A stretch of 64,000 nt of DNA, taken from positions 20,204-84,203 of IMG/VR virus record IMGVR_UViG_3300033150_001207, one strand, 5' to 3'. Both the position numbers and the translations under genes were made by a program. The stretch comes from a virus. The notes under the pieces are model-generated. The model was given only the letters and a program-made list of their open reading frames with translations, ran no database searches and had not been told where the DNA came from. This document shows, piece after piece, positions 1 to 64,000 of this stretch; the stretch's first letter is position 1, and the number at the start of each line of letters is the position of its first letter.

Positions 1-1
1 A

Positions 2-1003
2 ATTCCCGCATTACATACTGGTAGTTTATTATTTATAGAATCAACAAGCGAGGGTCCCGGTGGATATTTTGCAGATTGGTGTAAAGAAGCGTATGACAGA
101 GAACTTCGAGGTATAAAACCCAACAAGCGTCAGTTCAAACTTAACTTTTACCCATGGCATGAAGCAAAACATAATAGACTCAATCCCGAAGGTATACAAA
201 TTTACCCCCGGCTGAATGATTATTTTTCTGATTTAAAACACAAACATAACATAGAGCTGGATGATGAACAAAAGGCCTGGTATGCGAATGAAATAAACAT
301 TTTTGAAGATAACATGAGGCGTGAGCATCCGAGTTACTTCGAGGAAGCTTTTTACGAATCAACAGAGGGGGCATACTATTCGCAACAATTCAGGAAAATG
401 CGGGAAGAAGGTAGAATTACTAAAGTGCCCTACGATCCAAGTTTTCTAGTCACAACATCCTGGGATATCGGGGTAGACGATTCGACTGCTATATGGTTTA
501 CCCAGACCTGCGGACGTGAACTACACTGGATTGATTATATAGAGTCCAGCGGTGAGGGAATAGGATATTATGTTGATTTACTGAGAGAAAGGCAGCGAAA
601 GTTCGGTTATAAATATGGGGCTCACATTGCCCCACCAGATATTATGGTAAGAGAGTTTGGTGCAGTCAACGCAGCGACACGTTGGCAGGCAGCAGCTAAT
701 TTAGGAATTAAGTTCGATATTGCACCAGCAGTAAGTGTTGCTGATGGAATACAGGCATTAAGAACCCTTCTAGATATTTCCTGGTTTGATGAAGAAAAAT
801 GTAGAGACGGTTATACCAAGTTGGAAAAATACCGTAAGGAATATGATGTGAGACTTGACAAATGGAAAGATAAACCGCGGCACGATCTTAATTCCCATGC
901 CAGCGACGCCGCACGCTATAGGGCAGTAGCCTGGAAAAGCAATGTACATACAAGCAATTTTAAAGTAGGGGAAAAATCAGTACCAGTGGGTGCATGGACA
1001 TAA
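2..1003 (+). CDS. Terminase large subunit, C-terminal part (5' truncated by window edge)
   Basis: The frame is open from base 2, so the N-terminal ATPase start lies outside the window. The first visible residues carry an ESTSEG stretch, like the ATPase coupling region of large terminases. The RNase H-like nuclease domain that cuts concatemeric phage DNA follows: a first acidic motif in SWDIGVDDSTAIW and a last acidic motif in HDLNSHASDAARY. The portal gene starts 10 bases downstream, the usual packaging pair. An internal ATG at 314 could be read as a start, but the protein family clearly continues upstream of it. Function is inferred from motifs and context; the family is well established. 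Confidence 0.9.
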   Translation: MPALHTGSLLFIESTSEGPGGYFADWCKEAYDRELRGIKPNKRQFKLNFYPWHEAKHNRLNPEGIQIYPRLNDYFSDLKHKHNIELDDEQKAWYANEINIFEDNMRREHPSYFEEAFYESTEGAYYSQQFRKMREEGRITKVPYDPSFLVTTSWDIGVDDSTAIWFTQTCGRELHWIDYIESSGEGIGYYVDLLRERQRKFGYKYGAHIAPPDIMVREFGAVNAATRWQAAANLGIKFDIAPAVSVADGIQALRTLLDISWFDEEKCRDGYTKLEKYRKEYDVRLDKWKDKPRHDLNSHASDAARYRAVAWKSNVHTSNFKVGEKSVPVGAWT

Positions 1004-1012
1004 GGATAGAGT

Positions 1013-3196
1013 ATGGCTGAGGTAATTAGATTATCACGAGAAGATATGGCAGAAAAACATGAAGAAGCAGTGCGGGAATCATATGCGGAAACCGAAAAGG
1101 CAATTGACCAGATTTCCCAAAGGGTTCAATCCCAGAGACAATTTAGTAATCTGGCAAGTTATATTCGGAGTTGCTGGAACAGTGCTCGTTCTGCCAAAAT
1201 GGATATCCAGAAAGAGTTATATGAAAGTGCTTTGCAGCGTCGGGGTGAATACACACCCCAAAAGTTAAACGAGATAAAGCAACTTCCTGGCTCAACTGTA
1301 TTCATGAATATAACATCGGTTAAATGCCGTGCTGCCGAGGCGTGGATAGATGATTCTCTTGGACATCAAGATACTCAGATATGGGACATAAAACCGACGC
1401 CCATTCCAGACTTGCCTCCGCATATAAAAGAATACATTGAAAAGCTCGCTCAGTTTCGGGTCAGTAAAAATCCTCTTTTATTCCAAACAATCGAAAGTCA
1501 AAAAGAGTTTCAGGATTATCTCATATCGAACACTCATATAGAAATGCAGAAACAGGCAGAACTTGCCGCTGAACGTATGAGATTTAAAATTGAAGACCAA
1601 CTTATCGAAGCCAACTGGGTAGATGCACTTAAAGAAGTTATATCTGATGTTATTACATACAAAGCGGGATTTCTGAAAGGTCCAATTGTAAGACGTAAAC
1701 TCACGCTCAAATGGGAACATGATGAAAGGACTGGAACATGGAATCCTAAAATAGAACCCAGGCTGGTTGTTAATTACGAACGTATATCCCCTTTTGATAT
1801 ATATCCCGCACCTTCTGCTACCGGTATAAATACTGGATTTTTGATTGAGCACCACAGGCTAATCAGGCAGGATTTGGTAGATTTGATAGGCGTCCCCGGT
1901 TATCATACCCCAACCATCAGAAAAGTATTGAAGGAATACGGTAGCGGTGGACTCAGGGATTGGGTAAGAGTACAATCACTTAAAGAAGAAGCTGAGGGTA
2001 GAAAAGATATAGAATCCGCATCGGAAACCCCCTCTCCTGATAAAACAATAGATGCACTCGAATTCTGGGGTGATGCACCCGGTAGACTTCTTCTTGAATG
2101 GGGACTGAAAACAGATGCCATAGATGATCCTGATAAAGAATATCATATCAGTGCATGGCTGATTGGTGAATATGTCATTAAAGCCACGTTAAATCAACAT
2201 CCTACTGGAAACAAACCGTACTATAAGACTTCATTTGAGAATATACCGGGTTCGTTCTGGGGTCGAGGTGTCCCTGAAATTATGAAAGATATTCAGGCGG
2301 TCTGTAATGCAACCGCAAGAGCGCTTATCAATAATTTGAGCATATCAAGTGCTCCTCAGACGATGGTTGATGTCAATCAGCTCGCATCGGGGCAAAATAT
2401 TGAAGAAATGTATCCTTGGAAACTATGGTATATCGACACCTCTACTGCTGGATTATCTAAAAACAGAGCGATTGAGTTTTTCCAGCCTAATTCCAATGCT
2501 GACCAATTGCTCAGAGTGTATCAATACTATAAGAAAGAAGCGGATGAACATACTGGTATACCTTCTTATACGTATGGGTCGCCCGATGTTGGTGCTGGGG
2601 CCAGAACAGCGACAGGGCTTTCAATTCTTATGTCTAACGCGGCCAAAGGAATTCGTTTTGCTATATCCAATATTGATTTTAGTATAATCAGACCTTCTAT
2701 AGATAATCTATATACGTTTAATATGTTGTATGATGAAGATGCGAGTATCAAGGGTGATTTACAGGTTGTTACGAAGGGCGCTCTTAGTCTTATACAGAAG
2801 GAAACAACTGCCGTACGTCGTGTGGAAATGCTGAATACTCTGGCAACAAACCCTGTTTATTTAGAAGTTATCGGGAAGAGAGGTATCTCTAATTTACTTA
2901 GAGAAGTTATTGGCACACTTGATATGCCAACTGAGAGTATTGTACCAAGTGAACAAGACATAGAATCTCAAGATATACAAAAACAGATAATATTGCAACT
3001 GCAACAAGGATTGATGGCAATACAGCAAGGTCAGATAACACCAGATGAATTCGTAGCAACGTTAATTCAATTACTTGGTATACAAGCCCCAGAACAATCA
3101 ACTAAGGGAACGCCGCAAAAGCCAGCTACTCTGATGCCAAGCGGTGAGCGTGCAGGTGGAATTGATACGAGTTTATATGTAAAACAAAAGCAGTAA
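1013..3196 (+). CDS. Portal protein
   Basis: A 727-residue protein directly after the terminase, in the portal position. It forms the DNA entry and exit ring at one capsid vertex. The size is close to long podovirus portals of the P22 type. The N-terminal third is mostly charged and helical. The middle holds a PGSFWGRGVPEIMKDIQ segment followed by PSYTYGSPDVGAGARTATG, a pattern common in podovirus portals. The C-terminus is Gln-rich (QKQIILQLQQGLMAIQQGQ) and probably forms the helical barrel. ATG start follows AAGGATAGAGT. Assigned mainly by size, order and this pattern. Confidence 0.85.
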   Translation: MAEVIRLSREDMAEKHEEAVRESYAETEKAIDQISQRVQSQRQFSNLASYIRSCWNSARSAKMDIQKELYESALQRRGEYTPQKLNEIKQLPGSTVFMNITSVKCRAAEAWIDDSLGHQDTQIWDIKPTPIPDLPPHIKEYIEKLAQFRVSKNPLLFQTIESQKEFQDYLISNTHIEMQKQAELAAERMRFKIEDQLIEANWVDALKEVISDVITYKAGFLKGPIVRRKLTLKWEHDERTGTWNPKIEPRLVVNYERISPFDIYPAPSATGINTGFLIEHHRLIRQDLVDLIGVPGYHTPTIRKVLKEYGSGGLRDWVRVQSLKEEAEGRKDIESASETPSPDKTIDALEFWGDAPGRLLLEWGLKTDAIDDPDKEYHISAWLIGEYVIKATLNQHPTGNKPYYKTSFENIPGSFWGRGVPEIMKDIQAVCNATARALINNLSISSAPQTMVDVNQLASGQNIEEMYPWKLWYIDTSTAGLSKNRAIEFFQPNSNADQLLRVYQYYKKEADEHTGIPSYTYGSPDVGAGARTATGLSILMSNAAKGIRFAISNIDFSIIRPSIDNLYTFNMLYDEDASIKGDLQVVTKGALSLIQKETTAVRRVEMLNTLATNPVYLEVIGKRGISNLLREVIGTLDMPTESIVPSEQDIESQDIQKQIILQLQQGLMAIQQGQITPDEFVATLIQLLGIQAPEQSTKGTPQKPATLMPSGERAGGIDTSLYVKQKQ

Positions 3197-3209
3197 GCGA
3201 GAGGGTATT

Positions 3210-3479
3210 GTGAAACCGCCAGACAAAGATGTGCTTATAGCGATAGAAGGATTGAAAGCCACCAATTTTGCTCAGTTCGAGAAGATTGTCGAGTGGTTTA
3301 GAGAATCGTACGAATCTGACCTTAAAAATGCTCTCAGTCCGATTGTCAGTGATAAAGAACAACACCAAGCAGCGGGTTCGGCAAATACACTCAGTTTTAT
3401 ACTTAATGTCATAGAAAGCGCTCGTAATAGAATTGAAAGCACGAATTATATTGAGTATGTAACTTCAAAAAAAGGATAG
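3210..3479 (+). CDS. Small protein between portal and head genes
   Basis: Unrecognised 89-residue, mostly helical and charged protein that starts at GTG behind GAGAGGG, 13 bases after the portal stop. Residues 18-34 (NFAQFEKIVEWFRESYE) look amphipathic. Small proteins of this type and place occur in many podovirus head modules, but no specific function can be given. Confidence 0.7.
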   Translation: MKPPDKDVLIAIEGLKATNFAQFEKIVEWFRESYESDLKNALSPIVSDKEQHQAAGSANTLSFILNVIESARNRIESTNYIEYVTSKKG

Positions 3480-3552
3480 AATATAACGATGGTTGGTAGT
3501 TATAGATTGCATGCAAAAGACAATACACACAGGGGAATAGTTATGAATAAGG

Positions 3553-3569
3553 TTCGGGAACTCCCCGAA
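3553..3569 (+). promoter_or_regulatory. Short hairpin in the 3480-3613 gap
   Basis: TTCGGG and CCCGAA form a six-pair stem with a five-base loop, 45 bases before the next start. No U-tract follows, so it looks like a transcript-stabilising or processing hairpin and not a terminator. A ten-codon reading frame (ATG at 3543, behind AGGGGA) spans it and could be a leader peptide, but this is weak. Confidence 0.35.
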
Positions 3570-3613
3570 GCCTGAAGAAAGTCGAACTAATTCTTTCAGA
3601 GGAGTTAAAAACA

Positions 3614-4000
3614 ATGGCACGTTATGAGAATTTTACAGTAACAGACCTGTATGTAGATAATATATACGGTTTACACAGCCTATCAAGCGATGTGGTTGAT
3701 TTCGGTGAAGATGCTGATGGTGTTGATGTTAAATTCTACGGTGATACGAGTGGGGTTTATGTATTATGGGATGAGTCGGCAGATTCTCTGTGCTTTAACA
3801 GCGCTGACATAACCGTTAGTAATGCACAGATTCAGTTTTCAAGCGCCGATGGTGCGCCATTTGTATTTGCTAACGACGGGTGTAGTGATTGCGCCGATAT
3901 GGCGTCAGCTGTATCAAGTACCATCAATGCGGTTGTTAAAGTCAAAGTCGGTGCTACAACCACTTATCTGGTTGGATATGACGGGTACACCGCTGCATAG
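3614..4000 (+). CDS. Putative virion decoration or fibre-related protein
   Basis: A 128-residue, beta-rich protein with a strong ribosome binding site (AGAGGAG). The central part (GVDVKFYGDTSGVYVLWDES) matches a motif often seen in phage fibre and structural proteins, where it reads 'D-V-K-F-[YF]-G-D-T-[SA]-G-x-Y-x-x-W-D'. Four Cys residues near the C-terminus (one CSDC pair) are unusual for the type. It lies between portal and the sugar island, so a surface-exposed virion role is possible. Exact function unknown. Confidence 0.6.
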   Translation: MARYENFTVTDLYVDNIYGLHSLSSDVVDFGEDADGVDVKFYGDTSGVYVLWDESADSLCFNSADITVSNAQIQFSSADGAPFVFANDGCSDCADMASAVSSTINAVVKVKVGATTTYLVGYDGYTAA

Positions 4001-4033
4001 GTGTAATATAATACAACACAACAGGGGAATATT

Positions 4034-4969
4034 ATGAAATTGAGTTACGATAACTACCTCGTTACCGGGGGTGCAGGATTTATTGGCAGCCATCTTGGCG
4101 AAGCAATAGTTAAACAGGGCAAGAAGCTAGTGATCCTTGATAACTTAATAACGGGAAAGAGAGAAAATTTAGAACCGTGGTGGGATGAACAGCTTTGTAC
4201 ATTTGTAGAAGCTGATATTAGCGACTATAATTCAATCCACCCATATTTTGATAGTGTTGATATTGTATTCCATAATGCCGCTTCCAAATGTACCGTATGC
4301 AGAAAAGCCCCAAATACTGATTTAATGGTCAATGCATGGGGTTCGTTAAATGTATTCAGAGCTTCGCAAAGTGCCGGGGTAAAGAAAGTTATTCATGCCT
4401 CCACTGGTTCTACGATGGAAGGTAATCCGAAATCATTCTATGGTGTAAGCAAGCTTGCGGCTGAAAATTACCTTGCTGTTATGCGAGAGTACCATCCCGA
4501 ATTTGTTTATTCTATATTGCGATATTACCATGTCTATGGAACTCGTCAGGATAATAGCGACGAAGGCGGCGTGATACCTATATTTATACGCAATGTTCTC
4601 AATAACGAACCTATTGTTATATTTGGCGACGGTAAACAGGTTAGGCATTTTACTACCGTCGAAGATGTTGTGAAAGCCAATTTATATGTATCCGAGGTAG
4701 ATGAATTTAGCTGGTATCCAGAATCGCCGCTTACTGTAGTATCAGATGTAAAGATTAGTATTTTAGATTTAGCACATTTAATATGTGAATTGATGGGTAA
4801 GCCAGATCATGAGATTATATTCAGACCAGAAAAACATGGTGATGTAAAAAACTTTGAATTTGTCAGAAGCTATAATCTTGATGAATTGGTACGGTTCAAC
4901 AATGACCTCGAAGGCGAGCTTAAAAAAGTGATAAACTGGTATAGAGAAAAATACAAATCAAGGCGATAA
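4034..4969 (+). CDS. NAD-dependent sugar epimerase/dehydratase (SDR family)
   Basis: A 311-residue extended short-chain dehydrogenase/reductase. Residues 11-20 give the Rossmann dinucleotide motif TGGAGFIGSH. The catalytic Tyr-x-x-x-Lys is Y136-GVS-K140. Other family patterns are VFHNAA, VYGTRQDNSDEGGVIPIFI and GDGKQVRHFTTVEDV. Such enzymes convert nucleotide sugars, for example UDP-glucose/galactose epimerases or dTDP-glucose dehydratases; the substrate cannot be read from sequence. It is the first of four sugar-related genes (to 8234) in the virion operon, so it probably makes the sugar used by the two glycosyltransferases downstream. RBS AGGGGA. Confidence 0.9.
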   Translation: MKLSYDNYLVTGGAGFIGSHLGEAIVKQGKKLVILDNLITGKRENLEPWWDEQLCTFVEADISDYNSIHPYFDSVDIVFHNAASKCTVCRKAPNTDLMVNAWGSLNVFRASQSAGVKKVIHASTGSTMEGNPKSFYGVSKLAAENYLAVMREYHPEFVYSILRYYHVYGTRQDNSDEGGVIPIFIRNVLNNEPIVIFGDGKQVRHFTTVEDVVKANLYVSEVDEFSWYPESPLTVVSDVKISILDLAHLICELMGKPDHEIIFRPEKHGDVKNFEFVRSYNLDELVRFNNDLEGELKKVINWYREKYKSRR

Positions 4970-4991
4970 AAAAACAATAGCGGGAAAAAGA

Positions 4992-6161
4992 ATGTCCGAC
5001 TTTTACTGGCGTAATAAAGTCTTCAAGAGCGAACTTGGAAAATCCGCATGGGTATATAAAATTATACCAAAAGAATTAACCGTGAGGAAAACCATTGAGC
5101 CTGGACTCATAGAACCGCTCACTGAACATTATTTAAAAACACCGTTTTATGAAGTCAATATTGTTCCATACCATGAAGCACAAACGCAAGAAGTGGCTGA
5201 TTTTGTTGCCAAAGGTTGCAAATCAAAAAATATAAGTAAACAAAAGTTCTCGAAACTGTACTACGAGACATTAAAAAGAGTTATAAAAGAGAACTGGGAA
5301 TCGGATAAGTTTCATGTGCTATTACAGTCATCTGGGTATGATTCACGTCTTATCTCCATGGCAATCAAAGACAATCATAAAGAACTTGGGGATAGATGGC
5401 TCGGTGATATAATAATAGTTGAGTCTGGTAGTGAATTCAAGCTATTTAAAAAAATAATGAAACATATGGATTGGAAGCCTTATCAGTATACGGTATATAA
5501 CAACGGTGATAATCCAGATTTGAACATAAATGAATATTACTCTGATAATTTCGATTTCAAAAAAGCATGGAAAAGATTGAATGGATACTCAAGCTATCCG
5601 ATGAATCAGTATGATTTGATTGTTGACTGGTTGTACGATACCAACATAATACCAGAAAACAGAGAGTATCAGGGTTGGTCTGGTTATGGTTCAAACGAGA
5701 CAACATTAGCAATTGCATGGAATATGGGTATTCCATGGTATTTCAGACATTATTATTATCACGGGTTATCGCATTTTCCGAGAGAGAACTGGGTATTTCC
5801 GTACTTGCATTTTGATATGCTGGATTTATTACAAACTTATGGGCAGAATTACGCAAAAGAAACATTTAGCAAAAGGGCTGGAATACCAGAATTGGTGCTT
5901 AATGAATTATTTCCTGAATTGCAAAAGATACCCAAAATGTATCTTGAAGATTTAGTGAACGCTGGATATAGGACAATTTCGGACAGCCTATTGGAACAGG
6001 TTAGCAAAGATTACTTTGCATCGTGGTATGGGAAAAACGTAAACCCGAATGTCAAACCACAGAAACAGATTGATTATTTATCATGGTGGGTTTGCTGGAG
6101 CATGGCGAGTTTTTGTGAGTATTTATTGGAAAACAATTACAACATATTAATAGGACAATAA
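4992..6161 (+). CDS. PP-loop-like protein, asparagine synthase-related
   Basis: A 389-residue protein. VLLQSSGYDSRLISMAI (about residues 109-125, core SSGYDSR at 113-119) resembles the SGGxDS pyrophosphate loop of asparagine synthase and related ATP pyrophosphatases that activate a carboxyl or sugar substrate. There is no N-terminal glutaminase Cys, so it would be an ammonia-dependent or partner-dependent amidotransferase-like enzyme, if active. The second Gly of SGG is replaced by Tyr. The C-terminal half is rich in Trp and Tyr. It sits between an epimerase and two glycosyltransferases, which suggests amide or amino modification of a sugar. The call rests on one motif plus context. Confidence 0.55.
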   Translation: MSDFYWRNKVFKSELGKSAWVYKIIPKELTVRKTIEPGLIEPLTEHYLKTPFYEVNIVPYHEAQTQEVADFVAKGCKSKNISKQKFSKLYYETLKRVIKENWESDKFHVLLQSSGYDSRLISMAIKDNHKELGDRWLGDIIIVESGSEFKLFKKIMKHMDWKPYQYTVYNNGDNPDLNINEYYSDNFDFKKAWKRLNGYSSYPMNQYDLIVDWLYDTNIIPENREYQGWSGYGSNETTLAIAWNMGIPWYFRHYYYHGLSHFPRENWVFPYLHFDMLDLLQTYGQNYAKETFSKRAGIPELVLNELFPELQKIPKMYLEDLVNAGYRTISDSLLEQVSKDYFASWYGKNVNPNVKPQKQIDYLSWWVCWSMASFCEYLLENNYNILIGQ

Positions 6162-6176
6162 CGCAGGGGAAAAATT

Positions 6177-7169
6177 ATGTTTGATGTATTAGCACTCTGT
6201 CAATTCGATTGGGCAAACACAGCTTATAAGTTTTGCCAGTGCTTACAAACACTGGGTATTAACGTAATCGGGTATAAGGGGCAACCTCATGAATTTAATT
6301 ATGTCAATCAGTTGCCTATTCATCTGGAACTTAATAAAGGTATAATTGGCAATAAACATCCGCTTGTCGTATTCGCACCCGGCATGAAAGGGCTTGTTGA
6401 AAAGGCCAAAGTTGTACATTTCTTTGCAAGTACATTTATTGAAACGGGTGTTGATTTATCAAATAAGAAAATAATTGCACAACATGGCGGTACAACTTAC
6501 AGGCTTGATCCAAAAGCAAGTAACGAGGTGTTCAATCCGATGGTTACTGCTACAATAATACAGTACCCAACGTTACTTAACAAGGGCGCAAAGAATGAAC
6601 ACTTAATTTATTATCCAGTTGATACCAATTTCATACAGCCAGATTTTGAACGCAAAGGCAAAAGTAAACTCATAGTGGGACATTTTCCGAGTACATGCGA
6701 TTCAAAAGGTACTGAAACCATTGTGAATGTAATGGACAAATTGAAGGACAAATTCGAGTATATAGGTGTACGCAAAGATATTCGCATCGATTGGTTGAAC
6801 AATCTCGAAAGGGTAAACAAATGCGACATATTAATAGAAACAATTAAGCCAGAGTTGATGGGAAAAGAATTTGGAAGCTGGGGAAATGCCTGCCTGGAAG
6901 CTGCCGCTCTCGGTAAAATAGTGATAACCAATGATAATTATCAAGATATATATAAACGGGAATATGGCAATTGGTTCGAGCCTATGATAGCCAATGACGG
7001 TGAACAACTCGAACAAAGATTACTCGAATTGTATGATTATATGGATAAAGAAATATTCCATAAGAAACAAGCATCACGGGAATGGGTAGTACAATGCCAT
7101 TCAATATCTGTTACTGCCGAACGCCTGTGGGATAAAGCTTATCAATATCTAAACATCGGGAGAAAATAA
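6177..7169 (+). CDS. Glycosyltransferase, GT4-like (first of two)
   Basis: A 330-residue GT-B fold candidate. The N-terminal half has AQHGGTTYRL, an acceptor-side segment. The C-terminal half has VGHFPSTCDSKGTETIV, the usual donor-domain opening, then GSWGNACLEAAALGKIVITND, in which the Glu and following Ala/Gly fit the donor-binding helix of family 4 glycosyltransferases. It would transfer a nucleotide sugar to an acceptor. The next gene starts immediately after its stop codon, so the two are translated together. RBS AGGGGAAAA. Confidence 0.75.
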   Translation: MFDVLALCQFDWANTAYKFCQCLQTLGINVIGYKGQPHEFNYVNQLPIHLELNKGIIGNKHPLVVFAPGMKGLVEKAKVVHFFASTFIETGVDLSNKKIIAQHGGTTYRLDPKASNEVFNPMVTATIIQYPTLLNKGAKNEHLIYYPVDTNFIQPDFERKGKSKLIVGHFPSTCDSKGTETIVNVMDKLKDKFEYIGVRKDIRIDWLNNLERVNKCDILIETIKPELMGKEFGSWGNACLEAAALGKIVITNDNYQDIYKREYGNWFEPMIANDGEQLEQRLLELYDYMDKEIFHKKQASREWVVQCHSISVTAERLWDKAYQYLNIGRK

Positions 7170-8234
7170 ATGAATGTAAAACCGAAAGTAACAATGATTA
7201 GCTTACATTGCTGCATAAGAGTTGTCAAAGAAGCAATAGCACTAAAGAATCATGGGTATGAGGTGCACGGAATACTCGGTGCATTGGCAATGCGTGATGT
7301 ATTCGATACAATCACCATATTTACGGATGGGGATAGTTTACAAAAAGCGGTTAAAGATTCAAATGCTGATATATTTCATGTGCATAATGAACCAGATTGG
7401 ATTGTACCATTAATAAAATACCCAGCGAAGAAAAAACCTATTATCTGGGATATGCACGACCCTGAACATTTACGTGATAACAATCCGAAACCAGAAGAAA
7501 CGACATCTGTCATGCTTGCGGATGGTATTGTACACGTAAGTGAACCATGTATGAAAGCACTACATAAAGCGTATGAATATAATAAACCAGAATGCGTAAT
7601 ACATTCAATGGTAAATGAAAAGTTTATGCCGCCAGATAATGCAATTATTCCAGACCCAAGTTTTAAATCAATTGTATATGAAGGGGGTATAGACGATACC
7701 GAAAAACCTGTTATAATCGGCGAAGACCCATCGGGTTCAGATAAAACGCTAGCCAGAGTAAATTTAAGATATATTATTGATATAGTAAAAGCTTTTTGTG
7801 TTTCTGGGTACAATTTTACAATTCTTTGTGCAAAGAATCTTAAAAATAATAATTATCAGAATGCAGGCGCTTTTGTTGTAAAACCAGTGCCATATGGTCA
7901 GATGTTGTTAGGTTTGCGTTCTCATGGATTAGGACTTAACGGTTCCCCATACAATTCAAGACTGTTGCAATATGCTTCACCGAATAAATTATGGGAATAT
8001 ATAAGTCAGGGTGTTGTGCCAGTGTGTTTTAATACAGACGAAAGTTTCAGACTTTGTGAACAGTATGATATCGGATTAAAGTTGACTTCACTTAACAATA
8101 TAGAAAGCCAGTTGACTGAAGCGCCGCAAAAACGAAAGAATCTGCTTAAAGTAAGAAAAGAATTCACAATGGAAAGTGAAATACCGAAGCTGATGAGGCT
8201 GTACGAAAAAGTATTGAGTAATGAAAAAACATAA
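7170..8234 (+). CDS. Glycosyltransferase, GT4-like (second of two)
   Basis: A 354-residue protein. IIWDMHDPEHLR (about residues 90-101) is typical of family 4 glycosyltransferase N-terminal domains. IVYEGGID opens the donor domain, and SPNKLWEYISQGVVPVCFN near residue 270 is the donor-site helix region. It probably acts with the preceding enzyme on the same glycan or on a virion protein. Start ATG abuts the upstream TAA, and the upstream GGGAG serves as RBS. The 8.3 kb small RNA candidate is transcribed from the other strand toward the 3' end of this gene. Confidence 0.8.
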   Translation: MNVKPKVTMISLHCCIRVVKEAIALKNHGYEVHGILGALAMRDVFDTITIFTDGDSLQKAVKDSNADIFHVHNEPDWIVPLIKYPAKKKPIIWDMHDPEHLRDNNPKPEETTSVMLADGIVHVSEPCMKALHKAYEYNKPECVIHSMVNEKFMPPDNAIIPDPSFKSIVYEGGIDDTEKPVIIGEDPSGSDKTLARVNLRYIIDIVKAFCVSGYNFTILCAKNLKNNNYQNAGAFVVKPVPYGQMLLGLRSHGLGLNGSPYNSRLLQYASPNKLWEYISQGVVPVCFNTDESFRLCEQYDIGLKLTSLNNIESQLTEAPQKRKNLLKVRKEFTMESEIPKLMRLYEKVLSNEKT

Positions 8235-8242
8235 TCCTTATA

Positions 8243-8326
8243 GTAAAACCACCCATTCCGTACGTTACGTACTCACCAATTGGGTGGGGAATAGGTGGCG
8301 TCCTGTGTGTTAGATAAAACCTAACG
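8243..8326 (-). ncRNA. Candidate small RNA with two hairpins and a U-tract
   Basis: Read on the minus strand, downstream of the promoter at 8333-8361. Hairpin 1 is GTTAG...CTAAC (8309-8325). Hairpin 2 pairs CCACCTATTCC with GGAATGGGTGG (arms 8288-8298 and 8249-8259), with one G-U pair, and is followed by UUUU, which makes it look like an intrinsic terminator. Inner repeats around GTACG-TAA-CGTAC can form a second small stem. A related sequence with the same promoter lies in the opposite orientation at 38022-38130. Hairpin 1 is kept by compensating changes (GTTAG/CTAAC here, GTTGG/CCAAC there). Expression is inferred. Confidence 0.55.
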
Positions 8327-8332
8327 AAAGTA

Positions 8333-8361
8333 AATATACACAATGCAAAGCAATAAGTCAA
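8333..8361 (-). promoter_or_regulatory. Sigma70-like promoter for the 8.3 kb small RNA
   Basis: On the minus strand: TTGACT (8356-8361), 17-base spacer, TATATT (8333-8338). The -10 is followed by a TACTTTCGTT stretch that is nearly shared with the 38 kb promoter (ACTTTCGTT after its TATATT). The conserved spacing and downstream sequence support a real promoter that points leftward, against the late genes. Confidence 0.6.
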
Positions 8362-8414
8362 TAAAAAATAATATGTTTGTTTTATTTAATTTTTATTAAC
8401 ACAAGGAGAAGAAA

Positions 8415-8780
8415 ATGTTACTAACAGCGAAAGAGCGTATTATTCTGTTATCTATTTTACCGAACGAAAACACCAACTATATCACACTCAAAGTTGTGCA
8501 TGATTTAAAAATGAATGCAGCTCTCAGTGATGAGGAATTTGATAAAGTAGAGACTAATGAACAGAGTACAAGAATTGAAGGTTTGAATAAAATTCCAGAT
8601 AAGGAAATCAAGATAGGAAATAAAGCGAAAGAAATAGTTCTTAACAGTCTTGTCAAATTAGATAAAGCGAATAAACTGACATTTGATCATTTCACGTTAT
8701 GTGAAAAATTTAATCTGGGTAAAAAATTAGAAGAATTAAAAAGAAAGGAAAATGAAGATCGAAATAACAGTAAGAAATAA
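8415..8780 (+). CDS. Small helical protein before the scaffold gene
   Basis: Unrecognised 121-residue Lys/Glu-rich protein. Strong RBS (AAGGAGAAGAAA then ATG). Residues 10-45 resemble a small domain seen in phage proteins upstream of scaffolds (LLSILPNENTNYITLK...), and the C-terminus is a charged helix. Its place suggests a capsid assembly accessory role, unproved. Confidence 0.65.
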   Translation: MLLTAKERIILLSILPNENTNYITLKVVHDLKMNAALSDEEFDKVETNEQSTRIEGLNKIPDKEIKIGNKAKEIVLNSLVKLDKANKLTFDHFTLCEKFNLGKKLEELKRKENEDRNNSKK

Positions 8781-8808
8781 CAATGTAACTTTTAACCCAA
8801 ACGGATAC

Positions 8809-8856
8809 TTAATAGTAAAGCCCGTGTAATTGTTTACATGGATACTATGCTATTAA
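8809..8856 (+). promoter_or_regulatory. Long nested hairpin upstream of the scaffold
   Basis: TTAATAGTA (8809-8817) pairs with TACTATGCTATTAA (8843-8856), and inside it CCGTGTAA pairs with TTACATGG around a short loop. The whole 48-base element is nearly palindromic and lies 17 bases before the scaffold start. It could be an RNA processing site or a protein-binding site. No U-tract follows. Confidence 0.4.
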
Positions 8857-8873
8857 ACCCAAAGGAGTGAAAA

Positions 8874-10079
8874 ATGAAAGATCCACGGGAAGAACAGGCA
8901 GAAGAAGCGGTAAAAAGAGGGGAAGAAATTCAAGCTAAACTTTATAATGTTAGCAAAGAGGAAACTGTCCCTGTAGAAGCTTCTAAATCTCAGGAAATTA
9001 AACCTGATGAGAAAAAGCCAGAAAAGCAAGCCGAGAAGTCTGGCAAAAAGAGTAAAGAGGGCATTGAGCCTACTCAGGAATCCAAATCTGGTAGTAAAAA
9101 ACCAGAGGAAGAAACCTGGAAAAGCAAGTTTGATACTTTGCAGGGTAAATATAATGCCGAGATTGCTAAACTCAAAGCCAGAGTAGAGGAAGCTGAAAAG
9201 AGAGCAAGTGAGTGGAGAGATACTGTTGCTGAGATAGGGAAGTATAAAGCTACCGAAGCAAAGCAACGGGAAAAACCAGAAAAAGTTCCAGAAATTAAAG
9301 CACCAAAGATTGATTCTGTTGTTGCGCAACCGCAAAAGCACGTTACTGATGAGGACCTAGAAGATTACGGTCCTGAGCAGTATAATTATGTCAAGCGTGT
9401 TGCTCAAGAGGTTGTCGATAACGCATTGTTCAATTTCAATAAGGCTATTGGCGATGTTATTGAGAAACGGTTCAATCAAATCGAGGGAAGAATTGCTCCT
9501 GTCGCTGATGATTTAAAAACCGTTAAAGCGACACAGGTAAAATCAAGGGAAGATAAATTCTGGGAGGATATAGATAGATTGTGTCCTGATTTACAGCAAT
9601 ATAACTATGATCCTGCTTTTAACGATTGGCTTGACCAACCGTCTGTTGAGGCTGGTTTTAAACGTAGAGAGTTGCTCAATGATGCTTTCTACAATCTTGA
9701 CGCTAACCGTGTTGCTCGACTTTTCAATGCATTTTTAAATAGTTCGCAAGTAAATAAACAGGTTACTACTCAGCCTGAAAGTGTTGCGGTGAGCGAACCT
9801 GTTACAGAGCAATCGGTAGCAGTTCCATCTGAGCCAGAGACACCAGTTGCTGGCAAACAAGTACCTACTGTAGACATTGAGGACTTGATTTCCCCGGGTG
9901 TGTCAAAAGCTGGGCAGTCAGCAATAGCTGTGGCAGAAAGCGATACCCCGCCTTTTAGTATAAAAACGTGGGAAAAAGCTAAGTCAGATTGGAATAATAA
10001 GAGAATATCTCTCGAAGACTACGAAAAGATTCATGCCGAGTTCGACGCCGCATTAAGGGAAGGAAGGGTAGTACCATAA
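8874..10079 (+). CDS. Scaffold / capsid assembly protein
   Basis: A 401-residue acidic and Lys-rich protein directly before the major capsid gene, the classic scaffold position. The N-terminal 130 residues are low-complexity (E, K, P, A) with a coiled coil near WKSKFDTLQGKYNAEIAKLKA. The C-terminus ends in a small helical segment (SWEKA-like TWEKAKSDWNNKRISLEDYEK) found at the end of many phage scaffolds, which binds the capsid protein. It directs procapsid assembly and is then released or degraded; no protease gene was seen nearby. RBS AAAGGAG. Confidence 0.8.
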   Translation: MKDPREEQAEEAVKRGEEIQAKLYNVSKEETVPVEASKSQEIKPDEKKPEKQAEKSGKKSKEGIEPTQESKSGSKKPEEETWKSKFDTLQGKYNAEIAKLKARVEEAEKRASEWRDTVAEIGKYKATEAKQREKPEKVPEIKAPKIDSVVAQPQKHVTDEDLEDYGPEQYNYVKRVAQEVVDNALFNFNKAIGDVIEKRFNQIEGRIAPVADDLKTVKATQVKSREDKFWEDIDRLCPDLQQYNYDPAFNDWLDQPSVEAGFKRRELLNDAFYNLDANRVARLFNAFLNSSQVNKQVTTQPESVAVSEPVTEQSVAVPSEPETPVAGKQVPTVDIEDLISPGVSKAGQSAIAVAESDTPPFSIKTWEKAKSDWNNKRISLEDYEKIHAEFDAALREGRVVP

Positions 10080-10098
10080 GTTTGAAAGAGGTTTAATA

Positions 10099-10734
10099 AT
10101 GGCTGTTTACAACCGAGCTCAGGGTATGCCAAATTATTCCGCAGATAGCGGTGGAAACTTTATTCCTGAACTGTGGGCGCCCCGTATGCAAATCAGGTTT
10201 TATAAAGCCAATGTATTCAGAGCTATTTCCAATAATAGTTATGAAGGAGAGATTAAGCAATTTGGCGACACGGTTCATATAAACACATATCCTGACATCG
10301 ACATTTTCGATTATGTTAAAGGTCAAAAACTTCCTATTCAAACACCAAGCTCCACTCCTTCAAGTCTTACTATCGATAAGGGTAAGGCTTTCAACTTTTT
10401 AGTTGATGATGTGGACAAGGTACAGTCAAGACCCGATCTCACAAAAGAGTTCGGTGATACTGCCGGGTTACAATTGGCAGAGGAAATAGACAAGGATGTT
10501 ATTCAAGGTGTTTATTCCGATGCTGATTCCGACAATGTTGGTGCGACTGCTGGTGCAGAATCAAATTCCTATGATATGGGTGCTGCGTCTGCATACGAAA
10601 GTCTCACCAAGACCACAATTCTTGACTATATCGTTGACATGGGTTCTATTTTGGATGAACAGAACGTTCCTAATGATGGCAAGCGCTGGGTTGTTTTTAC
10701 ACCCTGGGCTGCTGGACTCATTAGAAAATCGGAT
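10099..10734 (+). CDS. Major capsid protein, exon 1 (212 codons)
   Basis: N-terminal two thirds of the major capsid protein. Recognisable segments are FIPELWAPRMQIRFYKANVF near the N-terminus, FNFLVDDVDKVQSRPDL in the middle, and WVVFTPWAAGLIRKSD at the exon end, a pattern of many phage capsid proteins. The reading frame runs on 12 codons into intron sequence and stops, so without splicing the protein would lack its last 100 residues. The exon ends at GAT, and GGAT pairs with the intron's GTCC to give the U-G pair expected at a group I 5' splice site. RBS GAGGTTTAATA. Confidence 0.9.
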
Positions 10735-11661
10735 TCAAAAAGGGTCCCCTGCGTTAGTAATATCGCAGTGTAAATCAGGTGAATTGCTGGAATACTGAAA
10801 TGTAAATCAGCAGCCAAGCCCTTAAATGGGAAGGTCCAACGACTAATTCCTGAGTCTTAAAAAGTCTAAACTTTTATGTCGGAGACTTAAAATGAACAAA
10901 TATGATAGGGGAGTATTAATTGGTATGGCTCTTGGGGATGGATATATAAAAGTTAAAAGTGATGCTGATAGAATCAAAAAAAGAAACCCTTCGGCACAAA
11001 TGTCTTTTAGTCATAGCATAAAACAAAAAGAATATGCTCAATACAAAGTAGATAGATTGAATAAAATATTTGGTGGAAATGCTACTTTGAGAACTGGGGT
11101 ATATAAAAGTACAAACGGCGAAAGCTATAAAATATGTTATGCAAATAAGAGTAATCCATATTTTAAAGTGTTAAGAAGAATGCTTTATAAAAATGGTCAA
11201 AAATATATAACAAGGCATGTACTTAATATGTTAAATCCAGATGGTATTGCAATATGGTTTATGGATGATGGTAGCCGTAGGGCAAACAAGAATCTTGATG
11301 GTAAAATATCGTCAGTAGCTTTAACAATAAGTACGTGTTGTTCACGAGAAGAAGTTGACTCTATAATTGACTATTTTAATGAAATATATGGAATAGGGTT
11401 TAAACCAGCATTACACAAAAGAACTAGTTTATGGTCTGTAAGAGCCAATACATATGACTCGAAAATGTTGGCAAATCTTATAATGCCATATATGATTGAT
11501 TCTATGAAATACAAACTATCATTTGTTACAAAACTCAGGGAACACGAGCTCCTGAAGTCCAATAATCAGTTATATATTGTTGGATTATGAGATAGTCTAA
11601 ACTTACGGAAATAGAAACCGTAAGAAGTTTAGGATAAAGAGCCTAAACGGTAATAAAATTG
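10735..11661 (+). mobile_element. Group I self-splicing intron in the major capsid gene (927 bases)
   Basis: P1 is exon GGAT|TC paired with intron GGGTCC across an AAAAA loop, with a U-G pair at the cut. The core follows the group I plan: GAATTGCTGGAA and AATCAGCAGCCAAGC (P4/P6 region), CAACGACTA (P7 5' strand), then GAGATAGTC (P7 3' strand) after the endonuclease gene. P9-type hairpins TTACGG/CCGTAA and GTTTAGG/CCTAAAC follow. The last intron base is G11661, as expected for the terminal guanosine. The endonuclease gene sits in the loop between P7 5' and P7 3'. Joining 10734 to 11662 restores frame (codons GAT-CTG). Confidence 0.88.
10892..11590 (+). CDS. LAGLIDADG homing endonuclease inside the intron
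   Basis: A 232-residue protein with two LAGLIDADG-type motifs: VLIGMALGDGYIK (about residues 8-20) and IAIWFMDDGSRRA (about residue 115-127). Such enzymes cut intron-less alleles so that the intron is copied into them by repair. Start ATG follows a GGAG site. The gene is AT-rich compared with the flanking exons, a usual mark of a mobile endonuclease gene. Confidence 0.92.
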   Translation: MNKYDRGVLIGMALGDGYIKVKSDADRIKKRNPSAQMSFSHSIKQKEYAQYKVDRLNKIFGGNATLRTGVYKSTNGESYKICYANKSNPYFKVLRRMLYKNGQKYITRHVLNMLNPDGIAIWFMDDGSRRANKNLDGKISSVALTISTCCSREEVDSIIDYFNEIYGIGFKPALHKRTSLWSVRANTYDSKMLANLIMPYMIDSMKYKLSFVTKLREHELLKSNNQLYIVGL

Positions 11662-11964
11662 CTGAAAGATGTTTCCATGACTGGTGATACTGTATCACCG
11701 CTTCGTAATGGTAGAATCGGTATGATTAATAACATGAACATTCATGTTTCCAATAATGTACTTTCTACCACCGACGGTGGAACCACTGTCTGGTATATGC
11801 TTTTTGGTCATCCATTAGCGATTTCATTCGCAGAACAACTTGTCCAGACCCGTGCAATTCAGGCACCCGACACATTCGGATATTACATCAGTGGTCTCCA
11901 TGTTTATGGATACGACGTTGTTAAACCCGAAGCTTTAGGGTATCTGTATGCGGCGAAAGGCTAA
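11662..11964 (+). CDS. Major capsid protein, exon 2 (100 codons plus stop)
   Basis: C-terminal part of the capsid protein, starting LKDVSMTGDTVSPLRNG and ending LGYLYAAKG. GRIGMINNMNIHVSNNV and FAEQLVQTRAIQAPDTFGYYISGLHVYG are typical of phage capsid C-terminal domains. A TTG at 11659 could make it look like a separate gene, but it lacks a good ribosome binding site and the upstream exon needs it. Spliced product length would be 312 residues. Confidence 0.88.
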   Translation: MKDVSMTGDTVSPLRNGRIGMINNMNIHVSNNVLSTTDGGTTVWYMLFGHPLAISFAEQLVQTRAIQAPDTFGYYISGLHVYGYDVVKPEALGYLYAAKG

Positions 11965-12004
11965 TAATTGTTAATCTAAATCTTAGAAAGTAAGGGATTT
12001 TGAA

Positions 12005-12484
12005 ATGTCAACAACTTATGATTATATTGATGAGACTGATAAACAGTTTCATGGTGTTGATTTTCCTGTCGCTGGGTCTGAAAGGTTCACTGTTGTGGAA
12101 CGCACGTTCGATGCGGCTGAAGCATTGGACGATCTTGGTGCTTCCGCATGGGTAGCCAATGATGTTGTGAAACTTATTGATGTTCCTGCAAAAACACTTA
12201 TTCTGGGTATTTCTGTCAGGATTACATCTGCCGAGTCCACTGACAATGCTACTCTCGATATCGGAGACGGGGATGACCCGAACGGATGGGAAGATGGTAT
12301 TGACGCAACCACAACCACGCATATTTTCACTAAAACATATGCCAATGGTGGAAGTGTGACCGATAAAGATAACGGTTACTATGCTTCTGCGGATACAATT
12401 GACGCTGTGTTAGGTGATGTTGTGTGGACTGATGGTGTGTTCAATATTAAAGTAGTTATGGTTAATATGGCTGACGTCAATTAA
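12005..12484 (+). CDS. Capsid decoration-like protein
   Basis: A 159-residue, beta-rich acidic protein directly after the capsid gene. The pattern VPAKTLILGISVRITSAES followed by ATLDIGDGDDPNGWEDGID matches small proteins that commonly follow major capsid genes and are thought to decorate or stabilise capsids. Start ATG follows GTAAGGGA. Role is inferred from position and pattern. Confidence 0.65.
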   Translation: MSTTYDYIDETDKQFHGVDFPVAGSERFTVVERTFDAAEALDDLGASAWVANDVVKLIDVPAKTLILGISVRITSAESTDNATLDIGDGDDPNGWEDGIDATTTTHIFTKTYANGGSVTDKDNGYYASADTIDAVLGDVVWTDGVFNIKVVMVNMADVN

Positions 12485-12494
12485 TCAGACATAA

Positions 12495-12522
12495 TGTGGG
12501 GGTCTGAAATATGACCCCCATA
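12495..12522 (+). terminator. Strong hairpin after the capsid genes
   Basis: TGGGGGTC (12497-12504) pairs perfectly with GACCCCCA (12513-12520), loop of eight, extendable by two pairs. No U-tract follows, so it may slow exonucleases or partly terminate. It lies right after the highly expressed capsid and decoration genes. Confidence 0.5.
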
Positions 12523-12549
12523 CGAAATATAACATAGCAGGTACAGTTG

Positions 12550-12591
12550 TACTCATACCAAGCACAAAGTAGATATTAATAAGTATGAGTA
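12550..12591 (+). repeat. Inverted repeat TACTCATAC/GTATGAGTA
   Basis: Nine-base perfect arms at 12550-12558 and 12583-12591 separated by 24 bases, just downstream of the strong hairpin. Together they structure the 148-base gap between the decoration gene and the next gene. Confidence 0.4.
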
Positions 12592-12632
12592 ATCTTGCCT
12601 AGTAATTCAGAGCATAGGAGAGGAGAACTATA

Positions 12633-13124
12633 ATGACTCGTTACATGAAACGGAAAGATTCGCCGCATGTAATCATATTCGACAAAAATCTTGTTAACGA
12701 TAACAGGTTTGAAATCTTGCCTGAGGATTTTGATATAAAACGTTATCAAGAAGAAATGGTTAAAACAAAAGGTAAACCAATACATACTATTGAATATTTT
12801 TCTCAGAGTGAGATTGGTAAACTTGTAGATAAAGAGCTTGGTTTTGAAAAAGAGCAATCGCCCGTTTCTGCAATACCAATATCACGGAATTCCAATGATA
12901 TGGATATCGGTATTGCCAGTTCCGATACTGCCGAACCAGAAGCTGTTTCCGAAACCGAGGAAGAATCCGAACAAGAATCGGTAGTTCATATGAAATTAGA
13001 GGAATTAAGGGCGCACATTGCCAACGCATACGGCGTTTCTGTTCCTCACAAAAAAACAAGAGACGAATTGCTCAGAATGGAAAGGGCATTGCGTCTGGGT
13101 TATGAGTATAAAGAAAAAGAGTGA
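12633..13124 (+). CDS. Hypothetical head-neck protein
   Basis: Unrecognised 163-residue acidic protein with strong RBS (GAGAGGAGAAC). The N-terminal half is mixed alpha/beta (RYMKRKDSPHVIIFDKNL). The C-terminal end (LEELRAHIANAYGVSVPHKKTRDELLRMERA) resembles the small helical HeH/SAP-like motif found at the end of some phage structural proteins. Lies between capsid and neck genes. Confidence 0.65.
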   Translation: MTRYMKRKDSPHVIIFDKNLVNDNRFEILPEDFDIKRYQEEMVKTKGKPIHTIEYFSQSEIGKLVDKELGFEKEQSPVSAIPISRNSNDMDIGIASSDTAEPEAVSETEEESEQESVVHMKLEELRAHIANAYGVSVPHKKTRDELLRMERALRLGYEYKEKE

Positions 13125-13135
13125 GAATATAGATA

Positions 13136-14119
13136 ATGACATATGATGATGTACTTAATAGAGTACGACGCAGAGTACGCGACTTTAAACATTTTACATG
13201 GGCAGAGGACGAAGTACGAGACTATATAAATGACGGATATAGAGAATTTGCCATGCTGACTCACTGTCTCAAAAAACATGGACAGATTATAATCTCTACC
13301 GATACTTCACTTTACGATGTTCCTTCCGATAATCTCATGATTTACCGTGCAGAGTGGGATGGTAAAGTATGTCCGATTCGCACTACGGAAGAAATGGACA
13401 AGATTTACGGTGGGCATGACTGGAGGAATACCGAAGGTGAGAATATAATGTATGTTATTCAGGATGGCGAGGGTTATCCGCAAATAAGGATATATCCTAT
13501 CATAACCGACTCTGACGATATTGGGCATTTGGTTACTGGTACAGATGGTAATACTTATAGATGTATTGTTGATCATACTGCTGATAGTGATAATAAACCT
13601 ATTACTGGTAGCGATTATGCAGATTACTGGGAAGCATATACTGGTAGTGGAACCGCTGATACATGGGTGAGTGGTACTGAGTATTACAAATATTTGGAAT
13701 TGGAATTAGATTACGTATATGTACCCACAGAACTACCTGTAGTTGTAAATGGAACTGACAGTAAAAGATATAAATGTATTCTTGACCATACTTCCTCAGC
13801 CGATGACAAACCTGTTACTGGTGATAATTATACTACATACTGGAGCGAATATATAGGTGATAAAAGCGGTGGTACGTGGATTACTAATACAGCATATGCA
13901 GGATATACGTATGATATTCCCGCAATGTATCATATAGCTCTCGTCGAATACGCAATATCACAATGCCAAAACGCCGAAGTGCAATCACAAAAGAAAGGCT
14001 ATTCGAGTAGTGCGCATTATGAAAGGTATATGAGAATGGTAAGAGCATGTAAACTAGAAACGGAAAGAGGATACGCTGTCGATAAATCGACAAAGGTTTA
14101 TGCAAGAAATTTCGTGTAG
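13136..14119 (+). CDS. Neck/adaptor protein with two inserted modules
   Basis: A 327-residue head-to-tail adaptor candidate. The N-terminus (LNRVRRRVRDFKHFTWAEDEVRDYINDGYREF) and C-terminal helix (AQVQSQKKGYSS-like, HYERYMRMVRAC) match podovirus gp4-type adaptors and the next two genes. The middle contains two related modules of about 50 residues: GNTYRCIVDHTADSDNKP...YADYWEAY...WVSGTEY and SKRYKCILDHTSSADDKP...YTTYWSEY...WITNTAY. These resemble small carbohydrate-binding-like modules and look inserted into the adaptor fold. Such duplicated insertions are uncommon in adaptors. Confidence 0.7.
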   Translation: MTYDDVLNRVRRRVRDFKHFTWAEDEVRDYINDGYREFAMLTHCLKKHGQIIISTDTSLYDVPSDNLMIYRAEWDGKVCPIRTTEEMDKIYGGHDWRNTEGENIMYVIQDGEGYPQIRIYPIITDSDDIGHLVTGTDGNTYRCIVDHTADSDNKPITGSDYADYWEAYTGSGTADTWVSGTEYYKYLELELDYVYVPTELPVVVNGTDSKRYKCILDHTSSADDKPVTGDNYTTYWSEYIGDKSGGTWITNTAYAGYTYDIPAMYHIALVEYAISQCQNAEVQSQKKGYSSSAHYERYMRMVRACKLETERGYAVDKSTKVYARNFV

Positions 14120-14182
14120 ATAATAAGGGCTTTATATAGATTTGGCAGGTGATAATATTAATATTTTTAAGGAGATAATACT

Positions 14183-14872
14183 ATGGCATATACAGACAAA
14201 GAGGTAGCTGACCTCACTACGGAAGTACGTCGTTTATTTAATGAGCCTGTTCCCATGTCAATCACGGATACTGACATTAATAAATGGCTGGACTTTGCGG
14301 TAAATAAAATGTCGGATGCGGGATTATTAGGTGAAGTTACGGAAGAGTTACAATTTGACGGTTCAACACCGGAACAAAAGCTCGCATATACAATTTTCCA
14401 TCCGGTGGCTGTGATTTATGAAGGCGCAAGCACTTCTACTCCAGGCGCTACATCAAGTCCAGTACAAGCGCCTTTTGCATTGACAAAGACAAACTATAGG
14501 CAAATGGCTCATAATCAAACAGACCCCGGTGCTAGTAGTACGTATCCAACGGAATGGTGGGCTGAAGGTGGGTATATACATTTCTGGCCTCCGCCTGGTA
14601 CTGATTTGGCAAATCATTATATAAGAGTCTTTGGTTATACAAGATATGATACTTACGATAAAACTAAAGTTCCGTCATGGTTGCAGGAATATACAATCTG
14701 GTATGCGCTTTCTATGGCATTTGAGAAGATTGGTAATTATGCGGCAGCGCAGCAATATATGAGTGTGTTTGATAATTTTATATCATTCCATAGACAGGAA
14801 ATGATAAGCGACATTATAGATGCTAAAGACGATATGCGACAAAAAGATAGAACTCAGGTGATAGGGGGATAA
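14183..14872 (+). CDS. Neck/adaptor protein 2
   Basis: A 229-residue protein whose opening (VADLTTEVRRLFNEP...DTDINKWLDFAVNKMSDAG) parallels the genes on both sides. The C-terminal LQEYTIWYALSMAFEKIGNYAAAQQYMSVFDNFI is the long helix of this adaptor family. It probably forms part of the ring between portal and tail. Strong RBS AAGGAGATAATA. Confidence 0.68.
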   Translation: MAYTDKEVADLTTEVRRLFNEPVPMSITDTDINKWLDFAVNKMSDAGLLGEVTEELQFDGSTPEQKLAYTIFHPVAVIYEGASTSTPGATSSPVQAPFALTKTNYRQMAHNQTDPGASSTYPTEWWAEGGYIHFWPPPGTDLANHYIRVFGYTRYDTYDKTKVPSWLQEYTIWYALSMAFEKIGNYAAAQQYMSVFDNFISFHRQEMISDIIDAKDDMRQKDRTQVIGG

Positions 14873-14875
14873 TAA

Positions 14876-15574
14876 ATGGCTGATTTAGCAATAGCTGATG
14901 CAATATTAGAAGTTCGGAGAAGGATTAACGAACCTAGCGAAAAAGTAATTCTTGATACAGAAATAACTGAATGGTTACACAGAGGTGCGAGAAATGTTTC
15001 CGCTATTACTCTATGTAATACTGCAACAACTGGCTCTGATTCCACTTTTGTGCAAAATACATTCAGATATCCTATAACATCAGATTTTATAAAACTTGAT
15101 ACCGCTATACGTATAAAAAGTGATGGCTCTACGGAGCTGGAGGGGTTACAGCGTATTCACCCAAGACACACTGGCCATGTTGGTGGAGGAAGTACACCTG
15201 GGACACCTAAATTTTGGTTTAACTGGCATGAAGCTGGCCAGCCAACCTATATAAATTATTTGTACACATATCCCACTGCAAGTTCTACCGCCGCTACCGG
15301 GTCAAGCGGGGTAAGAATTCGTGGATACCTAATCGTAGATGACTATGGCGATGGCGACCAATTACCCGACTGGGCGAACAATCTTGCTATTCTTTACGCT
15401 GTAGCGTGCGCCCATATTAAAGAAGGTAAACACGCAAAAGCGGCTGTGGAAATACAACGATATATGAATGCGGTAATGAATGCTCGCAGAATATTCTACG
15501 AAAGTAATCAAGTACCCGATACCGCTGATATGAGAAAATTACCTGACACAAAAATATATCCCGAAAGGCAATAA
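14876..15574 (+). CDS. Neck/adaptor protein 3
   Basis: A 232-residue paralogue of the preceding gene (ADAILEVRRRINEPSE...DTEITEWLHRGARNVSA at the start; LAILYAVACAHIKEGKHAKAAVEIQRYMNAV at the C-terminus). RBS AGGGGGATAATA. Three related adaptor genes in a row suggest a stacked neck or alternative subunits. Confidence 0.68.
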   Translation: MADLAIADAILEVRRRINEPSEKVILDTEITEWLHRGARNVSAITLCNTATTGSDSTFVQNTFRYPITSDFIKLDTAIRIKSDGSTELEGLQRIHPRHTGHVGGGSTPGTPKFWFNWHEAGQPTYINYLYTYPTASSTAATGSSGVRIRGYLIVDDYGDGDQLPDWANNLAILYAVACAHIKEGKHAKAAVEIQRYMNAVMNARRIFYESNQVPDTADMRKLPDTKIYPERQ

Positions 15575-15577
15575 CAA

Positions 15578-18500
15578 ATGGCTGAAGAAGATTTAGTTAT
15601 ACAGCCCGACCAGACACCAGAACTCAGAACCGATATTCCGCAGGCACCGGATACTACTGTTGTAAATGGCGATATAGTGCCAAATTTGAGGACTGATATT
15701 CCGCAGGCGCCGGATACCGTGGTTACGGATAGCGACACGAAACCTACTTTGAATATTGATATACCGACAGCGCCAGATACGATAGTTACGGATACCGCGA
15801 TAACACCAAAGCTTGATACAGAGTTTCCGACTGCCCCCGATACAGTTGTTACAGTACCAGATTCAGTACCCCAGCTTTCTCAGGAATTTCCAGTCGCTGA
15901 CGATATACCATTGGAACGTGCTGAGTTTTCGTTCGCAAGAGGTAGATGGTTACCCAAGGGTGATGCACTGACAATCGGCGAGGAAAATTTCAGTGAGCTT
16001 GAGAACTTCAGGTATACCGATTTTGGACTGGAGGGTGTTGGTGGATTTACGAGGTTAAATGGTAATTACAAAATCGCTACTAGTATAGAAAACGGTATAC
16101 AGCTCACTACCAATTACAGTGCTGCGCCTTCTTATGTAATTGTGCAGTCTGGCGAGAGCCCTAAAAATTATTATTACTATACTGATGCTATTCCCAATGC
16201 TGTAAGTGGTGCTGCCACTGCATTGCACAGTGGGGTAGCGGGTAACTCTACTGCAAGATTTTCAAAATTGCCCAATGGGCATATTGGAATATGCGACGGG
16301 AAGGAAAATTTAATATGGGCAGGCGAACAAATGCCTGTTGGAGCATTTTTGGTAGCAGATATCGTTGATGGTACTATAGCCTATTTTCCTCAGATGGTTG
16401 ATGATGACCACATACAAGATTTTACAAATATAATCAATAATACGTTGAATGATTCAAATAATTATGTAGACTTAAACTATGTAACAACGGCATTTGGAGA
16501 TGATAGTTCTACGGTTACAGTCGCTAATACTTCTGGTAATATTATGAGATATACCGATAATGAAGTTGTTGACCATCATTGTGATTTTGTTACCAATGGA
16601 TTAGCTGTTGGACATGCTATAGTAGTAAAAAAAGGCGGTCCGTTTGGTGGTACAAATGAAGGTATGTTTAAAGTTACTGCAGTTGCGGAAACTTATTTTG
16701 AGGTAGAAAATCCTGATGGTGCTCTTGAGGGACCGGTAACTCTGACTGCTGATGCAATACGAACATGGGGAAAAAGAATATTAATAGGTACTACAAGAAG
16801 AGCAAGGGGATTTACTTTTGATATAGAAACAGCTAATACAAAATCTGCAACTTTAACGGAAATATATGTTATTGCTCCAACGACAGGGGCATTTACAGGA
16901 ATAACCACTGGGGCTTCGGTAATTACTGATGGTACTGAAGTTGGCGGGAAAACTATGGCTCAAAGTGGTAGTGTTACGTGGACTGATCCTGAAATAGACG
17001 AAGTAAAAACATTCTTTAAGGGATATTATTTATACTGGTATTTATTAGGAATAAGCGATTGTAATGCCAATATTGCCAATGTTACGGCAAAATGTGATGT
17101 TCAAAGCTTATCCGATATATGGGATGGAGTTTATAGAAAACCTATTTTATGTAAATACTATGACGATGATAATACTCCCTCGGTAAGAGATTATACACTT
17201 GAAATCAACACAAAAACCCCGATTACACAGCAGACAAATACTGACATTGACCCATATACTGTACCGATACAGAATATGGAACCTAAAATTGACTATTTGA
17301 CTGTTATGTTTGAAGAACCAATTAGGGCTTCAATTATTAATCTATACACTTATAAAACTGGTAATTCAGCAACACAAGACGGAACTGTAAATGTTAGATA
17401 CAATGTTGGTGATACGTGGTGTAATGTTAGAAGAATAATAAGGGATTCCACCGCGGTTCCCGGCTATAACCAGGGTGGATATGCTATTGGTGATTTCAGA
17501 AATCACACACAATTCCTGCCATTTTATAGAAGTGGTGTAATTCAGTGGCGGATAGACCCTACTCAAGTTGCACCAGAAAGAAGTGTAACTATAGATGGAA
17601 TTACAGGTTATGCATACAAATTCGTTACAGAAACTACAAAAATAACTGGCGATGTACAAATAGACACGATAGATGGTATTCCTGATCTACCAGAAATAGA
17701 TACGTTATACATATTCCCATTCCAATACAAGAACCGAGCTATGTGGTGCGGTGCTATATCAGACAATGAGAAGAATCGTGTAGATTATAGTAAAACCAAT
17801 ACCGTAGATGTATATAATGGTATGGATGCAAGCGGGTTTCATCACGAACGTTCGTTGTATTTTGGCGATCACCGCGCGCTTACAGGTGCTATTGAACTGT
17901 TTAATCAATATGGTGATACCGTGGAATCGATAGCTTTGTTCTTCAAAGATACCGAAACGTATATGCTTACTGGTTACAATCCAGAAACATTTAAGATACA
18001 TAGAATATCAAATTCTATTGGTTGCCCAGCGCCTTTGACTATTACTTCTGCCGAGGTATCACTTAAAGTTGAAGATGCGCCCGCTCAGAATATTGCATTA
18101 TGGTTGAGTGATAAAGGACCGAAAATGTATATTAATAATACTATACGTAGTATAAAAGGCGTCGAGAATTATTTCCAGCAAAGCGAAACAGAGGCAATAA
18201 ACACATCGTATTTTAGCATATGCAGGGCATGGTTCAATTCAGACTATCAAGAATGGAACTTGCTTATACCTTCTGGTTCTGGACAAACTACCATAAATAC
18301 ATGGTTAGTATACGATTTAATACGCGACAGATGGTATAAAAACACACCGACAGACGATTTTCCAGAAGGTGCATTCCCAGTTGTAGACACTAATGGGTTA
18401 TCATATAATTATGGATACACTACCGATAACGGTGGTGTATTATTACGCATGGAAAATGGACTTAAATGGGGCGACACCGATGATATAGAAAACAAAGTAA

Positions 18501-19168
18501 CCACATCCGATTTTTTTTTCACAAAGAGTCTCTGGGATATAACAAGACTTAGACGATTATGTTCGATATTCAAGACCAACACTGCCAGTGATATTACAGT
18601 AGAGTATTATAAAGACACACGTACAACGCCCGAAACTGTGGATGCATTACCGAGCGCCGCTACCATGGCTCTCACGGGACACAGGATAAGACATTTAATA
18701 TCGTATCTGGATTTACGTGCGTGGGTACATAGGTTAGCTTTTATTGTCAAGAATGCAACGAGTGTTAAGCCAGTATTGCTGGGATTCGGTGCATATTTCC
18801 AGAGAGTTTATGAAGAACTTAAAGATAGAGATGATTATGAAACGATAACGATTACCGCTTCGAGTAATGATGTGTTAATATTTACGAGCAGTCAGGGTGG
18901 CTCTGATGTATCAATAACCGTTCCCGCTGGCGTTTACACTTTCGATGCCGCACTTCACGCTCTTGAGGACGCAATGAATGATAACGATGAGTTGGTCGGT
19001 GTATTTACTGTTACCTGCGTGGATAGTAAAACCACCATTTCTATTGACAGTGGTACGATTGCGTATACAAACAATGGTAGCGCTGGCGGTTCGGCGTTCG
19101 GGTTCACAAGTGATAAAGCAGCGGCGTCAAGCATCACGGCTGATAATGCATTAACAGAAGCACCATAA
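15578..19168 (+). CDS. Large tail hub/stabilisation protein
   Basis: A 1196-residue protein following the adaptors. Residues 14-108 are a 21-residue repeat (see the repeat feature). After it comes RGRWLPKGDALTIGEENFSELENFRYTDFGLEGVGGF, a segment found at the start of large podovirus tail hub proteins, then a long beta-rich body with many GNT/YTG patterns. LWLSDKGPKMYINNTIRSIK and WNLLIPSGSG suggest a propeller-like region. The last 110 residues (ITITASSNDVLIFTS...) form a separate beta domain common in phage tail proteins. It probably caps the neck and carries fibres. Confidence 0.75.
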   Translation: MAEEDLVIQPDQTPELRTDIPQAPDTTVVNGDIVPNLRTDIPQAPDTVVTDSDTKPTLNIDIPTAPDTIVTDTAITPKLDTEFPTAPDTVVTVPDSVPQLSQEFPVADDIPLERAEFSFARGRWLPKGDALTIGEENFSELENFRYTDFGLEGVGGFTRLNGNYKIATSIENGIQLTTNYSAAPSYVIVQSGESPKNYYYYTDAIPNAVSGAATALHSGVAGNSTARFSKLPNGHIGICDGKENLIWAGEQMPVGAFLVADIVDGTIAYFPQMVDDDHIQDFTNIINNTLNDSNNYVDLNYVTTAFGDDSSTVTVANTSGNIMRYTDNEVVDHHCDFVTNGLAVGHAIVVKKGGPFGGTNEGMFKVTAVAETYFEVENPDGALEGPVTLTADAIRTWGKRILIGTTRRARGFTFDIETANTKSATLTEIYVIAPTTGAFTGITTGASVITDGTEVGGKTMAQSGSVTWTDPEIDEVKTFFKGYYLYWYLLGISDCNANIANVTAKCDVQSLSDIWDGVYRKPILCKYYDDDNTPSVRDYTLEINTKTPITQQTNTDIDPYTVPIQNMEPKIDYLTVMFEEPIRASIINLYTYKTGNSATQDGTVNVRYNVGDTWCNVRRIIRDSTAVPGYNQGGYAIGDFRNHTQFLPFYRSGVIQWRIDPTQVAPERSVTIDGITGYAYKFVTETTKITGDVQIDTIDGIPDLPEIDTLYIFPFQYKNRAMWCGAISDNEKNRVDYSKTNTVDVYNGMDASGFHHERSLYFGDHRALTGAIELFNQYGDTVESIALFFKDTETYMLTGYNPETFKIHRISNSIGCPAPLTITSAEVSLKVEDAPAQNIALWLSDKGPKMYINNTIRSIKGVENYFQQSETEAINTSYFSICRAWFNSDYQEWNLLIPSGSGQTTINTWLVYDLIRDRWYKNTPTDDFPEGAFPVVDTNGLSYNYGYTTDNGGVLLRMENGLKWGDTDDIENKVTTSDFFFTKSLWDITRLRRLCSIFKTNTASDITVEYYKDTRTTPETVDALPSAATMALTGHRIRHLISYLDLRAWVHRLAFIVKNATSVKPVLLGFGAYFQRVYEELKDRDDYETITITASSNDVLIFTSSQGGSDVSITVPAGVYTFDAALHALEDAMNDNDELVGVFTVTCVDSKTTISIDSGTIAYTNNGSAGGSAFGFTSDKAAASSITADNALTEAP
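15617..15901 (+). repeat. 63-base tandem repeat coding a 21-residue unit, about 4.5 copies
   Basis: Units start at 15617, 15680, 15743, 15806 and 15869 (partial). Consensus protein unit: P-x-L-x-x-[DE]-[IF]-P-x-A-P-D-T-x-V-x. The in-frame 63-base period is exact for four units. It likely forms an extended or trimer-stabilising stalk at the protein's N-terminus; copy number could vary between relatives. Confidence 0.85.
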
Positions 19169-19177
19169 AGGTATAAT

Positions 19178-19543
19178 ATGTGGAGTATATTACGATATTT
19201 ACAAACTGTGGTTAATTCCGACCCTGATAGTGATATTGCTTACGAATACTACAGGAATACCAGAACTGGAACTACTGCAACTAATTTGCCGAGCGCTGTA
19301 ACGACAAGCGGGACTGGGCATCGTAATAGACGCATAATATCGGGCGATAGTCTCAATTGGCGTAATCACAGATTAAGTATTACAACAAAAAGATGGGATG
19401 GTACACTTACATTTACTCATGATTGGACTTTCGATAATACCACTCTTTGCAGATTTTTGGTCAATGTTTTGATGGATGCAGACGGTGATATCAATATAAA
19501 TGACGCACAACACTTAATTGGAATATATCCAGGGATAGGTTGA
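19178..19543 (+). CDS. Small tail protein with dockerin-like end
   Basis: A 121-residue protein. Residues 15-65 (SDIAYEYYRNTRTG...LPSAVTTSGTGHRNRRIIS) match a segment of the preceding giant protein (SDITVEYYKDTRTTPE...LPSAATMALTGHRIRHLIS, nucleotides about 18590-18700), so it looks like a partial duplicate. The C-terminus, LMDADGDININDAQHLIGI, resembles one dockerin/EF-hand calcium loop. RBS AAAGGTATAAT. Whether it is a structural partner or a leftover is open. Confidence 0.6.
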   Translation: MWSILRYLQTVVNSDPDSDIAYEYYRNTRTGTTATNLPSAVTTSGTGHRNRRIISGDSLNWRNHRLSITTKRWDGTLTFTHDWTFDNTTLCRFLVNVLMDADGDININDAQHLIGIYPGIG

Positions 19544-19547
19544 TAAA

Positions 19548-20810
19548 ATGCTAACAGGTGGATTGCTTGAACTTCTCGATAAACTTATGGGTAAAGCTGT
19601 CGGGTCTGGAACATATAATCAGACTACAGATAGTAATGAAGCTATCAGGGAAGCTATTGATGGGTTGAATGATGTTTCTGCTGCAGAGGTTAATGCTGAA
19701 TGCGATACCGCTTTATCTGATTATGACCCGCCTACAAGAGCAGAGCTTACGGCTGATAAGGACAGTATTATCACAGAAATAAATGCCAACGAAACAAAAA
19801 TCGATGCATTAAATGATATATCTGCTGCAGAGGTTAATGCTGAGGTCGATAATGCACTGAATACTGCAATCCCTACAACTCCGACTACGGATTCAATAAA
19901 TGAGCGTATTAAAGCTATTGATGATAAACTTCCTTCGGGAACAATATCTGATATCACCACAGCTCAAGTCAATACCGAGGTTGATAATGCGATAAATACT
20001 GCTGTACCAGAACCACCTACTGCAAAGAGTCTTGCAGATATTTTGCATAAGGACAGTAATTATACTTACGATAATACGACCGATAGCCTTGAAGCTATTG
20101 CTGATGCTGTGGCAGGAATAAGTGGTGGAGGTGGAGGTTTATCTGCAAAAGAGAAATCGTTGCTTGGTATTGGCGTAGTTCCAGGATTTCAAGACTTTTT
20201 CAATACCGTTGCGAATGGTGCCGCCCCAGACTCAACTTATTGGTCAGTTGTTGAAAATGGTGATGGTGCTGTAACTATACTATCAGTAACACCTTATACT
20301 CCAGGATTTCTACAATGTTATACTGTTGTGACTGGTAATGATGCCATCGCTTATACAAAAGATAAGCGTGTTGTTTCGCTTAAAAATGGTGTTACAACTG
20401 TATGTTTAAAGGCTTACGTGAATTTAAGTTGGGGATGTGCTGGTTATGAGGGAAAATGTGGAATAGGTTTTACAGAGAATGATAATATCCCAGCGGATAC
20501 AGATATTCTTACAGGTGCTGCTCACGAGGTCGCATCAATAGTTGCTGATGCAGGAGTTCCAAAAGCATTTTCTTCTGATGGAAATACGGTCGAGAGCACT
20601 GATTTATCCTCTTATATAAGTGATGATACATGGTTTGATTTAGAAATTAGAATAACTTCATCTGACGTGAAATTTTATATAGATGGTACTCTTAGAGCAA
20701 CACATTCAACAAGTGTTCCTAATAGTGTTTGGCAAGTTGTAGCCAGCGGTACGGGTGAAAATGATACAATTAAAGTAAAAGTGGAAAAAATACAAGTTTG
20801 GGGAGAGTAA
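19548..20810 (+). CDS. Tail fibre-like protein with lectin-like C-terminus
   Basis: A 420-residue protein. The first 200 residues are a repetitive helical/extended stalk with two copies of SAAEVNAE[CV]D and one TTAQVNTEVD unit, then a GGGGG linker near residue 195. The last 215 residues (PGFQDFFNTVANGAAPDSTYW ... KVKVEKIQVWGE) look like a concanavalin/LamG-like beta sandwich, used for glycan binding in phage fibres. RBS is weak; start ATG lies four bases after the upstream stop. Confidence 0.65.
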   Translation: MLTGGLLELLDKLMGKAVGSGTYNQTTDSNEAIREAIDGLNDVSAAEVNAECDTALSDYDPPTRAELTADKDSIITEINANETKIDALNDISAAEVNAEVDNALNTAIPTTPTTDSINERIKAIDDKLPSGTISDITTAQVNTEVDNAINTAVPEPPTAKSLADILHKDSNYTYDNTTDSLEAIADAVAGISGGGGGLSAKEKSLLGIGVVPGFQDFFNTVANGAAPDSTYWSVVENGDGAVTILSVTPYTPGFLQCYTVVTGNDAIAYTKDKRVVSLKNGVTTVCLKAYVNLSWGCAGYEGKCGIGFTENDNIPADTDILTGAAHEVASIVADAGVPKAFSSDGNTVESTDLSSYISDDTWFDLEIRITSSDVKFYIDGTLRATHSTSVPNSVWQVVASGTGENDTIKVKVEKIQVWGE

Positions 20811-21016
20811 TGAATAACTTACAAGAAATACCATGCTCAGTTACACGAGAAATAGATGGCAAGCAATACATAGTACGGAAATTTGGATACAACGGACAGG
20901 TTTACGAAGAGCATCTTATCCCAGTACCAACTGAGAAAACAATCCGTACTTTTAAAAAAGATGGTACTGAGGATACAACCAAACAGAAAAAAGAACCGAT
21001 TAAACTACAGAAGTAA
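20810..21016 (+). CDS. Small protein after the fibre gene
   Basis: Unrecognised 68-residue protein. An upstream TTG (20798) is in frame, but ATG at 20810 overlaps the fibre stop (TAATG) and has GGGGAGAG in front, so it is preferred. It holds a beta-rich stretch (KQYIVRKFGYNGQVYEEHL) and a Lys-rich tail. Possibly translationally coupled to the fibre gene. Confidence 0.6.
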   Translation: MNNLQEIPCSVTREIDGKQYIVRKFGYNGQVYEEHLIPVPTEKTIRTFKKDGTEDTTKQKKEPIKLQK

Positions 21017-21112
21017 AAACTTATAACCAATTGCAAAACCATTAACTGGTATTCAAAGAAAATAACGTATAACTATACTAGCGTTTTTAATATTCAGGGA
21101 AAATAACACATA

Positions 21113-21817
21113 ATGCTCGTATCTATACAACCACAAAAAGCGGTATCGTTCACAATAATCACACCTGTATTCGACGCCGAATGGGCTGAGTATATAAGCG
21201 GCGCAGCCAATCTTGATAGCGAAATTTCACAGGACGGCGGTTCTTTCAGTGATTGTACCAACGAGCTTACAGAGATTGGCTCTACTGGTGTTTATTCTCT
21301 CGTTTTAACTGGTACAGAGACAAACTGTTCGCAAGCGCTTATCAAAGCTACTACCACAACTGACGGTGCTAAAATACCGTGCTTTTTCATGAACACGGAA
21401 TCGGCTGGCGGCGGTGATGCTACGGCGGCGAATCAGAACACGATAATTGGTTATCTGGATACAGAAATCGCAGATATAAAAGCCAAAACAGATGGACTGA
21501 ATTTCACAGGCAATTATGTTCAAGCGCAGGTCAAGGGTCAGGACGATATTGACTTTGGGGCAACACAAAAATCCAGCATTCAAGATGCGGTAGAAGCGAA
21601 ACTTACATCTGCAAATACCGAACTTACAAGTGTACCTGCAGCTACTGCTGGATTGCGAGCAATGATCCAATTTATTTTTGAGAAACTTAAGCACAAGGGT
21701 ACGATGAACAAAGACACAGGGGAAGAAAAATTGTATAAAGATGACAATTCTACTGTACTCGGAAGTGCTACCCATAGCGATGACGGGACTACGGTTACAC
21801 GGGGTAAAATGTTATAG
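21113..21817 (+). CDS. Tail/baseplate-like fibre protein
   Basis: A 234-residue protein of a common phage type: a beta-rich N-terminal domain, a stalk with NTIIGYLDTEIADIKAKTDGLNF, and a C-terminal end with YKDDNSTVLGSATHSDDGTTVTR. This modular set is seen in tail tip and receptor-associated proteins of many phages. The next gene starts right after its stop codon. Confidence 0.6.
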   Translation: MLVSIQPQKAVSFTIITPVFDAEWAEYISGAANLDSEISQDGGSFSDCTNELTEIGSTGVYSLVLTGTETNCSQALIKATTTTDGAKIPCFFMNTESAGGGDATAANQNTIIGYLDTEIADIKAKTDGLNFTGNYVQAQVKGQDDIDFGATQKSSIQDAVEAKLTSANTELTSVPAATAGLRAMIQFIFEKLKHKGTMNKDTGEEKLYKDDNSTVLGSATHSDDGTTVTRGKML

Positions 21818-22321
21818 ATGTTATCGGGATATTCTTATAGGGAAATTATAACTATAAATTCATCAGAGGTTGATAATGTTCATATCAGTCCTATTGTTAA
21901 AGTAGAGCTATCATCAAGTAATTTTAATTTTAGTTTGACACGTCCCGATGGTTACGATATACGGTTTACAGATTCCAACGAGGACACACTCTTATCATAT
22001 CAGAGATTGTCCTATGATGTTACATTGGAAAGAGGTATATTTCTTGTCAGACTGTTAGAAAATCTCTCGCCAGATTCGGATACGACATTTTATTTATACT
22101 ATGGGAAATCGGATGCTACCGATGTTTCCGACAGTACCGTTGCTTATGGTACAGCGAAACCGAAACTGTTATTTAATACAATGCGGTACAGGAAATTCAG
22201 AGATGATATGCTTGACAAGGATGATTTACAATACTGGATAGAACAGTATTATTTAAAAATTGATTCAACACATTTATTAGAGATTGACAATGCTGGTTAT
22301 ACATTGATAATAGGTGGATAG
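21818..22321 (+). CDS. DUF2341-like fibre protein
   Basis: A 167-residue beta-sandwich candidate. YREIITINSSEVDNVHISPIVKVEL, DGYDIRFTDSNEDTLL and TTFYLYYGKSDATDVSD follow the DUF2341 pattern, a concanavalin-like domain in surface and fibre proteins. The last 13 residues (LEIDNAGYTLIIGG end) recur as the tail of the collapsed gene immediately downstream. Confidence 0.65.
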   Translation: MLSGYSYREIITINSSEVDNVHISPIVKVELSSSNFNFSLTRPDGYDIRFTDSNEDTLLSYQRLSYDVTLERGIFLVRLLENLSPDSDTTFYLYYGKSDATDVSDSTVAYGTAKPKLLFNTMRYRKFRDDMLDKDDLQYWIEQYYLKIDSTHLLEIDNAGYTLIIGG

Positions 22322-22324
22322 AAC

Positions 22325-22445
22325 ATAAGCTACAATAAGAATAAACAGATTAACGAATTAGTGCAATTAATAAGTACTACCGATAATAACAAGATATTTA
22401 TCAGAGATTGGTAATACTGAGTATACTTTAGCAATTGGTAGGTAA
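22325..22445 (+). pseudogene. Collapsed fibre gene: head and tail remnants only
   Basis: In a gap of 127 bases, frame 22325-22414 reads ISYNKNKQINELVQLIS..., matching the start of the next gene (MSYSENKQIGGLTQLTS...), with ATA in place of ATG. It stops at TAA after RDW. In a second frame, 22404-22445 reads EIGNTEYTLAIGR-stop, matching the end of the preceding gene (EIDNAGYTLIIGG-stop). So it resembles a fibre gene whose middle has been deleted, leaving about 30 head and 13 tail codons. Confidence 0.7.
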
Positions 22446-22448
22446 ATT

Positions 22449-24437
22449 ATGAGCTATAGTGAAAATAAGCAGATTGGTGGACTGACACAGTTAACAAGTG
22501 CTGCCGATAATGATAAACTCGCAATCGAAGATGCTGACGAAACGACAATATTAAAATATATCGCAGCATCCAATCTCAAAACGTACATGAACGCTGGGTT
22601 TACCGCATCCCGCGCACTTGAAACAGACGGCAGTGGTAAAATTGTTGTTTCTGCTATTACGGCTACAGAACTTAATCACCTCAGCGGTGTAGCAAGCAAT
22701 ATCGGTTCACATATGACTGGTAAAGATGGTGTATATCACTTACCAGACCAGGCAGGACACGGTGGTGAATTCCTAACTACGGATGCATCTGTTGCAAGCT
22801 GGACAGCACTTACTGGATTAATAGGTCCCACAGATATCCAGGACTTCGCTGTTACCATGAGCAAATTATTTACAAAAATACCGGTGATTGACAATGATTC
22901 ATGGAGCGATAATACACCGGGTACGGGATACATTCAGTGGAATACGCATAACCTTTGTTACAATGGCGAGTATTATGAAGTTACAAGCGATAGTACAAAT
23001 CAAGAATTCGTTTGGTGGACAGTTGGTAACAGTGGCGGTTCAGGAACGGTAGCTGACCCATACATAACAACATACAGTGCTGGTGATACTGCACCCACAA
23101 TGACAGATGATACTTTTATTATTTGTACAAACAAGGATGGGAATGGTACTCATAATCTCGCATGGAATAGCATAGCGAATTCGGTTATCGGGACTGCGTA
23201 TATAAAAAGTGGTGCAATAATAAATGCTCATATTGCAGATGCAACAATTGAGCATGCCAAAATTAAAAGTGTGGATGCTGGAACTATTACTGTCGGGAAA
23301 CTTGGGGATGATTACATATCAAGTGCATCGACATGGAATGCAAAGGCAAAAGTGTTCAGGCAAGATACAGAACCGAGTTCGGGAATGTCGGCTGGCGATA
23401 TATGGATTGATACCAGTGATGGTGATAAACCTTATACTTATACTGGAAGTGTATGGAATCCAGAATATACCCATATTGATGGGGGAAATATAACTACGGG
23501 TACGATTACCGCTATTACGCATCAGACAGCATCAAATGGGCAGAGGATTGTAGTAGATGCAAGTGATAATACATTAAGGTTTCATACTGATACAGCAGAA
23601 GATGTTGTTATTATAGATGACTTATTATATGGCAACATTCCAGGCATTCAAATTGGAGAAAGTACACACGGCGGAATTTTTGTGGCAACAAATGGAAATG
23701 TAGAAACATATATGTCTCATGATACAATTCAGATGGGGGGAAAGGAAGGCAGCCCCGCACAATTTAGGGTATTACATGATAGTGTAACCAAGACTATTGT
23801 AGATGCTGCTGGAATAAATGTTATGGATGGGATAGTATACGCATCAGATGAAATATCAACTTCGGGGTTTGTACAAGCCAACGCAGGATACAGAATTGGT
23901 GATACAGAAATTATAGATTCAAACAAAAATATCACAACAAATATAGGTACTGTTGATGGTATTAAAATTTCTGATCATGCCGCCAATGCTGATGCACATC
24001 ACAACGAAGTACACACACTTAACAGCCATTCAGATGTAGATACTACCGGAATATCGGATGGCGAAGTGCTTGAATATGATACTGCTATGGGATGGATTGC
24101 TGGCAGTACCTATACCCCTGGTTCCCATGTCGGTGCCGGTGGTGCTGCTCATGCAGATGTCACTACTACCGTTGATGGTTTTATGACAGCTACCGATAAA
24201 GTTAAATTGAATAGTATTGATACTGGTGCTGATGTTACGGCAGATAACTGGCCAAAAGTTCATGGCAACACTTATCATACATCAAATTATCAAACCGCAG
24301 CTAATGTGGATGCTAAAATATTGACTCATAAAAACGATGCCAATGCTCATCATGCAGCACATAGTGGTGTAAGCGGTTGGTTGGGTGGTCAGGATGTACG
24401 ATTTGAAAACGGTCTTGCGGTTGAATTTGGAACTTAG
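22449..24437 (+). CDS. Tail fibre protein
   Basis: A 662-residue fibre. The N-terminus (MSYSENKQIGGLTQLTSAADNDKLAI) is a short attachment module that also appears in the remnant upstream. It continues with repeated GTITVGKLGDDYISSAS-like and NADAHHNEVHTLNSHSDVD-like stalk units and many Gly/Thr/Asp turns, typical of trimeric receptor-binding fibres. RBS is weak (GGTAGGTAAATT). Confidence 0.75.
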   Translation: MSYSENKQIGGLTQLTSAADNDKLAIEDADETTILKYIAASNLKTYMNAGFTASRALETDGSGKIVVSAITATELNHLSGVASNIGSHMTGKDGVYHLPDQAGHGGEFLTTDASVASWTALTGLIGPTDIQDFAVTMSKLFTKIPVIDNDSWSDNTPGTGYIQWNTHNLCYNGEYYEVTSDSTNQEFVWWTVGNSGGSGTVADPYITTYSAGDTAPTMTDDTFIICTNKDGNGTHNLAWNSIANSVIGTAYIKSGAIINAHIADATIEHAKIKSVDAGTITVGKLGDDYISSASTWNAKAKVFRQDTEPSSGMSAGDIWIDTSDGDKPYTYTGSVWNPEYTHIDGGNITTGTITAITHQTASNGQRIVVDASDNTLRFHTDTAEDVVIIDDLLYGNIPGIQIGESTHGGIFVATNGNVETYMSHDTIQMGGKEGSPAQFRVLHDSVTKTIVDAAGINVMDGIVYASDEISTSGFVQANAGYRIGDTEIIDSNKNITTNIGTVDGIKISDHAANADAHHNEVHTLNSHSDVDTTGISDGEVLEYDTAMGWIAGSTYTPGSHVGAGGAAHADVTTTVDGFMTATDKVKLNSIDTGADVTADNWPKVHGNTYHTSNYQTAANVDAKILTHKNDANAHHAAHSGVSGWLGGQDVRFENGLAVEFGT

Positions 24438-24486
24438 AAAAAATAATAACAACGAAACTTAAACTTATTATTGAGGTATATAACAG

Positions 24487-25035
24487 ATGAAAAGAATTAT
24501 ACTAACATTGCTATTACTATTAACATTGCCGTATACCACTTATAGTAATCCTGTATCAAAACTGTGGGACACTAGCTGGATTTCTCAACAGTGGCTGAAG
24601 TATGGTTTCCTGGGTTCTGCCTGTTTATCTGGTGTACTTGATGGTCTTGTCGAATCACATAAGTTCAACGGCAGATATATAACAAGTAAAAGTGATTATC
24701 ATGCTTACCGATATGCCCAGAACGCAACGATGATAAGCACTGGATGGTTTCTGTCCGCTAATTTAAGAAGTAACAAACTCACATGGAAAACGAAAATTAT
24801 GCGAACAACGTCGCTAATACTTCTAAGACGCAACTGTTTTGAATGGGCATACAAAGCTAATAGATGGGGAAATTGTTTTGATTACAGCGATAAACATACC
24901 TGTAATCATAAAGCAATAGTGTATTTCAAGTGGAATGGAAGCGGATTTACGGATGCTTATATATCGGGAACTGGAACTCAAGGGGTGATTATAGATTTGC
25001 TATGTTGGACTCTAGGAATATGGTTGTTTAAATAA
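24487..25035 (+). CDS. Hypothetical protein with signal peptide
   Basis: A 182-residue protein. Residues 1-20 (KRIILTLLLLLTLPYTTYS) form a Sec-type signal peptide. Further hydrophobic stretches near 40-55 and 165-182 may be membrane-linked. It holds four Cys (two in CFDYSDKHTC). It opens the internal virion gene group. Function unknown. Confidence 0.6.
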   Translation: MKRIILTLLLLLTLPYTTYSNPVSKLWDTSWISQQWLKYGFLGSACLSGVLDGLVESHKFNGRYITSKSDYHAYRYAQNATMISTGWFLSANLRSNKLTWKTKIMRTTSLILLRRNCFEWAYKANRWGNCFDYSDKHTCNHKAIVYFKWNGSGFTDAYISGTGTQGVIIDLLCWTLGIWLFK

Positions 25036-25133
25036 TTGTAAATGTTAATAGACTCATCCACCTGTATTATTAATAATATAAGTGGGTATATAGCTCGAAT
25101 AGTTACAATGTATTATATAAAAGGATTATTATT

Positions 25134-25580
25134 ATGGCATTGACTAATTATTATTACGATATCGAGAGACAGAAAATTGGCGCAATTCCGCAACAACTTC
25201 GTGCGATACCACAGGTAGGTTATACAAAACTGTTACAACAAAAAGCGGCTTCTGACGTTGGACGAACGCTACAACAACAGGATATAGCGAGTAGACTCAT
25301 GAGACAACAATACCAAACGGCATTACCCGAACAGTTTTTAAAAACAGCAAAGCGTGAATATAAAAAAGCATTGCCAATTACTATTGCTGGTGTCGGACTT
25401 GCGGGACTAGGTGCATACAGCGATTATCGCGCAGAAAAACAACGCCAGAAAGAACAGGAAGAGCTGGAATTACTATACAAAATGCTTATGAAAATAGTCG
25501 AGGAAAATGCTGGTCGTATAGCAAAAGCGTATTCTATACCATCAGCAGAGTACAGGGCAGCTTTCAGACCAAAACAATGA
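25134..25580 (+). CDS. Hypothetical virion protein, helical
   Basis: A 148-residue Gln/Arg-rich protein with a central hydrophobic stretch (ITIAGVGLAGLGAY) followed by a coiled coil (RAEKQRQKEQEELELLYKML). RBS AAAGGATTATT. Its position before the large internal proteins suggests an internal virion or ejection role. Confidence 0.6.
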   Translation: MALTNYYYDIERQKIGAIPQQLRAIPQVGYTKLLQQKAASDVGRTLQQQDIASRLMRQQYQTALPEQFLKTAKREYKKALPITIAGVGLAGLGAYSDYRAEKQRQKEQEELELLYKMLMKIVEENAGRIAKAYSIPSAEYRAAFRPKQ

Positions 25581-25613
25581 TAAACATCAATAATGATACC
25601 AAAGGAGTATATA

Positions 25614-26582
25614 ATGCCATACGGTGATATGACAGGACCTTACGGACAGGGACCATACACAGGAAGAATGGGGGCATACGCAGCGATACCATTTCACCCA
25701 CAGGAAATATACGGTACACCACAGTCGAGAATGTTCGGAAGGGGGCAATATATAAGCCTTGTGCCATATATACAGGAACAAGCGCAATACCTTCCGCAAT
25801 GGTATCAGATGCGCAGAGAATATGAACTGGAAAAAGAAAGACAGAGAATTGAGCAGGAAAATCTAAGGGAAATGGAAAAGCAGGCTGAGTACGCGAGAAG
25901 AATTGAACTTGCCAATCTGGGTATTAGGGGTACACAAACCGCTGCTGAGCTTGGTATACCACAGTGGGGATATCGAAAATTGTTTCCAGAATCTTCGTAT
26001 TATACACCTGGTTTACAAGATACAGCATTAAGAACAACAACGCAAATCGGATTAAGACCAGAGGTAACTACAAGAGCTTTACCTGAACTTGGACAGTTTG
26101 GCGCTCAAACACCCACTATGCCGCCCGCTCAAACGTTTAGTACAATGCCAACTGGACCGAGGTCGGCTATCCCAATAACGGCTAAAACGGGTACTGCACC
26201 GTCGGCTATTCCACCAAGAGGATTCCTTGGTAGAGGAAAATTTATGGGTACTGGGATGAGCCCATTAGAATTCGGCACAACTGCTCTTAGTGGATTTGGA
26301 TACGGGCAGCAATACGGCGAAAAATTAGATAAGTATTTACCAGGTGGTGGTGATGTAGGAAAATATGTTGGTGGTGCAGCTGCAGGCGCGTTGGGGGCTG
26401 CTGGTATAGGTGGTATAGGTACTGGACTCAGCGCTCTAGGAATAGGTATCGGGACAGGCGGATTGGGATTAATACCAATACTTACAAGTAGCATATTCGG
26501 CGGACTTGGTGCAGCAGCTAAAGAGCATGAGTGGGGTAGAAAAATAAGTAGATGGTGGAAAAAAGCAACTGGGCGTGATTAA
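25614..26582 (+). CDS. Internal virion-like protein, Gly-rich
   Basis: A 322-residue protein. ATG at 25614 is preferred to the in-frame ATG at 25593 because AAAGGAG lies seven bases before it. The N-terminus has Gly/Pro/Tyr repeats (PYGDMTGPYGQGPYTGRMG), then a coiled coil (ELEKERQRIEQENLREMEKQ) and a Gly/Ala-rich hydrophobic C-terminal third (GGAAAGALGAAGIGGIG...), which could insert in a membrane during DNA ejection. It belongs with its neighbours to the pre-ejection protein group. Confidence 0.6.
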   Translation: MPYGDMTGPYGQGPYTGRMGAYAAIPFHPQEIYGTPQSRMFGRGQYISLVPYIQEQAQYLPQWYQMRREYELEKERQRIEQENLREMEKQAEYARRIELANLGIRGTQTAAELGIPQWGYRKLFPESSYYTPGLQDTALRTTTQIGLRPEVTTRALPELGQFGAQTPTMPPAQTFSTMPTGPRSAIPITAKTGTAPSAIPPRGFLGRGKFMGTGMSPLEFGTTALSGFGYGQQYGEKLDKYLPGGGDVGKYVGGAAAGALGAAGIGGIGTGLSALGIGIGTGGLGLIPILTSSIFGGLGAAAKEHEWGRKISRWWKKATGRD

Positions 26583-26601
26583 ATTATAATGAGGTGATAC
26601 A

Positions 26602-27918
26602 ATGGCATATTACACAAATCCATATACAGGACAGGCAAGTGTAATTGGTGCTTTACAAAGTACACAGGATATTATACGTGGACTGTCGGAAGGGTACATA
26701 CGTAGCAAAGAAGCTGAGCGTGAAGCTGAGCTACGTAGACTTGGAATAGAATTACAGGGCGCACAATTACAAGCACAACAAGAAATTGACCTTGCAAGAA
26801 TAGAAGCTGAAAAAGAAAGACGTTTACGTGACCTTGAGCGTGAGGCAGAAGAATCCAGGCGTATGCAAGAATATCGAGAAGGCTTACTTGGATTGCAAGG
26901 GAAAGAACTTGAACTTGAAAGAGAAAGATTTGAAAAGGTTGAAATACCCACAGCGAAGGCAAGAACGCTTGAAACTGTTTTTAACACACCGATGTCGCCG
27001 AATCAAATAGCACAGCAATTCTATGTGCCTGGTTGCGCTGCAGAAAAGAATTTTCTGGAAAAATTTGATCCTGCTACCCTTGATACGCCATATTTAATAC
27101 TCGGAAAGGTGGCTGAAACACTCACAACGGAAGGTCGGAAATCTCCATATACAAAAGCGCTTGAGGCCGCTGAGACTGCAAAAAAAAGAGGACAGGACTT
27201 GATAAATAGCATGCTCGATCCGTATATACCACCCGACAGCCCTGAGTATGAAAAAACTGTTGAGGCACTATCCAGTATCAATCCGTATATAAAAATAGAC
27301 ACTGATATATATGTAGAACCATCATGGACACCTGGAGAACCAGTACCTACATCAAAAGAACCAATACCTATATCGCTGGAAGAAGCAAGGCGTATAAAGA
27401 AAGAAGACCCCGAAAGAAGAATCATATATGAATATACAGCTTCTTTAGATGTTCCTGCTATATCGAGAGATTACAAACTTGATATAGATGATACTACTTT
27501 GAACAAACTTGCCAGAGAGTTGAGTGTACTGGCTGATATACCAATTGAAAATGCTCGCAGTTTTATAGTAAATAATTACACTGGCACTCTTAATATCTAC
27601 AAACAAAGTTATGATGAAATGACTGATGATATATACAATCAGTATTTACAGTATATAAGAAATCAATCAAGTACAACGCCATCAAGAACTGCAACCCCAA
27701 TGTCTTCCTGGGGATTTGGTCCCGCTTTTACTGAACCATATTATTCACCAGGAAAAGCAATATTTGAAGAGACGCCGAGAACAGCTATGCCGAGATATGA
27801 AGAGTCAAGAATATCCCAGAAACCACAAGTACCCAAAGGCGCTGTAAACCTTGGTACAAGCAAAATCACAGGGAAAACTTATTACAGGCTTCCCGATGGT
27901 ACATATTGGGAGGAATAA
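26602..27918 (+). CDS. Internal virion-like protein, coiled coil
   Basis: A 438-residue protein with an N-terminal coiled coil from residue about 30 to 115 (long runs of E, R, L and Q) and a C-terminal motif GTSKITGKTYYRLPDGTYWEE. RBS GAGGTGATACA. Placed directly before the giant polyvalent protein with four bases between them. Probably co-packaged. Confidence 0.6.
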   Translation: MAYYTNPYTGQASVIGALQSTQDIIRGLSEGYIRSKEAEREAELRRLGIELQGAQLQAQQEIDLARIEAEKERRLRDLEREAEESRRMQEYREGLLGLQGKELELERERFEKVEIPTAKARTLETVFNTPMSPNQIAQQFYVPGCAAEKNFLEKFDPATLDTPYLILGKVAETLTTEGRKSPYTKALEAAETAKKRGQDLINSMLDPYIPPDSPEYEKTVEALSSINPYIKIDTDIYVEPSWTPGEPVPTSKEPIPISLEEARRIKKEDPERRIIYEYTASLDVPAISRDYKLDIDDTTLNKLARELSVLADIPIENARSFIVNNYTGTLNIYKQSYDEMTDDIYNQYLQYIRNQSSTTPSRTATPMSSWGFGPAFTEPYYSPGKAIFEETPRTAMPRYEESRISQKPQVPKGAVNLGTSKITGKTYYRLPDGTYWEE

Positions 27919-27921
27919 CAA

Positions 27922-30900
27922 TTGCCAATCATTGATGTAAAAGATATTCCTGATGATATTGTAATTCGTGAAAGAGAAACTGTATCTACTAGAGAACCTG
28001 TAGCTATTCCTTCAGGTGGCAGGCTAGTGTCGCCAGAGGATATTCCTGAAGATATAGTAATACATGAAAGGGAAATTGCACCTTCTGCAAAACCTGTAAA
28101 GATAGAAGAACCTATTCGTGAGATTCCAGAATCAATACCGGCCCGAATAGAACCTCGTAAAAGGCTTGGGAAAATAACACCGGTAGAACCAGTGTCAACC
28201 GCTGAAGAAAAGGCACGAAAACCTTTCGTTCCTGTTCCTGCGCCGATTGGATATAAACCACCTTCTATTGAAACAGAAAAGCCCGAACTGTTTGTACCGG
28301 CAGCAGAGAAACAAATTAAAAAATTACCCACTACTGAGCCAGAAGAAATACCATCCTCTTTGAAGCCCGCAATAGCTGAACCGGTGTCTCTCTACGTCAA
28401 ACCAAGATTCAAGCCCGAACCAGAGGAACAAAAATTCAGGGATATAATAAAATCTCACTGGAAAATAGGTTCTCTGGTTATAAAAAGAGGAGAGTTGGGT
28501 GCAAATGCAAGAGATACTGGTCTCTCAGTCGAAGAAACTCTAAAACAGGCTAGAGAAATTGACAAACTGGCAAAATCATACAGAAAAAAAATGCCCGAAT
28601 TTAGCATAAAGAAACCCACAACCTGGTTACCCTCTCTCGTAGCGCAAACAACCGAATTAATACCATATATGGGCAGAGGACAAGTTGAGGGTATGAAAAT
28701 GGGTATTGCTACTGGTGTTGGATTTGGCACGATGACTGCGCTCTGGGGTCAAGCCGGTCCGCAGGTATTAACCCCTGAAGAAGTATTAACCATTCCAGGG
28801 GCGATGGCTGTAGGCGGAACTGCCGGATGGGTTCTGGGCTCACTTAAAAATTGTATGGATATTGAGGGTGGTAACTTATATATAGACTTACTCGAACGTG
28901 GTGTAAAACCAAAAGTAGCAAAACAGCTTTCATTGGCGGGAGGGCTTGCAATAGGTGCTATTGAAGTTGCACAGATAGGTAGAATAGCTAGAAACTTACC
29001 AGGATTCGAGTTATTCTTTAGAAAAGGTGCTAAAAAACTAATTGCAAGCGATACATTCAAGAACATACTTAAAATCTCTGCAAAAGAATACGCAAAAGAT
29101 GTTGGCTATGAAATAGGAGAAGAAGAAGCACAGGAAATTGCATCAATGGCATCCGAATTTGTTGGCAGTTCTATATCTCCGGGCGCAGAAAAACTTACAT
29201 TTGGTGAAGCAAAGGATAGATTGAAAGGAGTAATTACACAGTCTGCTCTTGGATTTACGGGACTGTTGTTACCCGGACAGCTTTATAAAACAATTGGTAG
29301 AACCAGAGCTTTGAATATAAAGAAAAGTCTTGACGCTCTTGTGGAAGAAAAAACACCTAAACCGCCCGAAGTTACCAAACCACCGTCTGTCGTTCCTGAA
29401 GTAGAGAAAATCGTTCCCAGGCCGCCTGAAGCAGTCAAAGAAGTATGGGAAATGACAAAAGAAGAATTGAAAAATCTCGAAATTCCAGTTCCTGAAGGCG
29501 GCGCAAGCAAATCCCCTAAAACTGTTTTTAGCTGGAAACCAGGTGAATACGAAACGTTACATGATGTGAGCCAGTCAGAAGATGAATTTAGATTTAACGA
29601 AATACTTGGCAAAGGGTGGGAAGGTAAAGCATCATTACACTTAAAACCGAAGATAAAAAACAATGAGCCCATAACTGTTTACAGAGCGAGTGATTACGAG
29701 ATTATACCGGGTTCTTACGTTTCCGAAAGTATCGAATATGCAAAAAAACATGGCGAGAATATACTTGATGGTAAATACAAAATACATTCACTGGAAGTGA
29801 AACCGAGCGAACTGTTAGTATACGGAGACCCTCATGAATTTATTTATGTACCAGAATCCATCGAAGTTGGGCATAAACGCATAATAGAAAAAGCTCTATC
29901 TGAAGGCAAACCAGTTCCTAAAGAGGTATTGGAAGATTACCCCGAACTACAGGAAAAAGCAAAAGAATATGAAAAACCAGAGAAACTCGAAATATCTGTT
30001 TTAGATCCCAAGCCTGGCGATATTACGGGTTCAAAAGATATGTTGCCAAAACTTATAAAACTTAGAGACAAAGGCTCTGAAATGGTTAAACCAGATATCG
30101 TAAACAAACTCGAAAAATTCTGGAAAGAAAACCCCGAAGCTGAGTACGGTATATGGCAAGAAGATTTATCAATAAAACCTGTAACCAAAGAAACACTCGA
30201 AAAACCGCCTGAAATCACTGAACCCACCATTACTAAAGTAACCAAAGCTATTCCCGAAAAAGCCCCAGCTATCACTGGTAGAAAATCCACGGCAAAAACA
30301 GAGGCGGGTACAGAAATAGAATTTGACTATGATATTTACGACATTAACGACATTATTGCTTCCCACGATACAAACCTGCGAGCCAATCCACTATATCCAG
30401 CGGAAAAACAACCCCGTGGCAGAGCAAGAATGGCATCCGAAGCTCAAATTAACAAAATTACCCGTGAATTAGCACCTGAACGTCTTGGTGAAAATCCACT
30501 TGTGTCAGAAGGTGCTCCAATTGTCGACAAATCCGCCATTGTAGAATCAGGTAATGCGAGAATTATTGCACTACAGAGACTTTATGAATCAAAAAGTGAT
30601 AAAGCAAAAGAATATAAACAGTTTTTAATAGATAATGCTGAAAAATTCGGGTTGGATGTCGATAAGATTAGGGACATTGCCAATCCTGTACTTGTAAGAA
30701 GAAGATTATCAGATGTTGACATAGATAAGTTTATAAGAGAAGCAAACGTACCTACTGTTGCCGCTATGAGCGCTACCGAACAGGCGTTATCTGACGCAAA
30801 AATGCTTTCCGACGAAACTCTTGCAATGTTCGATGTGGGCGAAACAGGTGAAATAGATACAGCGGCAAATAGAGATTTTGTGCGTAGATTTTTCAAGGAA

Positions 30901-33900
30901 ATCGCTACCGAGACTGAGTATGGTAGATACTTTACAAAAGAGGGGCTAACCTCACAGGAAGGTATAAATAGAATAAGAAACGCCATCTTTGCCAAAGCTT
31001 ACGAAAATCCCGAAATAGTTGAGAAATTGTCTGAAAGTACAGACGTTAATATAAGAAATATAGTAAATGCCATGGTCAGTATAGCACCACGACTTTCTAT
31101 ATTGAAAAACGAAATTAAAAAAGGCAACAGACATAAATACGACATTACGAAAGATATTGCTCAAGCTTCCGAAAAGTTATCATTTCTAAGGAATCAGAAT
31201 AAAACAGTAGATGAGTATATAAGACAGACGGCATTGTTTGACGATGAAGTAACACCGCTTGCAAAGGACATACTCAAAGTATTTGATAAGTATAAAAGAA
31301 GTCCCAGGAAAATAAGACAAATATTTAACAATTATATAAATCTGGTTGATAAAGTCGGCAATCCGAAGCAGGCGAATTTGTTTGAAGAATATAACAAACC
31401 CAAACCCGCTGAGCTATTACAGGAAGCAATAAATGAAATGGAGGATAGTTATGTTCCACTTGATATTTTCAAAGCCGAGGCTGAGCGTAGTAAAGAAATT
31501 AGAGCAGTTACGAGGGAAAAGGGAATCACCAAAATCAAGCCCGAAAAAGAAATTGGGAAAAAAATCAGCATAACCCGCCCATTTGCATACGATAGTGATA
31601 GTACAGTTAATCAGGGCTGGTTCGCAATCAGACCAGTTGAAGACTTTGACGAAATGGGCATGGGTGAATCTAAATTCAAGACCAGACATGAAGTCAATGG
31701 ACTCAAAGAAAAAGGTATAAGTTTTGTCGTTGGCACCGTTAAGGGCAAAGAACAAATTCAAAGACTCAGCTTTAATAAAGATATATGGACTGAAAAAGCT
31801 GCAAAAGAATGGTGGAATAAAAACTTTGATAGAATTCAAGACATAGCTTCAACTGGTATAAAACCGCCCGCTAAAGTTCCTGAAGCGGGAATTGAAAAAA
31901 TAGTCGAACCGAAACTATCAGCCAAAATACCAGAAGATATAAACGACGTTGTTTTTGACAAGTTTAAAGCATGGCCTAAGAAAATAAAAAAGGTTGGTGA
32001 AGATTACTGGACTGAAGTCATGGCTGCGGCAGAAGAACTGTCAACGCCATATCGTTATAAATCTTTGCGACAAACCGTAGTTGGCAAATTTGAAAAAGAA
32101 AAGGGTATTAAACTTCAGGACGTTACGCAAGCACTAACCGCCACACATGAATTAGGGCATAATATAGACTGGCTTTTGAACAACAAAACTTTTCCAGGAT
32201 CAATCAAAGCTCGTTTTCCAGATTCGACTATAGGTGAAATGGGATTGAGAAATGAATTAAAAGAGGTTTCTAAAGTTGTCAGACCTGAACTCTGGGAAGC
32301 GTCTTTATCAGAGAAAAACATTAAATCACAACTCAGCCGTCATACAGAACTAATGGCTGATTTTATAACACATTATATTCTTGACCCAGAAAATGTTAAA
32401 GAGCTTGCACCCGATGTAACAGCGTTGTTTGAAGCAAAACTGGCGAACAAACCCGAATTATTTGATATTATCTCAAGACTACAGCAAAACCGTTATACGG
32501 GACCTGAAAGGCCAGCTGTTGCTGAACACATTGTAAAAGCCCTTCGTTTACCAGAAAAACATGAGCCTCTAAAATTGACTGTCGATCTTTCAGATAAAGA
32601 TTATGTAAAAACAGTAGAAAGTCTTGGGGTTCAAACATCACGGAATTATAAAGCCCTAATTCAGGAAGCCAACCTACAGGCAAAAAGAATTGACGAACTT
32701 GTGCCAGATAAAGATAGACAAACGGATTTGGTCGTTATTGTTGAAAAGGGAAGTAAAAATCCGTGGACTGGAGAAACAAGAGAAGAAATCCTCAAAAGAG
32801 GTATAAATGATAAAGAAAGAAAAGCAATTAACCTCTACAGGGCATATCAGGAACTTGCAAGACAAACGGTTAATGAATATTTAAAGGATTCGGGCGAATC
32901 GGAATATATCAAGTTTATTGAAGATTATTTTATCCACGCTTACGAAACGCCTATGACAGAAAAATATAAAAACGCAATAAACAAATGGGCTAAAAGCTCA
33001 CCACAGGCGAAAAAAAGAATCCTGCCTGACCTTGCAACAGCTGTTGAATTGGAATTAAAGCCAAGAGTCAAAACCCTAAGTGATGGTTTAAAACTCTGGT
33101 CTGGCATAAATTACAGAGTTGCTACAAATAAGGCTTTTCTGGAAAAACTGCCCCAGGTTCTCAATGAAGATGGTATGAGTGTTATTCAAAAACCAAAAGA
33201 TTTCCCAGCATGGCCAACGGTTGACTACTGGCCTATCCGACGGACATATAGATTACCGTTAAAGGGTAGAGGTGTTTTGCTATTTCAGGGACAGGTTGCA
33301 GTTGATCCGAAAGTAAAACCGTTTATCGATGCCCTCTTCGGACAGCGCTTTTTCAGTACACCAGCGCGTATTCTTGAAGGATTTAATGCTGTTACCAAGG
33401 CATGTGAATTAACTCTATTATCACTTTTCCATCATCAAGCAGAGTTTTTTAGTGCAGTCGGGGCTGCTGGATGGAGAGCAATGCCTTTTATTGGTGGTTA
33501 TTGGGGTAAGAAAGCCGAGCTCTTTGGCAGAACAAAAAAATTCGGTATTATACCAGCGCACATAAAATTCCTGGAAGCTGGTAAAGAACTCGAAAAAGTT
33601 CCCGAATTTATGGATGACTATTTGAAACACGGGGGACAAGTCGGATATATAACAACCGAGGGTATTAACGTAATGGAACGTATGCTACTCGGTATTGAAG
33701 AATTTCTAAAAAATGTCATAGAAGAAAAACCAATTTCTGGTAAAGCGGTATGGGCACCATATATTCCATTAAAGGCAATCAGAAAAATTTACTCGTGGAA
33801 TCAACATTTATTGTGGGATAACACCCAGAGAGCAAAATTATTAACATATTATGAAATCGTAAAAGACGGTCTGGCAAACAGCGATTTACCAGTTAAGAAA

Positions 33901-34905
33901 ATTAAAGAAACAGCAGCCAAATACACTTCTGATGATTACGGCGGGCAGGAATGGCTCAACACGTGCTTCAGGAATCCTAAGACGAGACAGGTCTTTACTC
34001 AACTTCTCATGTCTCTTGATTGGACATGGAGTCAAATAAAAATGGGAACTTGGCCTTTTAGATACGGTGGCAAAACAACAGAGCAAAGAGCGAGACTGAG
34101 ATTTATACGTAGGATTGGCAGACGTCATTGGTTTCGTTATATGATGGGTATAGCTGGGTTCACAATTGCAGCTAACTATGCTATAAATGGTAAAGGACCC
34201 TGGGAAAATGAAAAAGGACATAAATTTAACATTGACTGGACAAATATCTGGAGAAGATTACCCTGGAATAAGAATTGGAAAGAAAGAGGTGATTATGCCA
34301 GAAGATACATAAGTCTCGGTAAAGCGGGTCGTGAATTGATTCGCTGGACTACCGATCCTCTGATAGCATTGGGACATAAACTATCGCCTGCTGCAAGGAC
34401 AATGTTTGAACAGGCTACTGGATACAATGTTGGAAGCAACTTTTCCGAACCTTGGGCAAGAGATGACCTTGAAGAATATGAAGAAGTTTATGCGAGATTT
34501 AAAAACGTAATGGAAAAATTTGTACCTTTTGCTCTTAGTGGTAACAATGCTTTTCTGGCTTTTCCAAGCAAAAAGGGAATGACTCAATGGAAAGCCATTC
34601 GCAGTTTTGAAGATATTTACAAAGCGAGAGCTAGAATTGCAATGGGTGGACCTGCAGGGAAGATTTCCAAACTTTATCGTGTTCTTAATAAAGATGAAGA
34701 AAAATTGATAAAAGATATTACTGAAGCTTGTAAATTGAACGGTGTTGATGCAAAGAAAGCTGCAAGACTTGCCCTTGCAAATATAAGAAGCAACTACTAT
34801 AGAAAGTTCTGGCAGGCTGCAAAAGATCAAGATGTAGATAAATGCAATAAATATGTTAGCGCTTTGGTAGGACTTGGGGTAGAATTACAAGAAATAATTA
34901 AGTAA
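27922..34905 (+). CDS. Giant polyvalent internal virion protein (2327 residues)
   Basis: A TTG start behind GGGAGG. The domains, in order, are: a repeated N-terminal segment (two DIPxDIVIxERE units); a helical region with Gly/Ala-rich hydrophobic stretches about residues 240-460; an ADP-ribosyltransferase-like domain about 534-640 (YRASDYE, GSYVSESIEYAKKH, YGDPHEFIYVPE); a DdrB-like ParB domain about 787-1150, with SGNARIIALQRL at about 875; a zincin motif HELGH at 1409-1413 with a candidate Glu ligand in HTELMADF at about 1473; and a conserved 760-residue C-terminal region. This matches the polyvalent proteins described for phages, which are injected with DNA to modify or protect it. Its role here is inferred. 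Confidence 0.8.
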   Translation: MPIIDVKDIPDDIVIRERETVSTREPVAIPSGGRLVSPEDIPEDIVIHEREIAPSAKPVKIEEPIREIPESIPARIEPRKRLGKITPVEPVSTAEEKARKPFVPVPAPIGYKPPSIETEKPELFVPAAEKQIKKLPTTEPEEIPSSLKPAIAEPVSLYVKPRFKPEPEEQKFRDIIKSHWKIGSLVIKRGELGANARDTGLSVEETLKQAREIDKLAKSYRKKMPEFSIKKPTTWLPSLVAQTTELIPYMGRGQVEGMKMGIATGVGFGTMTALWGQAGPQVLTPEEVLTIPGAMAVGGTAGWVLGSLKNCMDIEGGNLYIDLLERGVKPKVAKQLSLAGGLAIGAIEVAQIGRIARNLPGFELFFRKGAKKLIASDTFKNILKISAKEYAKDVGYEIGEEEAQEIASMASEFVGSSISPGAEKLTFGEAKDRLKGVITQSALGFTGLLLPGQLYKTIGRTRALNIKKSLDALVEEKTPKPPEVTKPPSVVPEVEKIVPRPPEAVKEVWEMTKEELKNLEIPVPEGGASKSPKTVFSWKPGEYETLHDVSQSEDEFRFNEILGKGWEGKASLHLKPKIKNNEPITVYRASDYEIIPGSYVSESIEYAKKHGENILDGKYKIHSLEVKPSELLVYGDPHEFIYVPESIEVGHKRIIEKALSEGKPVPKEVLEDYPELQEKAKEYEKPEKLEISVLDPKPGDITGSKDMLPKLIKLRDKGSEMVKPDIVNKLEKFWKENPEAEYGIWQEDLSIKPVTKETLEKPPEITEPTITKVTKAIPEKAPAITGRKSTAKTEAGTEIEFDYDIYDINDIIASHDTNLRANPLYPAEKQPRGRARMASEAQINKITRELAPERLGENPLVSEGAPIVDKSAIVESGNARIIALQRLYESKSDKAKEYKQFLIDNAEKFGLDVDKIRDIANPVLVRRRLSDVDIDKFIREANVPTVAAMSATEQALSDAKMLSDETLAMFDVGETGEIDTAANRDFVRRFFKEIATETEYGRYFTKEGLTSQEGINRIRNAIFAKAYENPEIVEKLSESTDVNIRNIVNAMVSIAPRLSILKNEIKKGNRHKYDITKDIAQASEKLSFLRNQNKTVDEYIRQTALFDDEVTPLAKDILKVFDKYKRSPRKIRQIFNNYINLVDKVGNPKQANLFEEYNKPKPAELLQEAINEMEDSYVPLDIFKAEAERSKEIRAVTREKGITKIKPEKEIGKKISITRPFAYDSDSTVNQGWFAIRPVEDFDEMGMGESKFKTRHEVNGLKEKGISFVVGTVKGKEQIQRLSFNKDIWTEKAAKEWWNKNFDRIQDIASTGIKPPAKVPEAGIEKIVEPKLSAKIPEDINDVVFDKFKAWPKKIKKVGEDYWTEVMAAAEELSTPYRYKSLRQTVVGKFEKEKGIKLQDVTQALTATHELGHNIDWLLNNKTFPGSIKARFPDSTIGEMGLRNELKEVSKVVRPELWEASLSEKNIKSQLSRHTELMADFITHYILDPENVKELAPDVTALFEAKLANKPELFDIISRLQQNRYTGPERPAVAEHIVKALRLPEKHEPLKLTVDLSDKDYVKTVESLGVQTSRNYKALIQEANLQAKRIDELVPDKDRQTDLVVIVEKGSKNPWTGETREEILKRGINDKERKAINLYRAYQELARQTVNEYLKDSGESEYIKFIEDYFIHAYETPMTEKYKNAINKWAKSSPQAKKRILPDLATAVELELKPRVKTLSDGLKLWSGINYRVATNKAFLEKLPQVLNEDGMSVIQKPKDFPAWPTVDYWPIRRTYRLPLKGRGVLLFQGQVAVDPKVKPFIDALFGQRFFSTPARILEGFNAVTKACELTLLSLFHHQAEFFSAVGAAGWRAMPFIGGYWGKKAELFGRTKKFGIIPAHIKFLEAGKELEKVPEFMDDYLKHGGQVGYITTEGINVMERMLLGIEEFLKNVIEEKPISGKAVWAPYIPLKAIRKIYSWNQHLLWDNTQRAKLLTYYEIVKDGLANSDLPVKKIKETAAKYTSDDYGGQEWLNTCFRNPKTRQVFTQLLMSLDWTWSQIKMGTWPFRYGGKTTEQRARLRFIRRIGRRHWFRYMMGIAGFTIAANYAINGKGPWENEKGHKFNIDWTNIWRRLPWNKNWKERGDYARRYISLGKAGRELIRWTTDPLIALGHKLSPAARTMFEQATGYNVGSNFSEPWARDDLEEYEEVYARFKNVMEKFVPFALSGNNAFLAFPSKKGMTQWKAIRSFEDIYKARARIAMGGPAGKISKLYRVLNKDEEKLIKDITEACKLNGVDAKKAARLALANIRSNYYRKFWQAAKDQDVDKCNKYVSALVGLGVELQEIIK

Positions 34906-34959
34906 CCTGAAACGGGTAAATGAAAAGGATAAATAAACCAATCCAATAAGGAGTGAAAA

Positions 34960-35382
34960 ATGAGAAAATTATTGGTCGTATTTACGTGCATCATGTTATT
35001 GCTTGCGGGTGTAAGTACCTACGCACAGAAAGAACTGTCTACAAAAACAGCAATAGCCGTTGGTGTTGTCGATAGTTTCAGAACGGAAGGTTATAACATG
35101 ATATATGCTATCGTTTGCGTCGGTGATAGCGTAGATACACTCACATTTGCACTTGAGGGTTGCGCTAGGCCGGGTACCGAGAGATGGACAAACATTGATA
35201 CAAACGATGACGATATTTCATTAATTCCAGACGGTACTACGGATAGCTACGCTACTATTGTAAAAGCGAGAGTATACGTACCATGGATAAGGTGGAACAT
35301 TAAGTCGATTGTAAACGAGGACAGTGTATCCGTAGCCGCCGATTCTACTGTAACTTTTTATACATATTTATTTAATGAGTAA
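34960..35382 (+). CDS. Secreted beta protein, signal peptide
   Basis: A 140-residue protein. KLLVVFTCIMLLLAGVSTYAQ is a typical signal peptide; the mature part is beta-rich and acidic (GDSVDTLTFALEG...). Strong RBS (AAGGAGTGAAAA). No family recognised. It begins a run of three proteins with signal peptides after the giant virion protein. Confidence 0.6.
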   Translation: MRKLLVVFTCIMLLLAGVSTYAQKELSTKTAIAVGVVDSFRTEGYNMIYAIVCVGDSVDTLTFALEGCARPGTERWTNIDTNDDDISLIPDGTTDSYATIVKARVYVPWIRWNIKSIVNEDSVSVAADSTVTFYTYLFNE

Positions 35383-35393
35383 GGTGGTACCAC

Positions 35394-36668
35394 ATGAAAA
35401 AGTTTGTAATATTTATGATTGTTGTGTTATGTCTTACGTTGGCAGTATCGGTGTCTGGAAAACTGAATTATATTACCAATAAATTGAGTGATGTTTCCAT
35501 TAGTGGGAATCTAACTGTAGACGGCAACGTTGGCATTGGAACAATAAGTCCTGAAGCAAGGTTGCATATTTCGGATGGGGTAGCTTTATATGACACCGAT
35601 AGAAACCTGACTTCTCTATACCATTTAGTAGATAAGAGATATGTGGATGAGGCGGTAACTGCGCTGGGAGCGAGATACTATATGCTTGATACTGATTCTG
35701 GGATAGCGAACTATAAAGACTGTTCTCTGATCCCATCTGCTGACTCAGAACAAGACACCAGTATAACGTCAATATCGGATGATGATTACCTTGTTGGTTG
35801 GATTGCTCCAAATGCTAATGAACCAGATAAGCTATTAACTGGTGTTTATAACTGGCGACTTTATGCTGAGAAAACAGGTGGTACAGAAACACTAAGATTG
35901 TACTGGAAGCTGGTTGAACGGAAAAGCGATACTTCAGAAGAGGTTATTGGAACTTCTGTTGTTAGCAATGAGATAACTTCTGGTAAGAACTCATGTATTA
36001 TTCCTTTAACTCTGTCAGCAGACCACGATATAGCAAGCGATAGCTATGTTGTAGGAAAGATTTATGCTGATGTATCTGGAAGTGGTTCGGCGCCGAGTAT
36101 CACTCTATACTACGAAGGGAACTCTGACTCTCATTGGGAAATACCTGTCAATACAGAGATACTTGATGGTAGGTATGTTAATGCTGACGGTGATACAATG
36201 ACTGGAGGGTTAACTACTACTGTCTTGACCGCAGATAGCACCACGATTACTTCTCATGGTACACCCTGGGATTTAGCTGATAGTACATATACAGGGACAA
36301 TCGTTATCGGGCAAGCTGGTGTCAACACATCATTCGGGGATTTGTGTTACTTATATTCATCTGGCAAATATTTAAAAGCTCAAGCTGACAGCACCGCATC
36401 GATGCCTGCGAGAGTTATGTGTATAGAAAGAAATGGTATTGCAACCGATAGCTATGGCAAGTATTTGCATGAAGGTTATATAAAGCTGTCAACGTGGAGT
36501 ACGGTACAGACAATAGGTTCAAACGTTTACGTAGATGATGATACTGCTGGATTGCCTACAACTACGCAACCTCCAGATAGTGGTGACCAGGTACAAATAG
36601 TAGGATACTGTATTGCTACTGATATAATGTACTTTAATCCAAGTCCAGATGTGGGAGAAGTGCCATGA
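35394..36668 (+). CDS. Fibre-like protein with signal peptide
   Basis: A 424-residue protein. Residues 1-22 form a signal peptide (KKFVIFMIVVLCLTLAVSVSG). It then reads ISGNLTVDGNVGIGTISPEARLHI, the usual stalk opening of phage fibres. The C-terminal 110 residues (FGDLCYLYSSGKYLKAQADS...YFNPSPD) match a small beta domain common at the ends of phage fibres and head-fibre proteins. Signal peptides on fibre-type proteins are unusual. Next gene overlaps by ATGA. Confidence 0.7.
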   Translation: MKKFVIFMIVVLCLTLAVSVSGKLNYITNKLSDVSISGNLTVDGNVGIGTISPEARLHISDGVALYDTDRNLTSLYHLVDKRYVDEAVTALGARYYMLDTDSGIANYKDCSLIPSADSEQDTSITSISDDDYLVGWIAPNANEPDKLLTGVYNWRLYAEKTGGTETLRLYWKLVERKSDTSEEVIGTSVVSNEITSGKNSCIIPLTLSADHDIASDSYVVGKIYADVSGSGSAPSITLYYEGNSDSHWEIPVNTEILDGRYVNADGDTMTGGLTTTVLTADSTTITSHGTPWDLADSTYTGTIVIGQAGVNTSFGDLCYLYSSGKYLKAQADSTASMPARVMCIERNGIATDSYGKYLHEGYIKLSTWSTVQTIGSNVYVDDDTAGLPTTTQPPDSGDQVQIVGYCIATDIMYFNPSPDVGEVP

Positions 36669-37231
36669 TAAGAGTTATTATCTATTTGTTAATATTTTTA
36701 TTTGTGCCTATAAGTGGATTTTCTGCTCCTAACGATGAGTTTGTTACAAACGGTAGCTTTGAGGACGGACCTGGTGATTGGGATAGTTATGGCTCTCCAG
36801 CAGGTTACCCCAGAGTAGATGGAGGACGCACAGGAAGTTATTCAAGAAAAGTAAACTTAGATGGTGATGGAAGTCAAGGGGGTATCCAGCAACTAATAAC
36901 AGGTCTTACCGTTGGAAAAACTTATAGATTTGTCGCATGGGTTAAAGGATGGCAGTTGGCTGCAGAAGACTTTTATCTGTTTTTCATGGAGACAACTTCT
37001 TCTACCGAATACTCGAATGATGCTTGGGTTAGGCTTGAAGGAACGAAAACTGCCACAGCAACTTCTACCTACGTACGTATATATGTCGCTTCAACGAATG
37101 CAGCAAATGCTAACGCAGCATTCTATATAGACGATGTTTCTGTTAAAGAGATGTGGCAAGGTAAATGGAATGGCGCAACAATAGAAAAATGGAATGGTAT
37201 AACTAATCCTATGAAGTGGAATGGTTTCTGA
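36665..37231 (+). CDS. Secreted carbohydrate-binding-like protein
   Basis: A 188-residue protein. An N-terminal signal peptide (IRVIIYLLIFLFVPISGFS) precedes a galactose-binding-like beta sandwich: NGSFEDGPGDWDSYGSPAG, SRKVNLDGDG, GLTVGKTYRFVAWVKGW and AAFYIDDVSVKE are the pattern of CBM4/9-type modules. Tail WNGATIEKWNG is a common end in surface fibre proteins. Overlaps upstream stop by four bases. Confidence 0.68.
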   Translation: MIRVIIYLLIFLFVPISGFSAPNDEFVTNGSFEDGPGDWDSYGSPAGYPRVDGGRTGSYSRKVNLDGDGSQGGIQQLITGLTVGKTYRFVAWVKGWQLAAEDFYLFFMETTSSTEYSNDAWVRLEGTKTATATSTYVRIYVASTNAANANAAFYIDDVSVKEMWQGKWNGATIEKWNGITNPMKWNGF

Positions 37232-37250
37232 TTAGAAAGTAAGGAGGCTA

Positions 37251-37373
37251 ATGATGGGAAGAATTACTCGTGGCAAACGTGATGGTACAGGCTCGTACAA
37301 GAATAGTTACCAGCAGAAGAAATACGGTAAGGGAAAACGTCAAAGAGAAGGCGTGAAATGTCCTAAAAGATAG
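37251..37373 (+). CDS. Small basic protein (40 residues)
   Basis: Too short for a standard gene call. ATG at 37251 follows AAGGAGG. Sequence is rich in Lys, Arg, Gly and Tyr (RITRGKRDG, YGKGKRQREG) and could bind nucleic acid or be a small packaged protein. Two Met codons in a row make the exact start uncertain by one residue. Unrecognised. Confidence 0.5.
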   Translation: MMGRITRGKRDGTGSYKNSYQQKKYGKGKRQREGVKCPKR

Positions 37374-37381
37374 AGGTAAAT

Positions 37382-37690
37382 ATGTTATCAATAGGTGATG
37401 GAATAGCTATAGCATCAATTGCAGTACCCGCGGGAATAGGTTTGATAATAGCCTATATAAGATGGGGACATTCTAGCAAAAGTAACAATCCTGGAAATAA
37501 CTCTAGCATACCAAATAGATGTCCAGCCCATTCGGGTATTGTGGCTAATATTGAGAACTTGCAATCCGACATGACCGAAGTGAAAAACGATGTCAAAATC
37601 ATAAGCAATAAACAAGACCAGCTTCTTTTTCAATCAGGTGAAATTAAGCTGATTATAGATAAATGGGAAGAAAGACGTCGGAATGATTAA
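37382..37690 (+). CDS. Membrane-anchored coiled-coil protein
   Basis: A 102-residue protein with an N-terminal hydrophobic segment (IASIAVPAGIGLIIAYI, about residues 10-27), then a Ser/Asn linker and a helical Lys/Asp/Glu-rich coil. It might be a holin-like or lysis accessory membrane protein, since lysis genes follow. No motif decides this. Confidence 0.5.
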   Translation: MLSIGDGIAIASIAVPAGIGLIIAYIRWGHSSKSNNPGNNSSIPNRCPAHSGIVANIENLQSDMTEVKNDVKIISNKQDQLLFQSGEIKLIIDKWEERRRND

Positions 37691-37796
37691 CAAAACCAAA
37701 TATTCAAGATGTCTGATTGTTTAATCTATATTAATAAACTAATAAACCATGCAAAGATTAAGTTTTTAAATAAAAGCACAGTCGGAAGAATCAAAT

Positions 37797-37997
37797 ATGT
37801 CCAAAGCAATAAAACAACTCTACAGAAATGCGGGATTTAAACCCCCTAAGGGTCGCGGGCTGCACACTATAGCTTTCCATCGCAAGGCTATCCAGATTAA
37901 GAAAAGTAATCCCTCTTATAGTTGGAGTCAGGCATATGCAACTGCTATGAAAATCCTGGGAAGAAACAAGGCAGTCAAAAAATCGCATAGAAGATAA
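37797..37997 (+). CDS. Small basic protein
   Basis: A 66-residue, Lys/Arg/His-rich protein with a central YSWSQAYATAMKIL segment. Unrecognised. It could bind DNA or be a small virion protein. RBS is weak (CGGAAGAATCAA). Confidence 0.45.
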   Translation: MSKAIKQLYRNAGFKPPKGRGLHTIAFHRKAIQIKKSNPSYSWSQAYATAMKILGRNKAVKKSHRR

Positions 37998-38021
37998 CAT
38001 ATTTTACAATACGTTTCACTA

Positions 38022-38050
38022 TTGACATATTACAACACTTATAGTATATT
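38022..38050 (+). promoter_or_regulatory. Sigma70-like promoter for the lysis region
   Basis: TTGACA (38022-38027), spacer 17, TATATT (38045-38050). Same -35/-10 and the same downstream ACTTTCGTT as the minus-strand promoter at 8333-8361. It points toward the lysozyme and holin genes. Confidence 0.65.
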
Positions 38051-38056
38051 ACTTTC

Positions 38057-38130
38057 GTTGGTCTTCCAACACACGACATGCCACCCACCCCTACCCCATT
38101 GATTGGTACGTACAATCGGGATGGGTGGCA
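38057..38130 (+). ncRNA. Structured leader RNA, partner of the 8.3 kb small RNA
   Basis: Hairpin 1: GTTGG-TCTT-CCAAC (38057-38070). Hairpin 2: GCCACCCACCCC (38080-38091) with GGGATGGGTGGC (38118-38129), one C-A mismatch; an inner GATTG...CAATC stem holds GTACGTAC. It has no U-tract, unlike the 8.3 kb copy. It ends 31 bases before the next start, so it may be the untranslated leader of that operon. Similarity to 8243-8326 on the opposite strand is clear by eye. Confidence 0.55.
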
Positions 38131-38161
38131 CAGTAACTTTAGCAGAAAGAGGTGATTTAAA

Positions 38162-38374
38162 GTGGCAAGGAAAAAATTATGGATACAGGACGCTATCAAA
38201 GCAGAAGGTAGTTTAACGAGGTCTGCAAGAGCATCTAACGCATTAAAGAAAGATGGAACTATTAAAGTATCATGGTTACGAGAACAGGCGAAAAAGGGTA
38301 ATTCAACCATTGCCAAGCGTGCAAGATTGGCGCTAACCTTGAGAAAAATGCCCAAAAGAGGTAGAAAAAAATAA
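38162..38374 (+). CDS. Small basic protein, phage-type
   Basis: A 70-residue GTG-start protein behind AGAGGTGA. It resembles the short Lys/Arg-rich phage proteins ending in RLALTLRKM(P)KRG, and starts KKLWIQDAIK. First gene of the transcript from the 38.0 kb promoter. Possibly a regulator or small virion protein. Confidence 0.55.
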   Translation: MARKKLWIQDAIKAEGSLTRSARASNALKKDGTIKVSWLREQAKKGNSTIAKRARLALTLRKMPKRGRKK

Positions 38375-38393
38375 CAGTACAGGGATAATCACA

Positions 38394-38594
38394 ATGAAAG
38401 AGCAATTTTCAGAAGGCGATAAAGTTCACATAACGCTCAAAGGTATAGTTGTAGAACTTGATGAAGGATATTATACCAAGGAATACAGCGAAGATTGTCA
38501 ATGGTATAATGTGTATGTACCAGAAATAGATGATGTTGTTACGGTATCAACTTCTAATGACGGCGGAAATATAAAACTTGAAAAAAGAGATTGA
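38394..38594 (+). CDS. Hypothetical small protein
   Basis: A 66-residue acidic beta-rich protein (GDKVHITLKGIVVELDEGY...YVPEIDDVVTVS), like a small SH3-type or DUF fold. RBS is weak. Unrecognised. Confidence 0.5.
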   Translation: MKEQFSEGDKVHITLKGIVVELDEGYYTKEYSEDCQWYNVYVPEIDDVVTVSTSNDGGNIKLEKRD

Positions 38595-38617
38595 TAAACC
38601 AGAGGGAAAACGAAGAA

Positions 38618-39064
38618 ATGAATAATAATCCTGGATTAATATCTCGTGTAGGTTTGGAAATAATAAAAGAACATGAGGGTTTTAGGCAATATCCGTATAA
38701 ATGCAGTGCAAATAAAACTACAATAGGCTACGGGCACAACCTTGATGATAGAGGTATTTCTAAAAAAATAGCAGAGATGATATTCAAAGAAGATATAAAC
38801 GTTGCCATCGATGACGTATTTGAAATATTTCCCGATTTCCATAAGTTCACCGAGAACCAGAAAATTGTACTTGTTGACATGATGTTCAATCTCGGTATAA
38901 TTCGCTTCAGAAAATTCAGAAAAATGATAAGAGCAATAAAAAAGGGTGATTGGAAAAAGGCGATTATCGAAATGAGAAATTCACGATGGTATTCTCAAGT
39001 AACAAATCGGGTAGAGGACTTGATTGATTTGCTAGAGGAAGACTTGCAAGAAACGGAGAGTTAA
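38618..39064 (+). CDS. Endolysin, T4-type lysozyme (GH24)
   Basis: A 148-residue enzyme that cleaves the peptidoglycan sugar backbone for release of progeny. The motif EHEGFRQYPYKCSANKTTIGYGH carries the catalytic Glu (E20). Where T4 lysozyme has the catalytic Asp there is Cys29 (YKC), and T35 follows, so an E-C-T triad seems present in place of E-D-T; such triads are known in some phage lysozymes. ATG at 38618 is preferred to an in-frame TTG at 38591. The next gene starts right after its stop. Confidence 0.88.
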   Translation: MNNNPGLISRVGLEIIKEHEGFRQYPYKCSANKTTIGYGHNLDDRGISKKIAEMIFKEDINVAIDDVFEIFPDFHKFTENQKIVLVDMMFNLGIIRFRKFRKMIRAIKKGDWKKAIIEMRNSRWYSQVTNRVEDLIDLLEEDLQETES

Positions 39065-39541
39065 ATGGGTATATTAAATAAAATAGTTAATTTACTTACC
39101 GGCGATTTCGGGGCAAAAATCGTTGGCGCTATCAGGGATTATTTTCCGCCTTCTCTTTCGGATGCGGAAAAGCGAGATTTTGAATTGAAGATTATGGAAA
39201 TCACACAGGCTCATGAGATTGAACTTTTAAAAGAATTGAATGTTGCGGAATCTGAATTCAATCAGAGAATCAAAGAGCTTGAAGGAACAGCATCCGATTT
39301 GAGGCAAATACCTGTGCTTGGTTCGATTATTTTGTTCATGAGAGGATGCCAGCGCCCGGCGTTTGGATTCTTTACGCTTGCGATGGATTGCCTGGTGTTC
39401 GGCGGATACTGGACAATACAGGAAAATTCACGAATAGAAACTGCATTTCTTGTAATAAATTTGCTGGTCTTAGGTTTTTTGTTCGGGGAACGGGCTATCA
39501 AAAATGTAATACCATTATTTGAAAAATATATGAAAAAGTAG
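39065..39541 (+). CDS. Holin candidate (3TM-type)
   Basis: A 158-residue membrane protein directly after the lysozyme. Hydrophobic stretches near residues 90-115 (GSIILFMRGCQRPAFGFFTLAMDCLVFGGYW) and 128-148 (AFLVINLLVLGFLFG) suggest two to three membrane segments, and CQRPAFGFF parallels the conserved Arg-Pro segment of 3TM holins of gene-transfer type. It would form membrane pores that release the lysozyme. Confidence 0.7.
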   Translation: MGILNKIVNLLTGDFGAKIVGAIRDYFPPSLSDAEKRDFELKIMEITQAHEIELLKELNVAESEFNQRIKELEGTASDLRQIPVLGSIILFMRGCQRPAFGFFTLAMDCLVFGGYWTIQENSRIETAFLVINLLVLGFLFGERAIKNVIPLFEKYMKK

Positions 39542-39982
39542 GTGAGAACTATAAAAAAGTTATTGTTAATAATATCACTGTGCTTACTCGTGTGCTGTGA
39601 TATATTCAGAGGTCCAACAGGACCGCCGGGTGAACGAGGTCCAGAAGGTCCACCTGGTCCGCAAGGAGAAGTCGGTACGGATGACGATTATTGTGTAATG
39701 GTTGAAATGTTTCTTACACAAGATAATCATACTGGCGGAAATTGGGTTTATGTAATAGACAGACAGATAATGCCTTTTGTGACTGATGTTGTATTATTCT
39801 TTGCGTCAATACCCGATTATAACGAGGGGCGATTCTTCAAGCTTGCTTACGGTACATACTGGTTGTTGGATGGCAATCAAATACGGATTGATTACAACCC
39901 GTACCTGATAAACACAGTTATTATTATAAAGATAAAAATTGAAAAACCTGTTATTATAACGGAAAACGAAGAAGAAAAATGA
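39542..39982 (+). CDS. Lipoprotein with collagen-like repeat
   Basis: A 146-residue GTG-start protein. The N-terminus is a lipoprotein signal (LLLIISLCLLVCC, with Cys as lipid site). It then reads GPTGPPGERGPEGPPGPQGEVG, about seven Gly-X-Y triplets, a collagen-like stalk, and a beta-rich C-terminal domain. Located in the lysis cassette, it may be an outer-membrane-anchored spanin-like or exclusion protein. Collagen-like lipoproteins in lysis cassettes are unusual. Confidence 0.65.
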   Translation: MRTIKKLLLIISLCLLVCCDIFRGPTGPPGERGPEGPPGPQGEVGTDDDYCVMVEMFLTQDNHTGGNWVYVIDRQIMPFVTDVVLFFASIPDYNEGRFFKLAYGTYWLLDGNQIRIDYNPYLINTVIIIKIKIEKPVIITENEEEK

Positions 39983-40003
39983 TATTGAAATCAGGTGATA
40001 GTA

Positions 40004-40273
40004 ATGGGTTTGTACGATACGGTCAGCAGACTTAACTTACAAATCAAGTGTATTGCTCACGATGAACCGACAATGAAACATTACAATATTGGCGATGAAA
40101 TACCATTACAGGATGGTGTTTGCATTTGTTATGGGGGTTGGTTTACGGTCAATAGTGGAAAAGTTCGTGATGCTGGCAAAGAGATATTCACAAAGTATGG
40201 CGGTAAACTTGATGGCGATGAAATCATAAGTGCTCTGAATCCTGTGTTTATTGTTTTAAATGGTATAAAATAA
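40004..40273 (+). CDS. Hypothetical protein
   Basis: An 89-residue protein. ATG at 40004 is preferred to GTG 39995 (AGGTGA lies upstream of ATG). Contains DEIPLQDGVCICYGGWFTVN, a small beta pattern. Ends two bases before the tRNA-like element. Confidence 0.55.
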   Translation: MGLYDTVSRLNLQIKCIAHDEPTMKHYNIGDEIPLQDGVCICYGGWFTVNSGKVRDAGKEIFTKYGGKLDGDEIISALNPVFIVLNGIK

Positions 40274-40274
40274 T

Positions 40275-40348
40275 GGGGGTGACAGAGGTTCAATAAAATA
40301 AAGGAAATTTCACTTGTTTAAACACGCGTTCGAGTCGCGTCATCCCCA
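40275..40348 (+). ncRNA. tRNA-like / tmRNA-TLD-like element
   Basis: A 7-pair acceptor stem (GGGGGTG at 40275-40281 with CATCCCC at 40341-40347, one G-U) plus discriminator A, and a perfect T-arm (ACGCG-TTCGAGT-CGCGT, 40324-40340). The middle is 42 bases, the normal tRNA length, and a TTC anticodon loop (Glu) can be drawn with four of five stem pairs. No D-arm is possible, which fits a tmRNA-like acceptor domain or a decayed tRNA better than a working tRNA. No CCA is encoded. Confidence 0.5.
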
Positions 40349-40569
40349 TCGAATGGCTTGTTTGTTGTATGCAGAATGGATTAAGTAAGTGGTAATAGTA
40401 AATTCCTGGCTTTTATGGACGCATAAACCAGTGGGAACGATAGGGTTTTGATAGAATACCTACTCGCCCATCAATGCTCATATTACCATTTGGAATATTG
40501 AGATCGAGAGACGGTATGCCGTGATGTTTGCCGTTTCTTGCAATTGTATATCACGAAAAGGGAATATAA
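40349..40569 (+). other. Structured intergenic region after the tRNA-like element
   Basis: No gene of convincing size. Several stems can be drawn: CTGG-ct-TTTATG with CATAAA-CCAG, GGTAAT/ATTACC, TAGG/CCTA and ACGG-TATG-CCGT. This suggests a folded RNA tail or untranslated leader for the GTG-start gene at 40570. The exact fold is unknown. Confidence 0.4.
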
Positions 40570-40767
40570 GTGATAAACGTTTACAAAGATGAAAATACTA
40601 CTGCTGACCGCTGGATAGTCGAGTGTACCTCATTGAATCTATTGATAGAAGAAGTCGGCATCGAAAATGCCATAAGCAGATTTTGTGATGTACTCAAAGG
40701 TTTCTTGATTGAAAGCCATCGCAGAGGCAAACTGGCAAAAATATTGGATAATCAGCATGAAAGATAA
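40570..40767 (+). CDS. Hypothetical protein
   Basis: A 65-residue GTG-start protein behind AAAGGGAATAT. Mostly helical (LLIEEVGIENAISRFCDVLKGFLIESHRRGKLAKIL). Overlaps the next small frame by 11 bases. Unrecognised. Confidence 0.5.
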   Translation: MINVYKDENTTADRWIVECTSLNLLIEEVGIENAISRFCDVLKGFLIESHRRGKLAKILDNQHER

Positions 40768-40804
40768 TCCTTGGCTCGCTAACGAAAGACAATTACGGTG
40801 GTAA
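40757..40804 (+). CDS. Tiny frame (15 residues), coupling peptide or remnant
   Basis: ATG at 40757 overlaps the previous gene and ends overlapping the next GTG (40798). Reads MKDNPWLANERQLRW. No RBS of its own is obvious. It could couple translation of the two neighbours or be a gene leftover. Very uncertain. Confidence 0.25.
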   Translation: MKDNPWLANERQLRW

Positions 40805-41082
40805 GGCTGTCATATACAGATACAATTACGGTAATCAAGGAATCGAGTATTCCGCAACGGGATAAGGATGATATGATAAAATCTGTTAATTATTTGCAAG
40901 AGTGTGGGGATGCGCCACTTGGCTACGGTTTTACTGTTGAGATATGCTCCCACTGCGGTTACCAGCAACTTTCTATTCATCCAATTCCCATGAAACATCC
41001 GAGTGAATGCAATAAGTGTGGCAGGAAGGCCTGTTACGTGGATGAAGATTTTGAGAACGAATTCAAAAGCAAGGAAATGTAA
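40798..41082 (+). CDS. Small zinc-ribbon protein
   Basis: A 94-residue GTG-start protein with two CxxC pairs: CSHCG and CNKCGRKAC. Such small zinc-ribbon proteins are widespread in phage early regions and may bind nucleic acid. The rest is acidic and helical. No specific family recognised. Confidence 0.55.
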   Translation: MVRLSYTDTITVIKESSIPQRDKDDMIKSVNYLQECGDAPLGYGFTVEICSHCGYQQLSIHPIPMKHPSECNKCGRKACYVDEDFENEFKSKEM

Positions 41083-41154
41083 ATGGAATTCACTACACAG
41101 ATACTAATTGTGGCATTATTAATAATCGTACTATTTGTTGCTGTAAATAGATAA
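41083..41154 (+). CDS. Tiny membrane protein (23 residues)
   Basis: ATG directly after the upstream TAA, RBS AAGGAAATGTAA. Almost wholly hydrophobic (QILIVALLIIVLFVAV), so one membrane segment. Too short for a family call; resembles small phage membrane peptides. Confidence 0.4.
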   Translation: MEFTTQILIVALLIIVLFVAVNR

Positions 41155-41218
41155 GAAACCGAAAGTAACCAAGCAATTTCCCAGATAGTACACATAAACA
41201 TTAACACGGGAGAACTAC

Positions 41219-42499
41219 ATGAGTAACCATTATAAATTACCTGATGATATTCTCTTCGAGCAATTCCGCAAAATAATCCTCGAATATCCTGATATAAGCG
41301 CAGATAAATACGACAAACTACAAGTTCCAAATAAGCCGCCACGTACAACATTGCGGCGTCGCTTTGGTGAATGGCAAAATATAAAAGCAATGGCGCTCGG
41401 CGGCGGCGATGTAGAGATTATTGTAGAAAATGTGCGACTGGCTAAACAAAAACAGCGGTTTGAAGACAGAAACAGAATCGAGCGTAAAAGTTTCCGCCAA
41501 TATTGCCGTATTGAAAATGCTGTCGTAGAACTTAATAAAAAATTTATTGATCTGCTCGAACACAACAGCCTCAAAAGATTTGTCAAGCACTTTAAACCGA
41601 GTAAACCAATAGATGAAAATGCTGTCGGTCTTTTGCACTTTACGGATGCTCATTTTAATGAACTTGTTGAACTCGCAAATAATAGGTACGATTTTGTTAT
41701 AGCAAGTAAACGCTGTAAAAAGTTGGTTAGAAAAGCAAAGCAATATTTTAAGCTCTTTAATATAAAGAATATTCTGTTTGCAATGACGGGAGATCTGATT
41801 AACAGCGATCGCCGCTTGGATGAACTGCTCAGCCAGGCGACTAATAGAAGCAAGGCTATGTTTCTTTCTGTGGAAATAATACAACAAATGTTGCTTGATT
41901 TAAATTCGGATTTCAACGTTACCGTTGCGTGCGTAACGGGTAATGAATCGAGGATACCGAATGATATTGCGTGGACAGATATAGTGGTGACCGATAACTA
42001 TGATTTTAGTATATTTAATATTTTACGATATCTGTTCAAAGACTGTAAGGGTATAGACTTTAATATTGGTGATAGTTACTCAGAACAGGTAATAAGCGTT
42101 GCTGGACAAAATGTGCTTCTCATTCACGGCAACCAGATAAGCACTAAAATTGAAGAATCGATACAGAAAATTAAAGGTAAATGGGCAGCAAAAGGTGTGA
42201 TTGTCGATTTCGTGATATGCGGGAACGTGCACAGCTGTCGCATAGGTGATACATATGCAAGGGGAAGCTCTGTCGTGGGGGCTAATGCATATTCAGAGGA
42301 GGGACTTCAACTAACCTCACGTGCCAGTCAAAACATCCATATATTTTTTCCAGATAAAACACGAGACTCAATTCGTATAGATTTACAGGATGTATCAGGT
42401 GAAGAAGGATATGATATCAGCAGGGAATTGGAAGAATATTGCGCAAAAAGCGCCGAGAAACTACACAAACCTATAACCATATTTAAAATACAAATATAA
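41219..42499 (+). CDS. Calcineurin-like metallophosphoesterase
   Basis: A 426-residue enzyme candidate. The catalytic block order is HFTDAH (D-x-H), TGDLINSDRR (GDxxxxxR), VTGNESR (GNE), LLIHGNQ and CGNVHSC (G-N-V-H, in place of the usual GHxH). This order is the metallophosphoesterase plan; family members are nucleases, phosphatases or repair exonucleases. N-terminal 100 residues are helical and basic, like a DNA-binding part. It is on the + strand and convergent with the helicase at 42592; substrate is unknown. Confidence 0.8.
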   Translation: MSNHYKLPDDILFEQFRKIILEYPDISADKYDKLQVPNKPPRTTLRRRFGEWQNIKAMALGGGDVEIIVENVRLAKQKQRFEDRNRIERKSFRQYCRIENAVVELNKKFIDLLEHNSLKRFVKHFKPSKPIDENAVGLLHFTDAHFNELVELANNRYDFVIASKRCKKLVRKAKQYFKLFNIKNILFAMTGDLINSDRRLDELLSQATNRSKAMFLSVEIIQQMLLDLNSDFNVTVACVTGNESRIPNDIAWTDIVVTDNYDFSIFNILRYLFKDCKGIDFNIGDSYSEQVISVAGQNVLLIHGNQISTKIEESIQKIKGKWAAKGVIVDFVICGNVHSCRIGDTYARGSSVVGANAYSEEGLQLTSRASQNIHIFFPDKTRDSIRIDLQDVSGEEGYDISRELEEYCAKSAEKLHKPITIFKIQI

Positions 42500-42591
42500 A
42501 CAGAAATACATATCATTTACAATTGTTATTGTTTAGCTTTACTTGGTACAGCATAAAACATTTATTGCCCTCTACCATGATAATCCTCTTT

Positions 42592-44172
42592 TCACCAGAT
42601 AAGACATCTCAAGAAGTAATCACTAAATAGTTCTCTATGTTTCACAATTATATTTTCTATATGTGTATCTAGCAAATAGATAGTACAGTAATCATCCTGA
42701 CTTCTGATTCCACGTCCACATTGTTGTTCCAATGTCTGTGCAGCTTCCGCTTTGTACCAATAGTTCCCGATATGCGGGGTGTAGGCTTTTGCAGATACCA
42801 TTTTATCCCCCAAATCAGGATAACTCAGTTTGGTTACGATAATAAATCTTGCCAACTCATCGTCTAACGAAATACCCCTATCGCACGAGGGGGATACGAG
42901 AACTAACGGTCTATCTGATTCTTTGAATTTGTCTATCTGTTCAATTCTGTTTTCAAGTTCATGTGTTATCAGTCTACCATTATGGTTGCAATGTTCCATT
43001 ATTAAATCTCTTAGCCTGTAGTTAGTAGTATGTATTAATCCTTTTTGTTCAGCATGTTCTTCCAGTATCTTATTTATTTCACTTGCAACCTTATCAAACT
43101 CTTTATATCCATGTTTGGTCGCCATATTAGCAGTAGACTTAAGGTATATCGGTCTTTTCTTCGGATCGAATAAGCTCGGCACTTCCATATAATCCATTTC
43201 ATTCATCGGTATACCAGTCTCTTGCGACAGTATAGGCAACGGTGGTAGCTTAGCGCTCATTAACACCATTTTCCCCTGTTCATTTTCATTTCCGATATGT
43301 CTTCTTATAAATTCATCAGTCATTTCTGGCGTTATCCACACGGGTGAAAACGACCATACTCTACCGAATTTACCTATCCATTCCTGAAATATCCAGTTTT
43401 TATCAAGAAATCTCTCAAACATTCCAAGTCTACGCATAAACCCTTCGTACTTCTCAAATATTTTCCTTTCATGGGCTGATTCGTCCAGTTTATCATATTC
43501 TTTCTTTACTTTTATACGGTTGATATGCGCCCAGTCTTTCCATGATTTAATTCCATTCTCACATGCTGTTTTGTACTTCGGTGGTACTATGTTAAACTTA
43601 GCAATTTGCCATTCCGAGACCTGAAGTTTGATAAAATTGAGCAACTCATTTTTTAGCGTATCAGCCTCGTCGCAGATCAATAATCTTGAACCCGAAAACT
43701 CACCCACATAGTTACATTCATTTAGAAAGAGTTGATAATTGAGCAATCTCAGGGGGTGATTAACGACCTTCTTTTTCTGCACTCTATATAAACATTTCCA
43801 ATACATTGCACAGTTTTCTTTCGGGGATTTGTAAGGACAATCCGCAACAGTATTGCCTTTTATATCTATACATTCGTAATTTGCCCTACCTTTTAATACC
43901 TCAAACTCTGGAAAATCATGCTGTGCTTGGTTTTGAAGGGATTTACTATGAACCAGATAGGTAGAATTGTTATAAACCTTACATACGATACTTCCTATCA
44001 TAGTTTTTCCACTTCCAGTATCCGCTTTCAATACTACTACCGGTTTATCGCTGTTAATGATAAATTCCGCTGCCTCTAATTGATATTGACGTGGATTTTC
44101 ATTTTTAAAATTTTGAAAAGATTTAAATATCGCACGTAATTCATCTATGCTATAATATTTTAATGTGCGCAA
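42592..44172 (-). CDS. XPD/DinG-type superfamily 2 DNA helicase with likely Fe-S cluster
   Basis: A 526-residue TTG-start protein. Walker A ADTGSGKT at about residues 50-57, Walker B-like CDEADT at about 170. Four Cys between these (CIDIKGN..., DCPYKSPKENCAMYWKC) match the Fe-S cluster site of XPD/DinG helicases. C-terminal LVLVSPSCDRGISLDD and QQCGRGIRSQDD are helicase motifs V and VI. It unwinds DNA with 5'-3' polarity in family members and would serve replication or repair. It is the last gene of the leftward block. Confidence 0.85.
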   Translation of the reverse strand: MRTLKYYSIDELRAIFKSFQNFKNENPRQYQLEAAEFIINSDKPVVVLKADTGSGKTMIGSIVCKVYNNSTYLVHSKSLQNQAQHDFPEFEVLKGRANYECIDIKGNTVADCPYKSPKENCAMYWKCLYRVQKKKVVNHPLRLLNYQLFLNECNYVGEFSGSRLLICDEADTLKNELLNFIKLQVSEWQIAKFNIVPPKYKTACENGIKSWKDWAHINRIKVKKEYDKLDESAHERKIFEKYEGFMRRLGMFERFLDKNWIFQEWIGKFGRVWSFSPVWITPEMTDEFIRRHIGNENEQGKMVLMSAKLPPLPILSQETGIPMNEMDYMEVPSLFDPKKRPIYLKSTANMATKHGYKEFDKVASEINKILEEHAEQKGLIHTTNYRLRDLIMEHCNHNGRLITHELENRIEQIDKFKESDRPLVLVSPSCDRGISLDDELARFIIVTKLSYPDLGDKMVSAKAYTPHIGNYWYKAEAAQTLEQQCGRGIRSQDDYCTIYLLDTHIENIIVKHRELFSDYFLRCLIW

Positions 44173-44201
44173 TTTTCTTCCATTGAGGTTTAAATGTGTG
44201 A

Positions 44202-44507
44202 TTATCGATATGTCGGATTTGATATAGTTTCTTTTTGTTTGGATTGTTTATCTACTGCTATAATCATTCTTGTCAATGCATGTTCGAGATGCGGTTCTGA
44301 TTTGCTACCAATTATGTATAGTACAATATGTCTGACTGCTCTGTATAAGTGAAATGTAATAGATTTATCCCAGCTCTTTTTGTTGGTTTTCTCGCCATGT
44401 TCCAGTACCTTTTGTATAGTCTGTATTGGTTCGATTGGCAACAGTATCTGCGAATTACGTATCGACCTATTCAATTTTATTCTAATTACCCGTTCTTTTT
44501 GTTTCAT
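44202..44507 (-). CDS. DUF5664-like (dATP/dGTP diphosphohydrolase-related) protein
   Basis: A 101-residue protein (ATG at 44507 preferred to GTG 44531, with AGGGCAAACG upstream). The pattern LLPIEPIQTIQKVLEHGEK..KKSWDKSI..HLYRAVRHI....HLEHALTR matches the DUF5664 family of phage and plasmid proteins, annotated as dATP/dGTP diphosphohydrolase N-terminal domain. It may change nucleotide pools during replication. Confidence 0.6.
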   Translation of the reverse strand: MKQKERVIRIKLNRSIRNSQILLPIEPIQTIQKVLEHGEKTNKKSWDKSITFHLYRAVRHIVLYIIGSKSEPHLEHALTRMIIAVDKQSKQKETISNPTYR

Positions 44508-44523
44508 CGTTTGCCCTGAAGTA

Positions 44524-44853
44524 TTATTCACGTTTTAGTGTCTGTTTTTGTTCTTGCCTGCGTTGTCTTTTTCGTGCCAGTAATTTTTCCCTGTTCTGAA
44601 GATAATAATTGCGGCCATATTCCTTTAATGCCTTTATGTTGTTCAAATAGTATGCCCTGTGATATTTTCTGAGTTTATCCCTGTTGGCTTTACGATATGC
44701 TTTCTGGTATTCAGGATTGTTGTACTTCTTATTATTTATATTCTTACATACTACACATCTACCGGTACTACAATACCTCAGGCTCTGTCCTGTATCCCCA
44801 TGCTCATGTTTGTGCGGACAGAGTTTTCCCAGATAATATTCTACTTGCGACAT
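44524..44853 (-). CDS. Zinc-motif DNA-binding-like protein
   Basis: A 109-residue protein. LCPHKHEHGDTGQSLRYCSTGRCVVCK is the common zinc-binding head of phage HNH-associated and regulatory proteins. It is followed by a long Arg/Lys-rich helical tail (YQKAYRKANRDKLRKYHRAYY...). No HNH catalytic His pair is visible. Strong RBS (GGAGACTAACA). Probably binds DNA or RNA. Confidence 0.55.
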   Translation of the reverse strand: MSQVEYYLGKLCPHKHEHGDTGQSLRYCSTGRCVVCKNINNKKYNNPEYQKAYRKANRDKLRKYHRAYYLNNIKALKEYGRNYYLQNREKLLARKRQRRQEQKQTLKRE

Positions 44854-44879
44854 TGTTAGTCTCCTGTTTTAGCATAAGT

Positions 44880-45062
44880 TTACCTGTCATTTTCCACACC
44901 CTTCGATATATCATCGACTGTCCATTCAGTTATATTATCCGTGTTATTAAATATGAATTGCATGAATAGTTGATGACAGTAAATTATTTGTTTAATCGTA
45001 TCAATATCTATTCTTTTCGATACCGCGATAGTGGCTTTATTCTCTTTATTTTTCTTTGTCAT
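44880..45062 (-). CDS. Hypothetical small protein
   Basis: A 60-residue protein. ATG at 45062 with AAGGA upstream is preferred to TTG 45068. Lys-rich N-terminus then a helical part (IDIDTIKQIIYCHQLFMQFIF). Unrecognised. The remnant at 45065-45142 lies immediately upstream and supplies its RBS. Confidence 0.45.
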   Translation of the reverse strand: MTKKNKENKATIAVSKRIDIDTIKQIIYCHQLFMQFIFNNTDNITEWTVDDISKGVENDR

Positions 45063-45064
45063 TA

Positions 45065-45142
45065 TCAAATTCCTTCGTGGCTTTCCAATTTTTCTGCTTC
45101 TGTGTTTACATAAGGTTTTCTTTCTGGAGTTGTTCCTTGCAT
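45065..45142 (-). pseudogene. Truncated copy of the start of the 56762 gene
   Basis: Encodes MQGTTPERKPYVNTEAEKLE... (25 residues), matching MQGTTPERKPYVSTEVERLE... at 56762. The upstream GAGGTAATTACA and start ATG are also shared, so both the RBS and the coding head were copied. After about 20 codons similarity ends and it stops. An apparent gene-head duplicate. Confidence 0.7.
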
Positions 45143-45268
45143 TGTAATTACCTCCCTCAATTAAAACTATATTTCTTTCACGGTCTCAAGGAAAGGAGCT
45201 TTTATAAATTCCTTTCAAATCGAATAGAATCACATAAGCAAACTATTTTGGGCTTTTTCATCTCATTC

Positions 45269-45448
45269 TCATAAAATACGAATGTCTAAATTAACAGAAA
45301 TGACATTTCTCATTCCTCCGATTGTGTCGCTAAATATTAAATCAATATCAGAAACAGAACAACTTGTTCTTTCTTCAAAATCTCTAATTGACTCAAGAAT
45401 CATCTCTTCCAATAATCTCTTTCCTTGCCGAATATCTTTAATGTCCAT
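45269..45448 (-). CDS. Hypothetical small protein
   Basis: A 59-residue protein. ATG at 45448 is behind GGAGGGAAGGC. Acidic and helical start (MDIKDIRQGKRLLEEMILESIRDF), beta-like end. Unrecognised. Confidence 0.5.
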   Translation of the reverse strand: MDIKDIRQGKRLLEEMILESIRDFEERTSCSVSDIDLIFSDTIGGMRNVISVNLDIRIL

Positions 45449-45471
45449 CTGCCTTCCCTCCAAGAAAAGCT

Positions 45472-45900
45472 TTAAAATTTAAATTTAACTAATGAAATTG
45501 TGGTAGTATCCAGAGCAAGTGGTATCAACCATGATAAATTCGGAATGCAACTCCTAAAATCTATATTCTTTATTTCTAACACCACTATTCGCTCTCCAGT
45601 TTTACTTTTTATTTTAAAAACCTTATCATCAAATCCACGCCAAAAAATCACTCTCTTTTGACCGTCTAAAGAATCGCCTTGAGCAAATGGAGACCAATCA
45701 TTAAAATACAATCCCGTCTCCTCTTTAAATTCTCTAATCATCGCACTTTCTATGGATTCAAGCTCCCCAACACGCCCGCCAATTCCATTAAATCTTCCTT
45801 CTTGCCACTCAGAAGTGGCAGAAAGAATGAGTGCAATATGAGTCCTTTCTTTGCTGAATAGAAGCCCACACACATACACTTCTGTTGGTTCTTTTCTCAT
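45472..45900 (-). CDS. Nudix hydrolase
   Basis: A 142-residue protein with the Nudix box GGRVGELESIESAMIREFKEETGL (G42-x5-E48-x7-REFKEETGL to residue 64). Such enzymes hydrolyse nucleoside diphosphates linked to other groups, including oxidised nucleotides, NAD-type or capped RNA substrates. Substrate unknown. In phages they may clear nucleotides or host signals. Start ATG follows GAAGAAATG-type weak site. Confidence 0.85.
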   Translation of the reverse strand: MRKEPTEVYVCGLLFSKERTHIALILSATSEWQEGRFNGIGGRVGELESIESAMIREFKEETGLYFNDWSPFAQGDSLDGQKRVIFWRGFDDKVFKIKSKTGERIVVLEIKNIDFRSCIPNLSWLIPLALDTTTISLVKFKF

Positions 45901-45936
45901 TTCTTTAAATCTCCAGAATGATTGTCTTTTTTATTA

Positions 45937-46125
45937 CTACTCTTGTAGAGGCAACTCATCCCAATAGTACCCGCAATTGTTACATGTTCTTCTTATAACA
46001 TCCATTTGGTGTTTGATATAAGAAGAAGACGCTTCGTAATCATACGAACCCTTTTTTCTGAAGCTTGCCAGAATTTTCTCATCCCCGCATGCGGGGCATT
46101 TTGCATTTGGATTATATCTGTTCAT
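45937..46125 (-). CDS. Small zinc-ribbon protein
   Basis: A 62-residue protein starting at ATG 46125 behind AAAGGGAAAAAT. Two zinc pairs CPAC and CNNC. Middle FRKKGSYDYEASSSYIKHQMDVIRRTCNNCG. Probably a small nucleic-acid-binding protein. A longer in-frame start is possible but lacks an RBS. Confidence 0.55.
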   Translation of the reverse strand: MNRYNPNAKCPACGDEKILASFRKKGSYDYEASSSYIKHQMDVIRRTCNNCGYYWDELPLQE

Positions 46126-46228
46126 ATTTTTCCCTTTGCATAACAGAATTCTCGTATTTATGTTCAGCAATAATCTCTTTGATACGTTTATTGAGTCCAT
46201 TAATTTCACTGATGATTTCCGTTTCCAT
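46112..46228 (-). CDS. Small frame overlapping the zinc protein (38 residues)
   Basis: ATG at 46228, ending inside the next gene's start region. Sequence is helical and charged (NGLNKRIKEIIAEHKYENS). RBS is weak, so it is uncertain. Confidence 0.35.
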   Translation of the reverse strand: METEIISEINGLNKRIKEIIAEHKYENSVMQREKYEQI

Positions 46229-46287
46229 GTTAGATTTTTGCTGAGATGTTATTTGCTGTTCTTCTTATAACATTCACATGTTTCTTC

Positions 46288-46530
46288 TTATTCAATATCA
46301 AAGTCCTCATAAGGAGAGTCCAATGTAATTGGTTTGATCTTAACAAGTTCTCTATCAAGTACTATTTTAGCCCCATTTTTTATTGCCCGTTTATACATAA
46401 TACCCCATATATCATAATGCGGAGTTCTTTTGTTCTGAAACCATTCTCTCTCAAGTCCAATTTTATGTGCAAATTCATGTAATTCTTCAAGTGAATCAGC
46501 CACAAGGTGTATTCCATCAGTATAAACCAT
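46288..46530 (-). CDS. DUF4031 protein
   Basis: An 80-residue protein starting at ATG 46530: MVYTDGIHLVADSLEELHEF, then LEREWFQNKRTPHYDIWGIMYKRAI, the DUF4031 pattern common in phages and plasmids. Its function is unknown in the family. Overlaps the upstream zinc-finger gene by 14 bases. Confidence 0.7.
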   Translation of the reverse strand: MVYTDGIHLVADSLEELHEFAHKIGLEREWFQNKRTPHYDIWGIMYKRAIKNGAKIVLDRELVKIKPITLDSPYEDFDIE

Positions 46531-46927
46531 ATTCGTATCCTTTATTATTATATTCAACAAAAAATTCCTCAACTGACTTCTGGTAGTCAAAACCTACCCA
46601 CGCAAGATTTATACCAGATTGCCTGAGGGCTGACATAATACATGCAGGACAACCATTTGATATATCTTTCAATTTTTCTATATTGTATTCCGCTGGGATA
46701 ATACCTGTTATAAAACCATCGTCTACCTGTTTTTCATCTTTTATTTTAACTATAGACTTTTTAAGTTTTTCTATTGGTTGCTGTTCCCATTCCATTAATT
46801 CACACATCCTGCATATACGATTTGGGTTCATTGTGCAATGCATTTCATGTTTTTTTATAGAAGCTTTATTGCAACCACTTTTCCCACAGAAATCACAATA
46901 GTATCGCCAGACGCGTTTTTGCTTCAT
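46517..46927 (-). CDS. Zinc-finger protein
   Basis: A 136-residue protein. N-terminal CDFCGKSGCNKASIKKHEMHC resembles a C2H2-like finger, followed by CRMC and a CPAC pair. The C-terminal half is acidic. Overlaps DUF4031. It may bind nucleic acid. Confidence 0.55.
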   Translation of the reverse strand: MKQKRVWRYYCDFCGKSGCNKASIKKHEMHCTMNPNRICRMCELMEWEQQPIEKLKKSIVKIKDEKQVDDGFITGIIPAEYNIEKLKDISNGCPACIMSALRQSGINLAWVGFDYQKSVEEFFVEYNNKGYEYGLY

Positions 46928-46984
46928 AGTTTTTTCTCCGATAAGAGTTTATGTAAATATCTATATATCTTCTCATAAACCCTA

Positions 46985-47245
46985 TTATTCTTCTATTATA
47001 TCATACGTTTTCTCAAATATTTCTTTATCACACGGATATTTCTCATCATCAACTCCGAATATTAAATAATCACCAGGCTTTCCCCTAACTTTTCCTTGTC
47101 TGGTTGTAACTTCAAACCCTTCAGGAAAGTTTAATTGCAAAGCATGAACATTGACTGGTTTTCTGCAACATTTTACAATACCTTCAAAATTATCAATAGT
47201 AATATCGTCAGCATTAAACGGTTTTACGCTACCTATTTCACTCAT
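46985..47245 (-). CDS. PGDYG-motif phage protein
   Basis: An 86-residue protein with VRGKPGDYLIFGVDDEKYPCDKEIFEKTY, the PGDYG-type signature of small phage proteins of unknown role. Overlaps the upstream gene by four bases (ATGA). Confidence 0.65.
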   Translation of the reverse strand: MSEIGSVKPFNADDITIDNFEGIVKCCRKPVNVHALQLNFPEGFEVTTRQGKVRGKPGDYLIFGVDDEKYPCDKEIFEKTYDIIEE

Positions 47246-47457
47246 TTCTTTTTACCTTCCTTCCCTTTAAAAACCCTGAAATATTTACAATGACGGCAAG
47301 TTTCACCAGTCTGGTCTTTCCCCTCATAATTATGACACCAATCTGTACATTCAACAACTGGACGCACGGTATAATTTGTGTATATATAATTTCCACTACT
47401 CTCAACAGTATTGATAATTATTGGTGGATTAAACAAACATTCGCCTTTCATGCTCAT
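47242..47457 (-). CDS. Small Cys-rich protein
   Basis: A 71-residue protein with paired Cys (CTDWC, CRHCKYF). RBS GGGAG upstream. Probably zinc-binding; unrecognised. Confidence 0.5.
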   Translation of the reverse strand: MSMKGECLFNPPIIINTVESSGNYIYTNYTVRPVVECTDWCHNYEGKDQTGETCRHCKYFRVFKGKEGKKK

Positions 47458-47515
47458 CTTTTTTTCTCCCTGTTTATAACCTTAGTCAGTCCCCTTTAGT
47501 TCAATTGTATTCTCT

Positions 47516-47872
47516 TTATTCATTTTCCCCTATAATAACCTTTAAATTCTCATTAATAATATCGGCACAATATTTTAATTCTTTCTTTGCTTTGGGATGT
47601 ATAAATACATTAGTCATCGAATCCACGTTACGAAGCCGTTTTATCTCATCTCTGATTATTCTAATTGCATCAGTTTTATCTCTTGGCGGAGCATATCTTC
47701 TCATAAAGTTATCGCAACAATCAGTTATTTCAAGACCCGCTAATGGTTCTTCATCTGGAGCCAAGCCAAACGTACATTTAATTAAAGGTGAATACCCAAC
47801 ATTACCTAAACTTCTGATTGAATAGTTACAATTACCGCAACACCTCGCTTGATATATTTTATTCTTATTCAT
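47516..47872 (-). CDS. Zinc-binding small protein
   Basis: A 118-residue protein with CCGNCNYSIR, later C-T and CC pairs (KCTFGL, DCCDNF), likely zinc-binding, and a helical C-terminal half. Unrecognised. Confidence 0.5.
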   Translation of the reverse strand: MNKNKIYQARCCGNCNYSIRSLGNVGYSPLIKCTFGLAPDEEPLAGLEITDCCDNFMRRYAPPRDKTDAIRIIRDEIKRLRNVDSMTNVFIHPKAKKELKYCADIINENLKVIIGENE

Positions 47873-47948
47873 AATTCACATACCCCCTTTTTGCATTGGT
47901 TAAATTTTCCTTAAATACTTATATATTCTAATTCCTGTTAGCAATGAC

Positions 47949-48141
47949 TTAATCATCATTTTCGTCCTCATTCTTTGCTTCATCATATCCTTCAGAATAA
48001 CCGTCTTCATATGCTTTTTTTCAAACATTCTTTGCAGGGGTCTACAGTTACTAATCCATCTCCACCAGTGGACTGTCCACATAGACCTTTTCCACATGAA
48101 CACCATACGCTTATTTCAGCTTCTACATTTACTATCGGCAT
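47949..48141 (-). pseudogene. Small Cys-rich gene with frame break in an A7 run
   Basis: The frame from ATG 48141 (RBS GGGAGA) reads MPIVNVEAEISVWCSCGKGLCGQ...DPCKECLKKS, stopping at 48007. After the A7 run (48015-48021), the +1 frame continues KAYEDGYSEGYDEAKNEDENDD to 47949, a typical acidic tail of such proteins. Either a one-base indel, a programmed +1 shift or a sequencing artefact. The zinc part is intact either way. Confidence 0.6.
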
Positions 48142-48176
48142 TTACGTCTCCCTTTTACATTCTCCCCTCTGACTCA

Positions 48177-48470
48177 TCATACCCCAGAATAACCGTCTTC
48201 ATGCGACATTGCACATTCTTTCATGTTATATACATTGCAAACCAAACCACCATGTACATTCTTTCTAAATCGAAACAGAAAACCAGCAAACTCGGTTTCA
48301 GCACTTAGCAATCTTTCTTCATTCAACATGTGCCATATTTGTTGTAATGTTGAACTAAATTTGTGTGGTTCTTCTAATTGCTTTTGTGCTTTTTTAAGTT
48401 CATAAAGAAGTTTGCTTTCCTCTGGTGATATGGGTTTTTCTGATAACACTTGCTTTTCTTTACTTGGCAT
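48177..48470 (-). CDS. Small protein with frame-broken acidic tail
   Basis: A 97-residue protein from ATG 48470 (GGGAGAGAAATAG upstream). Middle LEEPHKFSSTLQQIWHMLNEE. Its tail, MSHEDGYSGV-stop, shares DNA with the gene below (CAGAATAACCGTCTTCAT on the + strand). In the +1 frame the tail would continue GYDESEGRM to 48155, parallel to the break in the neighbour. Confidence 0.5.
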   Translation of the reverse strand: MPSKEKQVLSEKPISPEESKLLYELKKAQKQLEEPHKFSSTLQQIWHMLNEERLLSAETEFAGFLFRFRKNVHGGLVCNVYNMKECAMSHEDGYSGV

Positions 48471-48729
48471 CACTATTTCTCTCCCAAAGTGTTTTATTGT
48501 ACCATTTAGCAAATTCAGATTTTGGATAATGTTTCAAAGCCATCCTAACTAATTCTCCTTGTGCCTCATAAAAAGTATTACACTGAAGCGATTTATCTTT
48601 GAATCCATTTAGCTCGTCACCAAGATAAACATCAAATCCAGTATCCCAGAAACACTGTATTTTAAAATTTATCTCACTGTCATATATTCTGTAAATGAGT
48701 TCTTCCGTAAAATTGCCTAAATCAGTCAT
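48460..48729 (-). CDS. Hypothetical protein
   Basis: An 89-residue protein with strong RBS (AAAAGGAGAAATAG). Pattern FDVYLGDELNGFKDKSLQCNTFYEAQGELVRMALKHYP is seen in some phage proteins of unknown role. Its end overlaps the next gene start. Confidence 0.55.
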   Translation of the reverse strand: MTDLGNFTEELIYRIYDSEINFKIQCFWDTGFDVYLGDELNGFKDKSLQCNTFYEAQGELVRMALKHYPKSEFAKWYNKTLWERNSDAK

Positions 48730-48813
48730 AACTATTTCTCCTTTTATGGTATAGAAATTGGATATTTTTCGTTACACTAGATTTCCCCTGTGTCTTTCAC
48801 TCATAGTCTCACC

Positions 48814-49527
48814 TCATTTGGATTTATTAATCCTCTTTACTTCGTATGATGCGATGTATGGATTAGCAATAATCCAGAGCGGTTTGCCTTTCCATGTATC
48901 ATAGTAACCGAGTTTATCCCCGGTTTTTATATCTAAGTTTCTATGGTATTTACGAAAGCCTGGTATTTCAGTAATATATGTTCTGGATTCTGGCGTATTG
49001 TCGTATAAGTAATGAATATATCCATCCCTGCGTCTTATCGGTCTGGCATATTTGTTGAAAAACTCTTTTAAACTCACATTCTTCCCATTTCCTGTTTTTG
49101 TCCATTCTTCTGCGGTTATCTTTTGCACTCTTTTTACATCAACACCCAACACTTTCCACCATCTGCGAATTGCTTCAATGGGCATATCTTTGTCGGGAGA
49201 ATGCCAATAATTAAAACCGTGCGGAACATTTTCTGTCATATCATCACTTAAATATACATAGCCCTCGTCTAAATCATAAGCCCAAGTTTCCCGACAGCCG
49301 ACTACATCACCAACTGCGTATGGAAGTTTCCAGATATCCCACTCTGTTTCTATGTCTGGTTGTGATAGTGTTGGTTCTGTAGCTGGATTATAAAATTCTA
49401 CAAAATCATTTCCAATTCTGCTTAATTTCCATAAGTTTGGTGGTTGCTCTTTCAGCACTACCAGAATTGTGTTTATTTGTCGCCAGTTGCGAGCCTCTGT
49501 ATCTGTGAGGTTGTAGTATTTCATCAT
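48814..49527 (-). CDS. ASCH-domain-like protein
   Basis: A 237-residue protein. The first 20 residues (MMKYYNLTDTEARNWRQIN) recur as a fragment at 50029-50079. The core HSPDKDMPIEAIRRWWKVLGVDVKRVQKITAEEW follows the phage ASCH-like pattern (MP-x-x-A-x-R...V-x-x-V-Q-x-I). ASCH domains bind RNA or modified nucleotides, so a translation or RNA role is possible. Overlaps the next upstream gene by four bases. Confidence 0.6.
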   Translation of the reverse strand: MMKYYNLTDTEARNWRQINTILVVLKEQPPNLWKLSRIGNDFVEFYNPATEPTLSQPDIETEWDIWKLPYAVGDVVGCRETWAYDLDEGYVYLSDDMTENVPHGFNYWHSPDKDMPIEAIRRWWKVLGVDVKRVQKITAEEWTKTGNGKNVSLKEFFNKYARPIRRRDGYIHYLYDNTPESRTYITEIPGFRKYHRNLDIKTGDKLGYYDTWKGKPLWIIANPYIASYEVKRINKSK

Positions 49528-49814
49528 ACCTCTTCTTGATTTGAATTATCAAAATCATAATTACAATTGGGGTATAAATCATATTTTATATCGGATACAT
49601 GAAAGAATTGATTACACTCTTTACATCGTACTGCAACTTTGTGATAACATTCCCCACATAATTCCAAATATTGATTTTCGTCAAATGTTGGTAATGTATG
49701 GTATATTTTTAATTGATTAATATCCTCTAATTCTTCATCACTATAATTAATTGCTGGTATAAGCTCTTGTCCACAATAATCACAGTAAAAAGAATCTGTT
49801 AATTCATCGTACAC
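49524..49814 (-). CDS. Small zinc-binding protein
   Basis: A 96-residue protein with CDYCG near the start, CGECY, CKEC and a C-terminal Asn/Asp-rich end. Probably zinc-binding. Overlaps the neighbour by four bases (ATGA). Confidence 0.55.
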   Translation of the reverse strand: MYDELTDSFYCDYCGQELIPAINYSDEELEDINQLKIYHTLPTFDENQYLELCGECYHKVAVRCKECNQFFHVSDIKYDLYPNCNYDFDNSNQEEV

Positions 49815-50017
49815 TATTTATACTCCTTCGGTTCAACCTGAGCGAATTCTATTAATTTTATACAGCTTTCAAGTAGCCATTGTACTCTATAACACTGAGC
49901 TTTAGCTTCCTTATAATTTGGTTTTTCCTCTGCAAGATAATCATAAATAAACCCAGCTTGCTCGCTTGCTTTAAGTGATACATCTATGATTATCGGCTTT
50001 ATTCTTGTGTTCATCAT
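49814..50017 (-). CDS. Small helical protein
   Basis: A 67-residue protein; ATG 50017 behind AAGGAGTAAT. Helical (YDYLAEEKPNYKEAKAQCYRVQWLLESCIKLIEFAQ). Unrecognised. Confidence 0.5.
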   Translation of the reverse strand: MMNTRIKPIIIDVSLKASEQAGFIYDYLAEEKPNYKEAKAQCYRVQWLLESCIKLIEFAQVEPKEYK

Positions 50018-50028
50018 ATTACTCCTTA

Positions 50029-50079
50029 TCAAGATTGCCAGTTGCGAGCTTGTTCATCATCAAGATTATAATATTTCAC
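50029..50079 (-). pseudogene. Truncated copy of the start of the ASCH-like gene
   Basis: GTG at 50079 encodes VKYYNLDDEQARNWQS and stops, matching MKYYNLTDTEARNWRQ at the start of the gene ending at 48814. The copy overlaps the stop of the small membrane gene upstream (GTGA). A gene-head duplicate, or a short coupled peptide. Confidence 0.6.
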
Positions 50080-50177
50080 CTCATTAATCTCCAGAATATA
50101 AGAGTTTGGATCAACCCGCCTATGAACCAAATTACAATCATAAATATTATTGTTTCACCTATATTTAAATTCCACAT
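50076..50177 (-). CDS. Tiny membrane protein (33 residues)
   Basis: ATG 50177 behind GGGGAAAGAGA. Sequence MWNLNIGETIIFMIVIWFIGGLIQTLIFW has one strong membrane segment. Too short for family recognition. It pairs with the next tiny membrane gene upstream. Confidence 0.45.
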   Translation of the reverse strand: MWNLNIGETIIFMIVIWFIGGLIQTLIFWRLMR

Positions 50178-50200
50178 TATTGTTCTCTTTCCCCAATTAT

Positions 50201-50305
50201 TCATCCGAATATTTTCATAATCAAAACGCCCAAACACAATCCGAGTATAAATCCATAGATTGTAAAGAACATATAAGCCGCTGTAATATAAGATTTATCA
50301 TCCAT
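50201..50305 (-). CDS. Tiny membrane protein (34 residues)
   Basis: ATG 50305 behind AGAGGTGTAAG. Membrane-spanning YITAAYMFFTIYGFILGLCLGVLIM. No family recognised. The two adjacent tiny membrane proteins may act together, for example in exclusion or as small regulators. Confidence 0.45.
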   Translation of the reverse strand: MDDKSYITAAYMFFTIYGFILGLCLGVLIMKIFG

Positions 50306-50371
50306 CTTACACCTCTTTTTCATCTAATAATTCCAAAACACTGCTTTTATTATAGCCCCTGCACTTTTAGC

Positions 50372-50499
50372 GGTGAGGGATAATTAATATACTTATTGAA
50401 TTAGGACAACTATGTTAGATTTATATTCTACAGAACTATACTCTATTTGTTGCTTTGCAGAACTAACTTCATAGGTGTTTGAGTTAATCATCCCTCACC
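50372..50499 (-). ncRNA. Intergenic element bounded by a 16-base inverted repeat
   Basis: Arms GGTGAGGGATAATTAA (50372-50387) and TTAATCATCCCTCACC (50484-50499) match with one change. The 96-base interior has further stems (GTTAG/CTAAC, TTCTac/AGAA). It fills much of the 280-base gene-free stretch 50306-50585. Strand is assumed from the surrounding leftward genes. Could be a structured RNA or a short mobile element. Confidence 0.4.
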
Positions 50500-50585
50500 A
50501 TACCCTTCTTTAGGGGCGAGTGTAACAATGTCCCCCTTGTTTTTTAGCTACACCACATAATTATGAAGGGTTGTTTGCTTTTCTT

Positions 50586-50816
50586 TCAACTGAATGAGTA
50601 CCCGACCAACTCAATAACACCCATTTCTTTTTTATCACTATCACACCAATGAGTAATTTCGTTAATATTACAAGAAAATCCTTCTGGAACAGCTGGTACT
50701 CCTATACTATCTTCAAATATTACTAAATTCCCGCATCTTTTACACCTACATATAAGCGTAGGGCGCCTGGTATTGATTTCGGTTTCTTCAACTTCTGGTT
50801 TTGGTGATCCAATCAT
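50586..50816 (-). CDS. Small zinc-binding protein
   Basis: A 76-residue protein: CRCKRCGNLV, later C and HWC (GFSCNINEITHWC). RBS AAAGGA. Probably zinc-binding; unrecognised. Confidence 0.5.
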   Translation of the reverse strand: MIGSPKPEVEETEINTRRPTLICRCKRCGNLVIFEDSIGVPAVPEGFSCNINEITHWCDSDKKEMGVIELVGYSFS

Positions 50817-50828
50817 TTTTCTTTTCCT

Positions 50829-51425
50829 TTACTCGCTAGTTTCACTTTTAAACAGTATTCCATCGTGTAAGTATCGGTATGCCCTTGTTAAACGGTCAAG
50901 ACACCATAATTCTAATTTCTTTCTATTATTACTAATTTTTACATGCACACGGTAATGTACATTCATACTCGCCAAATGCGCTCTAACTTTTTCCCTTGTC
51001 ATTTTGGGGCTTATTGGATATTCAAATAAATCCGCTTCATCTGCTTCTATGACTAAACCTGCAAAGAACATTTTGCTCATTTTCTGTAGCTTCTTGATTG
51101 TTTTTGTTTGATATTCTTTCTGGATGAAACTCTCGAAATCGCTCTGCTTCTTGCGTTCAATCGCTACCTGTTTTTCGTATCCGCTTACTGAATAATCACC
51201 CACCCTTAATGTTACACCCTTTATAATTAAATCGCCGTGAGTACGTATCTCACCTTTTTTAATTGGCCAACCAGTGAAAAGTGGGGACTGCTCACGTGTA
51301 TCTACAAGAAGTATAAATCCATCGGGTATTACTGTTGGTTTGAAATCATTCCAGCTAACAGCAGGCTTTTCACGTCGTGCGCCATGAAATAATATCCTCG
51401 AATCGGGTGGTTCGTAAAAACCCAT
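50829..51425 (-). CDS. ERCC4-type nuclease
   Basis: A 198-residue protein with the ERCC4/XPF active-site order: LLVDTRE (D42), GDYSV at 76-80, ERKKQSDF at 90-97. Such nucleases cut branched or flap DNA in repair and recombination. Context with the Sak4-like ATPase and Cas4-like nuclease suggests a recombination module. Confidence 0.82.
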   Translation of the reverse strand: MGFYEPPDSRILFHGARREKPAVSWNDFKPTVIPDGFILLVDTREQSPLFTGWPIKKGEIRTHGDLIIKGVTLRVGDYSVSGYEKQVAIERKKQSDFESFIQKEYQTKTIKKLQKMSKMFFAGLVIEADEADLFEYPISPKMTREKVRAHLASMNVHYRVHVKISNNRKKLELWCLDRLTRAYRYLHDGILFKSETSE

Positions 51426-51458
51426 TTATTCTACCCTCTTAAATTCAACGTGACCATT

Positions 51459-51632
51459 TTATTTTTCTTCTACAACATTATTTCTTATCCATCTGGCGAG
51501 AAATTTAGCCCATTTCCAACCATCACCTGGCGTCTGTTCAGAAAACTGATTAAGCTCTTTGTCCGTTAAATGTTCAATCTCTACTGATTGCCATTTGCCG
51601 CTACGTTCAATTCTCACATAAGCACCTGTCAT
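51459..51632 (-). CDS. Small protein (57 residues)
   Basis: ATG 51632 behind AGGGGGAACGAATA. Reads MTGAYVRIERSGKWQSVEIEHL then FSEQTPGDGWKWAKFLARWI. Pattern VEIEHLTDxEL..F is seen in small phage proteins of unknown role. Its start overlaps the end of the next gene. Confidence 0.55.
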   Translation of the reverse strand: MTGAYVRIERSGKWQSVEIEHLTDKELNQFSEQTPGDGWKWAKFLARWIRNNVVEEK

Positions 51633-51910
51633 TATTCGTTCCCCCTGAAGTATATATAACCTACAATGCCAGGTTTGTTGGGATGTGTTACAATAAGGCT
51701 ATCCAATTCCCCGTTTACCAACATTTCAATACCCTCATCGATAGCATCATATTTGGAATCACTTATCCAGTACGTATGTTCGGTATTATGCATCACATCA
51801 ATTGCAGTACATACAATCATCGATAAACATATTACCACTATCATTACAATAAAAGGGATATCGTCCTTTATCGTTACAGTAAAAGGAACATCACTTTCAG
51901 TCATCTTCAT
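51632..51910 (-). CDS. Small membrane protein
   Basis: A 92-residue protein with one membrane segment (FIVMIVVICLSMIVCTAI) flanked by short related repeats (VPFTVTI, IPFIVMI). Start overlaps upstream gene. GGGGGAAA site precedes. Function unknown. Confidence 0.5.
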   Translation of the reverse strand: MKMTESDVPFTVTIKDDIPFIVMIVVICLSMIVCTAIDVMHNTEHTYWISDSKYDAIDEGIEMLVNGELDSLIVTHPNKPGIVGYIYFRGNE

Positions 51911-52202
51911 TTTCCCCCAGTAGCTTTTTCACTGTTTCTTCTATATATTGGGGCGGCGTGATTAGCTTCTGTATTTCTACAATACGAGATCTAATACTTT
52001 TTAAAATTTCTTTATAGGTCGCAAGACAACCGTATTTGAAAAGAATCCTGTATATAGCAGCATTACTCAGTTCTTTATATATATGTACGAGAAATTTTAC
52101 CTCGCCATTCGGATCAAGCTTTTTCGGTTCAAGATAAGTAATACGAGTATCCCCAATTTTAGTAGCATCGAATACTTTAGGCGAACGGCTTTCTTTGTTC
52201 AT
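51897..52202 (-). CDS. Hypothetical protein
   Basis: A 101-residue helical protein (VKFLVHIYKELSNAAIYRILFKYGCLATYKEILKSIRSR). RBS AAGGAGA. Unrecognised. Confidence 0.5.
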   Translation of the reverse strand: MNKESRSPKVFDATKIGDTRITYLEPKKLDPNGEVKFLVHIYKELSNAAIYRILFKYGCLATYKEILKSIRSRIVEIQKLITPPQYIEETVKKLLGENEDD

Positions 52203-52243
52203 TAGATTCTCCTTATTTTAGCTATAGGATACGAAATGTTTAT

Positions 52244-52335
52244 GTGCGGAACTGGCAAGATATTGCGCCTGCAGGTCTGCCCGGCATATCTCGAACGTGT
52301 TATAACCTTTCGTTGCTTTTAGCCCAGTTCCGCAC
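52244..52335 (-). ncRNA. Structured element bounded by a perfect 12-base inverted repeat
   Basis: Arms GTGCGGAACTGG (52244-52255) and CCAGTTCCGCAC (52324-52335). Inside, on the minus strand, AGATAT-GCC pairs with GGC-gca-ATATCT around GCAG-ac-CTGC, and AACG pairs with CGTT, giving a cloverleaf-like fold. No clear gene. It sits 40 bases before the start of the gene below it. Could be a small RNA or a controlled leader. Confidence 0.5.
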
Positions 52336-52341
52336 CACCAT

Positions 52342-52986
52342 TTACCCACCGAAACCCTGGTTTTCAGCTGTTACCTGAGTTCCTGCATTTCTGGCTGTAC
52401 TTGCGAATGAAGCGGTAGTTGCTCTCGGTGCGGCTTTGCCCTTATTTTCAGCAACAATACCACAGCCCCATCTACCCATCTTGGCAAAGTTGACGTCAAA
52501 TGCGGTTCTTACGATGGGTTCACCGTTTTCATCCGTCTCGCCGGTTTTCCACTCACGCCTGCTTGTCTCAATTATTACTTCAAACACTTTGTTTGGCAAT
52601 AATATATTAAGACCGTTGACTAGTATCTGTAAATTCTTTTCATCAGGCGCAAGCGGATTACCCATATTGCCGCCACGCTCTTTGAATCCTTTAAGAAACT
52701 CATCACGTAGCCCAAGTACATCGAGAAGGTTAACAATTTTGTTTTCTTCCCGTTTCCTTATACCCTCTGGTAACGACGGGTCAGGATTGACAAACCAGAG
52801 CCATTGTATTTCTTCGTGCTGATACACCGCAAATGGTATTCTAATTGAACGGTATCCCTTGGCATTCGGCGTTTCATTGAGTACGATTTTATCAAACACC
52901 GAGACTACCGCAGGGCCATCCTGTGGCGCTCTTCGACTTACAATAATACCATCTTCGTTTAAGTTTGGTTGATCGTTGAAACCCAT
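52342..52986 (-). CDS. Hypothetical recombination-associated protein (SSB-like candidate)
   Basis: A 214-residue protein; ATG 52986 with AAGGAG is preferred to ATG 52992. Acidic and beta-rich with Gly-rich C-terminal end (ASTARNAGTQVTAENQGFGG). Next to a Sak4-like ATPase, where single-strand DNA-binding proteins often lie. No direct family match was found, so this role is a guess. Confidence 0.45.
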   Translation of the reverse strand: MGFNDQPNLNEDGIIVSRRAPQDGPAVVSVFDKIVLNETPNAKGYRSIRIPFAVYQHEEIQWLWFVNPDPSLPEGIRKREENKIVNLLDVLGLRDEFLKGFKERGGNMGNPLAPDEKNLQILVNGLNILLPNKVFEVIIETSRREWKTGETDENGEPIVRTAFDVNFAKMGRWGCGIVAENKGKAAPRATTASFASTARNAGTQVTAENQGFGG

Positions 52987-53034
52987 AATCATTCTCCTTT
53001 TGTTGTTAGGTTAAAACATTAAATTTTAGATATG

Positions 53035-54162
53035 TTACACGCCGGGTATATGCTGTTTTTTCTCTTTTGAAGTATCATCTGTTTGTATTTCAGCATTTAC
53101 TTCCCCCTGTGGTATATTATCCAGATCATACTTTTTGCTCGTAATTGTTCCTCCTTTCGGTAAATTATCAGCTTCTTCTGTCTCTATTATATCATCATTT
53201 ACACTCAAGATTGCTGTTTTTTCATTTGCTTCCTCTCCTTGAACAGTTTCGGGTTTTTGTGATGGATTATATACAGGCGGATAAAATATAGTTTTCAAAT
53301 CAAACGGACACATTATAACAGCGTCATCTGCTACGGGACGTTTACCAGTCCATTTATGCAGAAAATTTCTTTTATTACCGTTGCTATCAAAATCTTCCTC
53401 AAATTTAATCCATGGCGGATAAACTTTTTTGATTTTTTTCACTTCTTTTGTAATCTCGTCAATTTCTGTCGGAATATACCTATCCTCCACGAGCCCTATA
53501 AAGTCTACCTGGCCTGGGAATTTTCTTGGGAACTTTTTGCCCATTAACGATGGTTCAGCCCGTACAGAACTATCCCATAATTCCTGTCCTTCAATTAGCA
53601 TAGTCAGTACCACATGCTTGTTGTGGGGATGTAGCATTTGCTCTGTAAGCAGTTTAAACAATCTTTCCATGTGGTCTGCGAGCGAACCATAACCTTCTTC
53701 GGACAATTTTGTTCTCAATATGAAATCTTTATCACTTGTTTCTCTTCTGGCTCGTGCTTTCGCCGCCGCATCGGCAATTTCAAATGATATATTTGACATT
53801 AGCTGTGTACCCCCATCGACAAATATCAATTTAATATCTTTGTAATCAACCCCTGCGCTTTCAACCGTTATTTTACTGTCTGCATTAGCAATTGTTTCTA
53901 TGAGTTCATCAAAAGTCGAGTAATTGAAAAGGACATAATTAATTCTACCAGTTTCAGGGTTAGTTCTAAGCAAATCTACAGTTTCGCAGGCTACTTCAAT
54001 ATTTCTGCTTTCACAGGCTATGATTAATGCCGGGGAAAAATGCTCTGGGTGTTTTTCAATACTACCGAGCACACTTGATGTCTTGCCAGTGCTTGTTTCC
54101 CCGTAACTAACCAGGCATTTGCCAGTTCCTCGTGGGGCATTATAAGGGATCAAAGGAGACAT
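53035..54162 (-). CDS. RecA/Sak4-like ATPase
   Basis: A 375-residue protein. Walker A GETSTGKTS (21-29) and a Walker B-like IKLIFVDGGTQLM. Later RPSLMGKKFPRKFPGQVDFIG is common to phage Sak4-type recombination ATPases. These promote strand annealing or single-strand binding partner loading in phage recombination. C-terminus is acidic and probably disordered. Confidence 0.75.
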   Translation of the reverse strand: MSPLIPYNAPRGTGKCLVSYGETSTGKTSSVLGSIEKHPEHFSPALIIACESRNIEVACETVDLLRTNPETGRINYVLFNYSTFDELIETIANADSKITVESAGVDYKDIKLIFVDGGTQLMSNISFEIADAAAKARARRETSDKDFILRTKLSEEGYGSLADHMERLFKLLTEQMLHPHNKHVVLTMLIEGQELWDSSVRAEPSLMGKKFPRKFPGQVDFIGLVEDRYIPTEIDEITKEVKKIKKVYPPWIKFEEDFDSNGNKRNFLHKWTGKRPVADDAVIMCPFDLKTIFYPPVYNPSQKPETVQGEEANEKTAILSVNDDIIETEEADNLPKGGTITSKKYDLDNIPQGEVNAEIQTDDTSKEKKQHIPGV

Positions 54163-54179
54163 TTTATTTTCCTTTCTTT

Positions 54180-54731
54180 TTATGTTATGTGTTTCCAGGT
54201 TTTATTATTTAAAACTCTTTGTATTTGTGCTTTATCAACACCAAAAATTTTAGCAATTTTTCTTTGTGAATAACCATTTAAGTGCATTTGTTTTATTTCT
54301 TTTATATTTTTGTTTCTCAATTTTGCCCTTCCATTTCTTTCACCCTTTCTGCTATTTAATCCAATTTTATATGCATGTTTGTGATTTTCTGAACATGTAA
54401 CCAGTTCTAAATTTTCTAATCTATTATCTGTTTTAATTCCATTTCTGTGGTTAATTTCCAAATTGTCAGGAATATTTCCATTAAAGTATATCCATATAAT
54501 TCGATGAGCTTTACAATTATACAATTTTTTATTTATAGTTAAAGTAACATTTATATAACCCTTACTATCTACATATTTTATCTCTCTTTCAGGAATTTTG
54601 ACAAATCTATTTTCCCAATATTGATTGCTACGCCTTTGTGCAATTTTCCATACCCTACCCTCGCTGTCGATACGGAAGTAACCATCATTAATAGCTTTAA
54701 TAAATATATGCTCATTATGTGCTCTTCTCAT
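54180..54731 (-). CDS. Free-standing HNH homing endonuclease
   Basis: A 183-residue protein. Core AHRIIWIYFNGNIPDNLEINHRNGIKTDNRLENLELVTCSENHKHA is the HNH_3 signature. N-terminal NUMOD-like and C-terminal YSQRKIAKIFGVDKAQIQRVL is a helix-turn-helix DNA-binding end. It is a mobile gene that can spread into related phages by cutting them. Overlaps the next gene by four bases. Confidence 0.88.
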   Translation of the reverse strand: MRRAHNEHIFIKAINDGYFRIDSEGRVWKIAQRRSNQYWENRFVKIPEREIKYVDSKGYINVTLTINKKLYNCKAHRIIWIYFNGNIPDNLEINHRNGIKTDNRLENLELVTCSENHKHAYKIGLNSRKGERNGRAKLRNKNIKEIKQMHLNGYSQRKIAKIFGVDKAQIQRVLNNKTWKHIT

Positions 54732-55114
54732 CTTGTTATCTCCTTACTTTGTTTATCAATGAGTTGTTCTACTATATTCTTGCATTCATTTCTGACATAT
54801 TCCTCTGTTCGTAATACTTCCCCCAATAGTCTTACGCCAGGAAATTCTATGCCAGGAATTCTATCGCCAAAATGACTACAGTCGAAACCTATCCACCAAC
54901 AGTTATTCTCTGCATGAACGGGATATTCGTTGCTGCCGCCAGAATAGGTCAATCCGCCATGACATTCAATATCAATATCCCTGCGATCAACATTGAAATA
55001 TCTGTGGCTCTGCGGTACTCTTACATATCCACACCTAAAACCCAGATCATTCGTAATGCCAACAATCTGATAACCTTTATACTTTTCATCAAATTCTACC
55101 GAGAACCTTTTCAT
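54728..55114 (-). CDS. Conserved phage protein, GGLTYSG type
   Basis: A 128-residue protein with GYVRVPQSHRYFNVDRRDIDIECHGGLTYSGG and WWIGFDCSHFGD, the pattern of a widespread small phage protein of unknown role. Lies between the HNH gene and the Cas4-like nuclease. Confidence 0.65.
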   Translation of the reverse strand: MKRFSVEFDEKYKGYQIVGITNDLGFRCGYVRVPQSHRYFNVDRRDIDIECHGGLTYSGGSNEYPVHAENNCWWIGFDCSHFGDRIPGIEFPGVRLLGEVLRTEEYVRNECKNIVEQLIDKQSKEITR

Positions 55115-55115
55115 C

Positions 55116-56147
55116 CTAATTCCCCTCGTCTTGATTCTTTTCTCTTATCCTGTACCGTTCAAAGTTCACATTCCCGCCAGCCGTACAAACATCATAATAA
55201 TCACACATAGTATTGTACATGAAACATTTATTATCTTCGATGTAAAAGCTATTCCTTTTTGCCCTGTCCTGTATTTCAATAGTTATCCATTTATATCTGT
55301 ATTCCAATTCCTTGAGATTGAATTCATCCCTGTAAAATTGCAGTCCATAAGATTTGTCTTCATGGTTATACCCTATAAATACATTATAAGGATTTGCCAT
55401 TATCTCGCTATATACACGTTCTTCATAATCTTCAATTGTCTCATCTTCAGCTCTTTGTTTACCCGCTTTATACAGTTTTTGTCTTGGTACTTGAATAATT
55501 TCCATAGTAACGCTTCTCAAATTCTCATTTGCGAGAAAATATGTACCGATTTGACTGTTCAATGCCCATACATTGTTATAATATCTCTGGTCGCTTGTAA
55601 ACTTGCATTCAACAAACCTGTCCTTATATAATCTGTCATAATATCCGTGTACAATTATATCGCCCACAGGTTTATCCCAATAGTGCCATATAAAATGTTG
55701 TTGCAATCCAACCAAGTCCTTTTTATCGGGTTCAATCAGGTCGCAATATGCCCTGTATACCGCACTCACCTTTGCTCTGCATACATCTGGTATCTGTAAT
55801 TCATCTATATAATCAGCTACAGTGGTTTCGGTAACATCATCCACACCGTATCTCAGGCTTTGCAACTTATCCCATAGCTTGCCCATCTTGACTGGGTCGG
55901 AAAGATACTGCGGTAAAAGTTCCACCCCTCTTATATTTTTATACCAGTATAATCTTTTACATCTAAGGTAATCCTGTACCGCCGAATGGGATAACCAGAT
56001 AGCGTTTGCTTTTATAGCTTCGGTACAGCGGAATTGGTCGGGAAGTGCGCACATTGAAATATTACCATCCTTATCGAGTATTGTATGAATACATGGGGAA
56101 TCGGGTGTCGATACCATTTTATCACACTGTTTCTCTTGTACATTCAC
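55116..56147 (-). CDS. Cas4/RecB-like PD-(D/E)XK exonuclease with Cys cluster
   Basis: A 343-residue protein, GTG start at 56147 behind AAAGGGA (a longer ATG-start frame would overlap the upstream gene by 56 bases). GYYDRLYKDRFVECKFTS carries the catalytic Asp and Glu-x-Lys. A Cys near LRCKRLYW and CFMYNTMCDYYDVC at the end fit the four-Cys Fe-S cluster of Cas4/AddB-type nucleases. It probably makes single-strand ends for the Sak4-like system. CRISPR links are not seen. Confidence 0.75.
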   Translation of the reverse strand: MNVQEKQCDKMVSTPDSPCIHTILDKDGNISMCALPDQFRCTEAIKANAIWLSHSAVQDYLRCKRLYWYKNIRGVELLPQYLSDPVKMGKLWDKLQSLRYGVDDVTETTVADYIDELQIPDVCRAKVSAVYRAYCDLIEPDKKDLVGLQQHFIWHYWDKPVGDIIVHGYYDRLYKDRFVECKFTSDQRYYNNVWALNSQIGTYFLANENLRSVTMEIIQVPRQKLYKAGKQRAEDETIEDYEERVYSEIMANPYNVFIGYNHEDKSYGLQFYRDEFNLKELEYRYKWITIEIQDRAKRNSFYIEDNKCFMYNTMCDYYDVCTAGGNVNFERYRIREKNQDEGN

Positions 56148-56169
56148 AATAATTCCCTTTATATCTTCT

Positions 56170-56403
56170 TCACTCTTTGAAATAATAACCAAGAATAAAG
56201 ACGTTGTCATAATCTTCAGATGCACTTATTATTTCTGGTGTAAGCCCAGTTCTGTCTTTAATACTGTTTATATAGTCTGCCATGTCATCTATATGTACTT
56301 TTGTTATAGCCACAAGTATACCGTTATTGTTTTTTTCTACTTTGAATTCGAGTTTCAGCTCATTCCCAATCCCAATAATAGTTATAAAATCCCATGCTGT
56401 CAT
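56170..56403 (-). CDS. Hypothetical protein
   Basis: A 77-residue, mixed alpha/beta protein (ITKVHIDDMADYINSIKDRTGLTPEIIS). RBS AAGGAACA. Unrecognised. Confidence 0.5.
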   Translation of the reverse strand: MTAWDFITIIGIGNELKLEFKVEKNNNGILVAITKVHIDDMADYINSIKDRTGLTPEIISASEDYDNVFILGYYFKE

Positions 56404-56489
56404 TTTTTTGTTCCTTACAGATAGTAAGTATTATAGTATATAAGATAAAAATAAATATATTCCCATTAAATTGTATTTTTGTGTCAATA

Positions 56490-56762
56490 TCAAAGTTCGC
56501 ATCTTCTAACTATATCATTAATCATACCCGTGCAAAAGCACACATCCTCTACAATTTTGCTAAGTTTCTTTGATAACACAACATTTTCAGCACGCTCATC
56601 TTCTAAAACTTTTTCAACCGGTTCATTGTCTTCTTGTATTAAAACTTCAAATAACCTCTGTTCTAAAGCTTCAATAGAATCACGTAGCTCACCAACATAC
56701 TTTTCAAGCCTTTCAACTTCTGTGCTTACATAAGGTTTTCTTTCTGGAGTTGTTCCTTGCAT
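56490..56762 (-). CDS. Small coiled-coil protein
   Basis: A 90-residue protein from ATG 56762 (GAGGTAATTACA in front; same RBS and start as the 45065-45142 copy). Coiled-coil segments RLEKYVGELRDSIEALEQRLFE and AENVVLSKKLSKI. Function unknown. Confidence 0.55.
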   Translation of the reverse strand: MQGTTPERKPYVSTEVERLEKYVGELRDSIEALEQRLFEVLIQEDNEPVEKVLEDERAENVVLSKKLSKIVEDVCFCTGMINDIVRRCEL

Positions 56763-56820
56763 TGTAATTACCTCTGTTGAATTGTTTTTCATGTCAGTAT
56801 TAAAGGTTCTTCTTTAACGT

Positions 56821-56952
56821 TCATTTGCGGTCTTTTATTGTATAAATAATTGCTAAAGTACATACAATAATTGTAGCAATAACCGCAGAAACAGCATTGG
56901 CTATCGTACAAACTACACTTATAAATACAAATTTATAGGGATTCGCTGGAAT
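56821..56952 (-). CDS. Small membrane protein, likely ATT start (43 residues)
   Basis: In a 160-base gap, one frame encodes IPANPYKFVFISVVCTIANA followed by a strong membrane segment (AVSAVIATIIVCTLAIIYTI) and KDRK. AGGAG lies five bases before an ATT codon at 56952, and no ATG/GTG/TTG exists in frame upstream. A rare ATT start is proposed. Confidence 0.35.
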   Translation of the reverse strand: MPANPYKFVFISVVCTIANAVSAVIATIIVCTLAIIYTIKDRK

Positions 56953-56981
56953 TGCTTCTCCTGTGCTTTTATTCCTGTGTG

Positions 56982-57176
56982 TTAAAATCCTTTCTCTGTA
57001 TGTTGTGCCAAATCAATATCAATAATATCTTCCGTATCCGGCATTAACTTCCACTTTCTACCACCGTACAAGAATGGGTGTTCCCTGGCTTTAGTTTCAA
57101 ATTCTTCAACCGTAAAGTACAATTCCTGTGTATCGGTTAATTTACCAGATTCCAGAACTTCATATAATCTGTACAT
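56982..57176 (-). CDS. Hypothetical small protein
   Basis: A 64-residue protein (YRLYEVLESGKLTDTQELYF...EEFETKAREHPFLYGGRKW). Acidic. Unrecognised, probably conserved among phages. Confidence 0.5.
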   Translation of the reverse strand: MYRLYEVLESGKLTDTQELYFTVEEFETKAREHPFLYGGRKWKLMPDTEDIIDIDLAQHTEKGF

Positions 57177-57185
57177 GGCATACCT

Positions 57186-57806
57186 CTACATGGTTTTTAC
57201 GTTATCTGGCAAAATAAGTTCTTCGATGCTACCAGTAAAATCGGGTGTATAAATATCTATTAATTCAGTTTTTGATTTATCGAGAGCATCCAGCTTTTCT
57301 TTATCAATTATATCGCCATTACACTCAATTGCAAACTTTTTGCGCTCTTCAAACTCTTTCTCAGTACGCTTTACAATATTGTCTCTTTCTATACTCGCCA
57401 GTTTTAACATCACGCTGAGTATTTTCTTAATATTATCAAGCATTTTGACTTCGGGCAAACCGTAATGTATATCACCCTTTTCAGCCTTTTTGCCAAATTC
57501 AATCAATATTGTGAGCAATCCTACTCTGAGCGCCGCACGCTTTAATTCGGATATAGTCTTGAAGAAATGATTAAGCGATTCATACGCTGACTCTAAACAG
57601 GCTATGTAAGAATCGTTTTCCCTGAAATTGACTTTTGTCGATATACGTGAATTACTTCTTACCTTGAGCGTATCGATTGAGCCGAGAATCGTTTTTGAAA
57701 CTGTATTGCGTATAACTAAGAATTTCTCGTTGTCTTTCTTCAATTCAGCGTTCTCTTTTTCAAGCTGTTTGATCCTTGATTTCAATTCTTTTATAACTTT
57801 TTCCAT
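57186..57806 (-). CDS. Coiled-coil protein
   Basis: A 206-residue protein with N-terminal coil (VIKELKSRIKQLEKENAELKKDNEKF), then a helical globular part. Lies downstream of a clear promoter at 57833-57861. Unrecognised, possibly a replication or host-interaction factor. Confidence 0.5.
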   Translation of the reverse strand: MEKVIKELKSRIKQLEKENAELKKDNEKFLVIRNTVSKTILGSIDTLKVRSNSRISTKVNFRENDSYIACLESAYESLNHFFKTISELKRAALRVGLLTILIEFGKKAEKGDIHYGLPEVKMLDNIKKILSVMLKLASIERDNIVKRTEKEFEERKKFAIECNGDIIDKEKLDALDKSKTELIDIYTPDFTGSIEELILPDNVKTM

Positions 57807-57832
57807 TCCATACCCCTTTTCGTTTTATAATA

Positions 57833-57861
57833 AATATACCGTGTGAATTCCGCTTTGTCAA
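57833..57861 (-). promoter_or_regulatory. Sigma70-like promoter for the 57806 gene
   Basis: Minus strand: TTGACA (57856-57861), spacer 17, TATATT (57833-57838). Consensus -35 and spacing; starts about 20 bases before the gene. Confidence 0.65.
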
Positions 57862-57874
57862 GCACTTTTTTTAA

Positions 57875-58045
57875 TTAATTACCATTTTTGATTTTAATAT
57901 CGCATCTGATTACATTTTTAACTGTATATACCATTACATCATAATCGTTTGTGTTAATTTGAACTTTTGTTCTTTTACCATTTATAATGTAATCGATTGC
58001 CGTTTCGAGGTCTAATATCATCTGTGTTTTTATGTCTGTATTCAT
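57875..58045 (-). CDS. Small protein (56 residues)
   Basis: ATG 58045 behind AAGGAGGTGAACA. Sequence includes LDLETAIDYIINGKRTKVQI. Unrecognised. Its RBS overlaps the tail remnant 58049-58129. Confidence 0.55.
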   Translation of the reverse strand: MNTDIKTQMILDLETAIDYIINGKRTKVQINTNDYDVMVYTVKNVIRCDIKIKNGN

Positions 58046-58048
58046 TGT

Positions 58049-58129
58049 TCACCTCCTTGATTTACAACCGTTGTCAGCTATATTCCTATACGTTTCCTCA
58101 AGTATTCTCTCTAAATCGCCTGTGCCGCT
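58049..58129 (-). pseudogene. Truncated copy of the end of the 58171 gene
   Basis: Reads GDLERILEETYRNIADNGCKSRR-stop. This matches the end of the gene at 58171-58566 (NDLRKMLGETYKNIINSNSKSKE-stop). No start codon precedes it in frame. A gene-tail duplicate. Confidence 0.6.
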
Positions 58130-58170
58130 TCAGGAACTAATGTCGTTTATATTCTGTCGATGTTCAGTAT

Positions 58171-58566
58171 TTATTCCTTTGATTTGCTGTTACTGTTAAT
58201 TATATTTTTGTATGTTTCCCCAAGCATTTTTCTCAAGTCATTCGTATCACCAATAGACTTCGCCAATTGGGCTTTAACCACATAAAGAAATTCATCTATG
58301 GAAATTATATCGTTGGTAATGGTAATACCAGCCTTAACAATGCAATCCCTACAAACATCAAACGTCTCACCGTGTTTATCAAATACTATATGCTCAGGTT
58401 TCTTTTTTATCGGTTGTGGCTCATTACCGAGTAAATGAAAAATCTGAAACATATTTGGAATTTCTTTTTCTTGATAATGTGGGCAGAAAATAGCAATCCT
58501 TAAATAATTACCAATAGTAACGGGATTTCCACATATATCGCATCTCTTATAAATAATTTCACTCAC
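58171..58566 (-). CDS. Zinc-binding protein
   Basis: A 131-residue protein; GTG at 58566 (GGGGTGA in front) or GTG at 58578 as start. CDICG near the start and CRDC in the middle suggest one zinc site. Its tail is duplicated at 58049-58129. Unrecognised. Confidence 0.55.
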   Translation of the reverse strand: MSEIIYKRCDICGNPVTIGNYLRIAIFCPHYQEKEIPNMFQIFHLLGNEPQPIKKKPEHIVFDKHGETFDVCRDCIVKAGITITNDIISIDEFLYVVKAQLAKSIGDTNDLRKMLGETYKNIINSNSKSKE

Positions 58567-58611
58567 TTTGTATATCACCCCAGTTTGTATTATATCGATA
58601 GTTATATTTCA

Positions 58612-58710
58612 CGAGAACCCAACAGTTCCAGTGTGGTATATTCTGGAAGCAGGAGGTCAGTGTTCTTCCGAATGCACGTTGGTTTCATTATGGTTACTGC
58701 CAGGTTCTCG
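58612..58710 (-). ncRNA. Intergenic element bounded by ACGAGAACC/GGTTCTCGT
   Basis: Nine-base perfect arms at 58612-58620 and 58702-58710. The interior has TTCCAG/CTGGAA and GGAAG/CTTCC stems. A 28-codon frame on the minus strand (MKPTCIRKNTDLLLPEYTT...) lies inside, without a clear RBS. It could be a small RNA or a decayed gene. Confidence 0.35.
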
Positions 58711-58715
58711 TATTG

Positions 58716-58904
58716 TCAGCAGATGTTTTGGTCGACTAGTTCATATTCTTCATTTAATTTCTCAATACTCATCCCTGCCCGAATTCCAACATTACTTTCA
58801 AGCCAGAAATGTCTTGTATTCTTATGTAGTTTCCATAAAGTGTTTGTTCTTTTATGTCGAAATATCATATTGGGCTGGAGATTTTGTAGTTGTATATCAG
58901 GCAT
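58716..58904 (-). CDS. Hypothetical small protein
   Basis: A 62-residue protein (IQLQNLQPNMIFRHKRTNTLWKLHKNTRHFWLESN...), RBS AGGGGAT. Short beta-like pattern around MIFRHKRTNTLWKL resembles small SH3-like phage proteins. Overlaps the upstream gene's end. Confidence 0.5.
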   Translation of the reverse strand: MPDIQLQNLQPNMIFRHKRTNTLWKLHKNTRHFWLESNVGIRAGMSIEKLNEEYELVDQNIC

Positions 58905-59202
58905 TAATAAAATCCCCTATGATAGTTCTCGCAGAAAAAGTATTCATTAAATCGATGGTTGCACTCATAATCTCAAGATACTTATAATTCTCACGTATGT
59001 TCCCCCGTGCCAGTGTTTTCGCCAATCCCTGCTCGTCTATTAGTACCAGATTGAATGTTTTGTATGGTTTGTGTATTCCAAGCCTGTCTATTGTTACCTC
59101 GTGATTATATTTATACAGCTTATGGTTGATTTTGTCAAGTAATTTATTGAATTGTTTTTGCTCTTTGCGGTCTTTCTCTGTTATATTTATATTTTTACTC
59201 AC
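58897..59202 (-). CDS. Hypothetical protein
   Basis: A 101-residue GTG-start protein behind AGGGGATAATC. Basic N-terminus then mixed alpha/beta. Unrecognised. Confidence 0.5.
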   Translation of the reverse strand: MSKNINITEKDRKEQKQFNKLLDKINHKLYKYNHEVTIDRLGIHKPYKTFNLVLIDEQGLAKTLARGNIRENYKYLEIMSATIDLMNTFSARTIIGDFINA

Positions 59203-59218
59203 AAGATTATCCCCTACA

Positions 59219-59234
59219 GTTCATTTTAATGAAC
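59219..59234. promoter_or_regulatory. Palindrome GTTCATT-tt-AATGAAC
   Basis: A 7-base perfect inverted repeat with two-base spacer, 17 bases before the start of the 59202 gene. It looks like an operator or a small protein-binding site. Confidence 0.35.
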
Positions 59235-59303
59235 CCCTATAAATTTTTACAGCCAGTTTATATTGGCAGCCAAAGCCGCATCTTTTCCATACTTAATAAG
59301 ATT

Positions 59304-59483
59304 CTAATAATCAATATATTCCCTATCCCAGTGCGCATAGCTCTGCAATTCTTCAGCTGCTTCTCTCAAATCTTCTATTGCGGTATATATTAACTCACGT
59401 AGACTAATATCTGATGTATCGTCATTAATATCGCATTCAAGCTGGTCGATTATTTCGATAATTTCGTCGCCTGGTATCATCAT
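59304..59483 (-). CDS. Small acidic protein
   Basis: A 59-residue protein from ATG 59483 (GGAGGGAAGAC). Sequence IPGDEIIEIIDQLECDINDD... very acidic. Unrecognised; a charged mimic-like protein is possible. Confidence 0.5.
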   Translation of the reverse strand: MMIPGDEIIEIIDQLECDINDDTSDISLRELIYTAIEDLREAAEELQSYAHWDREYIDY

Positions 59484-59575
59484 GTCTTCCCTCCGTATAA
59501 TATAAGCACTTTTAAAAAACAATTAAGTTAAAATCAATACTATTCGCATGGATTTCCCCTAATTGGTTATGGTCA

Positions 59576-59604
59576 ATTTAATGTATGGCAAAATAACTTG
59601 TCAA
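59576..59604 (-). promoter_or_regulatory. Promoter candidate for the 59483 gene
   Basis: Minus strand: TTGACA at 59599-59604, then TTAAAT (17-base spacer) or TAAATT (18-base spacer). The -10 is poor. Confidence 0.4.
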
Positions 59605-59632
59605 GCTCTTTTTGCAATTTTTCTAAAAACGT

Positions 59633-59878
59633 TTAACATTCTCTTGCTTTAATAGCATTATCAACAAATTGCAATAACAAATCCCCAACATCGTATTCTA
59701 CGCAGATATAATCCCCAAAATCATCAAGTATAGATTCGAGCTCTTCCCGCAAAAGCGCAGTATTAGTACCTATGCTTTCCAGTTGTTCTTCAAGCCAGTT
59801 CATATCATACCAGCCAATAGCAATTGTATTGTTCGGCTCGTAATCCTGTAATAGTTTGATAGCATCTTTGACTTTCAT
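59633..59878 (-). CDS. Hypothetical small acidic protein
   Basis: An 81-residue protein; ATG 59878 behind GAGGTTCACA. Opens KVKDAIKLLQDYEPNNTIAIGWYDMNW, a pattern of small phage proteins often annotated as unknown. Acidic. Confidence 0.5.
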   Translation of the reverse strand: MKVKDAIKLLQDYEPNNTIAIGWYDMNWLEEQLESIGTNTALLREELESILDDFGDYICVEYDVGDLLLQFVDNAIKAREC

Positions 59879-59907
59879 TGTGAACCTCATCCATTGTCTT
59901 ATGTTCT

Positions 59908-60177
59908 TTAGTAACGTTTATTCCTTCCGTGCTTTTCCAAGCGTACCATAAGGTTTAATCCCCCAAGTATATCATAAGCTTTTTTAAAAGCGTTCTCATC
60001 ATCACGATTCCAATGGGCTTTAAAGCCAAGAAACCGTTGGCTAACCCTATGTAATGCTTCAATCAATTCGTCAATAGTATTATACGCTTCTGCTAAATCA
60101 TGCAAATTGGTTGCTATATTCTTCTTAAGTTCGCAATTCAATCGTATTAACCTATCATTTTCCTGTGCGAGTGTCAC
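59908..60177 (-). CDS. Small helical protein
   Basis: An 89-residue protein, GTG 60177 with GAGG in front. Helical (LAQENDRLIRLNCELKKNIATNLHDLAEAY...). Overlaps or abuts the next gene closely. Unrecognised. Confidence 0.45.
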   Translation of the reverse strand: MTLAQENDRLIRLNCELKKNIATNLHDLAEAYNTIDELIEALHRVSQRFLGFKAHWNRDDENAFKKAYDILGGLNLMVRLEKHGRNKRY

Positions 60178-60185
60178 TTGCAACC

Positions 60186-60371
60186 TCACTTTCTAATTAG
60201 CTTTTCAATTGCTATTGCAAGCTCATTATAATCATAGTTATCTGTAGTTTCAACATTTTTTATTTCCTGACAAAGCGCTGATATAAACCACAGTATCATA
60301 CCTATGCCAAATTCATCATAGATAACCTTGATAAGCTTGTAACCGAATGTTGCTTTTAATGGATTATTCAT
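60186..60371 (-). CDS. Hypothetical small protein
   Basis: A 61-residue protein (YKLIKVIYDEFGIGMILWFISALCQEI), RBS AGGAGAAATAGG. Weak hydrophobic segment. Start overlaps the stop of the 60368 frame (ATGA). Confidence 0.5.
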   Translation of the reverse strand: MNNPLKATFGYKLIKVIYDEFGIGMILWFISALCQEIKNVETTDNYDYNELAIAIEKLIRK

Positions 60372-60466
60372 TTTCCTATTTCTCCTTTCGTCTGGGCAAG
60401 TATTCTTTTAAATTCTGATACATCTTCGCCAAGATATTCTAATAGCCGTACGGTATCCTCATCCAC
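60368..60466 (-). CDS. Tiny protein (32 residues)
   Basis: GTG 60466 behind AGGAGGCAAAA. Reads VDEDTVRLLEYLGEDVSEFKRILAQ... acidic helical. It overlaps the next gene by ATGA, so it is probably translated with it. Confidence 0.5.
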   Translation of the reverse strand: MDEDTVRLLEYLGEDVSEFKRILAQTKGEIGK

Positions 60467-60504
60467 TTTTGCCTCCTGTTTTGTTCTGATAAATACTTAC
60501 TCAA

Positions 60505-61092
60505 TCAAACAGCTTTTACCTTTGAAATTATATCTGCATTGTTTTTGTATTGGATTGCTTCCGCTATATGCTCTACTTTAACACTTGCTGAGTTATCAAG
60601 ACCTGCTATCGTAGAAGCGACTTTGGTTATTTGAATATAATCCATTACGTCAATATTTAACTTTTCATATGCTTTATTGAGCAATTTTTTAGCATCAGGT
60701 TCAATCTTATATTCACGCTGTTTGTATTCTCTTATACGTGCGGTTACTTCCTTTGCACTTTCGTTTAATCTGGTACTAAAATCTTGAATACATATCCGTT
60801 TGCTTGCGACAACCATATCAGCTTTAAATTCCTTTTTATTTCTGTATTCCATAATGGATATAGGTGTACATATACACTCAACCTGAGGATCTGTAAGATG
60901 TCCGCAAGGACAAGGTTTTATAACTTGCAAAAGTGCGGAATCTCCATCTATATCCGCAAAGGCTTTATAGTATAAATCATTTAATCCGTTACAATCCAGA
61001 ATAGTTATACTATGATTGCCAGCCACAGCAATTTCCATAGCCCTTTTAATAATAGAAATAGAGCCTGGTAATGCTTTGAAATTGTCTGTCAT
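60505..61092 (-). CDS. Miniature ComM/YifB-like protein lacking Walker A
   Basis: A 195-residue protein; ATG 61092 behind AAGGAGATATTAG. IIKRAMEIAVAGNHSITILDCNGLNDL (residues 14-40) aligns with the Walker A region of ComM/YifB (AKRALEIAAAGxHNLLLxGPPGxGKT), but the nucleotide loop is replaced. CPCGHLTDPQVECICTP (61-76) matches the Cys cluster. ITKVASTIAGLDNSASVKVEHIAEAIQYK (155-183) is the Mg-chelatase-related C-terminal helix. Full ComM is about 500 residues. It would not bind ATP by the usual loop and could act as a dominant or regulatory partner. Confidence 0.65.
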   Translation of the reverse strand: MTDNFKALPGSISIIKRAMEIAVAGNHSITILDCNGLNDLYYKAFADIDGDSALLQVIKPCPCGHLTDPQVECICTPISIMEYRNKKEFKADMVVASKRICIQDFSTRLNESAKEVTARIREYKQREYKIEPDAKKLLNKAYEKLNIDVMDYIQITKVASTIAGLDNSASVKVEHIAEAIQYKNNADIISKVKAV

Positions 61093-61159
61093 TCTAATAT
61101 CTCCTTGTATTATTATTGTTAGTTTTGACAACTTTTAAGTGGCAATTCAACATTTCTTG

Positions 61160-61351
61160 TTATCTACCACCGTTCGACTTCAGGAAATAGTATATATCCC
61201 CTGTCTCTGCACGGCTAAAGGTAATTCCAATAACTTCATCATCACTCTCAGCGATGATATGTAAACAATTCAATTCTACTTTTTTACTATCAATATTACA
61301 CCTAATGGTTTTGACAGTGTGCTTTTTGACATTATTTACACTGATTTTCAT
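61160..61351 (-). CDS. Hypothetical small protein
   Basis: A 63-residue protein from ATG 61351 (GGGGACAGGCT). Mixed alpha/beta. Unrecognised. Confidence 0.45.
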   Translation of the reverse strand: MKISVNNVKKHTVKTIRCNIDSKKVELNCLHIIAESDDEVIGITFSRAETGDIYYFLKSNGGR

Positions 61352-61364
61352 AGCCTGTCCCCGT

Positions 61365-61700
61365 TTAATCATTAATACGTCTGGCAGAATTAACTTTTTG
61401 CATCACCCGATTTTTTCCCTCTCTTTCAATAAGCTCAGCAAGTTTTCCTGTTACAATCTCGATTGCCTTTTTTCTTGTAATTATCTCAGAAATATTGTAA
61501 TTATCGAGTATGAGACGCCCAGAATGATACTCGCTTGCTGTCCAGCCAGGCACCTTATAGATTTTTTGTTCGTACACATCATAAGCTTCGTCGTGAAATA
61601 CCACCTTAATACCATGTATTTCAGTCAAATAACCTTCTATCTCTGGGAATATATCACGATTTTGACTTCTCATCGCTATTTTAAACTTTATCTTTTTCAT
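61365..61700 (-). CDS. Hypothetical protein
   Basis: A 111-residue basic protein (KKIKFKIAMRSQNRDIFPEIEGYLTEIHGIKVVFHDE...), an alpha/beta pattern. One base separates it from the upstream gene. Unrecognised. Confidence 0.5.
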   Translation of the reverse strand: MKKIKFKIAMRSQNRDIFPEIEGYLTEIHGIKVVFHDEAYDVYEQKIYKVPGWTASEYHSGRLILDNYNISEIITRKKAIEIVTGKLAELIEREGKNRVMQKVNSARRIND

Positions 61701-61701
61701 T

Positions 61702-61923
61702 TTAACCTCCTGTGTGGTGATTCAAACCTATGTCAGCTAAAGATATATTAGAAGCGATTGTCAGGATCGCCAGCAATTTTACGTGGTCGCATTTCCTGAT
61801 TTCTTCTAGAATATCGCCGTCGAGGGTTTCATCACATGCGTCAAGGAACATAGCCGCAATTTCTGCTTTCTTTTCGATTGTTCCTTTTCCGTCATAATTG
61901 TTTACAACTTCATGCATTTTCAT
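61702..61923 (-). CDS. Hypothetical small acidic protein
   Basis: A 73-residue acidic helical protein (IEKKAEIAAMFLDACDETLDGDILEEIRKCDHVKLL). RBS CAGGAGATTTGCA. Unrecognised. Confidence 0.5.
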   Translation of the reverse strand: MKMHEVVNNYDGKGTIEKKAEIAAMFLDACDETLDGDILEEIRKCDHVKLLAILTIASNISLADIGLNHHTGG

Positions 61924-61987
61924 TGCAAATCTCCTGTTTTGTTATATTATTGTTAAGATGGTAACCTCATAAGTATTCCCATGTGTT

Positions 61988-62761
61988 TTAAACATTGCGT
62001 AAATCTTCCTTCCATACAACTCTAGCGTCTTTACCAGTATATAATTTCCATCTGTATCCATTAAACGAAGGAACTAATCCAGATTTCCATAAATCCACTG
62101 CGGACTGAAAAGGATACTCTCCCCTTTTATGCTTGATATATTTCCATTTTTTGATACAAGGGAATAAAGAACCCATATAAGCCCTGGCTGAACTAAAAAC
62201 CCAATCCCAGATCAAAAACCCGTCTGGGATTGGGAATGGACTAACAATTTTTCTCCGAACCAGAGTCCAGATTGAATCACGGATTAAGTTCCAGACGAAC
62301 ATCCCAGCTGTTTCCCAAGTCGAACTCGTAATCGAATCACAAACTGAATCATTTGCTAAATCATAAATTTTACTCCAGTTCTTAAGTAAATTTAACTCAT
62401 AATCGCTTACTTCAGGCGCATCAATATTGAATGGATTAATAGGGTTACAGGCTTCATTATAATTCCATTCAAAAATGTCAGCTGGATTCACTTCTCTTAT
62501 TACCTTTAAAGCTTTGGAACGTGTTTTATACTTATCCCTTGTTATCACATCGATAGTTTTTACCTGAAAGGCCGCTACTGGAAGAGATTTTACGCCAACA
62601 AGACAGTCATTTGGATTGCGTGAACTATGCAAACCTTTTCCGCAATTTCCCTTTTCTGGAGGATCGTAATCCGTCAAACGTATGACCTTACCGATGTTTT
62701 CACGATAATTGATAGTACCGCTGTAAAAGTCATAACCATCGGGGTGTGTAAGTTTATACAT
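61988..62761 (-). CDS. Phage protein with W-x-x repeats (DUF7666-like)
   Basis: A 257-residue protein. Start KLTHPDGYDFYSGTINYRENIGK and CGKGLHSSRNPNDCLVG match the phage family whose middle has SVWDSV-type repeats. Here the middle contains SVCDSITSSTWETAGMFVWNLIRDSIWTLV, a decayed set of such repeats. C-terminus is aromatic. Role unknown. Confidence 0.55.
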   Translation of the reverse strand: MYKLTHPDGYDFYSGTINYRENIGKVIRLTDYDPPEKGNCGKGLHSSRNPNDCLVGVKSLPVAAFQVKTIDVITRDKYKTRSKALKVIREVNPADIFEWNYNEACNPINPFNIDAPEVSDYELNLLKNWSKIYDLANDSVCDSITSSTWETAGMFVWNLIRDSIWTLVRRKIVSPFPIPDGFLIWDWVFSSARAYMGSLFPCIKKWKYIKHKRGEYPFQSAVDLWKSGLVPSFNGYRWKLYTGKDARVVWKEDLRNV

Positions 62762-62779
62762 TTTAATAATCCTCTATCT

Positions 62780-62941
62780 TTATTTGTTTTCGGTTTTTTG
62801 CTTGCAGTATTCTGTCATAATTTCCCAGAACTCTGTTTCTTCTTTGAGATTCAGTTTTCTGTAGGTTGGCTGTAATTCAAGGTCTTCAATACCGCAATTT
62901 ACAGCATCCTTTACTTTTTCATTACTTGCTACGTAAATCAT
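62780..62941 (-). CDS. Small protein (53 residues)
   Basis: ATG 62941 behind AGGAGGTGATGAA. Reads MIYVASNEKVKDAVNCGIED... acidic end. Unrecognised. Confidence 0.55.
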   Translation of the reverse strand: MIYVASNEKVKDAVNCGIEDLELQPTYRKLNLKEETEFWEIMTEYCKQKTENK

Positions 62942-62968
62942 TTCATCACCTCCTGTTGTGTTTATTAT

Positions 62969-63166
62969 TTACTTCTTCTTATACACCTGCTGTTTACCAT
63001 GTCTTACTCTTTTTACTTTAACGAATCCTACGCCTTCTATTTTGATTATATCACCGATCTTAGGAACACGGGGTTTACCATCAGGCACATAATCGTGTTT
63101 TGTTGCGTATTCATTGTTTATCATTGCTTCCACAAGAAGAAACGGTAGGAAATTTTTTAAACTCAT
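62969..63166 (-). CDS. Small basic protein
   Basis: A 65-residue protein from ATG 63166 (AAAGGAAAAGCA). Opens SLKNFLPFLLVEAMINNEYATK; ends Lys-rich KVKRVRHGKQQVYKKK. Unrecognised. Confidence 0.5.
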   Translation of the reverse strand: MSLKNFLPFLLVEAMINNEYATKHDYVPDGKPRVPKIGDIIKIEGVGFVKVKRVRHGKQQVYKKK

Positions 63167-63201
63167 TGCTTTTCCTTTCAATTTTAAAATTATTAACGTT
63201 T

Positions 63202-63432
63202 TTATATTACCCGCTCTACTAATTTAACAGCTTTTTCGCCGTATCTTTCTCTGACAATATCCGCACCCGATTTGTTCTTTTCCATATAGTAAGGGTCAAG
63301 CCATTTGCAGAATTTAACAATGTCAATACCGGTTTCTTCAAGTGGTAGAACTGAGTTTAGAGTTCCTTTAAAATGTTCAATCGGTACACCAAATGTTTTT
63401 CTAAATTCTGACTTATCCCTTTTTGTAATCAT
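63202..63432 (-). CDS. Hypothetical small protein
   Basis: A 76-residue protein, RBS AGGAGGTCTGAA. Sequence GVPIEHFKGTLNSVLPLEETG... unrecognised. Confidence 0.5.
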   Translation of the reverse strand: MITKRDKSEFRKTFGVPIEHFKGTLNSVLPLEETGIDIVKFCKWLDPYYMEKNKSGADIVRERYGEKAVKLVERVI

Positions 63433-63503
63433 TTCAGACCTCCTGTTTGTATTATTTCATTTCAAAGCGCCAATTAACGAATGTAATATTAAAAACGTTC
63501 ATT

Positions 63504-63686
63504 TTAACTTTGGTTATATTGCGGTTCGTATTCAAAGTTTTCACAATAGTCTGTTGGCTTGACGGTTTTTGCTTTATCAATTTCCCCGATTCTCACACCG
63601 TAAATGCAAATTAATTCTCTCTCTGGTGTAGTTGCATTATTCCTGCGGTATGATGAATAAGCACAAAATCTACAGGTTTTCGACAT
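63504..63686 (-). CDS. Small Cys-rich protein
   Basis: A 60-residue protein with CRFCAYSSYR near the start and two later Cys (LICIYG, YCENF), zinc-binding likely. RBS GGAGGTAAATAAT. Unrecognised. Confidence 0.5.
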   Translation of the reverse strand: MSKTCRFCAYSSYRRNNATTPERELICIYGVRIGEIDKAKTVKPTDYCENFEYEPQYNQS

Positions 63687-63772
63687 TATTATTTACCTCC
63701 AATTTTTTACTTCCACGTTCCCAAGTATCAAAGGAAAAGGAACGTAAAATTATTACTTCCCCCGCTAAATGT

Positions 63773-64000
63773 TTACCGATTATTATTGGACTGCATTTTG
63801 TTAAGTCTTTCCCGCACTGAATTTAAAACAGAAACAAATATTTCCTCAATTTCCTTATACTGTGCTAATGCTAAAGCTCTACATCCATCTGTTTCTCCAG
63901 ATTCTTCAAGTGCTTTGGTAAGGTAACATACACGCTTAGTTCCACTATTTAACCACATTGTTAAATCTGATATGCAACGCTCTGCATCCCAATCAGTATT
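63773..64000 (-). CDS. Hypothetical protein, 5' end beyond the window
   Basis: Frame is open to the last base (NTDWDAERCISDLTMWLNSG...), so the start lies outside. Visible part is helical, ends NSVRERLNKMQSNNNR. An internal ATG at 63958 exists but is not needed. Unrecognised. Confidence 0.45.
   Translation of the reverse strand, partial: NTDWDAERCISDLTMWLNSGTKRVCYLTKALEESGETDGCRALALAQYKEIEEIFVSVLNSVRERLNKMQSNNNR

Follow-up and report, generated by a model that had tools for sequence, protein, structure and literature searches.

Sugar islands within the head operon are already known from the Cluster O mycobacteriophages. The stretch between portal and protease in Corndog encodes an O-methyltransferase, two glycosyltransferases and a GlcNAc-transferase; the products of all four genes were detected in infected cells, and the passages cited here suggest modification of the capsid (PMC4351075). 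JangDynasty is likewise described with sugar genes between portal and protease (PMC5968724). In the cited text, Che8 gp110 and Corndog gp38 are stated to be essential for capsid glycosylation (PMC12363180, citing Freeman et al. 2023), and the cited part of another report places a glycan on the Che8 and Rita capsids (PMC11256854). On the other hand, in the 'Gratiaviridae', according to the cited passage, a transferase between the portal and capsid genes was read as modifying the host capsule (PMC8008677).

We analysed a comparable island in an uncultivated podovirus-like phage. The window, the whole stretch of 64,000 nucleotides examined, covers positions 20204-84203 of a virus record 84,203 bases long. 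When its first 12 kb was searched at the DNA level against 50,697 phage records, nothing matched. The portal finds 36 phage records by tblastn, all of them distant (<60% identity), including Rhizobium, Pelagibacter and Roseobacter phages. For comparison, we collected 166 loci of relatives by portal and capsid searches, namely 5 phage records and 161 viral-contig loci (5, then the best 80 of 187, of which 76 were new, and then the best 80 of at least 586); many of the 166 are fragments, and near-duplicates were kept. On the plus strand of the window, the portal is followed by the genes at 3210 and 3614, the four-gene island, the gene at 8415, a gene in the scaffold position (8874) and the capsid gene:

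1013-3196, plus strand: portal protein gene, the left landmark (PF23899 SU10_portal, 6.4e-15; phrog_332, 1e-54)
3210-3479, plus strand: small gene, conserved just behind the portal of many relatives (95 ORFs in the relatives set by iterated HMM)
3614-4000, plus strand: small head-module protein with the N-terminal anchor MARYENFTVTDLYV (16 ORFs in 15 loci, a count that includes 7 ORFs used as hand-picked seeds)
4034-4969, plus strand: extended SDR, NAD-dependent nucleotide-sugar epimerase/dehydratase (PF01370, 1.3e-43; phrog_540, 6e-52)
4992-6161, plus strand: solo PP-loop protein resembling the AsnB synthetase domain, orphan (hhalign 35.0; three collinear motifs)
6177-7169, plus strand: putative GT-B-type glycosyltransferase, from its C-terminal sugar-nucleotide-binding region (GT4 profile 32.1)
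7170-8234, plus strand: GT4-like glycosyltransferase (PF13439, 29.9 bits against a cut-off of 28.5, marginal)
8235-8414, no strand: AT-rich non-coding gap of 180 bp, holding the 19-nt element GTGTTAGATAAAACCTAAC
8415-8780, plus strand: small gene, conserved on the right-hand side of the insertion site (5 of 166 loci: L003, itself a seed, L107, L122, L132 and L138)
8874-10079, plus strand: scaffold-position gene ahead of the one for the major capsid protein, serving as the right landmark (phrog_13678 of unknown function, 3.9e-20)

The preliminary description had placed four tandem sugar genes between portal and scaffold. Their coordinates, order and strand (that of the head genes) were correct, and the island does lie inside this interval, but not directly next to its ends: the small genes at 3210-3479 and 3614-4000 precede it, and that at 8415-8780 follows. 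The gene in the scaffold position also matches phrog_8865, head scaffolding, at 0.028, and has 132 ORFs in the relatives set.

The layout is like that of Cluster O (Corndog, JangDynasty), in that tandem sugar-transfer genes stand inside the portal-capsid block. In the cited passages, glycosylated virion proteins are reported for Corndog, Che8 and Myrna. Corndog is a siphovirus, whereas the portal here is podovirus-like, and neither an epimerase nor an AsnB-like gene, both present in the island, figures beside the O-methyltransferase in the cited Corndog text. The 'Gratiaviridae' transferase occupies the same kind of position, as far as the cited passage describes it, but has a HipA-like kinase and an ATPase as neighbours instead. 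Three things are new: a podovirus-like phage carries the island, its genes form a new combination (one epimerase, one solo AsnB-like protein and two GT-B-type proteins that have diverged), and the 4992 protein is an orphan. In a literature search that was thin on subscription papers, we recognised no report of a sugar island in a head operon with an AsnB-like gene. With this locus, such islands are found beyond the Cluster O mycobacteriophages, in an environmental lineage of podovirus-like type, and gain an enzyme resembling a PP-loop ligase, which the Cluster O islands lack as the cited text presents them.

The successive island ORFs are separated by 22, 15 and 0 bases. A purine-rich, ribosome-binding-like stretch is found at the start of each, and their codon usage is in line with that of other phage genes (z -1.7 to +1.4), which indicates that they are real genes and not chance ORFs. 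A recent acquisition from the host was considered; codon usage gives it no support, despite an island GC content of 36-39% (most neighbouring head genes are at about 40-44%, and the 8415 gene is at 30%). Judging from strand and spacing, the island would belong to the late transcript, and the 180-bp non-coding gap follows it. Promoter and terminator scans did no better than shuffles (43 vs 40.1 and 8 vs 7.3, respectively), and the RNA fold of the gap is unexceptional (z -1.2). The record holds two exact copies of the element GTGTTAGATAAAACCTAAC, each between genes and behind a G-rich stretch, at 8307-8325 of the window (plus strand) and at L012:6014-6032 (minus strand). The element may serve the phage as a promoter or a processing signal.

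By its sequence, the 4034 protein is a clear NAD-dependent nucleotide-sugar epimerase, in line with the epimerase call of the preliminary description. It scores 149.6 bits with PF01370 (cut-off 20.9) and carries GGAGFIG (Rossmann GxxGxxG) and YGVSK (YxxxK); phrog_540 is labelled 'nucleotide-sugar epimerase', and the nearest PDB chain is 4zrm_A, 'UDP-glucose 4-epimerase' (1.6e-37). Among the 25 of 68 matches listed, no NCBIfam equivalog that would assign an exact substrate exceeds its cut-off. Distant relatives (<60% identity) occur in 61 phage records at E 1e-20, and none was found in viral contigs by a scan that needs short exact or degenerate peptide matches.

The two transferase-like proteins appear to be diverged members of the GT-B/GT4 type, 6177 by its C-terminal motif. 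The C-terminal region of 6177 exceeds its shuffles with an in-house GT4 profile (32.1; shuffle maximum 23.0, n=60), and eight other non-GT window proteins reach at most 16.8 with that profile. Its best Pfam match, PF13692, stays below the cut-off (12.9 vs 27 bits), and its E-x7-E region gives the sole PF00534 signal of the record (10.4 bits, E 0.0175). In 7170, SPNKLWEYISQG aligns with the E-x7-E region; the in-house profile gave this protein 14.8, below the shuffle maximum of 22.2, so its assignment rests on Pfam. The GT4-like calls made earlier are borne out in these two ways, for 7170 by PF13439 and for 6177 by the profile. Neither protein has a tblastn match at E 0.01 in the 50,697 phage records or a homologue in viral contigs in the short-peptide scan, and the AlphaFold2 single-sequence model of 6177 has a pLDDT of 31.9, too low for use.

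The 4992 protein matches no Pfam family at E 1 and no PDB sequence at E 10, and its best phrog match is weak (phrog_20373, E 0.0026). The AsnB domain family PF00733 is not matched anywhere in the record at E 10, and the control genomes were positive in 14 of 14 cases. On the other hand, hhalign with a profile of 8 AsnB-type proteins gave 35.0 against a shuffle maximum of 25.4 (n=60), and nine other window proteins reached at most 23.5 with the same profile. SSGYDS, SGYGSNE and FPYLH of 4992 stand in register with the AsnB motifs of three phage AsnB-type proteins, and their positions were also compared with E. coli AsnB. The sequence thus suggests a resemblance to the PP-loop synthetase domain of asparagine synthetase B, with family support that is weak but above shuffles; the PP-loop-like call made earlier stands on this profile and the three collinear motifs, and the family search that had been proposed came back empty for Pfam and PDB sequences but not for the profile. 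In motif 2, Tyr and Asn replace the Glu and Asp of AsnB (SGYGSNE vs SGEGSDE), which makes ordinary asparagine-synthetase chemistry unlikely. Beta-lactam synthetase probably has Tyr at the place of this Glu as well.

The protein begins MSDFYW and has no N-terminal glutaminase half with Cys2, just as the preliminary description had observed; moreover, neither a class I glutaminase (PF00117) nor GATase_6 (PF13522) was found in the record as a partner. We found no homologue in phages, plasmids, viral contigs or genome contigs, the contig scans relying on short exact or degenerate peptide matches that distant relatives may escape. The AlphaFold2 single-sequence model is of low confidence (pLDDT 39.1). 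The orphan is a compact candidate for new amide chemistry, although an amide or amino-sugar step of this protein is a guess. An AsnB-family protein of Synechococcus phage S-SCSM1 shares the SSGYDS loop and lies among transferases and methyltransferases; unlike 4992, it retains a glutaminase-like N-terminal half and SGSGSDE, and within the stretch examined it lies outside any head operon. A pairwise BLAST between the two proteins was not significant (E 1.0). Another PP-loop protein, of the PAPS-reductase family, is encoded at L012:12564-13343 (minus strand; PF01507, 1.6e-27), and several DNA methyltransferases lie elsewhere in the record. In phage Motura (L099), an AsnB-family gene sits between QueC and tRNA-guanine transglycosylase, a position that suggests an amidation step on the deazaguanine base.

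Comparison with phages lacking the island, which the preliminary description had proposed, points to an insertion in the head module. The portal-to-scaffold distance has a median of 587.5 bases in 114 measurable loci and is 5,678 in the window; the sole longer distance (5,734, L175) holds structural-looking ORFs and no sugar genes. Between the 3614-anchor gene and the 8415 gene there are 82 bases in L003, 680 in L122, 473 in L132 and 252 in L138, against 4,415 in the window. The island was thus either inserted between the 3614 and 8415 genes in this lineage or lost from the others. In relatives, the slot is mostly filled by structural-looking or small genes; it accepts other cargo as well, in L003 a gene that reads as HNH-like and in L023 one that reads as TnpB-like.

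For SDR, GT2, GT4 and AsnB-type proteins, HMMs were trained on sequences from E. coli, cyanophages, L058 and the window. The SDR, GT4 and GT2 models recovered annotated or neighbouring cyanophage genes outside the training sets, and the only AsnB-type control gene itself belonged to its training set. In the relatives set, SDR matched 1 of 166 loci (L058) and GT2 matched 2 (L058 and L067), L058 proteins being present in two of the training sets and the L058 matches being confirmed by Pfam; GT4 and AsnB-type matched 0 of 166 each. L058 (2-4736) carries UDP-sugar dehydrogenase, SDR, GT2 and GT-D genes, and L067 (4816-7945) carries GT2 and methyltransferase genes, in both cases immediately upstream of the terminase and on the same strand as the head genes; both also have an unassigned protein with a DxD-like motif there. 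These sugar genes differ from the island, which lies in the portal-capsid block, in their position and families, and an AsnB-like gene was not found among them.

Could the island products decorate the phage particle itself? We consider the glycosylation of a virion protein the best explanation and give it about an even chance. The island would then be a four-gene moron in the head module that makes a modified sugar and transfers it to a virion protein. The epimerase would turn a host NDP-hexose into the required NDP-sugar; the AsnB-like 4992 protein would adenylate a carboxylate, whether that of a uronic acid, of an amino acid or of a protein side chain, and form an amide from it with an amine or ammonia; and the two GT-B enzymes would act in succession, ahead of assembly or while it proceeds, on a protein of the head or its decoration. 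An epimerase, a PP-loop protein and two transferases would fit the cytoplasmic assembly and transfer of a short modified sugar. Because the island lies within the head block, the likeliest target would be a head protein made simultaneously, and by position the capsid protein, the 3614 protein and the 12005 protein are candidate acceptors. That the virion glycan contains an amide bond made by the glutaminase-free AsnB-like ligase (so that a head protein would bear an amidated or aminoacylated sugar) is a distinctly unlikely refinement; in the same literature search, we recognised no report of such chemistry. If virion glycosylation recurs in unrelated phages, it would be a general strategy (shielding, stability, adsorption) and no mycobacterial oddity.

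The strongest argument for virion glycosylation is by analogy, namely the Corndog precedent with the same layout. It is also favoured by the co-direction of the island with the portal-to-capsid block that encloses it, by the mostly structural-looking or small genes of the slot in relatives and by the sugar enzymes beside the terminase in L058 and L067. On the other hand, no acceptor was found. Capsid exon 2 shares its last residue with the capsid protein of the island-free relative L003/L107, and the alignment of the 12005 protein with L003/L107 runs up to, or almost up to, its end; neither carries an added tail. Ser/Thr content singles out none of the structural proteins. The failure of 7170 with the in-house GT4 profile weakens the case further, and position cannot separate a virion target from a host target, given the host-capsule reading in the cited 'Gratiaviridae' passage. 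The earlier proposal that these enzymes act on virion components or the host surface is therefore upheld as to layout (Corndog, JangDynasty) but not as to an acceptor; probably the phage decorates its own particles, or the host surface, with an unusual sugar.

The main rival places the target on the host: late in infection, the enzymes would modify a surface glycan or the precursor of a polysaccharide, which would save released phages from loss to debris or shut out competing ones. The 'Gratiaviridae' precedent between portal and MCP, as far as the cited passage goes, the resemblance of the 4034 epimerase to LPS/capsule enzymes, and the epimerase/transferase clusters of cyanophages P-SSM2, S-SKS1, ACG-2014f and S-SCSM1, which lie off the head genes in the stretches examined, all speak for it. 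LPS seroconversion systems are membrane-bound, whereas hydropathy gave no membrane segment in the four island proteins (maximum KD19 1.54), and no polymerase, flippase or membrane-bound transferase family is among the 25 of 33 Pfam families listed from a scan of 88 ORFs as one set that left out the 2,327-aa ORF at 27922-34905. These absences, together with that of a sugar-1-P nucleotidyltransferase (PF00483) from the record, favour a virion target, and we regard a host-surface role as somewhat unlikely. An amino-sugar aminotransferase (PF01041) was not found in the record either.

The island could instead make a small molecule (a modified nucleotide, an amino sugar or a peptide-like compound) with host metabolism or defence as its target, its site in the head operon being merely a tolerated insertion. 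The unrelated HNH-like and TnpB-like inserts at the same slot would agree with this, as would the amides, lactams and nitriles that AsnB-like enzymes yield according to the cited text (PMC13060819); but an epimerase together with two transferase-like genes would indicate a glycan, and we hold this explanation to be improbable. Less probable still is DNA hypermodification, in which the transferases would glycosylate a modified base that the PP-loop protein helps make, as perhaps in Motura, where the AsnB-like gene lies within a 7-deazaguanine cluster. Phage GT genes often act on DNA, according to the cited part of the Thanatos paper, and the record has its several DNA methyltransferases; yet the island is in the head operon, away from the DNA genes, and thymidylate-synthase/hydroxymethylase (PF00303) and TGT (PF01702) are absent from the 84-kb, possibly incomplete, record.

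The full-length 3614 protein has no match in the phages collection, and its anchor MARYENFTVTDLYV is common to variable proteins at the same slot in relatives. A short N-terminal M[AGR]xREx...V/I anchor occurs on variable proteins, sometimes in tandem, in the post-portal slot of L003, L004, L079, L122, L132, L175 and others; these anchored proteins look like exchangeable head decorations. Further downstream, the major capsid gene is split (10099-11964), with exon 1 extending to about 10740 and exon 2 starting from about 11659. A group I intron signal at 10725-10959 scores 37.3 bits, short of the gathering score of 50, and a LAGLIDADG endonuclease ORF lies between the capsid exons at 10892-11590.

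Follow-up and report, generated by a model that had tools for sequence, protein, structure and literature searches.

A repeated sigma-70-type promoter and two-hairpin element, possibly a transcript leader, in the genome of an uncultured phage

Results

Genome context and copies of the element

The window analysed here, a stretch of 64,000 nucleotides, comprises bases 20204-84203 of an 84,203-base IMG/VR virus record (IMGVR_UViG_3300033150_001207) with a G+C content of 37%. The ends of this record overlap, its first and last 114 bases being identical, which makes a complete genome of ~84.1 kb most likely; the phage genome is therefore probably complete, although it is classed as linear. Its portal, capsid and terminase genes tie the record to phages of Rhizobium, Roseobacter and Pelagibacter (24-33% identity for the portal by tblastn, and 40% for the N-terminal part of the capsid protein), and both portal and capsid are podophage-like rather than T4-like. 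The nearest phage relative found is a 37 kb contig whose portal is 56% identical. Late genes lie on the plus strand, from position 1 to 42.5 kb of the window, and early genes are mostly on the minus strand. Between the portal and capsid genes there is a block of sugar genes, which encode an epimerase/dehydratase, two unknown products and a glycosyltransferase; the annotation of Rhizobium phage RHph_TM3_14A shows no sugar genes at this place.

Next to this block, wholly inside the gap at 8235-8414, lies the first copy of the element studied here (copy A; Table 1). The initial annotation had described it as a minus-strand promoter followed by two hairpins and UUUU, and had reported a plus-strand copy at 38.0 kb (copy B) with the same 17-nt promoter spacing. 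We recovered both at the same coordinates and with the same layout. That the element is present twice holds for these two opposite copies, but profile and covariance searches also identified a partial third, copy C, outside the window.

Table 1. Positions of the element copies and neighbouring features (window coordinates unless marked as record).
Feature	Position	Strand	Details
Sugar-gene block	4034-8234		between portal and capsid
Glycosyltransferase ORF	7170-8234		neighbour of copy A
Copy A, whole element	8361-8245	minus	
Copy A, promoter	8333-8361	minus	TTGACT 8361-8356, 17 nt, TATATT 8338-8333
Copy A, hairpin 1	8309-8325	minus	GTTAG-GTTTTAT-CTAAC; first base is the predicted +1, from spacing
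Copy A, linker between hairpins	8300-8308	minus	
Copy A, hairpin 2	8248-8299	minus	GC-rich, GCCACC...GGGTGGT; then TTTT 8248-8245
Copy B, whole element	38022-38130	plus	
Copy B, promoter	38022-38050	plus	TTGACA 38022-38027, 17 nt, TATATT 38045-38050
Copy B, hairpin 1	38057-38070	plus	GTTGG-TCTT-CCAAC; first base is the predicted +1
Copy B, hairpin 2	38079-38130	plus	TGCCACCC...GGGTGGCA; no T-run behind
70-aa ORF, Fusello_VP2-like	38162-38374	plus	directly 3' of copy B; ribosome site AGAGGTG
Lysozyme	38591-39064	plus	after the VP2-like ORF
Repeat-rich region	record 5500-7230		1.7 kb, largely non-coding; holds copy C
Copy C	record 6005-6076	plus	outside the window

Copies A and B are ~71% identical over 113-114 nt (blastn-short), and each finds the other in nhmmer searches within the 84.2 kb record (E = 7.3e-7 for A against B and 2.8e-7 for B against A), while copy A finds copy C with E = 9e-6. 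A shared peptide coded by A and B was considered and rejected, since the two copies are separated by frame-breaking indels of 1, 3, 1 and 1 nt. The repeated element is real and statistically solid, and its promoter is well supported.

The element begins with a member of a strict promoter class

The 84.2 kb record contains 9 exact matches to TTGACA-N17-TATATT (10 if the TTGACT variant of copy A is counted), where 0.14 would be expected in second-order Markov sequence. Exact boxes with a spacer of 15, 16, 18 or 19 nt were absent from the record. Most of these promoters lie in front of genes, several of the 9 exact copies directly preceding ORFs with ribosome sites, and the nearest relative carries five exact copies, one of which leads into a hairpin and T-run. 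The excess over expectation, the fixed spacer and the copies in the relative together argue that the phage very probably has a sigma-70-type promoter class of its own, of which copies A and B are members. If so, it provides testable start sites in both phages, members of an uncultured group.

The two boxes and the 17-nt distance between them are conserved between A and B, whereas the sequence of the spacer is not (8/17 positions). Behind the -10 box both copies have the discriminator ACTTTC, preceded by one additional T in copy A (TACTTTC), and hairpin 1 begins 6-7 nt past the box in each. This common discriminator and spacing suggest that the RNA starts at the first base of hairpin 1.

Two further members of the class on the minus strand of the record lead into apparently non-coding sequence: the promoter at record 10366 is followed by what looks like a structured RNA, with a hairpin plus TTTTTTT after ~50 nt, and the one at record 17817 by strong hairpins, heading antisense towards ORF 17038-17610. 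In the nearest relative, a gap between genes (15886-16010) contains TTGACA-17-TATATT, then a hairpin and TTTTT, a unit that is likely to be a terminated small RNA and that the model built from copies A, B and C does not match. On a relative phage contig, a short stretch on the minus strand (9116-9254) matches tmRNA in Rfam (59 bits, E 6.6e-21); ARAGORN finds no tmRNA there.

Structure of the predicted RNA

For both copies the predicted fold is better than that of shuffled sequence (z -4.4 for copy A and -3.5 for copy B). Although 6/32 stem positions differ between them, 16/16 pairs are still possible, an outcome with a frequency of 0.002 under a simulated null that is biased in favour of this result because the structure was derived from the same sequences. 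The initial annotation held that hairpin 1 had been preserved by paired changes. There is indeed a true double change from A-U to G-C (GTTAG/CTAAC versus GTTGG/CCAAC), but it is the only one in this hairpin and the only robust one in the element, hairpin 2 having at most one, depending on the alignment. When covariation was assessed over all three sequences, 155/500 shuffles did as well; with so few sequences, covariation taken alone is little proof.

Likewise, the two copies do not have quite the same two hairpins, as had been proposed: hairpin 1 and the base of hairpin 2 are common to A and B, but the tops of hairpin 2 fold differently. The sequence GTACGTA is common to both copies while the RNA tops differ. 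The predicted A:B cofold has an energy of -64.2 kcal/mol. Folded separately, the two copies give -32.1 and -31.7, a total that lies only 0.4 higher, so that no A:B hybrid is clearly favoured.

The three copies have different surroundings

Copy A is intergenic, contains no ORF and leads into no gene. The sequence 3' of its second hairpin is UUUUACUAU, read in the RNA as UUUU and then ACUAU. A consensus terminator scan calls no terminator at copy A, the hairpin and UUUU falling below threshold, and we regard the copy A terminator as weak. The likely RNA stops before it reaches the glycosyltransferase stop codon, at a distance of ~10 nt. It is therefore not antisense to the end of that gene, as had been suggested, unless transcription reads through.

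At copy B there is no U-run. Instead, the GTG start of the VP2-like ORF lies ~30 nt past hairpin 2, and the lysozyme gene follows. Given the missing U-run, the ribosome site and the VP2-like/lysozyme operon behind it, copy B is best read as the 5' leader of a lysis-region mRNA. A terminated transcript, which the initial annotation proposed for copy A, is not supported by either context, copy A having a weak U-run that the scan does not call and copy B reading into a gene; the small-RNA part of the initial view is plausible for copy A only.

Copy C retains a hairpin 1 identical to that of copy A, together with the C-rich 5' arm of hairpin 2, and is without the promoter and the 3' arm of hairpin 2. 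The region that holds it is crowded with direct and inverted repeats, among them the iteron-like TAGTCTACWGTAGA, TATAAATATTTACAC and GCGAGNNCTGTCGTA, and resembles a replication origin, for which we consider it a candidate. Copy C may be a relic; alternatively, it may indicate that the core of the element works without a promoter. On the opposite strand, all three copies have several G-runs.

Searches for homologues and targets

Outside this phage no homologue was found in the viral, phage and plasmid collections searched, and the idea of a wider small-RNA family was not borne out. Exact two-part patterns were run against 2.9 million viral contigs and in one scan of bacterial genomes without recovering a homologue, the pattern matches in viral and genome contigs looking like coding or unrelated sequence. 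One candidate, a 46 kb contig from the nearest relative's sample, has TTGACT-17-TATATT-TG-ACTTTCGTT in common with the element but shares no detectable proteins with the phage, and was set aside as a chance match.

Below E 0.1, a profile search over 315 loci (3.3 Mb) returned nothing but the copies of this phage itself. The covariance model, built with copy C included, gave a single chance-level match (E 0.59) over 50 phage records, the search in related phages that had been put forward as a check, and none in a second run over two records (G053 and G001, the latter being the nearest relative described above). None of the 160 loci collected from portal and capsid alignments has the element, scans with the lysozyme and 401-aa gene proteins yielded no usable relatives, and blastn against phage and plasmid records gave chance-level matches alone. 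Rfam has no match at the gathering cut-off and, at E up to 10, nothing relevant beyond microRNA and CRISPR-repeat noise. The element is not a widespread family; most of the related records searched were fragments and distant, so that absence from them is not proof. A search for complementary sites had also been put forward as a check, and the linker was compared with the start-codon regions of 131 ORFs, where its pairing was not clearly better than that of shuffled linkers.

Discussion

Our preferred explanation, which we hold with about even confidence, is that a phage-specific sigma-70 promoter-leader cassette underwent duplication inside a single genome. Host RNA polymerase would read TTGACA-17-TATATT and initiate exactly where hairpin 1 begins. 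The transcript would then open with a stem-loop at its 5' terminus, continue through a short unpaired linker and enter a second stem that is long and GC-rich. At copy B the cassette would serve as the 5' leader of the VP2-like/lysozyme mRNA, with the stem-loop most likely shielding the end of the message and the second stem governing translation or processing. In copy A the leader would be freed as an ~80-nt RNA or as a longer, leaky transcript, and copy C, in non-coding DNA that resembles an origin, would be a relic, either decayed or reduced to the core.

Stem-loops at the 5' end are known to stabilise mRNAs, as in the E. coli ompA leader, and for a stem-loop at +1 the simplest effect would be to protect the 5' end. 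The predicted transcripts resemble such leaders in having a hairpin at their very 5' end and differ from them in the long second stem that follows. If transcribed, the element would constitute a compact RNA module of the phage, one for which no relative has been described, and copy B would control or protect the lysis-region mRNA. Two observations stand against the promoter-leader reading, namely that copy A leads nowhere and that hairpin 2 does not keep its structure at the top, and it is further weakened by copy C, which keeps the core without the promoter and second stem, an arrangement that this reading does not predict.

An alternative is that copy A is a trans-acting small RNA, a terminated regulator of ~80 nt that pairs with other RNAs or titrates a factor, possibly involving the copy B leader. 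Like the phage small regulatory RNAs reviewed in PMC12197685, copy A is a short intergenic unit without an ORF, and it has its own promoter and a stable hairpin followed by UUUU. The unit at record 10366 (-) and the one at 15886 in the nearest relative, where a promoter of the same class meets a hairpin and a run of seven or five T residues, make short transcripts plausible in this phage group. Those known RNAs differ from the cassette, for which we see no target, no clear terminator and a sister copy that is mRNA-leader-like; with the terminator under the scan threshold, the linker pairing not clearly better than shuffled sequence and no homologue found in the relatives searched, we consider the small-RNA reading unlikely.

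Somewhat less probable still, in our judgement, is that the conserved core acts as DNA, as a protein-binding site or a site of replication or recombination, with the hairpins being incidental. The persistence of hairpin 1 and the C-rich tract in copy C, amid 1.7 kb of repeat-rich DNA and with neither promoter nor second arm, would fit such a site, as would the shared G-runs and the retention of GTACGTA in A and B despite their differing RNA tops. The conservation of the -35 and -10 boxes at an exact distance of 17 nt, with a spacer matching at only 8/17 positions, points instead to transcription, and the differences in the stems are compensated.

A more elaborate scheme, in which the element would represent a new class of phage two-hairpin RNA, would have one factor, be it a phage RNA-binding protein or the RNA polymerase of the host, recognise the module in all three copies, so that copy A titrates the factor as a free small RNA, copy B presents the module in the lysis-operon leader and copy C near the origin, coupling the timing of lysis to replication; we regard this as a long shot.

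The plan of the element also recalls the put sites of phage HK022, which are ~70 nt long, form two stem-loops and lie downstream of promoters in two copies (PMC9378689). By analogy with putL and putR, the nascent two-hairpin RNA would bind RNA polymerase in cis and cause terminator read-through. The likeness of plan extends to the length of ~70-80 nt, the position 3' of sigma-70 promoters and the two related copies in opposite orientation within one phage, and copy B precedes a multi-gene operon. Copy A faces no gene and has ~14 kb of antisense late genes ahead of it, where antitermination makes little sense; the linker, at 8-9 nt, is longer than in put, and the Rfam search returned nothing relevant. 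We therefore think put-like antitermination improbable.

Least probable of all is that the copies are recombination cassettes like the PeSLs (promoter early stem-loop), which join a promoter to a stem-loop terminator, left behind at swapped gene blocks, with copy A at the edge of an inserted sugar-gene block. A PeSL cassette needs an effective terminator, and the terminator here is weak in copy A and absent from copy B. The element does join a strong sigma-70 promoter to a stem-loop at repeated intergenic places in one phage, much as PeSLs do, and the lack of annotated sugar genes in RHph_TM3_14A puts copy A at the edge of a likely insertion; but the copies number just 2-3, whereas PeSLs are described as dense where shuffling occurs, at 71% identity and inverted they are poor substrates for exchange, and the portal and capsid are podophage-like, PeSLs being known from T4-like phages in the work cited in PMC4503421.

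Two other features of the genome may be recorded here. The major capsid gene (window 10099-11964) is split into an N-terminal part at 10099-10773 and a C-terminal part from ~11659, with a LAGLIDADG endonuclease ORF at 10892-11590 between them; this has the appearance of an intron or a comparable insertion carrying a homing endonuclease, for which Rfam gives no group I intron match. In the early region, a 73-nt direct repeat with 90% identity is found at window positions 45082-45154 and 56702-56774.

Follow-up and report, generated by a model that had tools for sequence, protein, structure and literature searches.

Introduction

Distant phages are known to exchange modules for host recognition; for example, a tail fibre module is common to the Alteromonas phages A5 and V22 (PMC10579305). 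The locus described here resembles such exchange in two respects, as part of one of its genes (gene B) has 91% DNA identity to part of the otherwise dissimilar phage L002, and as the island of genes around it differs between relatives. It differs in that the short remnant between genes A and B gives no sign of exchange, and in that the part shared with L002 is internal to gene B and is neither of the two modules found in the remnant. The locus lies in a stretch of 64,000 nucleotides (the window, to which positions refer unless another locus is named), which belongs to a virus record of 84,203 bases with the structural gene order of a tailed phage, including a portal-type protein. The original prediction took the remnant for a collapsed fibre gene, reduced to its first and last modules between two intact fibre genes, an interpretation that is partly supported by the results below.

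Results

Gene A (21818–22321, plus strand) encodes 167 amino acids, with a DUF2341 domain at residues 44–106 (Pfam PF10102, E 2.2e-11) and a C-terminal stretch ending LLEIDNAGYTLIIGG, here called the tail. Gene B (22449–24437, plus strand) encodes 662 amino acids beginning with an N-terminal stretch called the head; it partly matches tail-fibre and tail-tip proteins, and its product is probably a tail appendage protein. The flanks do not prove to be two intact fibre genes: gene A encodes a DUF2341 protein and only gene B is tail-appendage-like. As a single protein, the head had no match among viral contigs, while as a two-row alignment it matched three loci there, of which L087 was the only new one; the head is thus common to the relatives L003 and L004 and to a gene of the unrelated phage L087. 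No match was obtained for 21800–24440 against annotated phages (blastn), or in searches of viral contigs and phages with the gene A protein; the tail peptide of gene A gave only matches of E about 1 in unrelated phage proteins, and two scans of genome collections for relatives of this phage found none.

The interval between the two genes is 127 nt long (22322–22448). Its first part is a decayed head (22325–22402, plus strand), which has ATA where gene B has ATG, continues from 22325 as ATA AGC TAC AAT AAG AAT AAA CAG ATT and reads (I)SYNKNKQINELVQLISTTDNNKIFI; after the start codon, 14 of 25 residues are identical to MSYSENKQIGGLTQLTSAADNDKLAI of gene B, and 26 of 75 nucleotides differ. The second part is a decayed tail (22404–22445, plus strand), which lies in the +1 frame and reads EIGNTEYTLAIGR before a TAA stop, with 8 of 13 residues identical to EIDNAGYTLIIGG of gene A, also followed by a stop (12 of 39 nucleotides differ). 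The remnant thus contains no ATG and its halves lie in different frames, two points on which the original prediction needs amending. Its similarity to the start of gene B and to the end of gene A is nevertheless far beyond chance: the local alignment of one flank with the other scored 43, against a best score of 20 among 2000 first-order Markov shuffles. When the whole 84,203-base record was searched, the head protein matched only gene B and the remnant (E 5e-4), and the gene A protein matched gene A alone.

Self-comparison of the window with blastn aligned 22266–22387 with 22390–22511, without gaps, over 122 bp (69.7% identity, E 3e-7). With the alignment and the shuffles, this bears out the observation that the remnant starts like the next gene and ends like the previous one. 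The repeated block consists of the gene A tail, its stop, a 3-nt spacer and the gene B head, all at a single offset of 124 bp. Copy 1 (22266–22389, plus strand) holds the end of gene A (22266–22321), the 3-nt spacer and the decayed head (22325–22389), while in copy 2 (22390–22513, plus strand) the decayed tail (about 22390–22445) is followed by the 3-nt spacer and, from 22449, by the true start of gene B. The remnant is best divided into a B-like and a following A-like part at 22388–22396, and since copy 2 begins there, the two copies abut. Below about 22260, the match at offset 124 falls to background. The tail pair differs at 16 of 56 positions and the head pair at 19 of 63 (Fisher P 1.0), and this equal divergence is what a single duplication of the A/B junction predicts. 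With only about 70% identity between the copies, an assembly artefact was rejected.

Diverged direct repeats of short length are also present within genes at 15626–15797, 19656–19851 and 27943–28098, with offsets of 63, 144 and 96 bp, respectively, and given these three, tandem duplication on a small scale is a recurrent event in this phage. The three offsets are all multiples of three; the junction repeat (124 bp), which is not within one frame, is the exception. A 64-bp direct repeat with 95% identity is also present, in two copies 11.6 kb apart (45091–45154 and 56711–56774).

Among about 90 fetched loci, only L003 and L004 were informative at the junction; they have about 47% identity over the upstream 1196-aa gene and keep the gene order, and as they are near-identical to each other here, they count as one independent syntenic lineage. 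In both, the gene for a 131-aa protein with the C-terminal end ALLIDNAGHYLLIDNANNKLLIS lies 9 nt before that for a 753-aa homologue of gene B starting MAYNEDKILGSLNEISDIADVDKLVIEDAD, so that the tail-ending protein (..LLIDNAGHYLLIDNANNKLLIS) directly adjoins the gene B homologue, with no gene between them and a single tail–head junction. Against the tail of these relatives, gene A scored 36 and the inner tail 14, and against their head, gene B scored 59 and the inner head 36. Since the outer copies resemble the relatives more, the inner copies are the changed ones. The two copies accordingly abut, share one orientation, remain collinear across the junction and are evenly diverged, and the relatives have one junction, as expected of a tandem duplication.

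Residues 75–131 of the 131-aa protein of L003 align with residues 112–167 of gene A, and its residues 5–74 are matched by a 121-aa protein encoded at 19178–19543 (plus strand). The gene A match rests mostly on the tail (P 0.21 when the tail is left out), and the pattern is only suggestive of one 131-aa-type gene that was split by extra genes here, or of a fusion in L003.

The locus belongs to a variable island (19178–25035, plus strand) between a conserved 1196-aa gene (15578–19168) and a 148-aa gene (25134–25580), the latter matched in distant relatives by eye, from position and sequence pattern. The island measures 107 nt in L094 and L095, holds one 269-aa gene in L096, and reaches 2.7 kb in L003 and L004 and about 6 kb here; gene content thus varies at a fixed position, between what are apparently the same two conserved genes. 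In a distant relative (L098), the corresponding variable region (9962–12305 of that locus) contains two genes in which inspection by eye revealed radical-SAM-like CxxxCxxC motifs. Within gene B, 476 bases (23526–24001, plus strand) have 91% DNA identity to positions 5730–6205 of L002 (blastn), where the counterpart is part of a 1285-aa tail-tip-like protein (Pfam); in its available part, L002 has no other similarity to the window. This identity likely reflects a recent exchange. It is plausible that tail genes diversify at this locus, and to this extent the idea of a module exchange site stands, with the variable island and the L002-like part of gene B in its favour; the remnant, from which the idea had been drawn, gives no sign of exchange and is not evidence for it.

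Some features elsewhere in the window were also recorded. A capsid-type gene (10099–11964), of which L004 has an intact version (313 aa), is interrupted by about 0.9 kb with a LAGLIDADG endonuclease gene (10892–11590, Pfam E 5e-29) and with matches to group I introns that fall below the Rfam curated score, at 10725–10908 (E 6e-8) and 11488–11618 (E 0.013). Between the portal-type and capsid genes, 4034–8234 carries a gene for an NAD-dependent epimerase (Pfam E 1e-43) and, after it, further genes whose products by eye resemble sugar-processing enzymes.

Discussion

We consider it likely that the remnant stems from an old tandem duplication of the 124-bp A/B junction and has since decayed, and that it is not a fibre gene without its middle. 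A single tandem duplication would have copied the last 18 codons of gene A, the 3-nt spacer and roughly the first 20 codons of gene B, in one step, by slippage or illegitimate recombination, resulting in the order tail-head-tail-head, in which the inner parts, as 124 is not divisible by three, meet in different frames. The outer tail would still be used by gene A, and gene B would use the outer head along with the ribosome-binding stretch before its ATG, while the inner head and inner tail, no longer of use, have decayed (ATG to ATA), with a spacer of about 127 nt left over that carries no sign of its own function and is presumably untranslated. A codon-level test gave weak protein-level constraint in the inner head (P 0.02–0.04 under a simple neutral model); the inner head could have been translated for a time, and selection on gene B alone may also explain the constraint. 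As such, the remnant is ordinary, though it lies in a stretch that is highly variable among relatives.

Against a duplication, it can be argued that, had a third gene with these two ends, i.e., a fibre gene with the head of gene B and the tail of gene A, suffered an internal deletion, the order of parts would be identical. The possible leftover coding constraint in the inner head would fit such a gene, as would the presence of the same head type on a gene of the unrelated phage L087 and the varying gene content of the island. However, no gene with both head and tail is present in the 84,203-base record or in any of the about 90 fetched loci, which include few relatives and one independent syntenic lineage, so that the comparison with relatives did not yield the full-length gene that the original prediction called for. 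Moreover, the head occurs in gene B only and the tail in gene A only, gene A having no head and gene B no tail, while the tail gene and the gene B homologue are directly adjacent in relatives, and the equal divergence of both parts would have to be a coincidence. The loss of a third gene is therefore unlikely, and a duplication event would account for the remnant instead.

It is quite improbable that the duplicated junction is the scar of a roughly 2.6-kb insertion (about 19430–22140) that split a 131-aa-type gene, which would make the event a cassette exchange and not simple slippage or unequal crossing over. In favour of this, the 131-aa protein of L003 splits cleanly, its residues 5–74 corresponding to the 121-aa protein and its residues 75–131 to the end of gene A. 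But without the tail, the match of gene A has no significance of its own, the 124-bp repeat is situated at the far end of that gene, away from the edges of the extra stretch, and L003 could have lost that stretch instead. It is also very doubtful that junction duplications at this locus are recombination targets that admit new genes to the island, with the remnant as a used or unused landing site.

That the 127-nt interval is a functional element (a small peptide, a regulatory leader or the template of a diversity-generating retroelement) is extremely unlikely, since, despite a promoter-like match at 22284–22311 (11/12) and many differences with A in the remnant and G in its partners, the head has no ATG start and the remnant lies in two frames, readings as an RNA element or terminator were dropped for want of a terminator-like site or stable fold (ordinary fold, z-score 0.14), and a retroelement template was rejected, as the reverse transcriptase family PF00078 is absent from the 84,203-base record, which may be incomplete, and the differences occur at all four bases, mostly as transitions in either direction and not from A to any base.

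The probable junction duplication carries a practical warning, as a gene junction duplicated in tandem over a short stretch can mimic a collapsed gene and is thus a trap both for annotation and for the inference of module shuffling; the variable island and the stretch that gene B has in common with L002 are better evidence of tail-gene exchange than the remnant. In comparison with known systems, the locus is like a diversity-generating retroelement in that a direct repeat, about 120 bp long and diverged, lies beside a tail protein gene, but it differs in having no reverse transcriptase in the record and no A-specific substitutions, and in that the repeat is at the start of the gene. The closer likeness is to a short tandem duplication with decay of the redundant copy, where the copies likewise abut without gaps, one useful copy of each part is kept and the redundant inner parts have decayed. 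The difference from the usual tandem duplication is that the unit here spans a gene junction, and the leftover consequently imitates a gene with borrowed ends.
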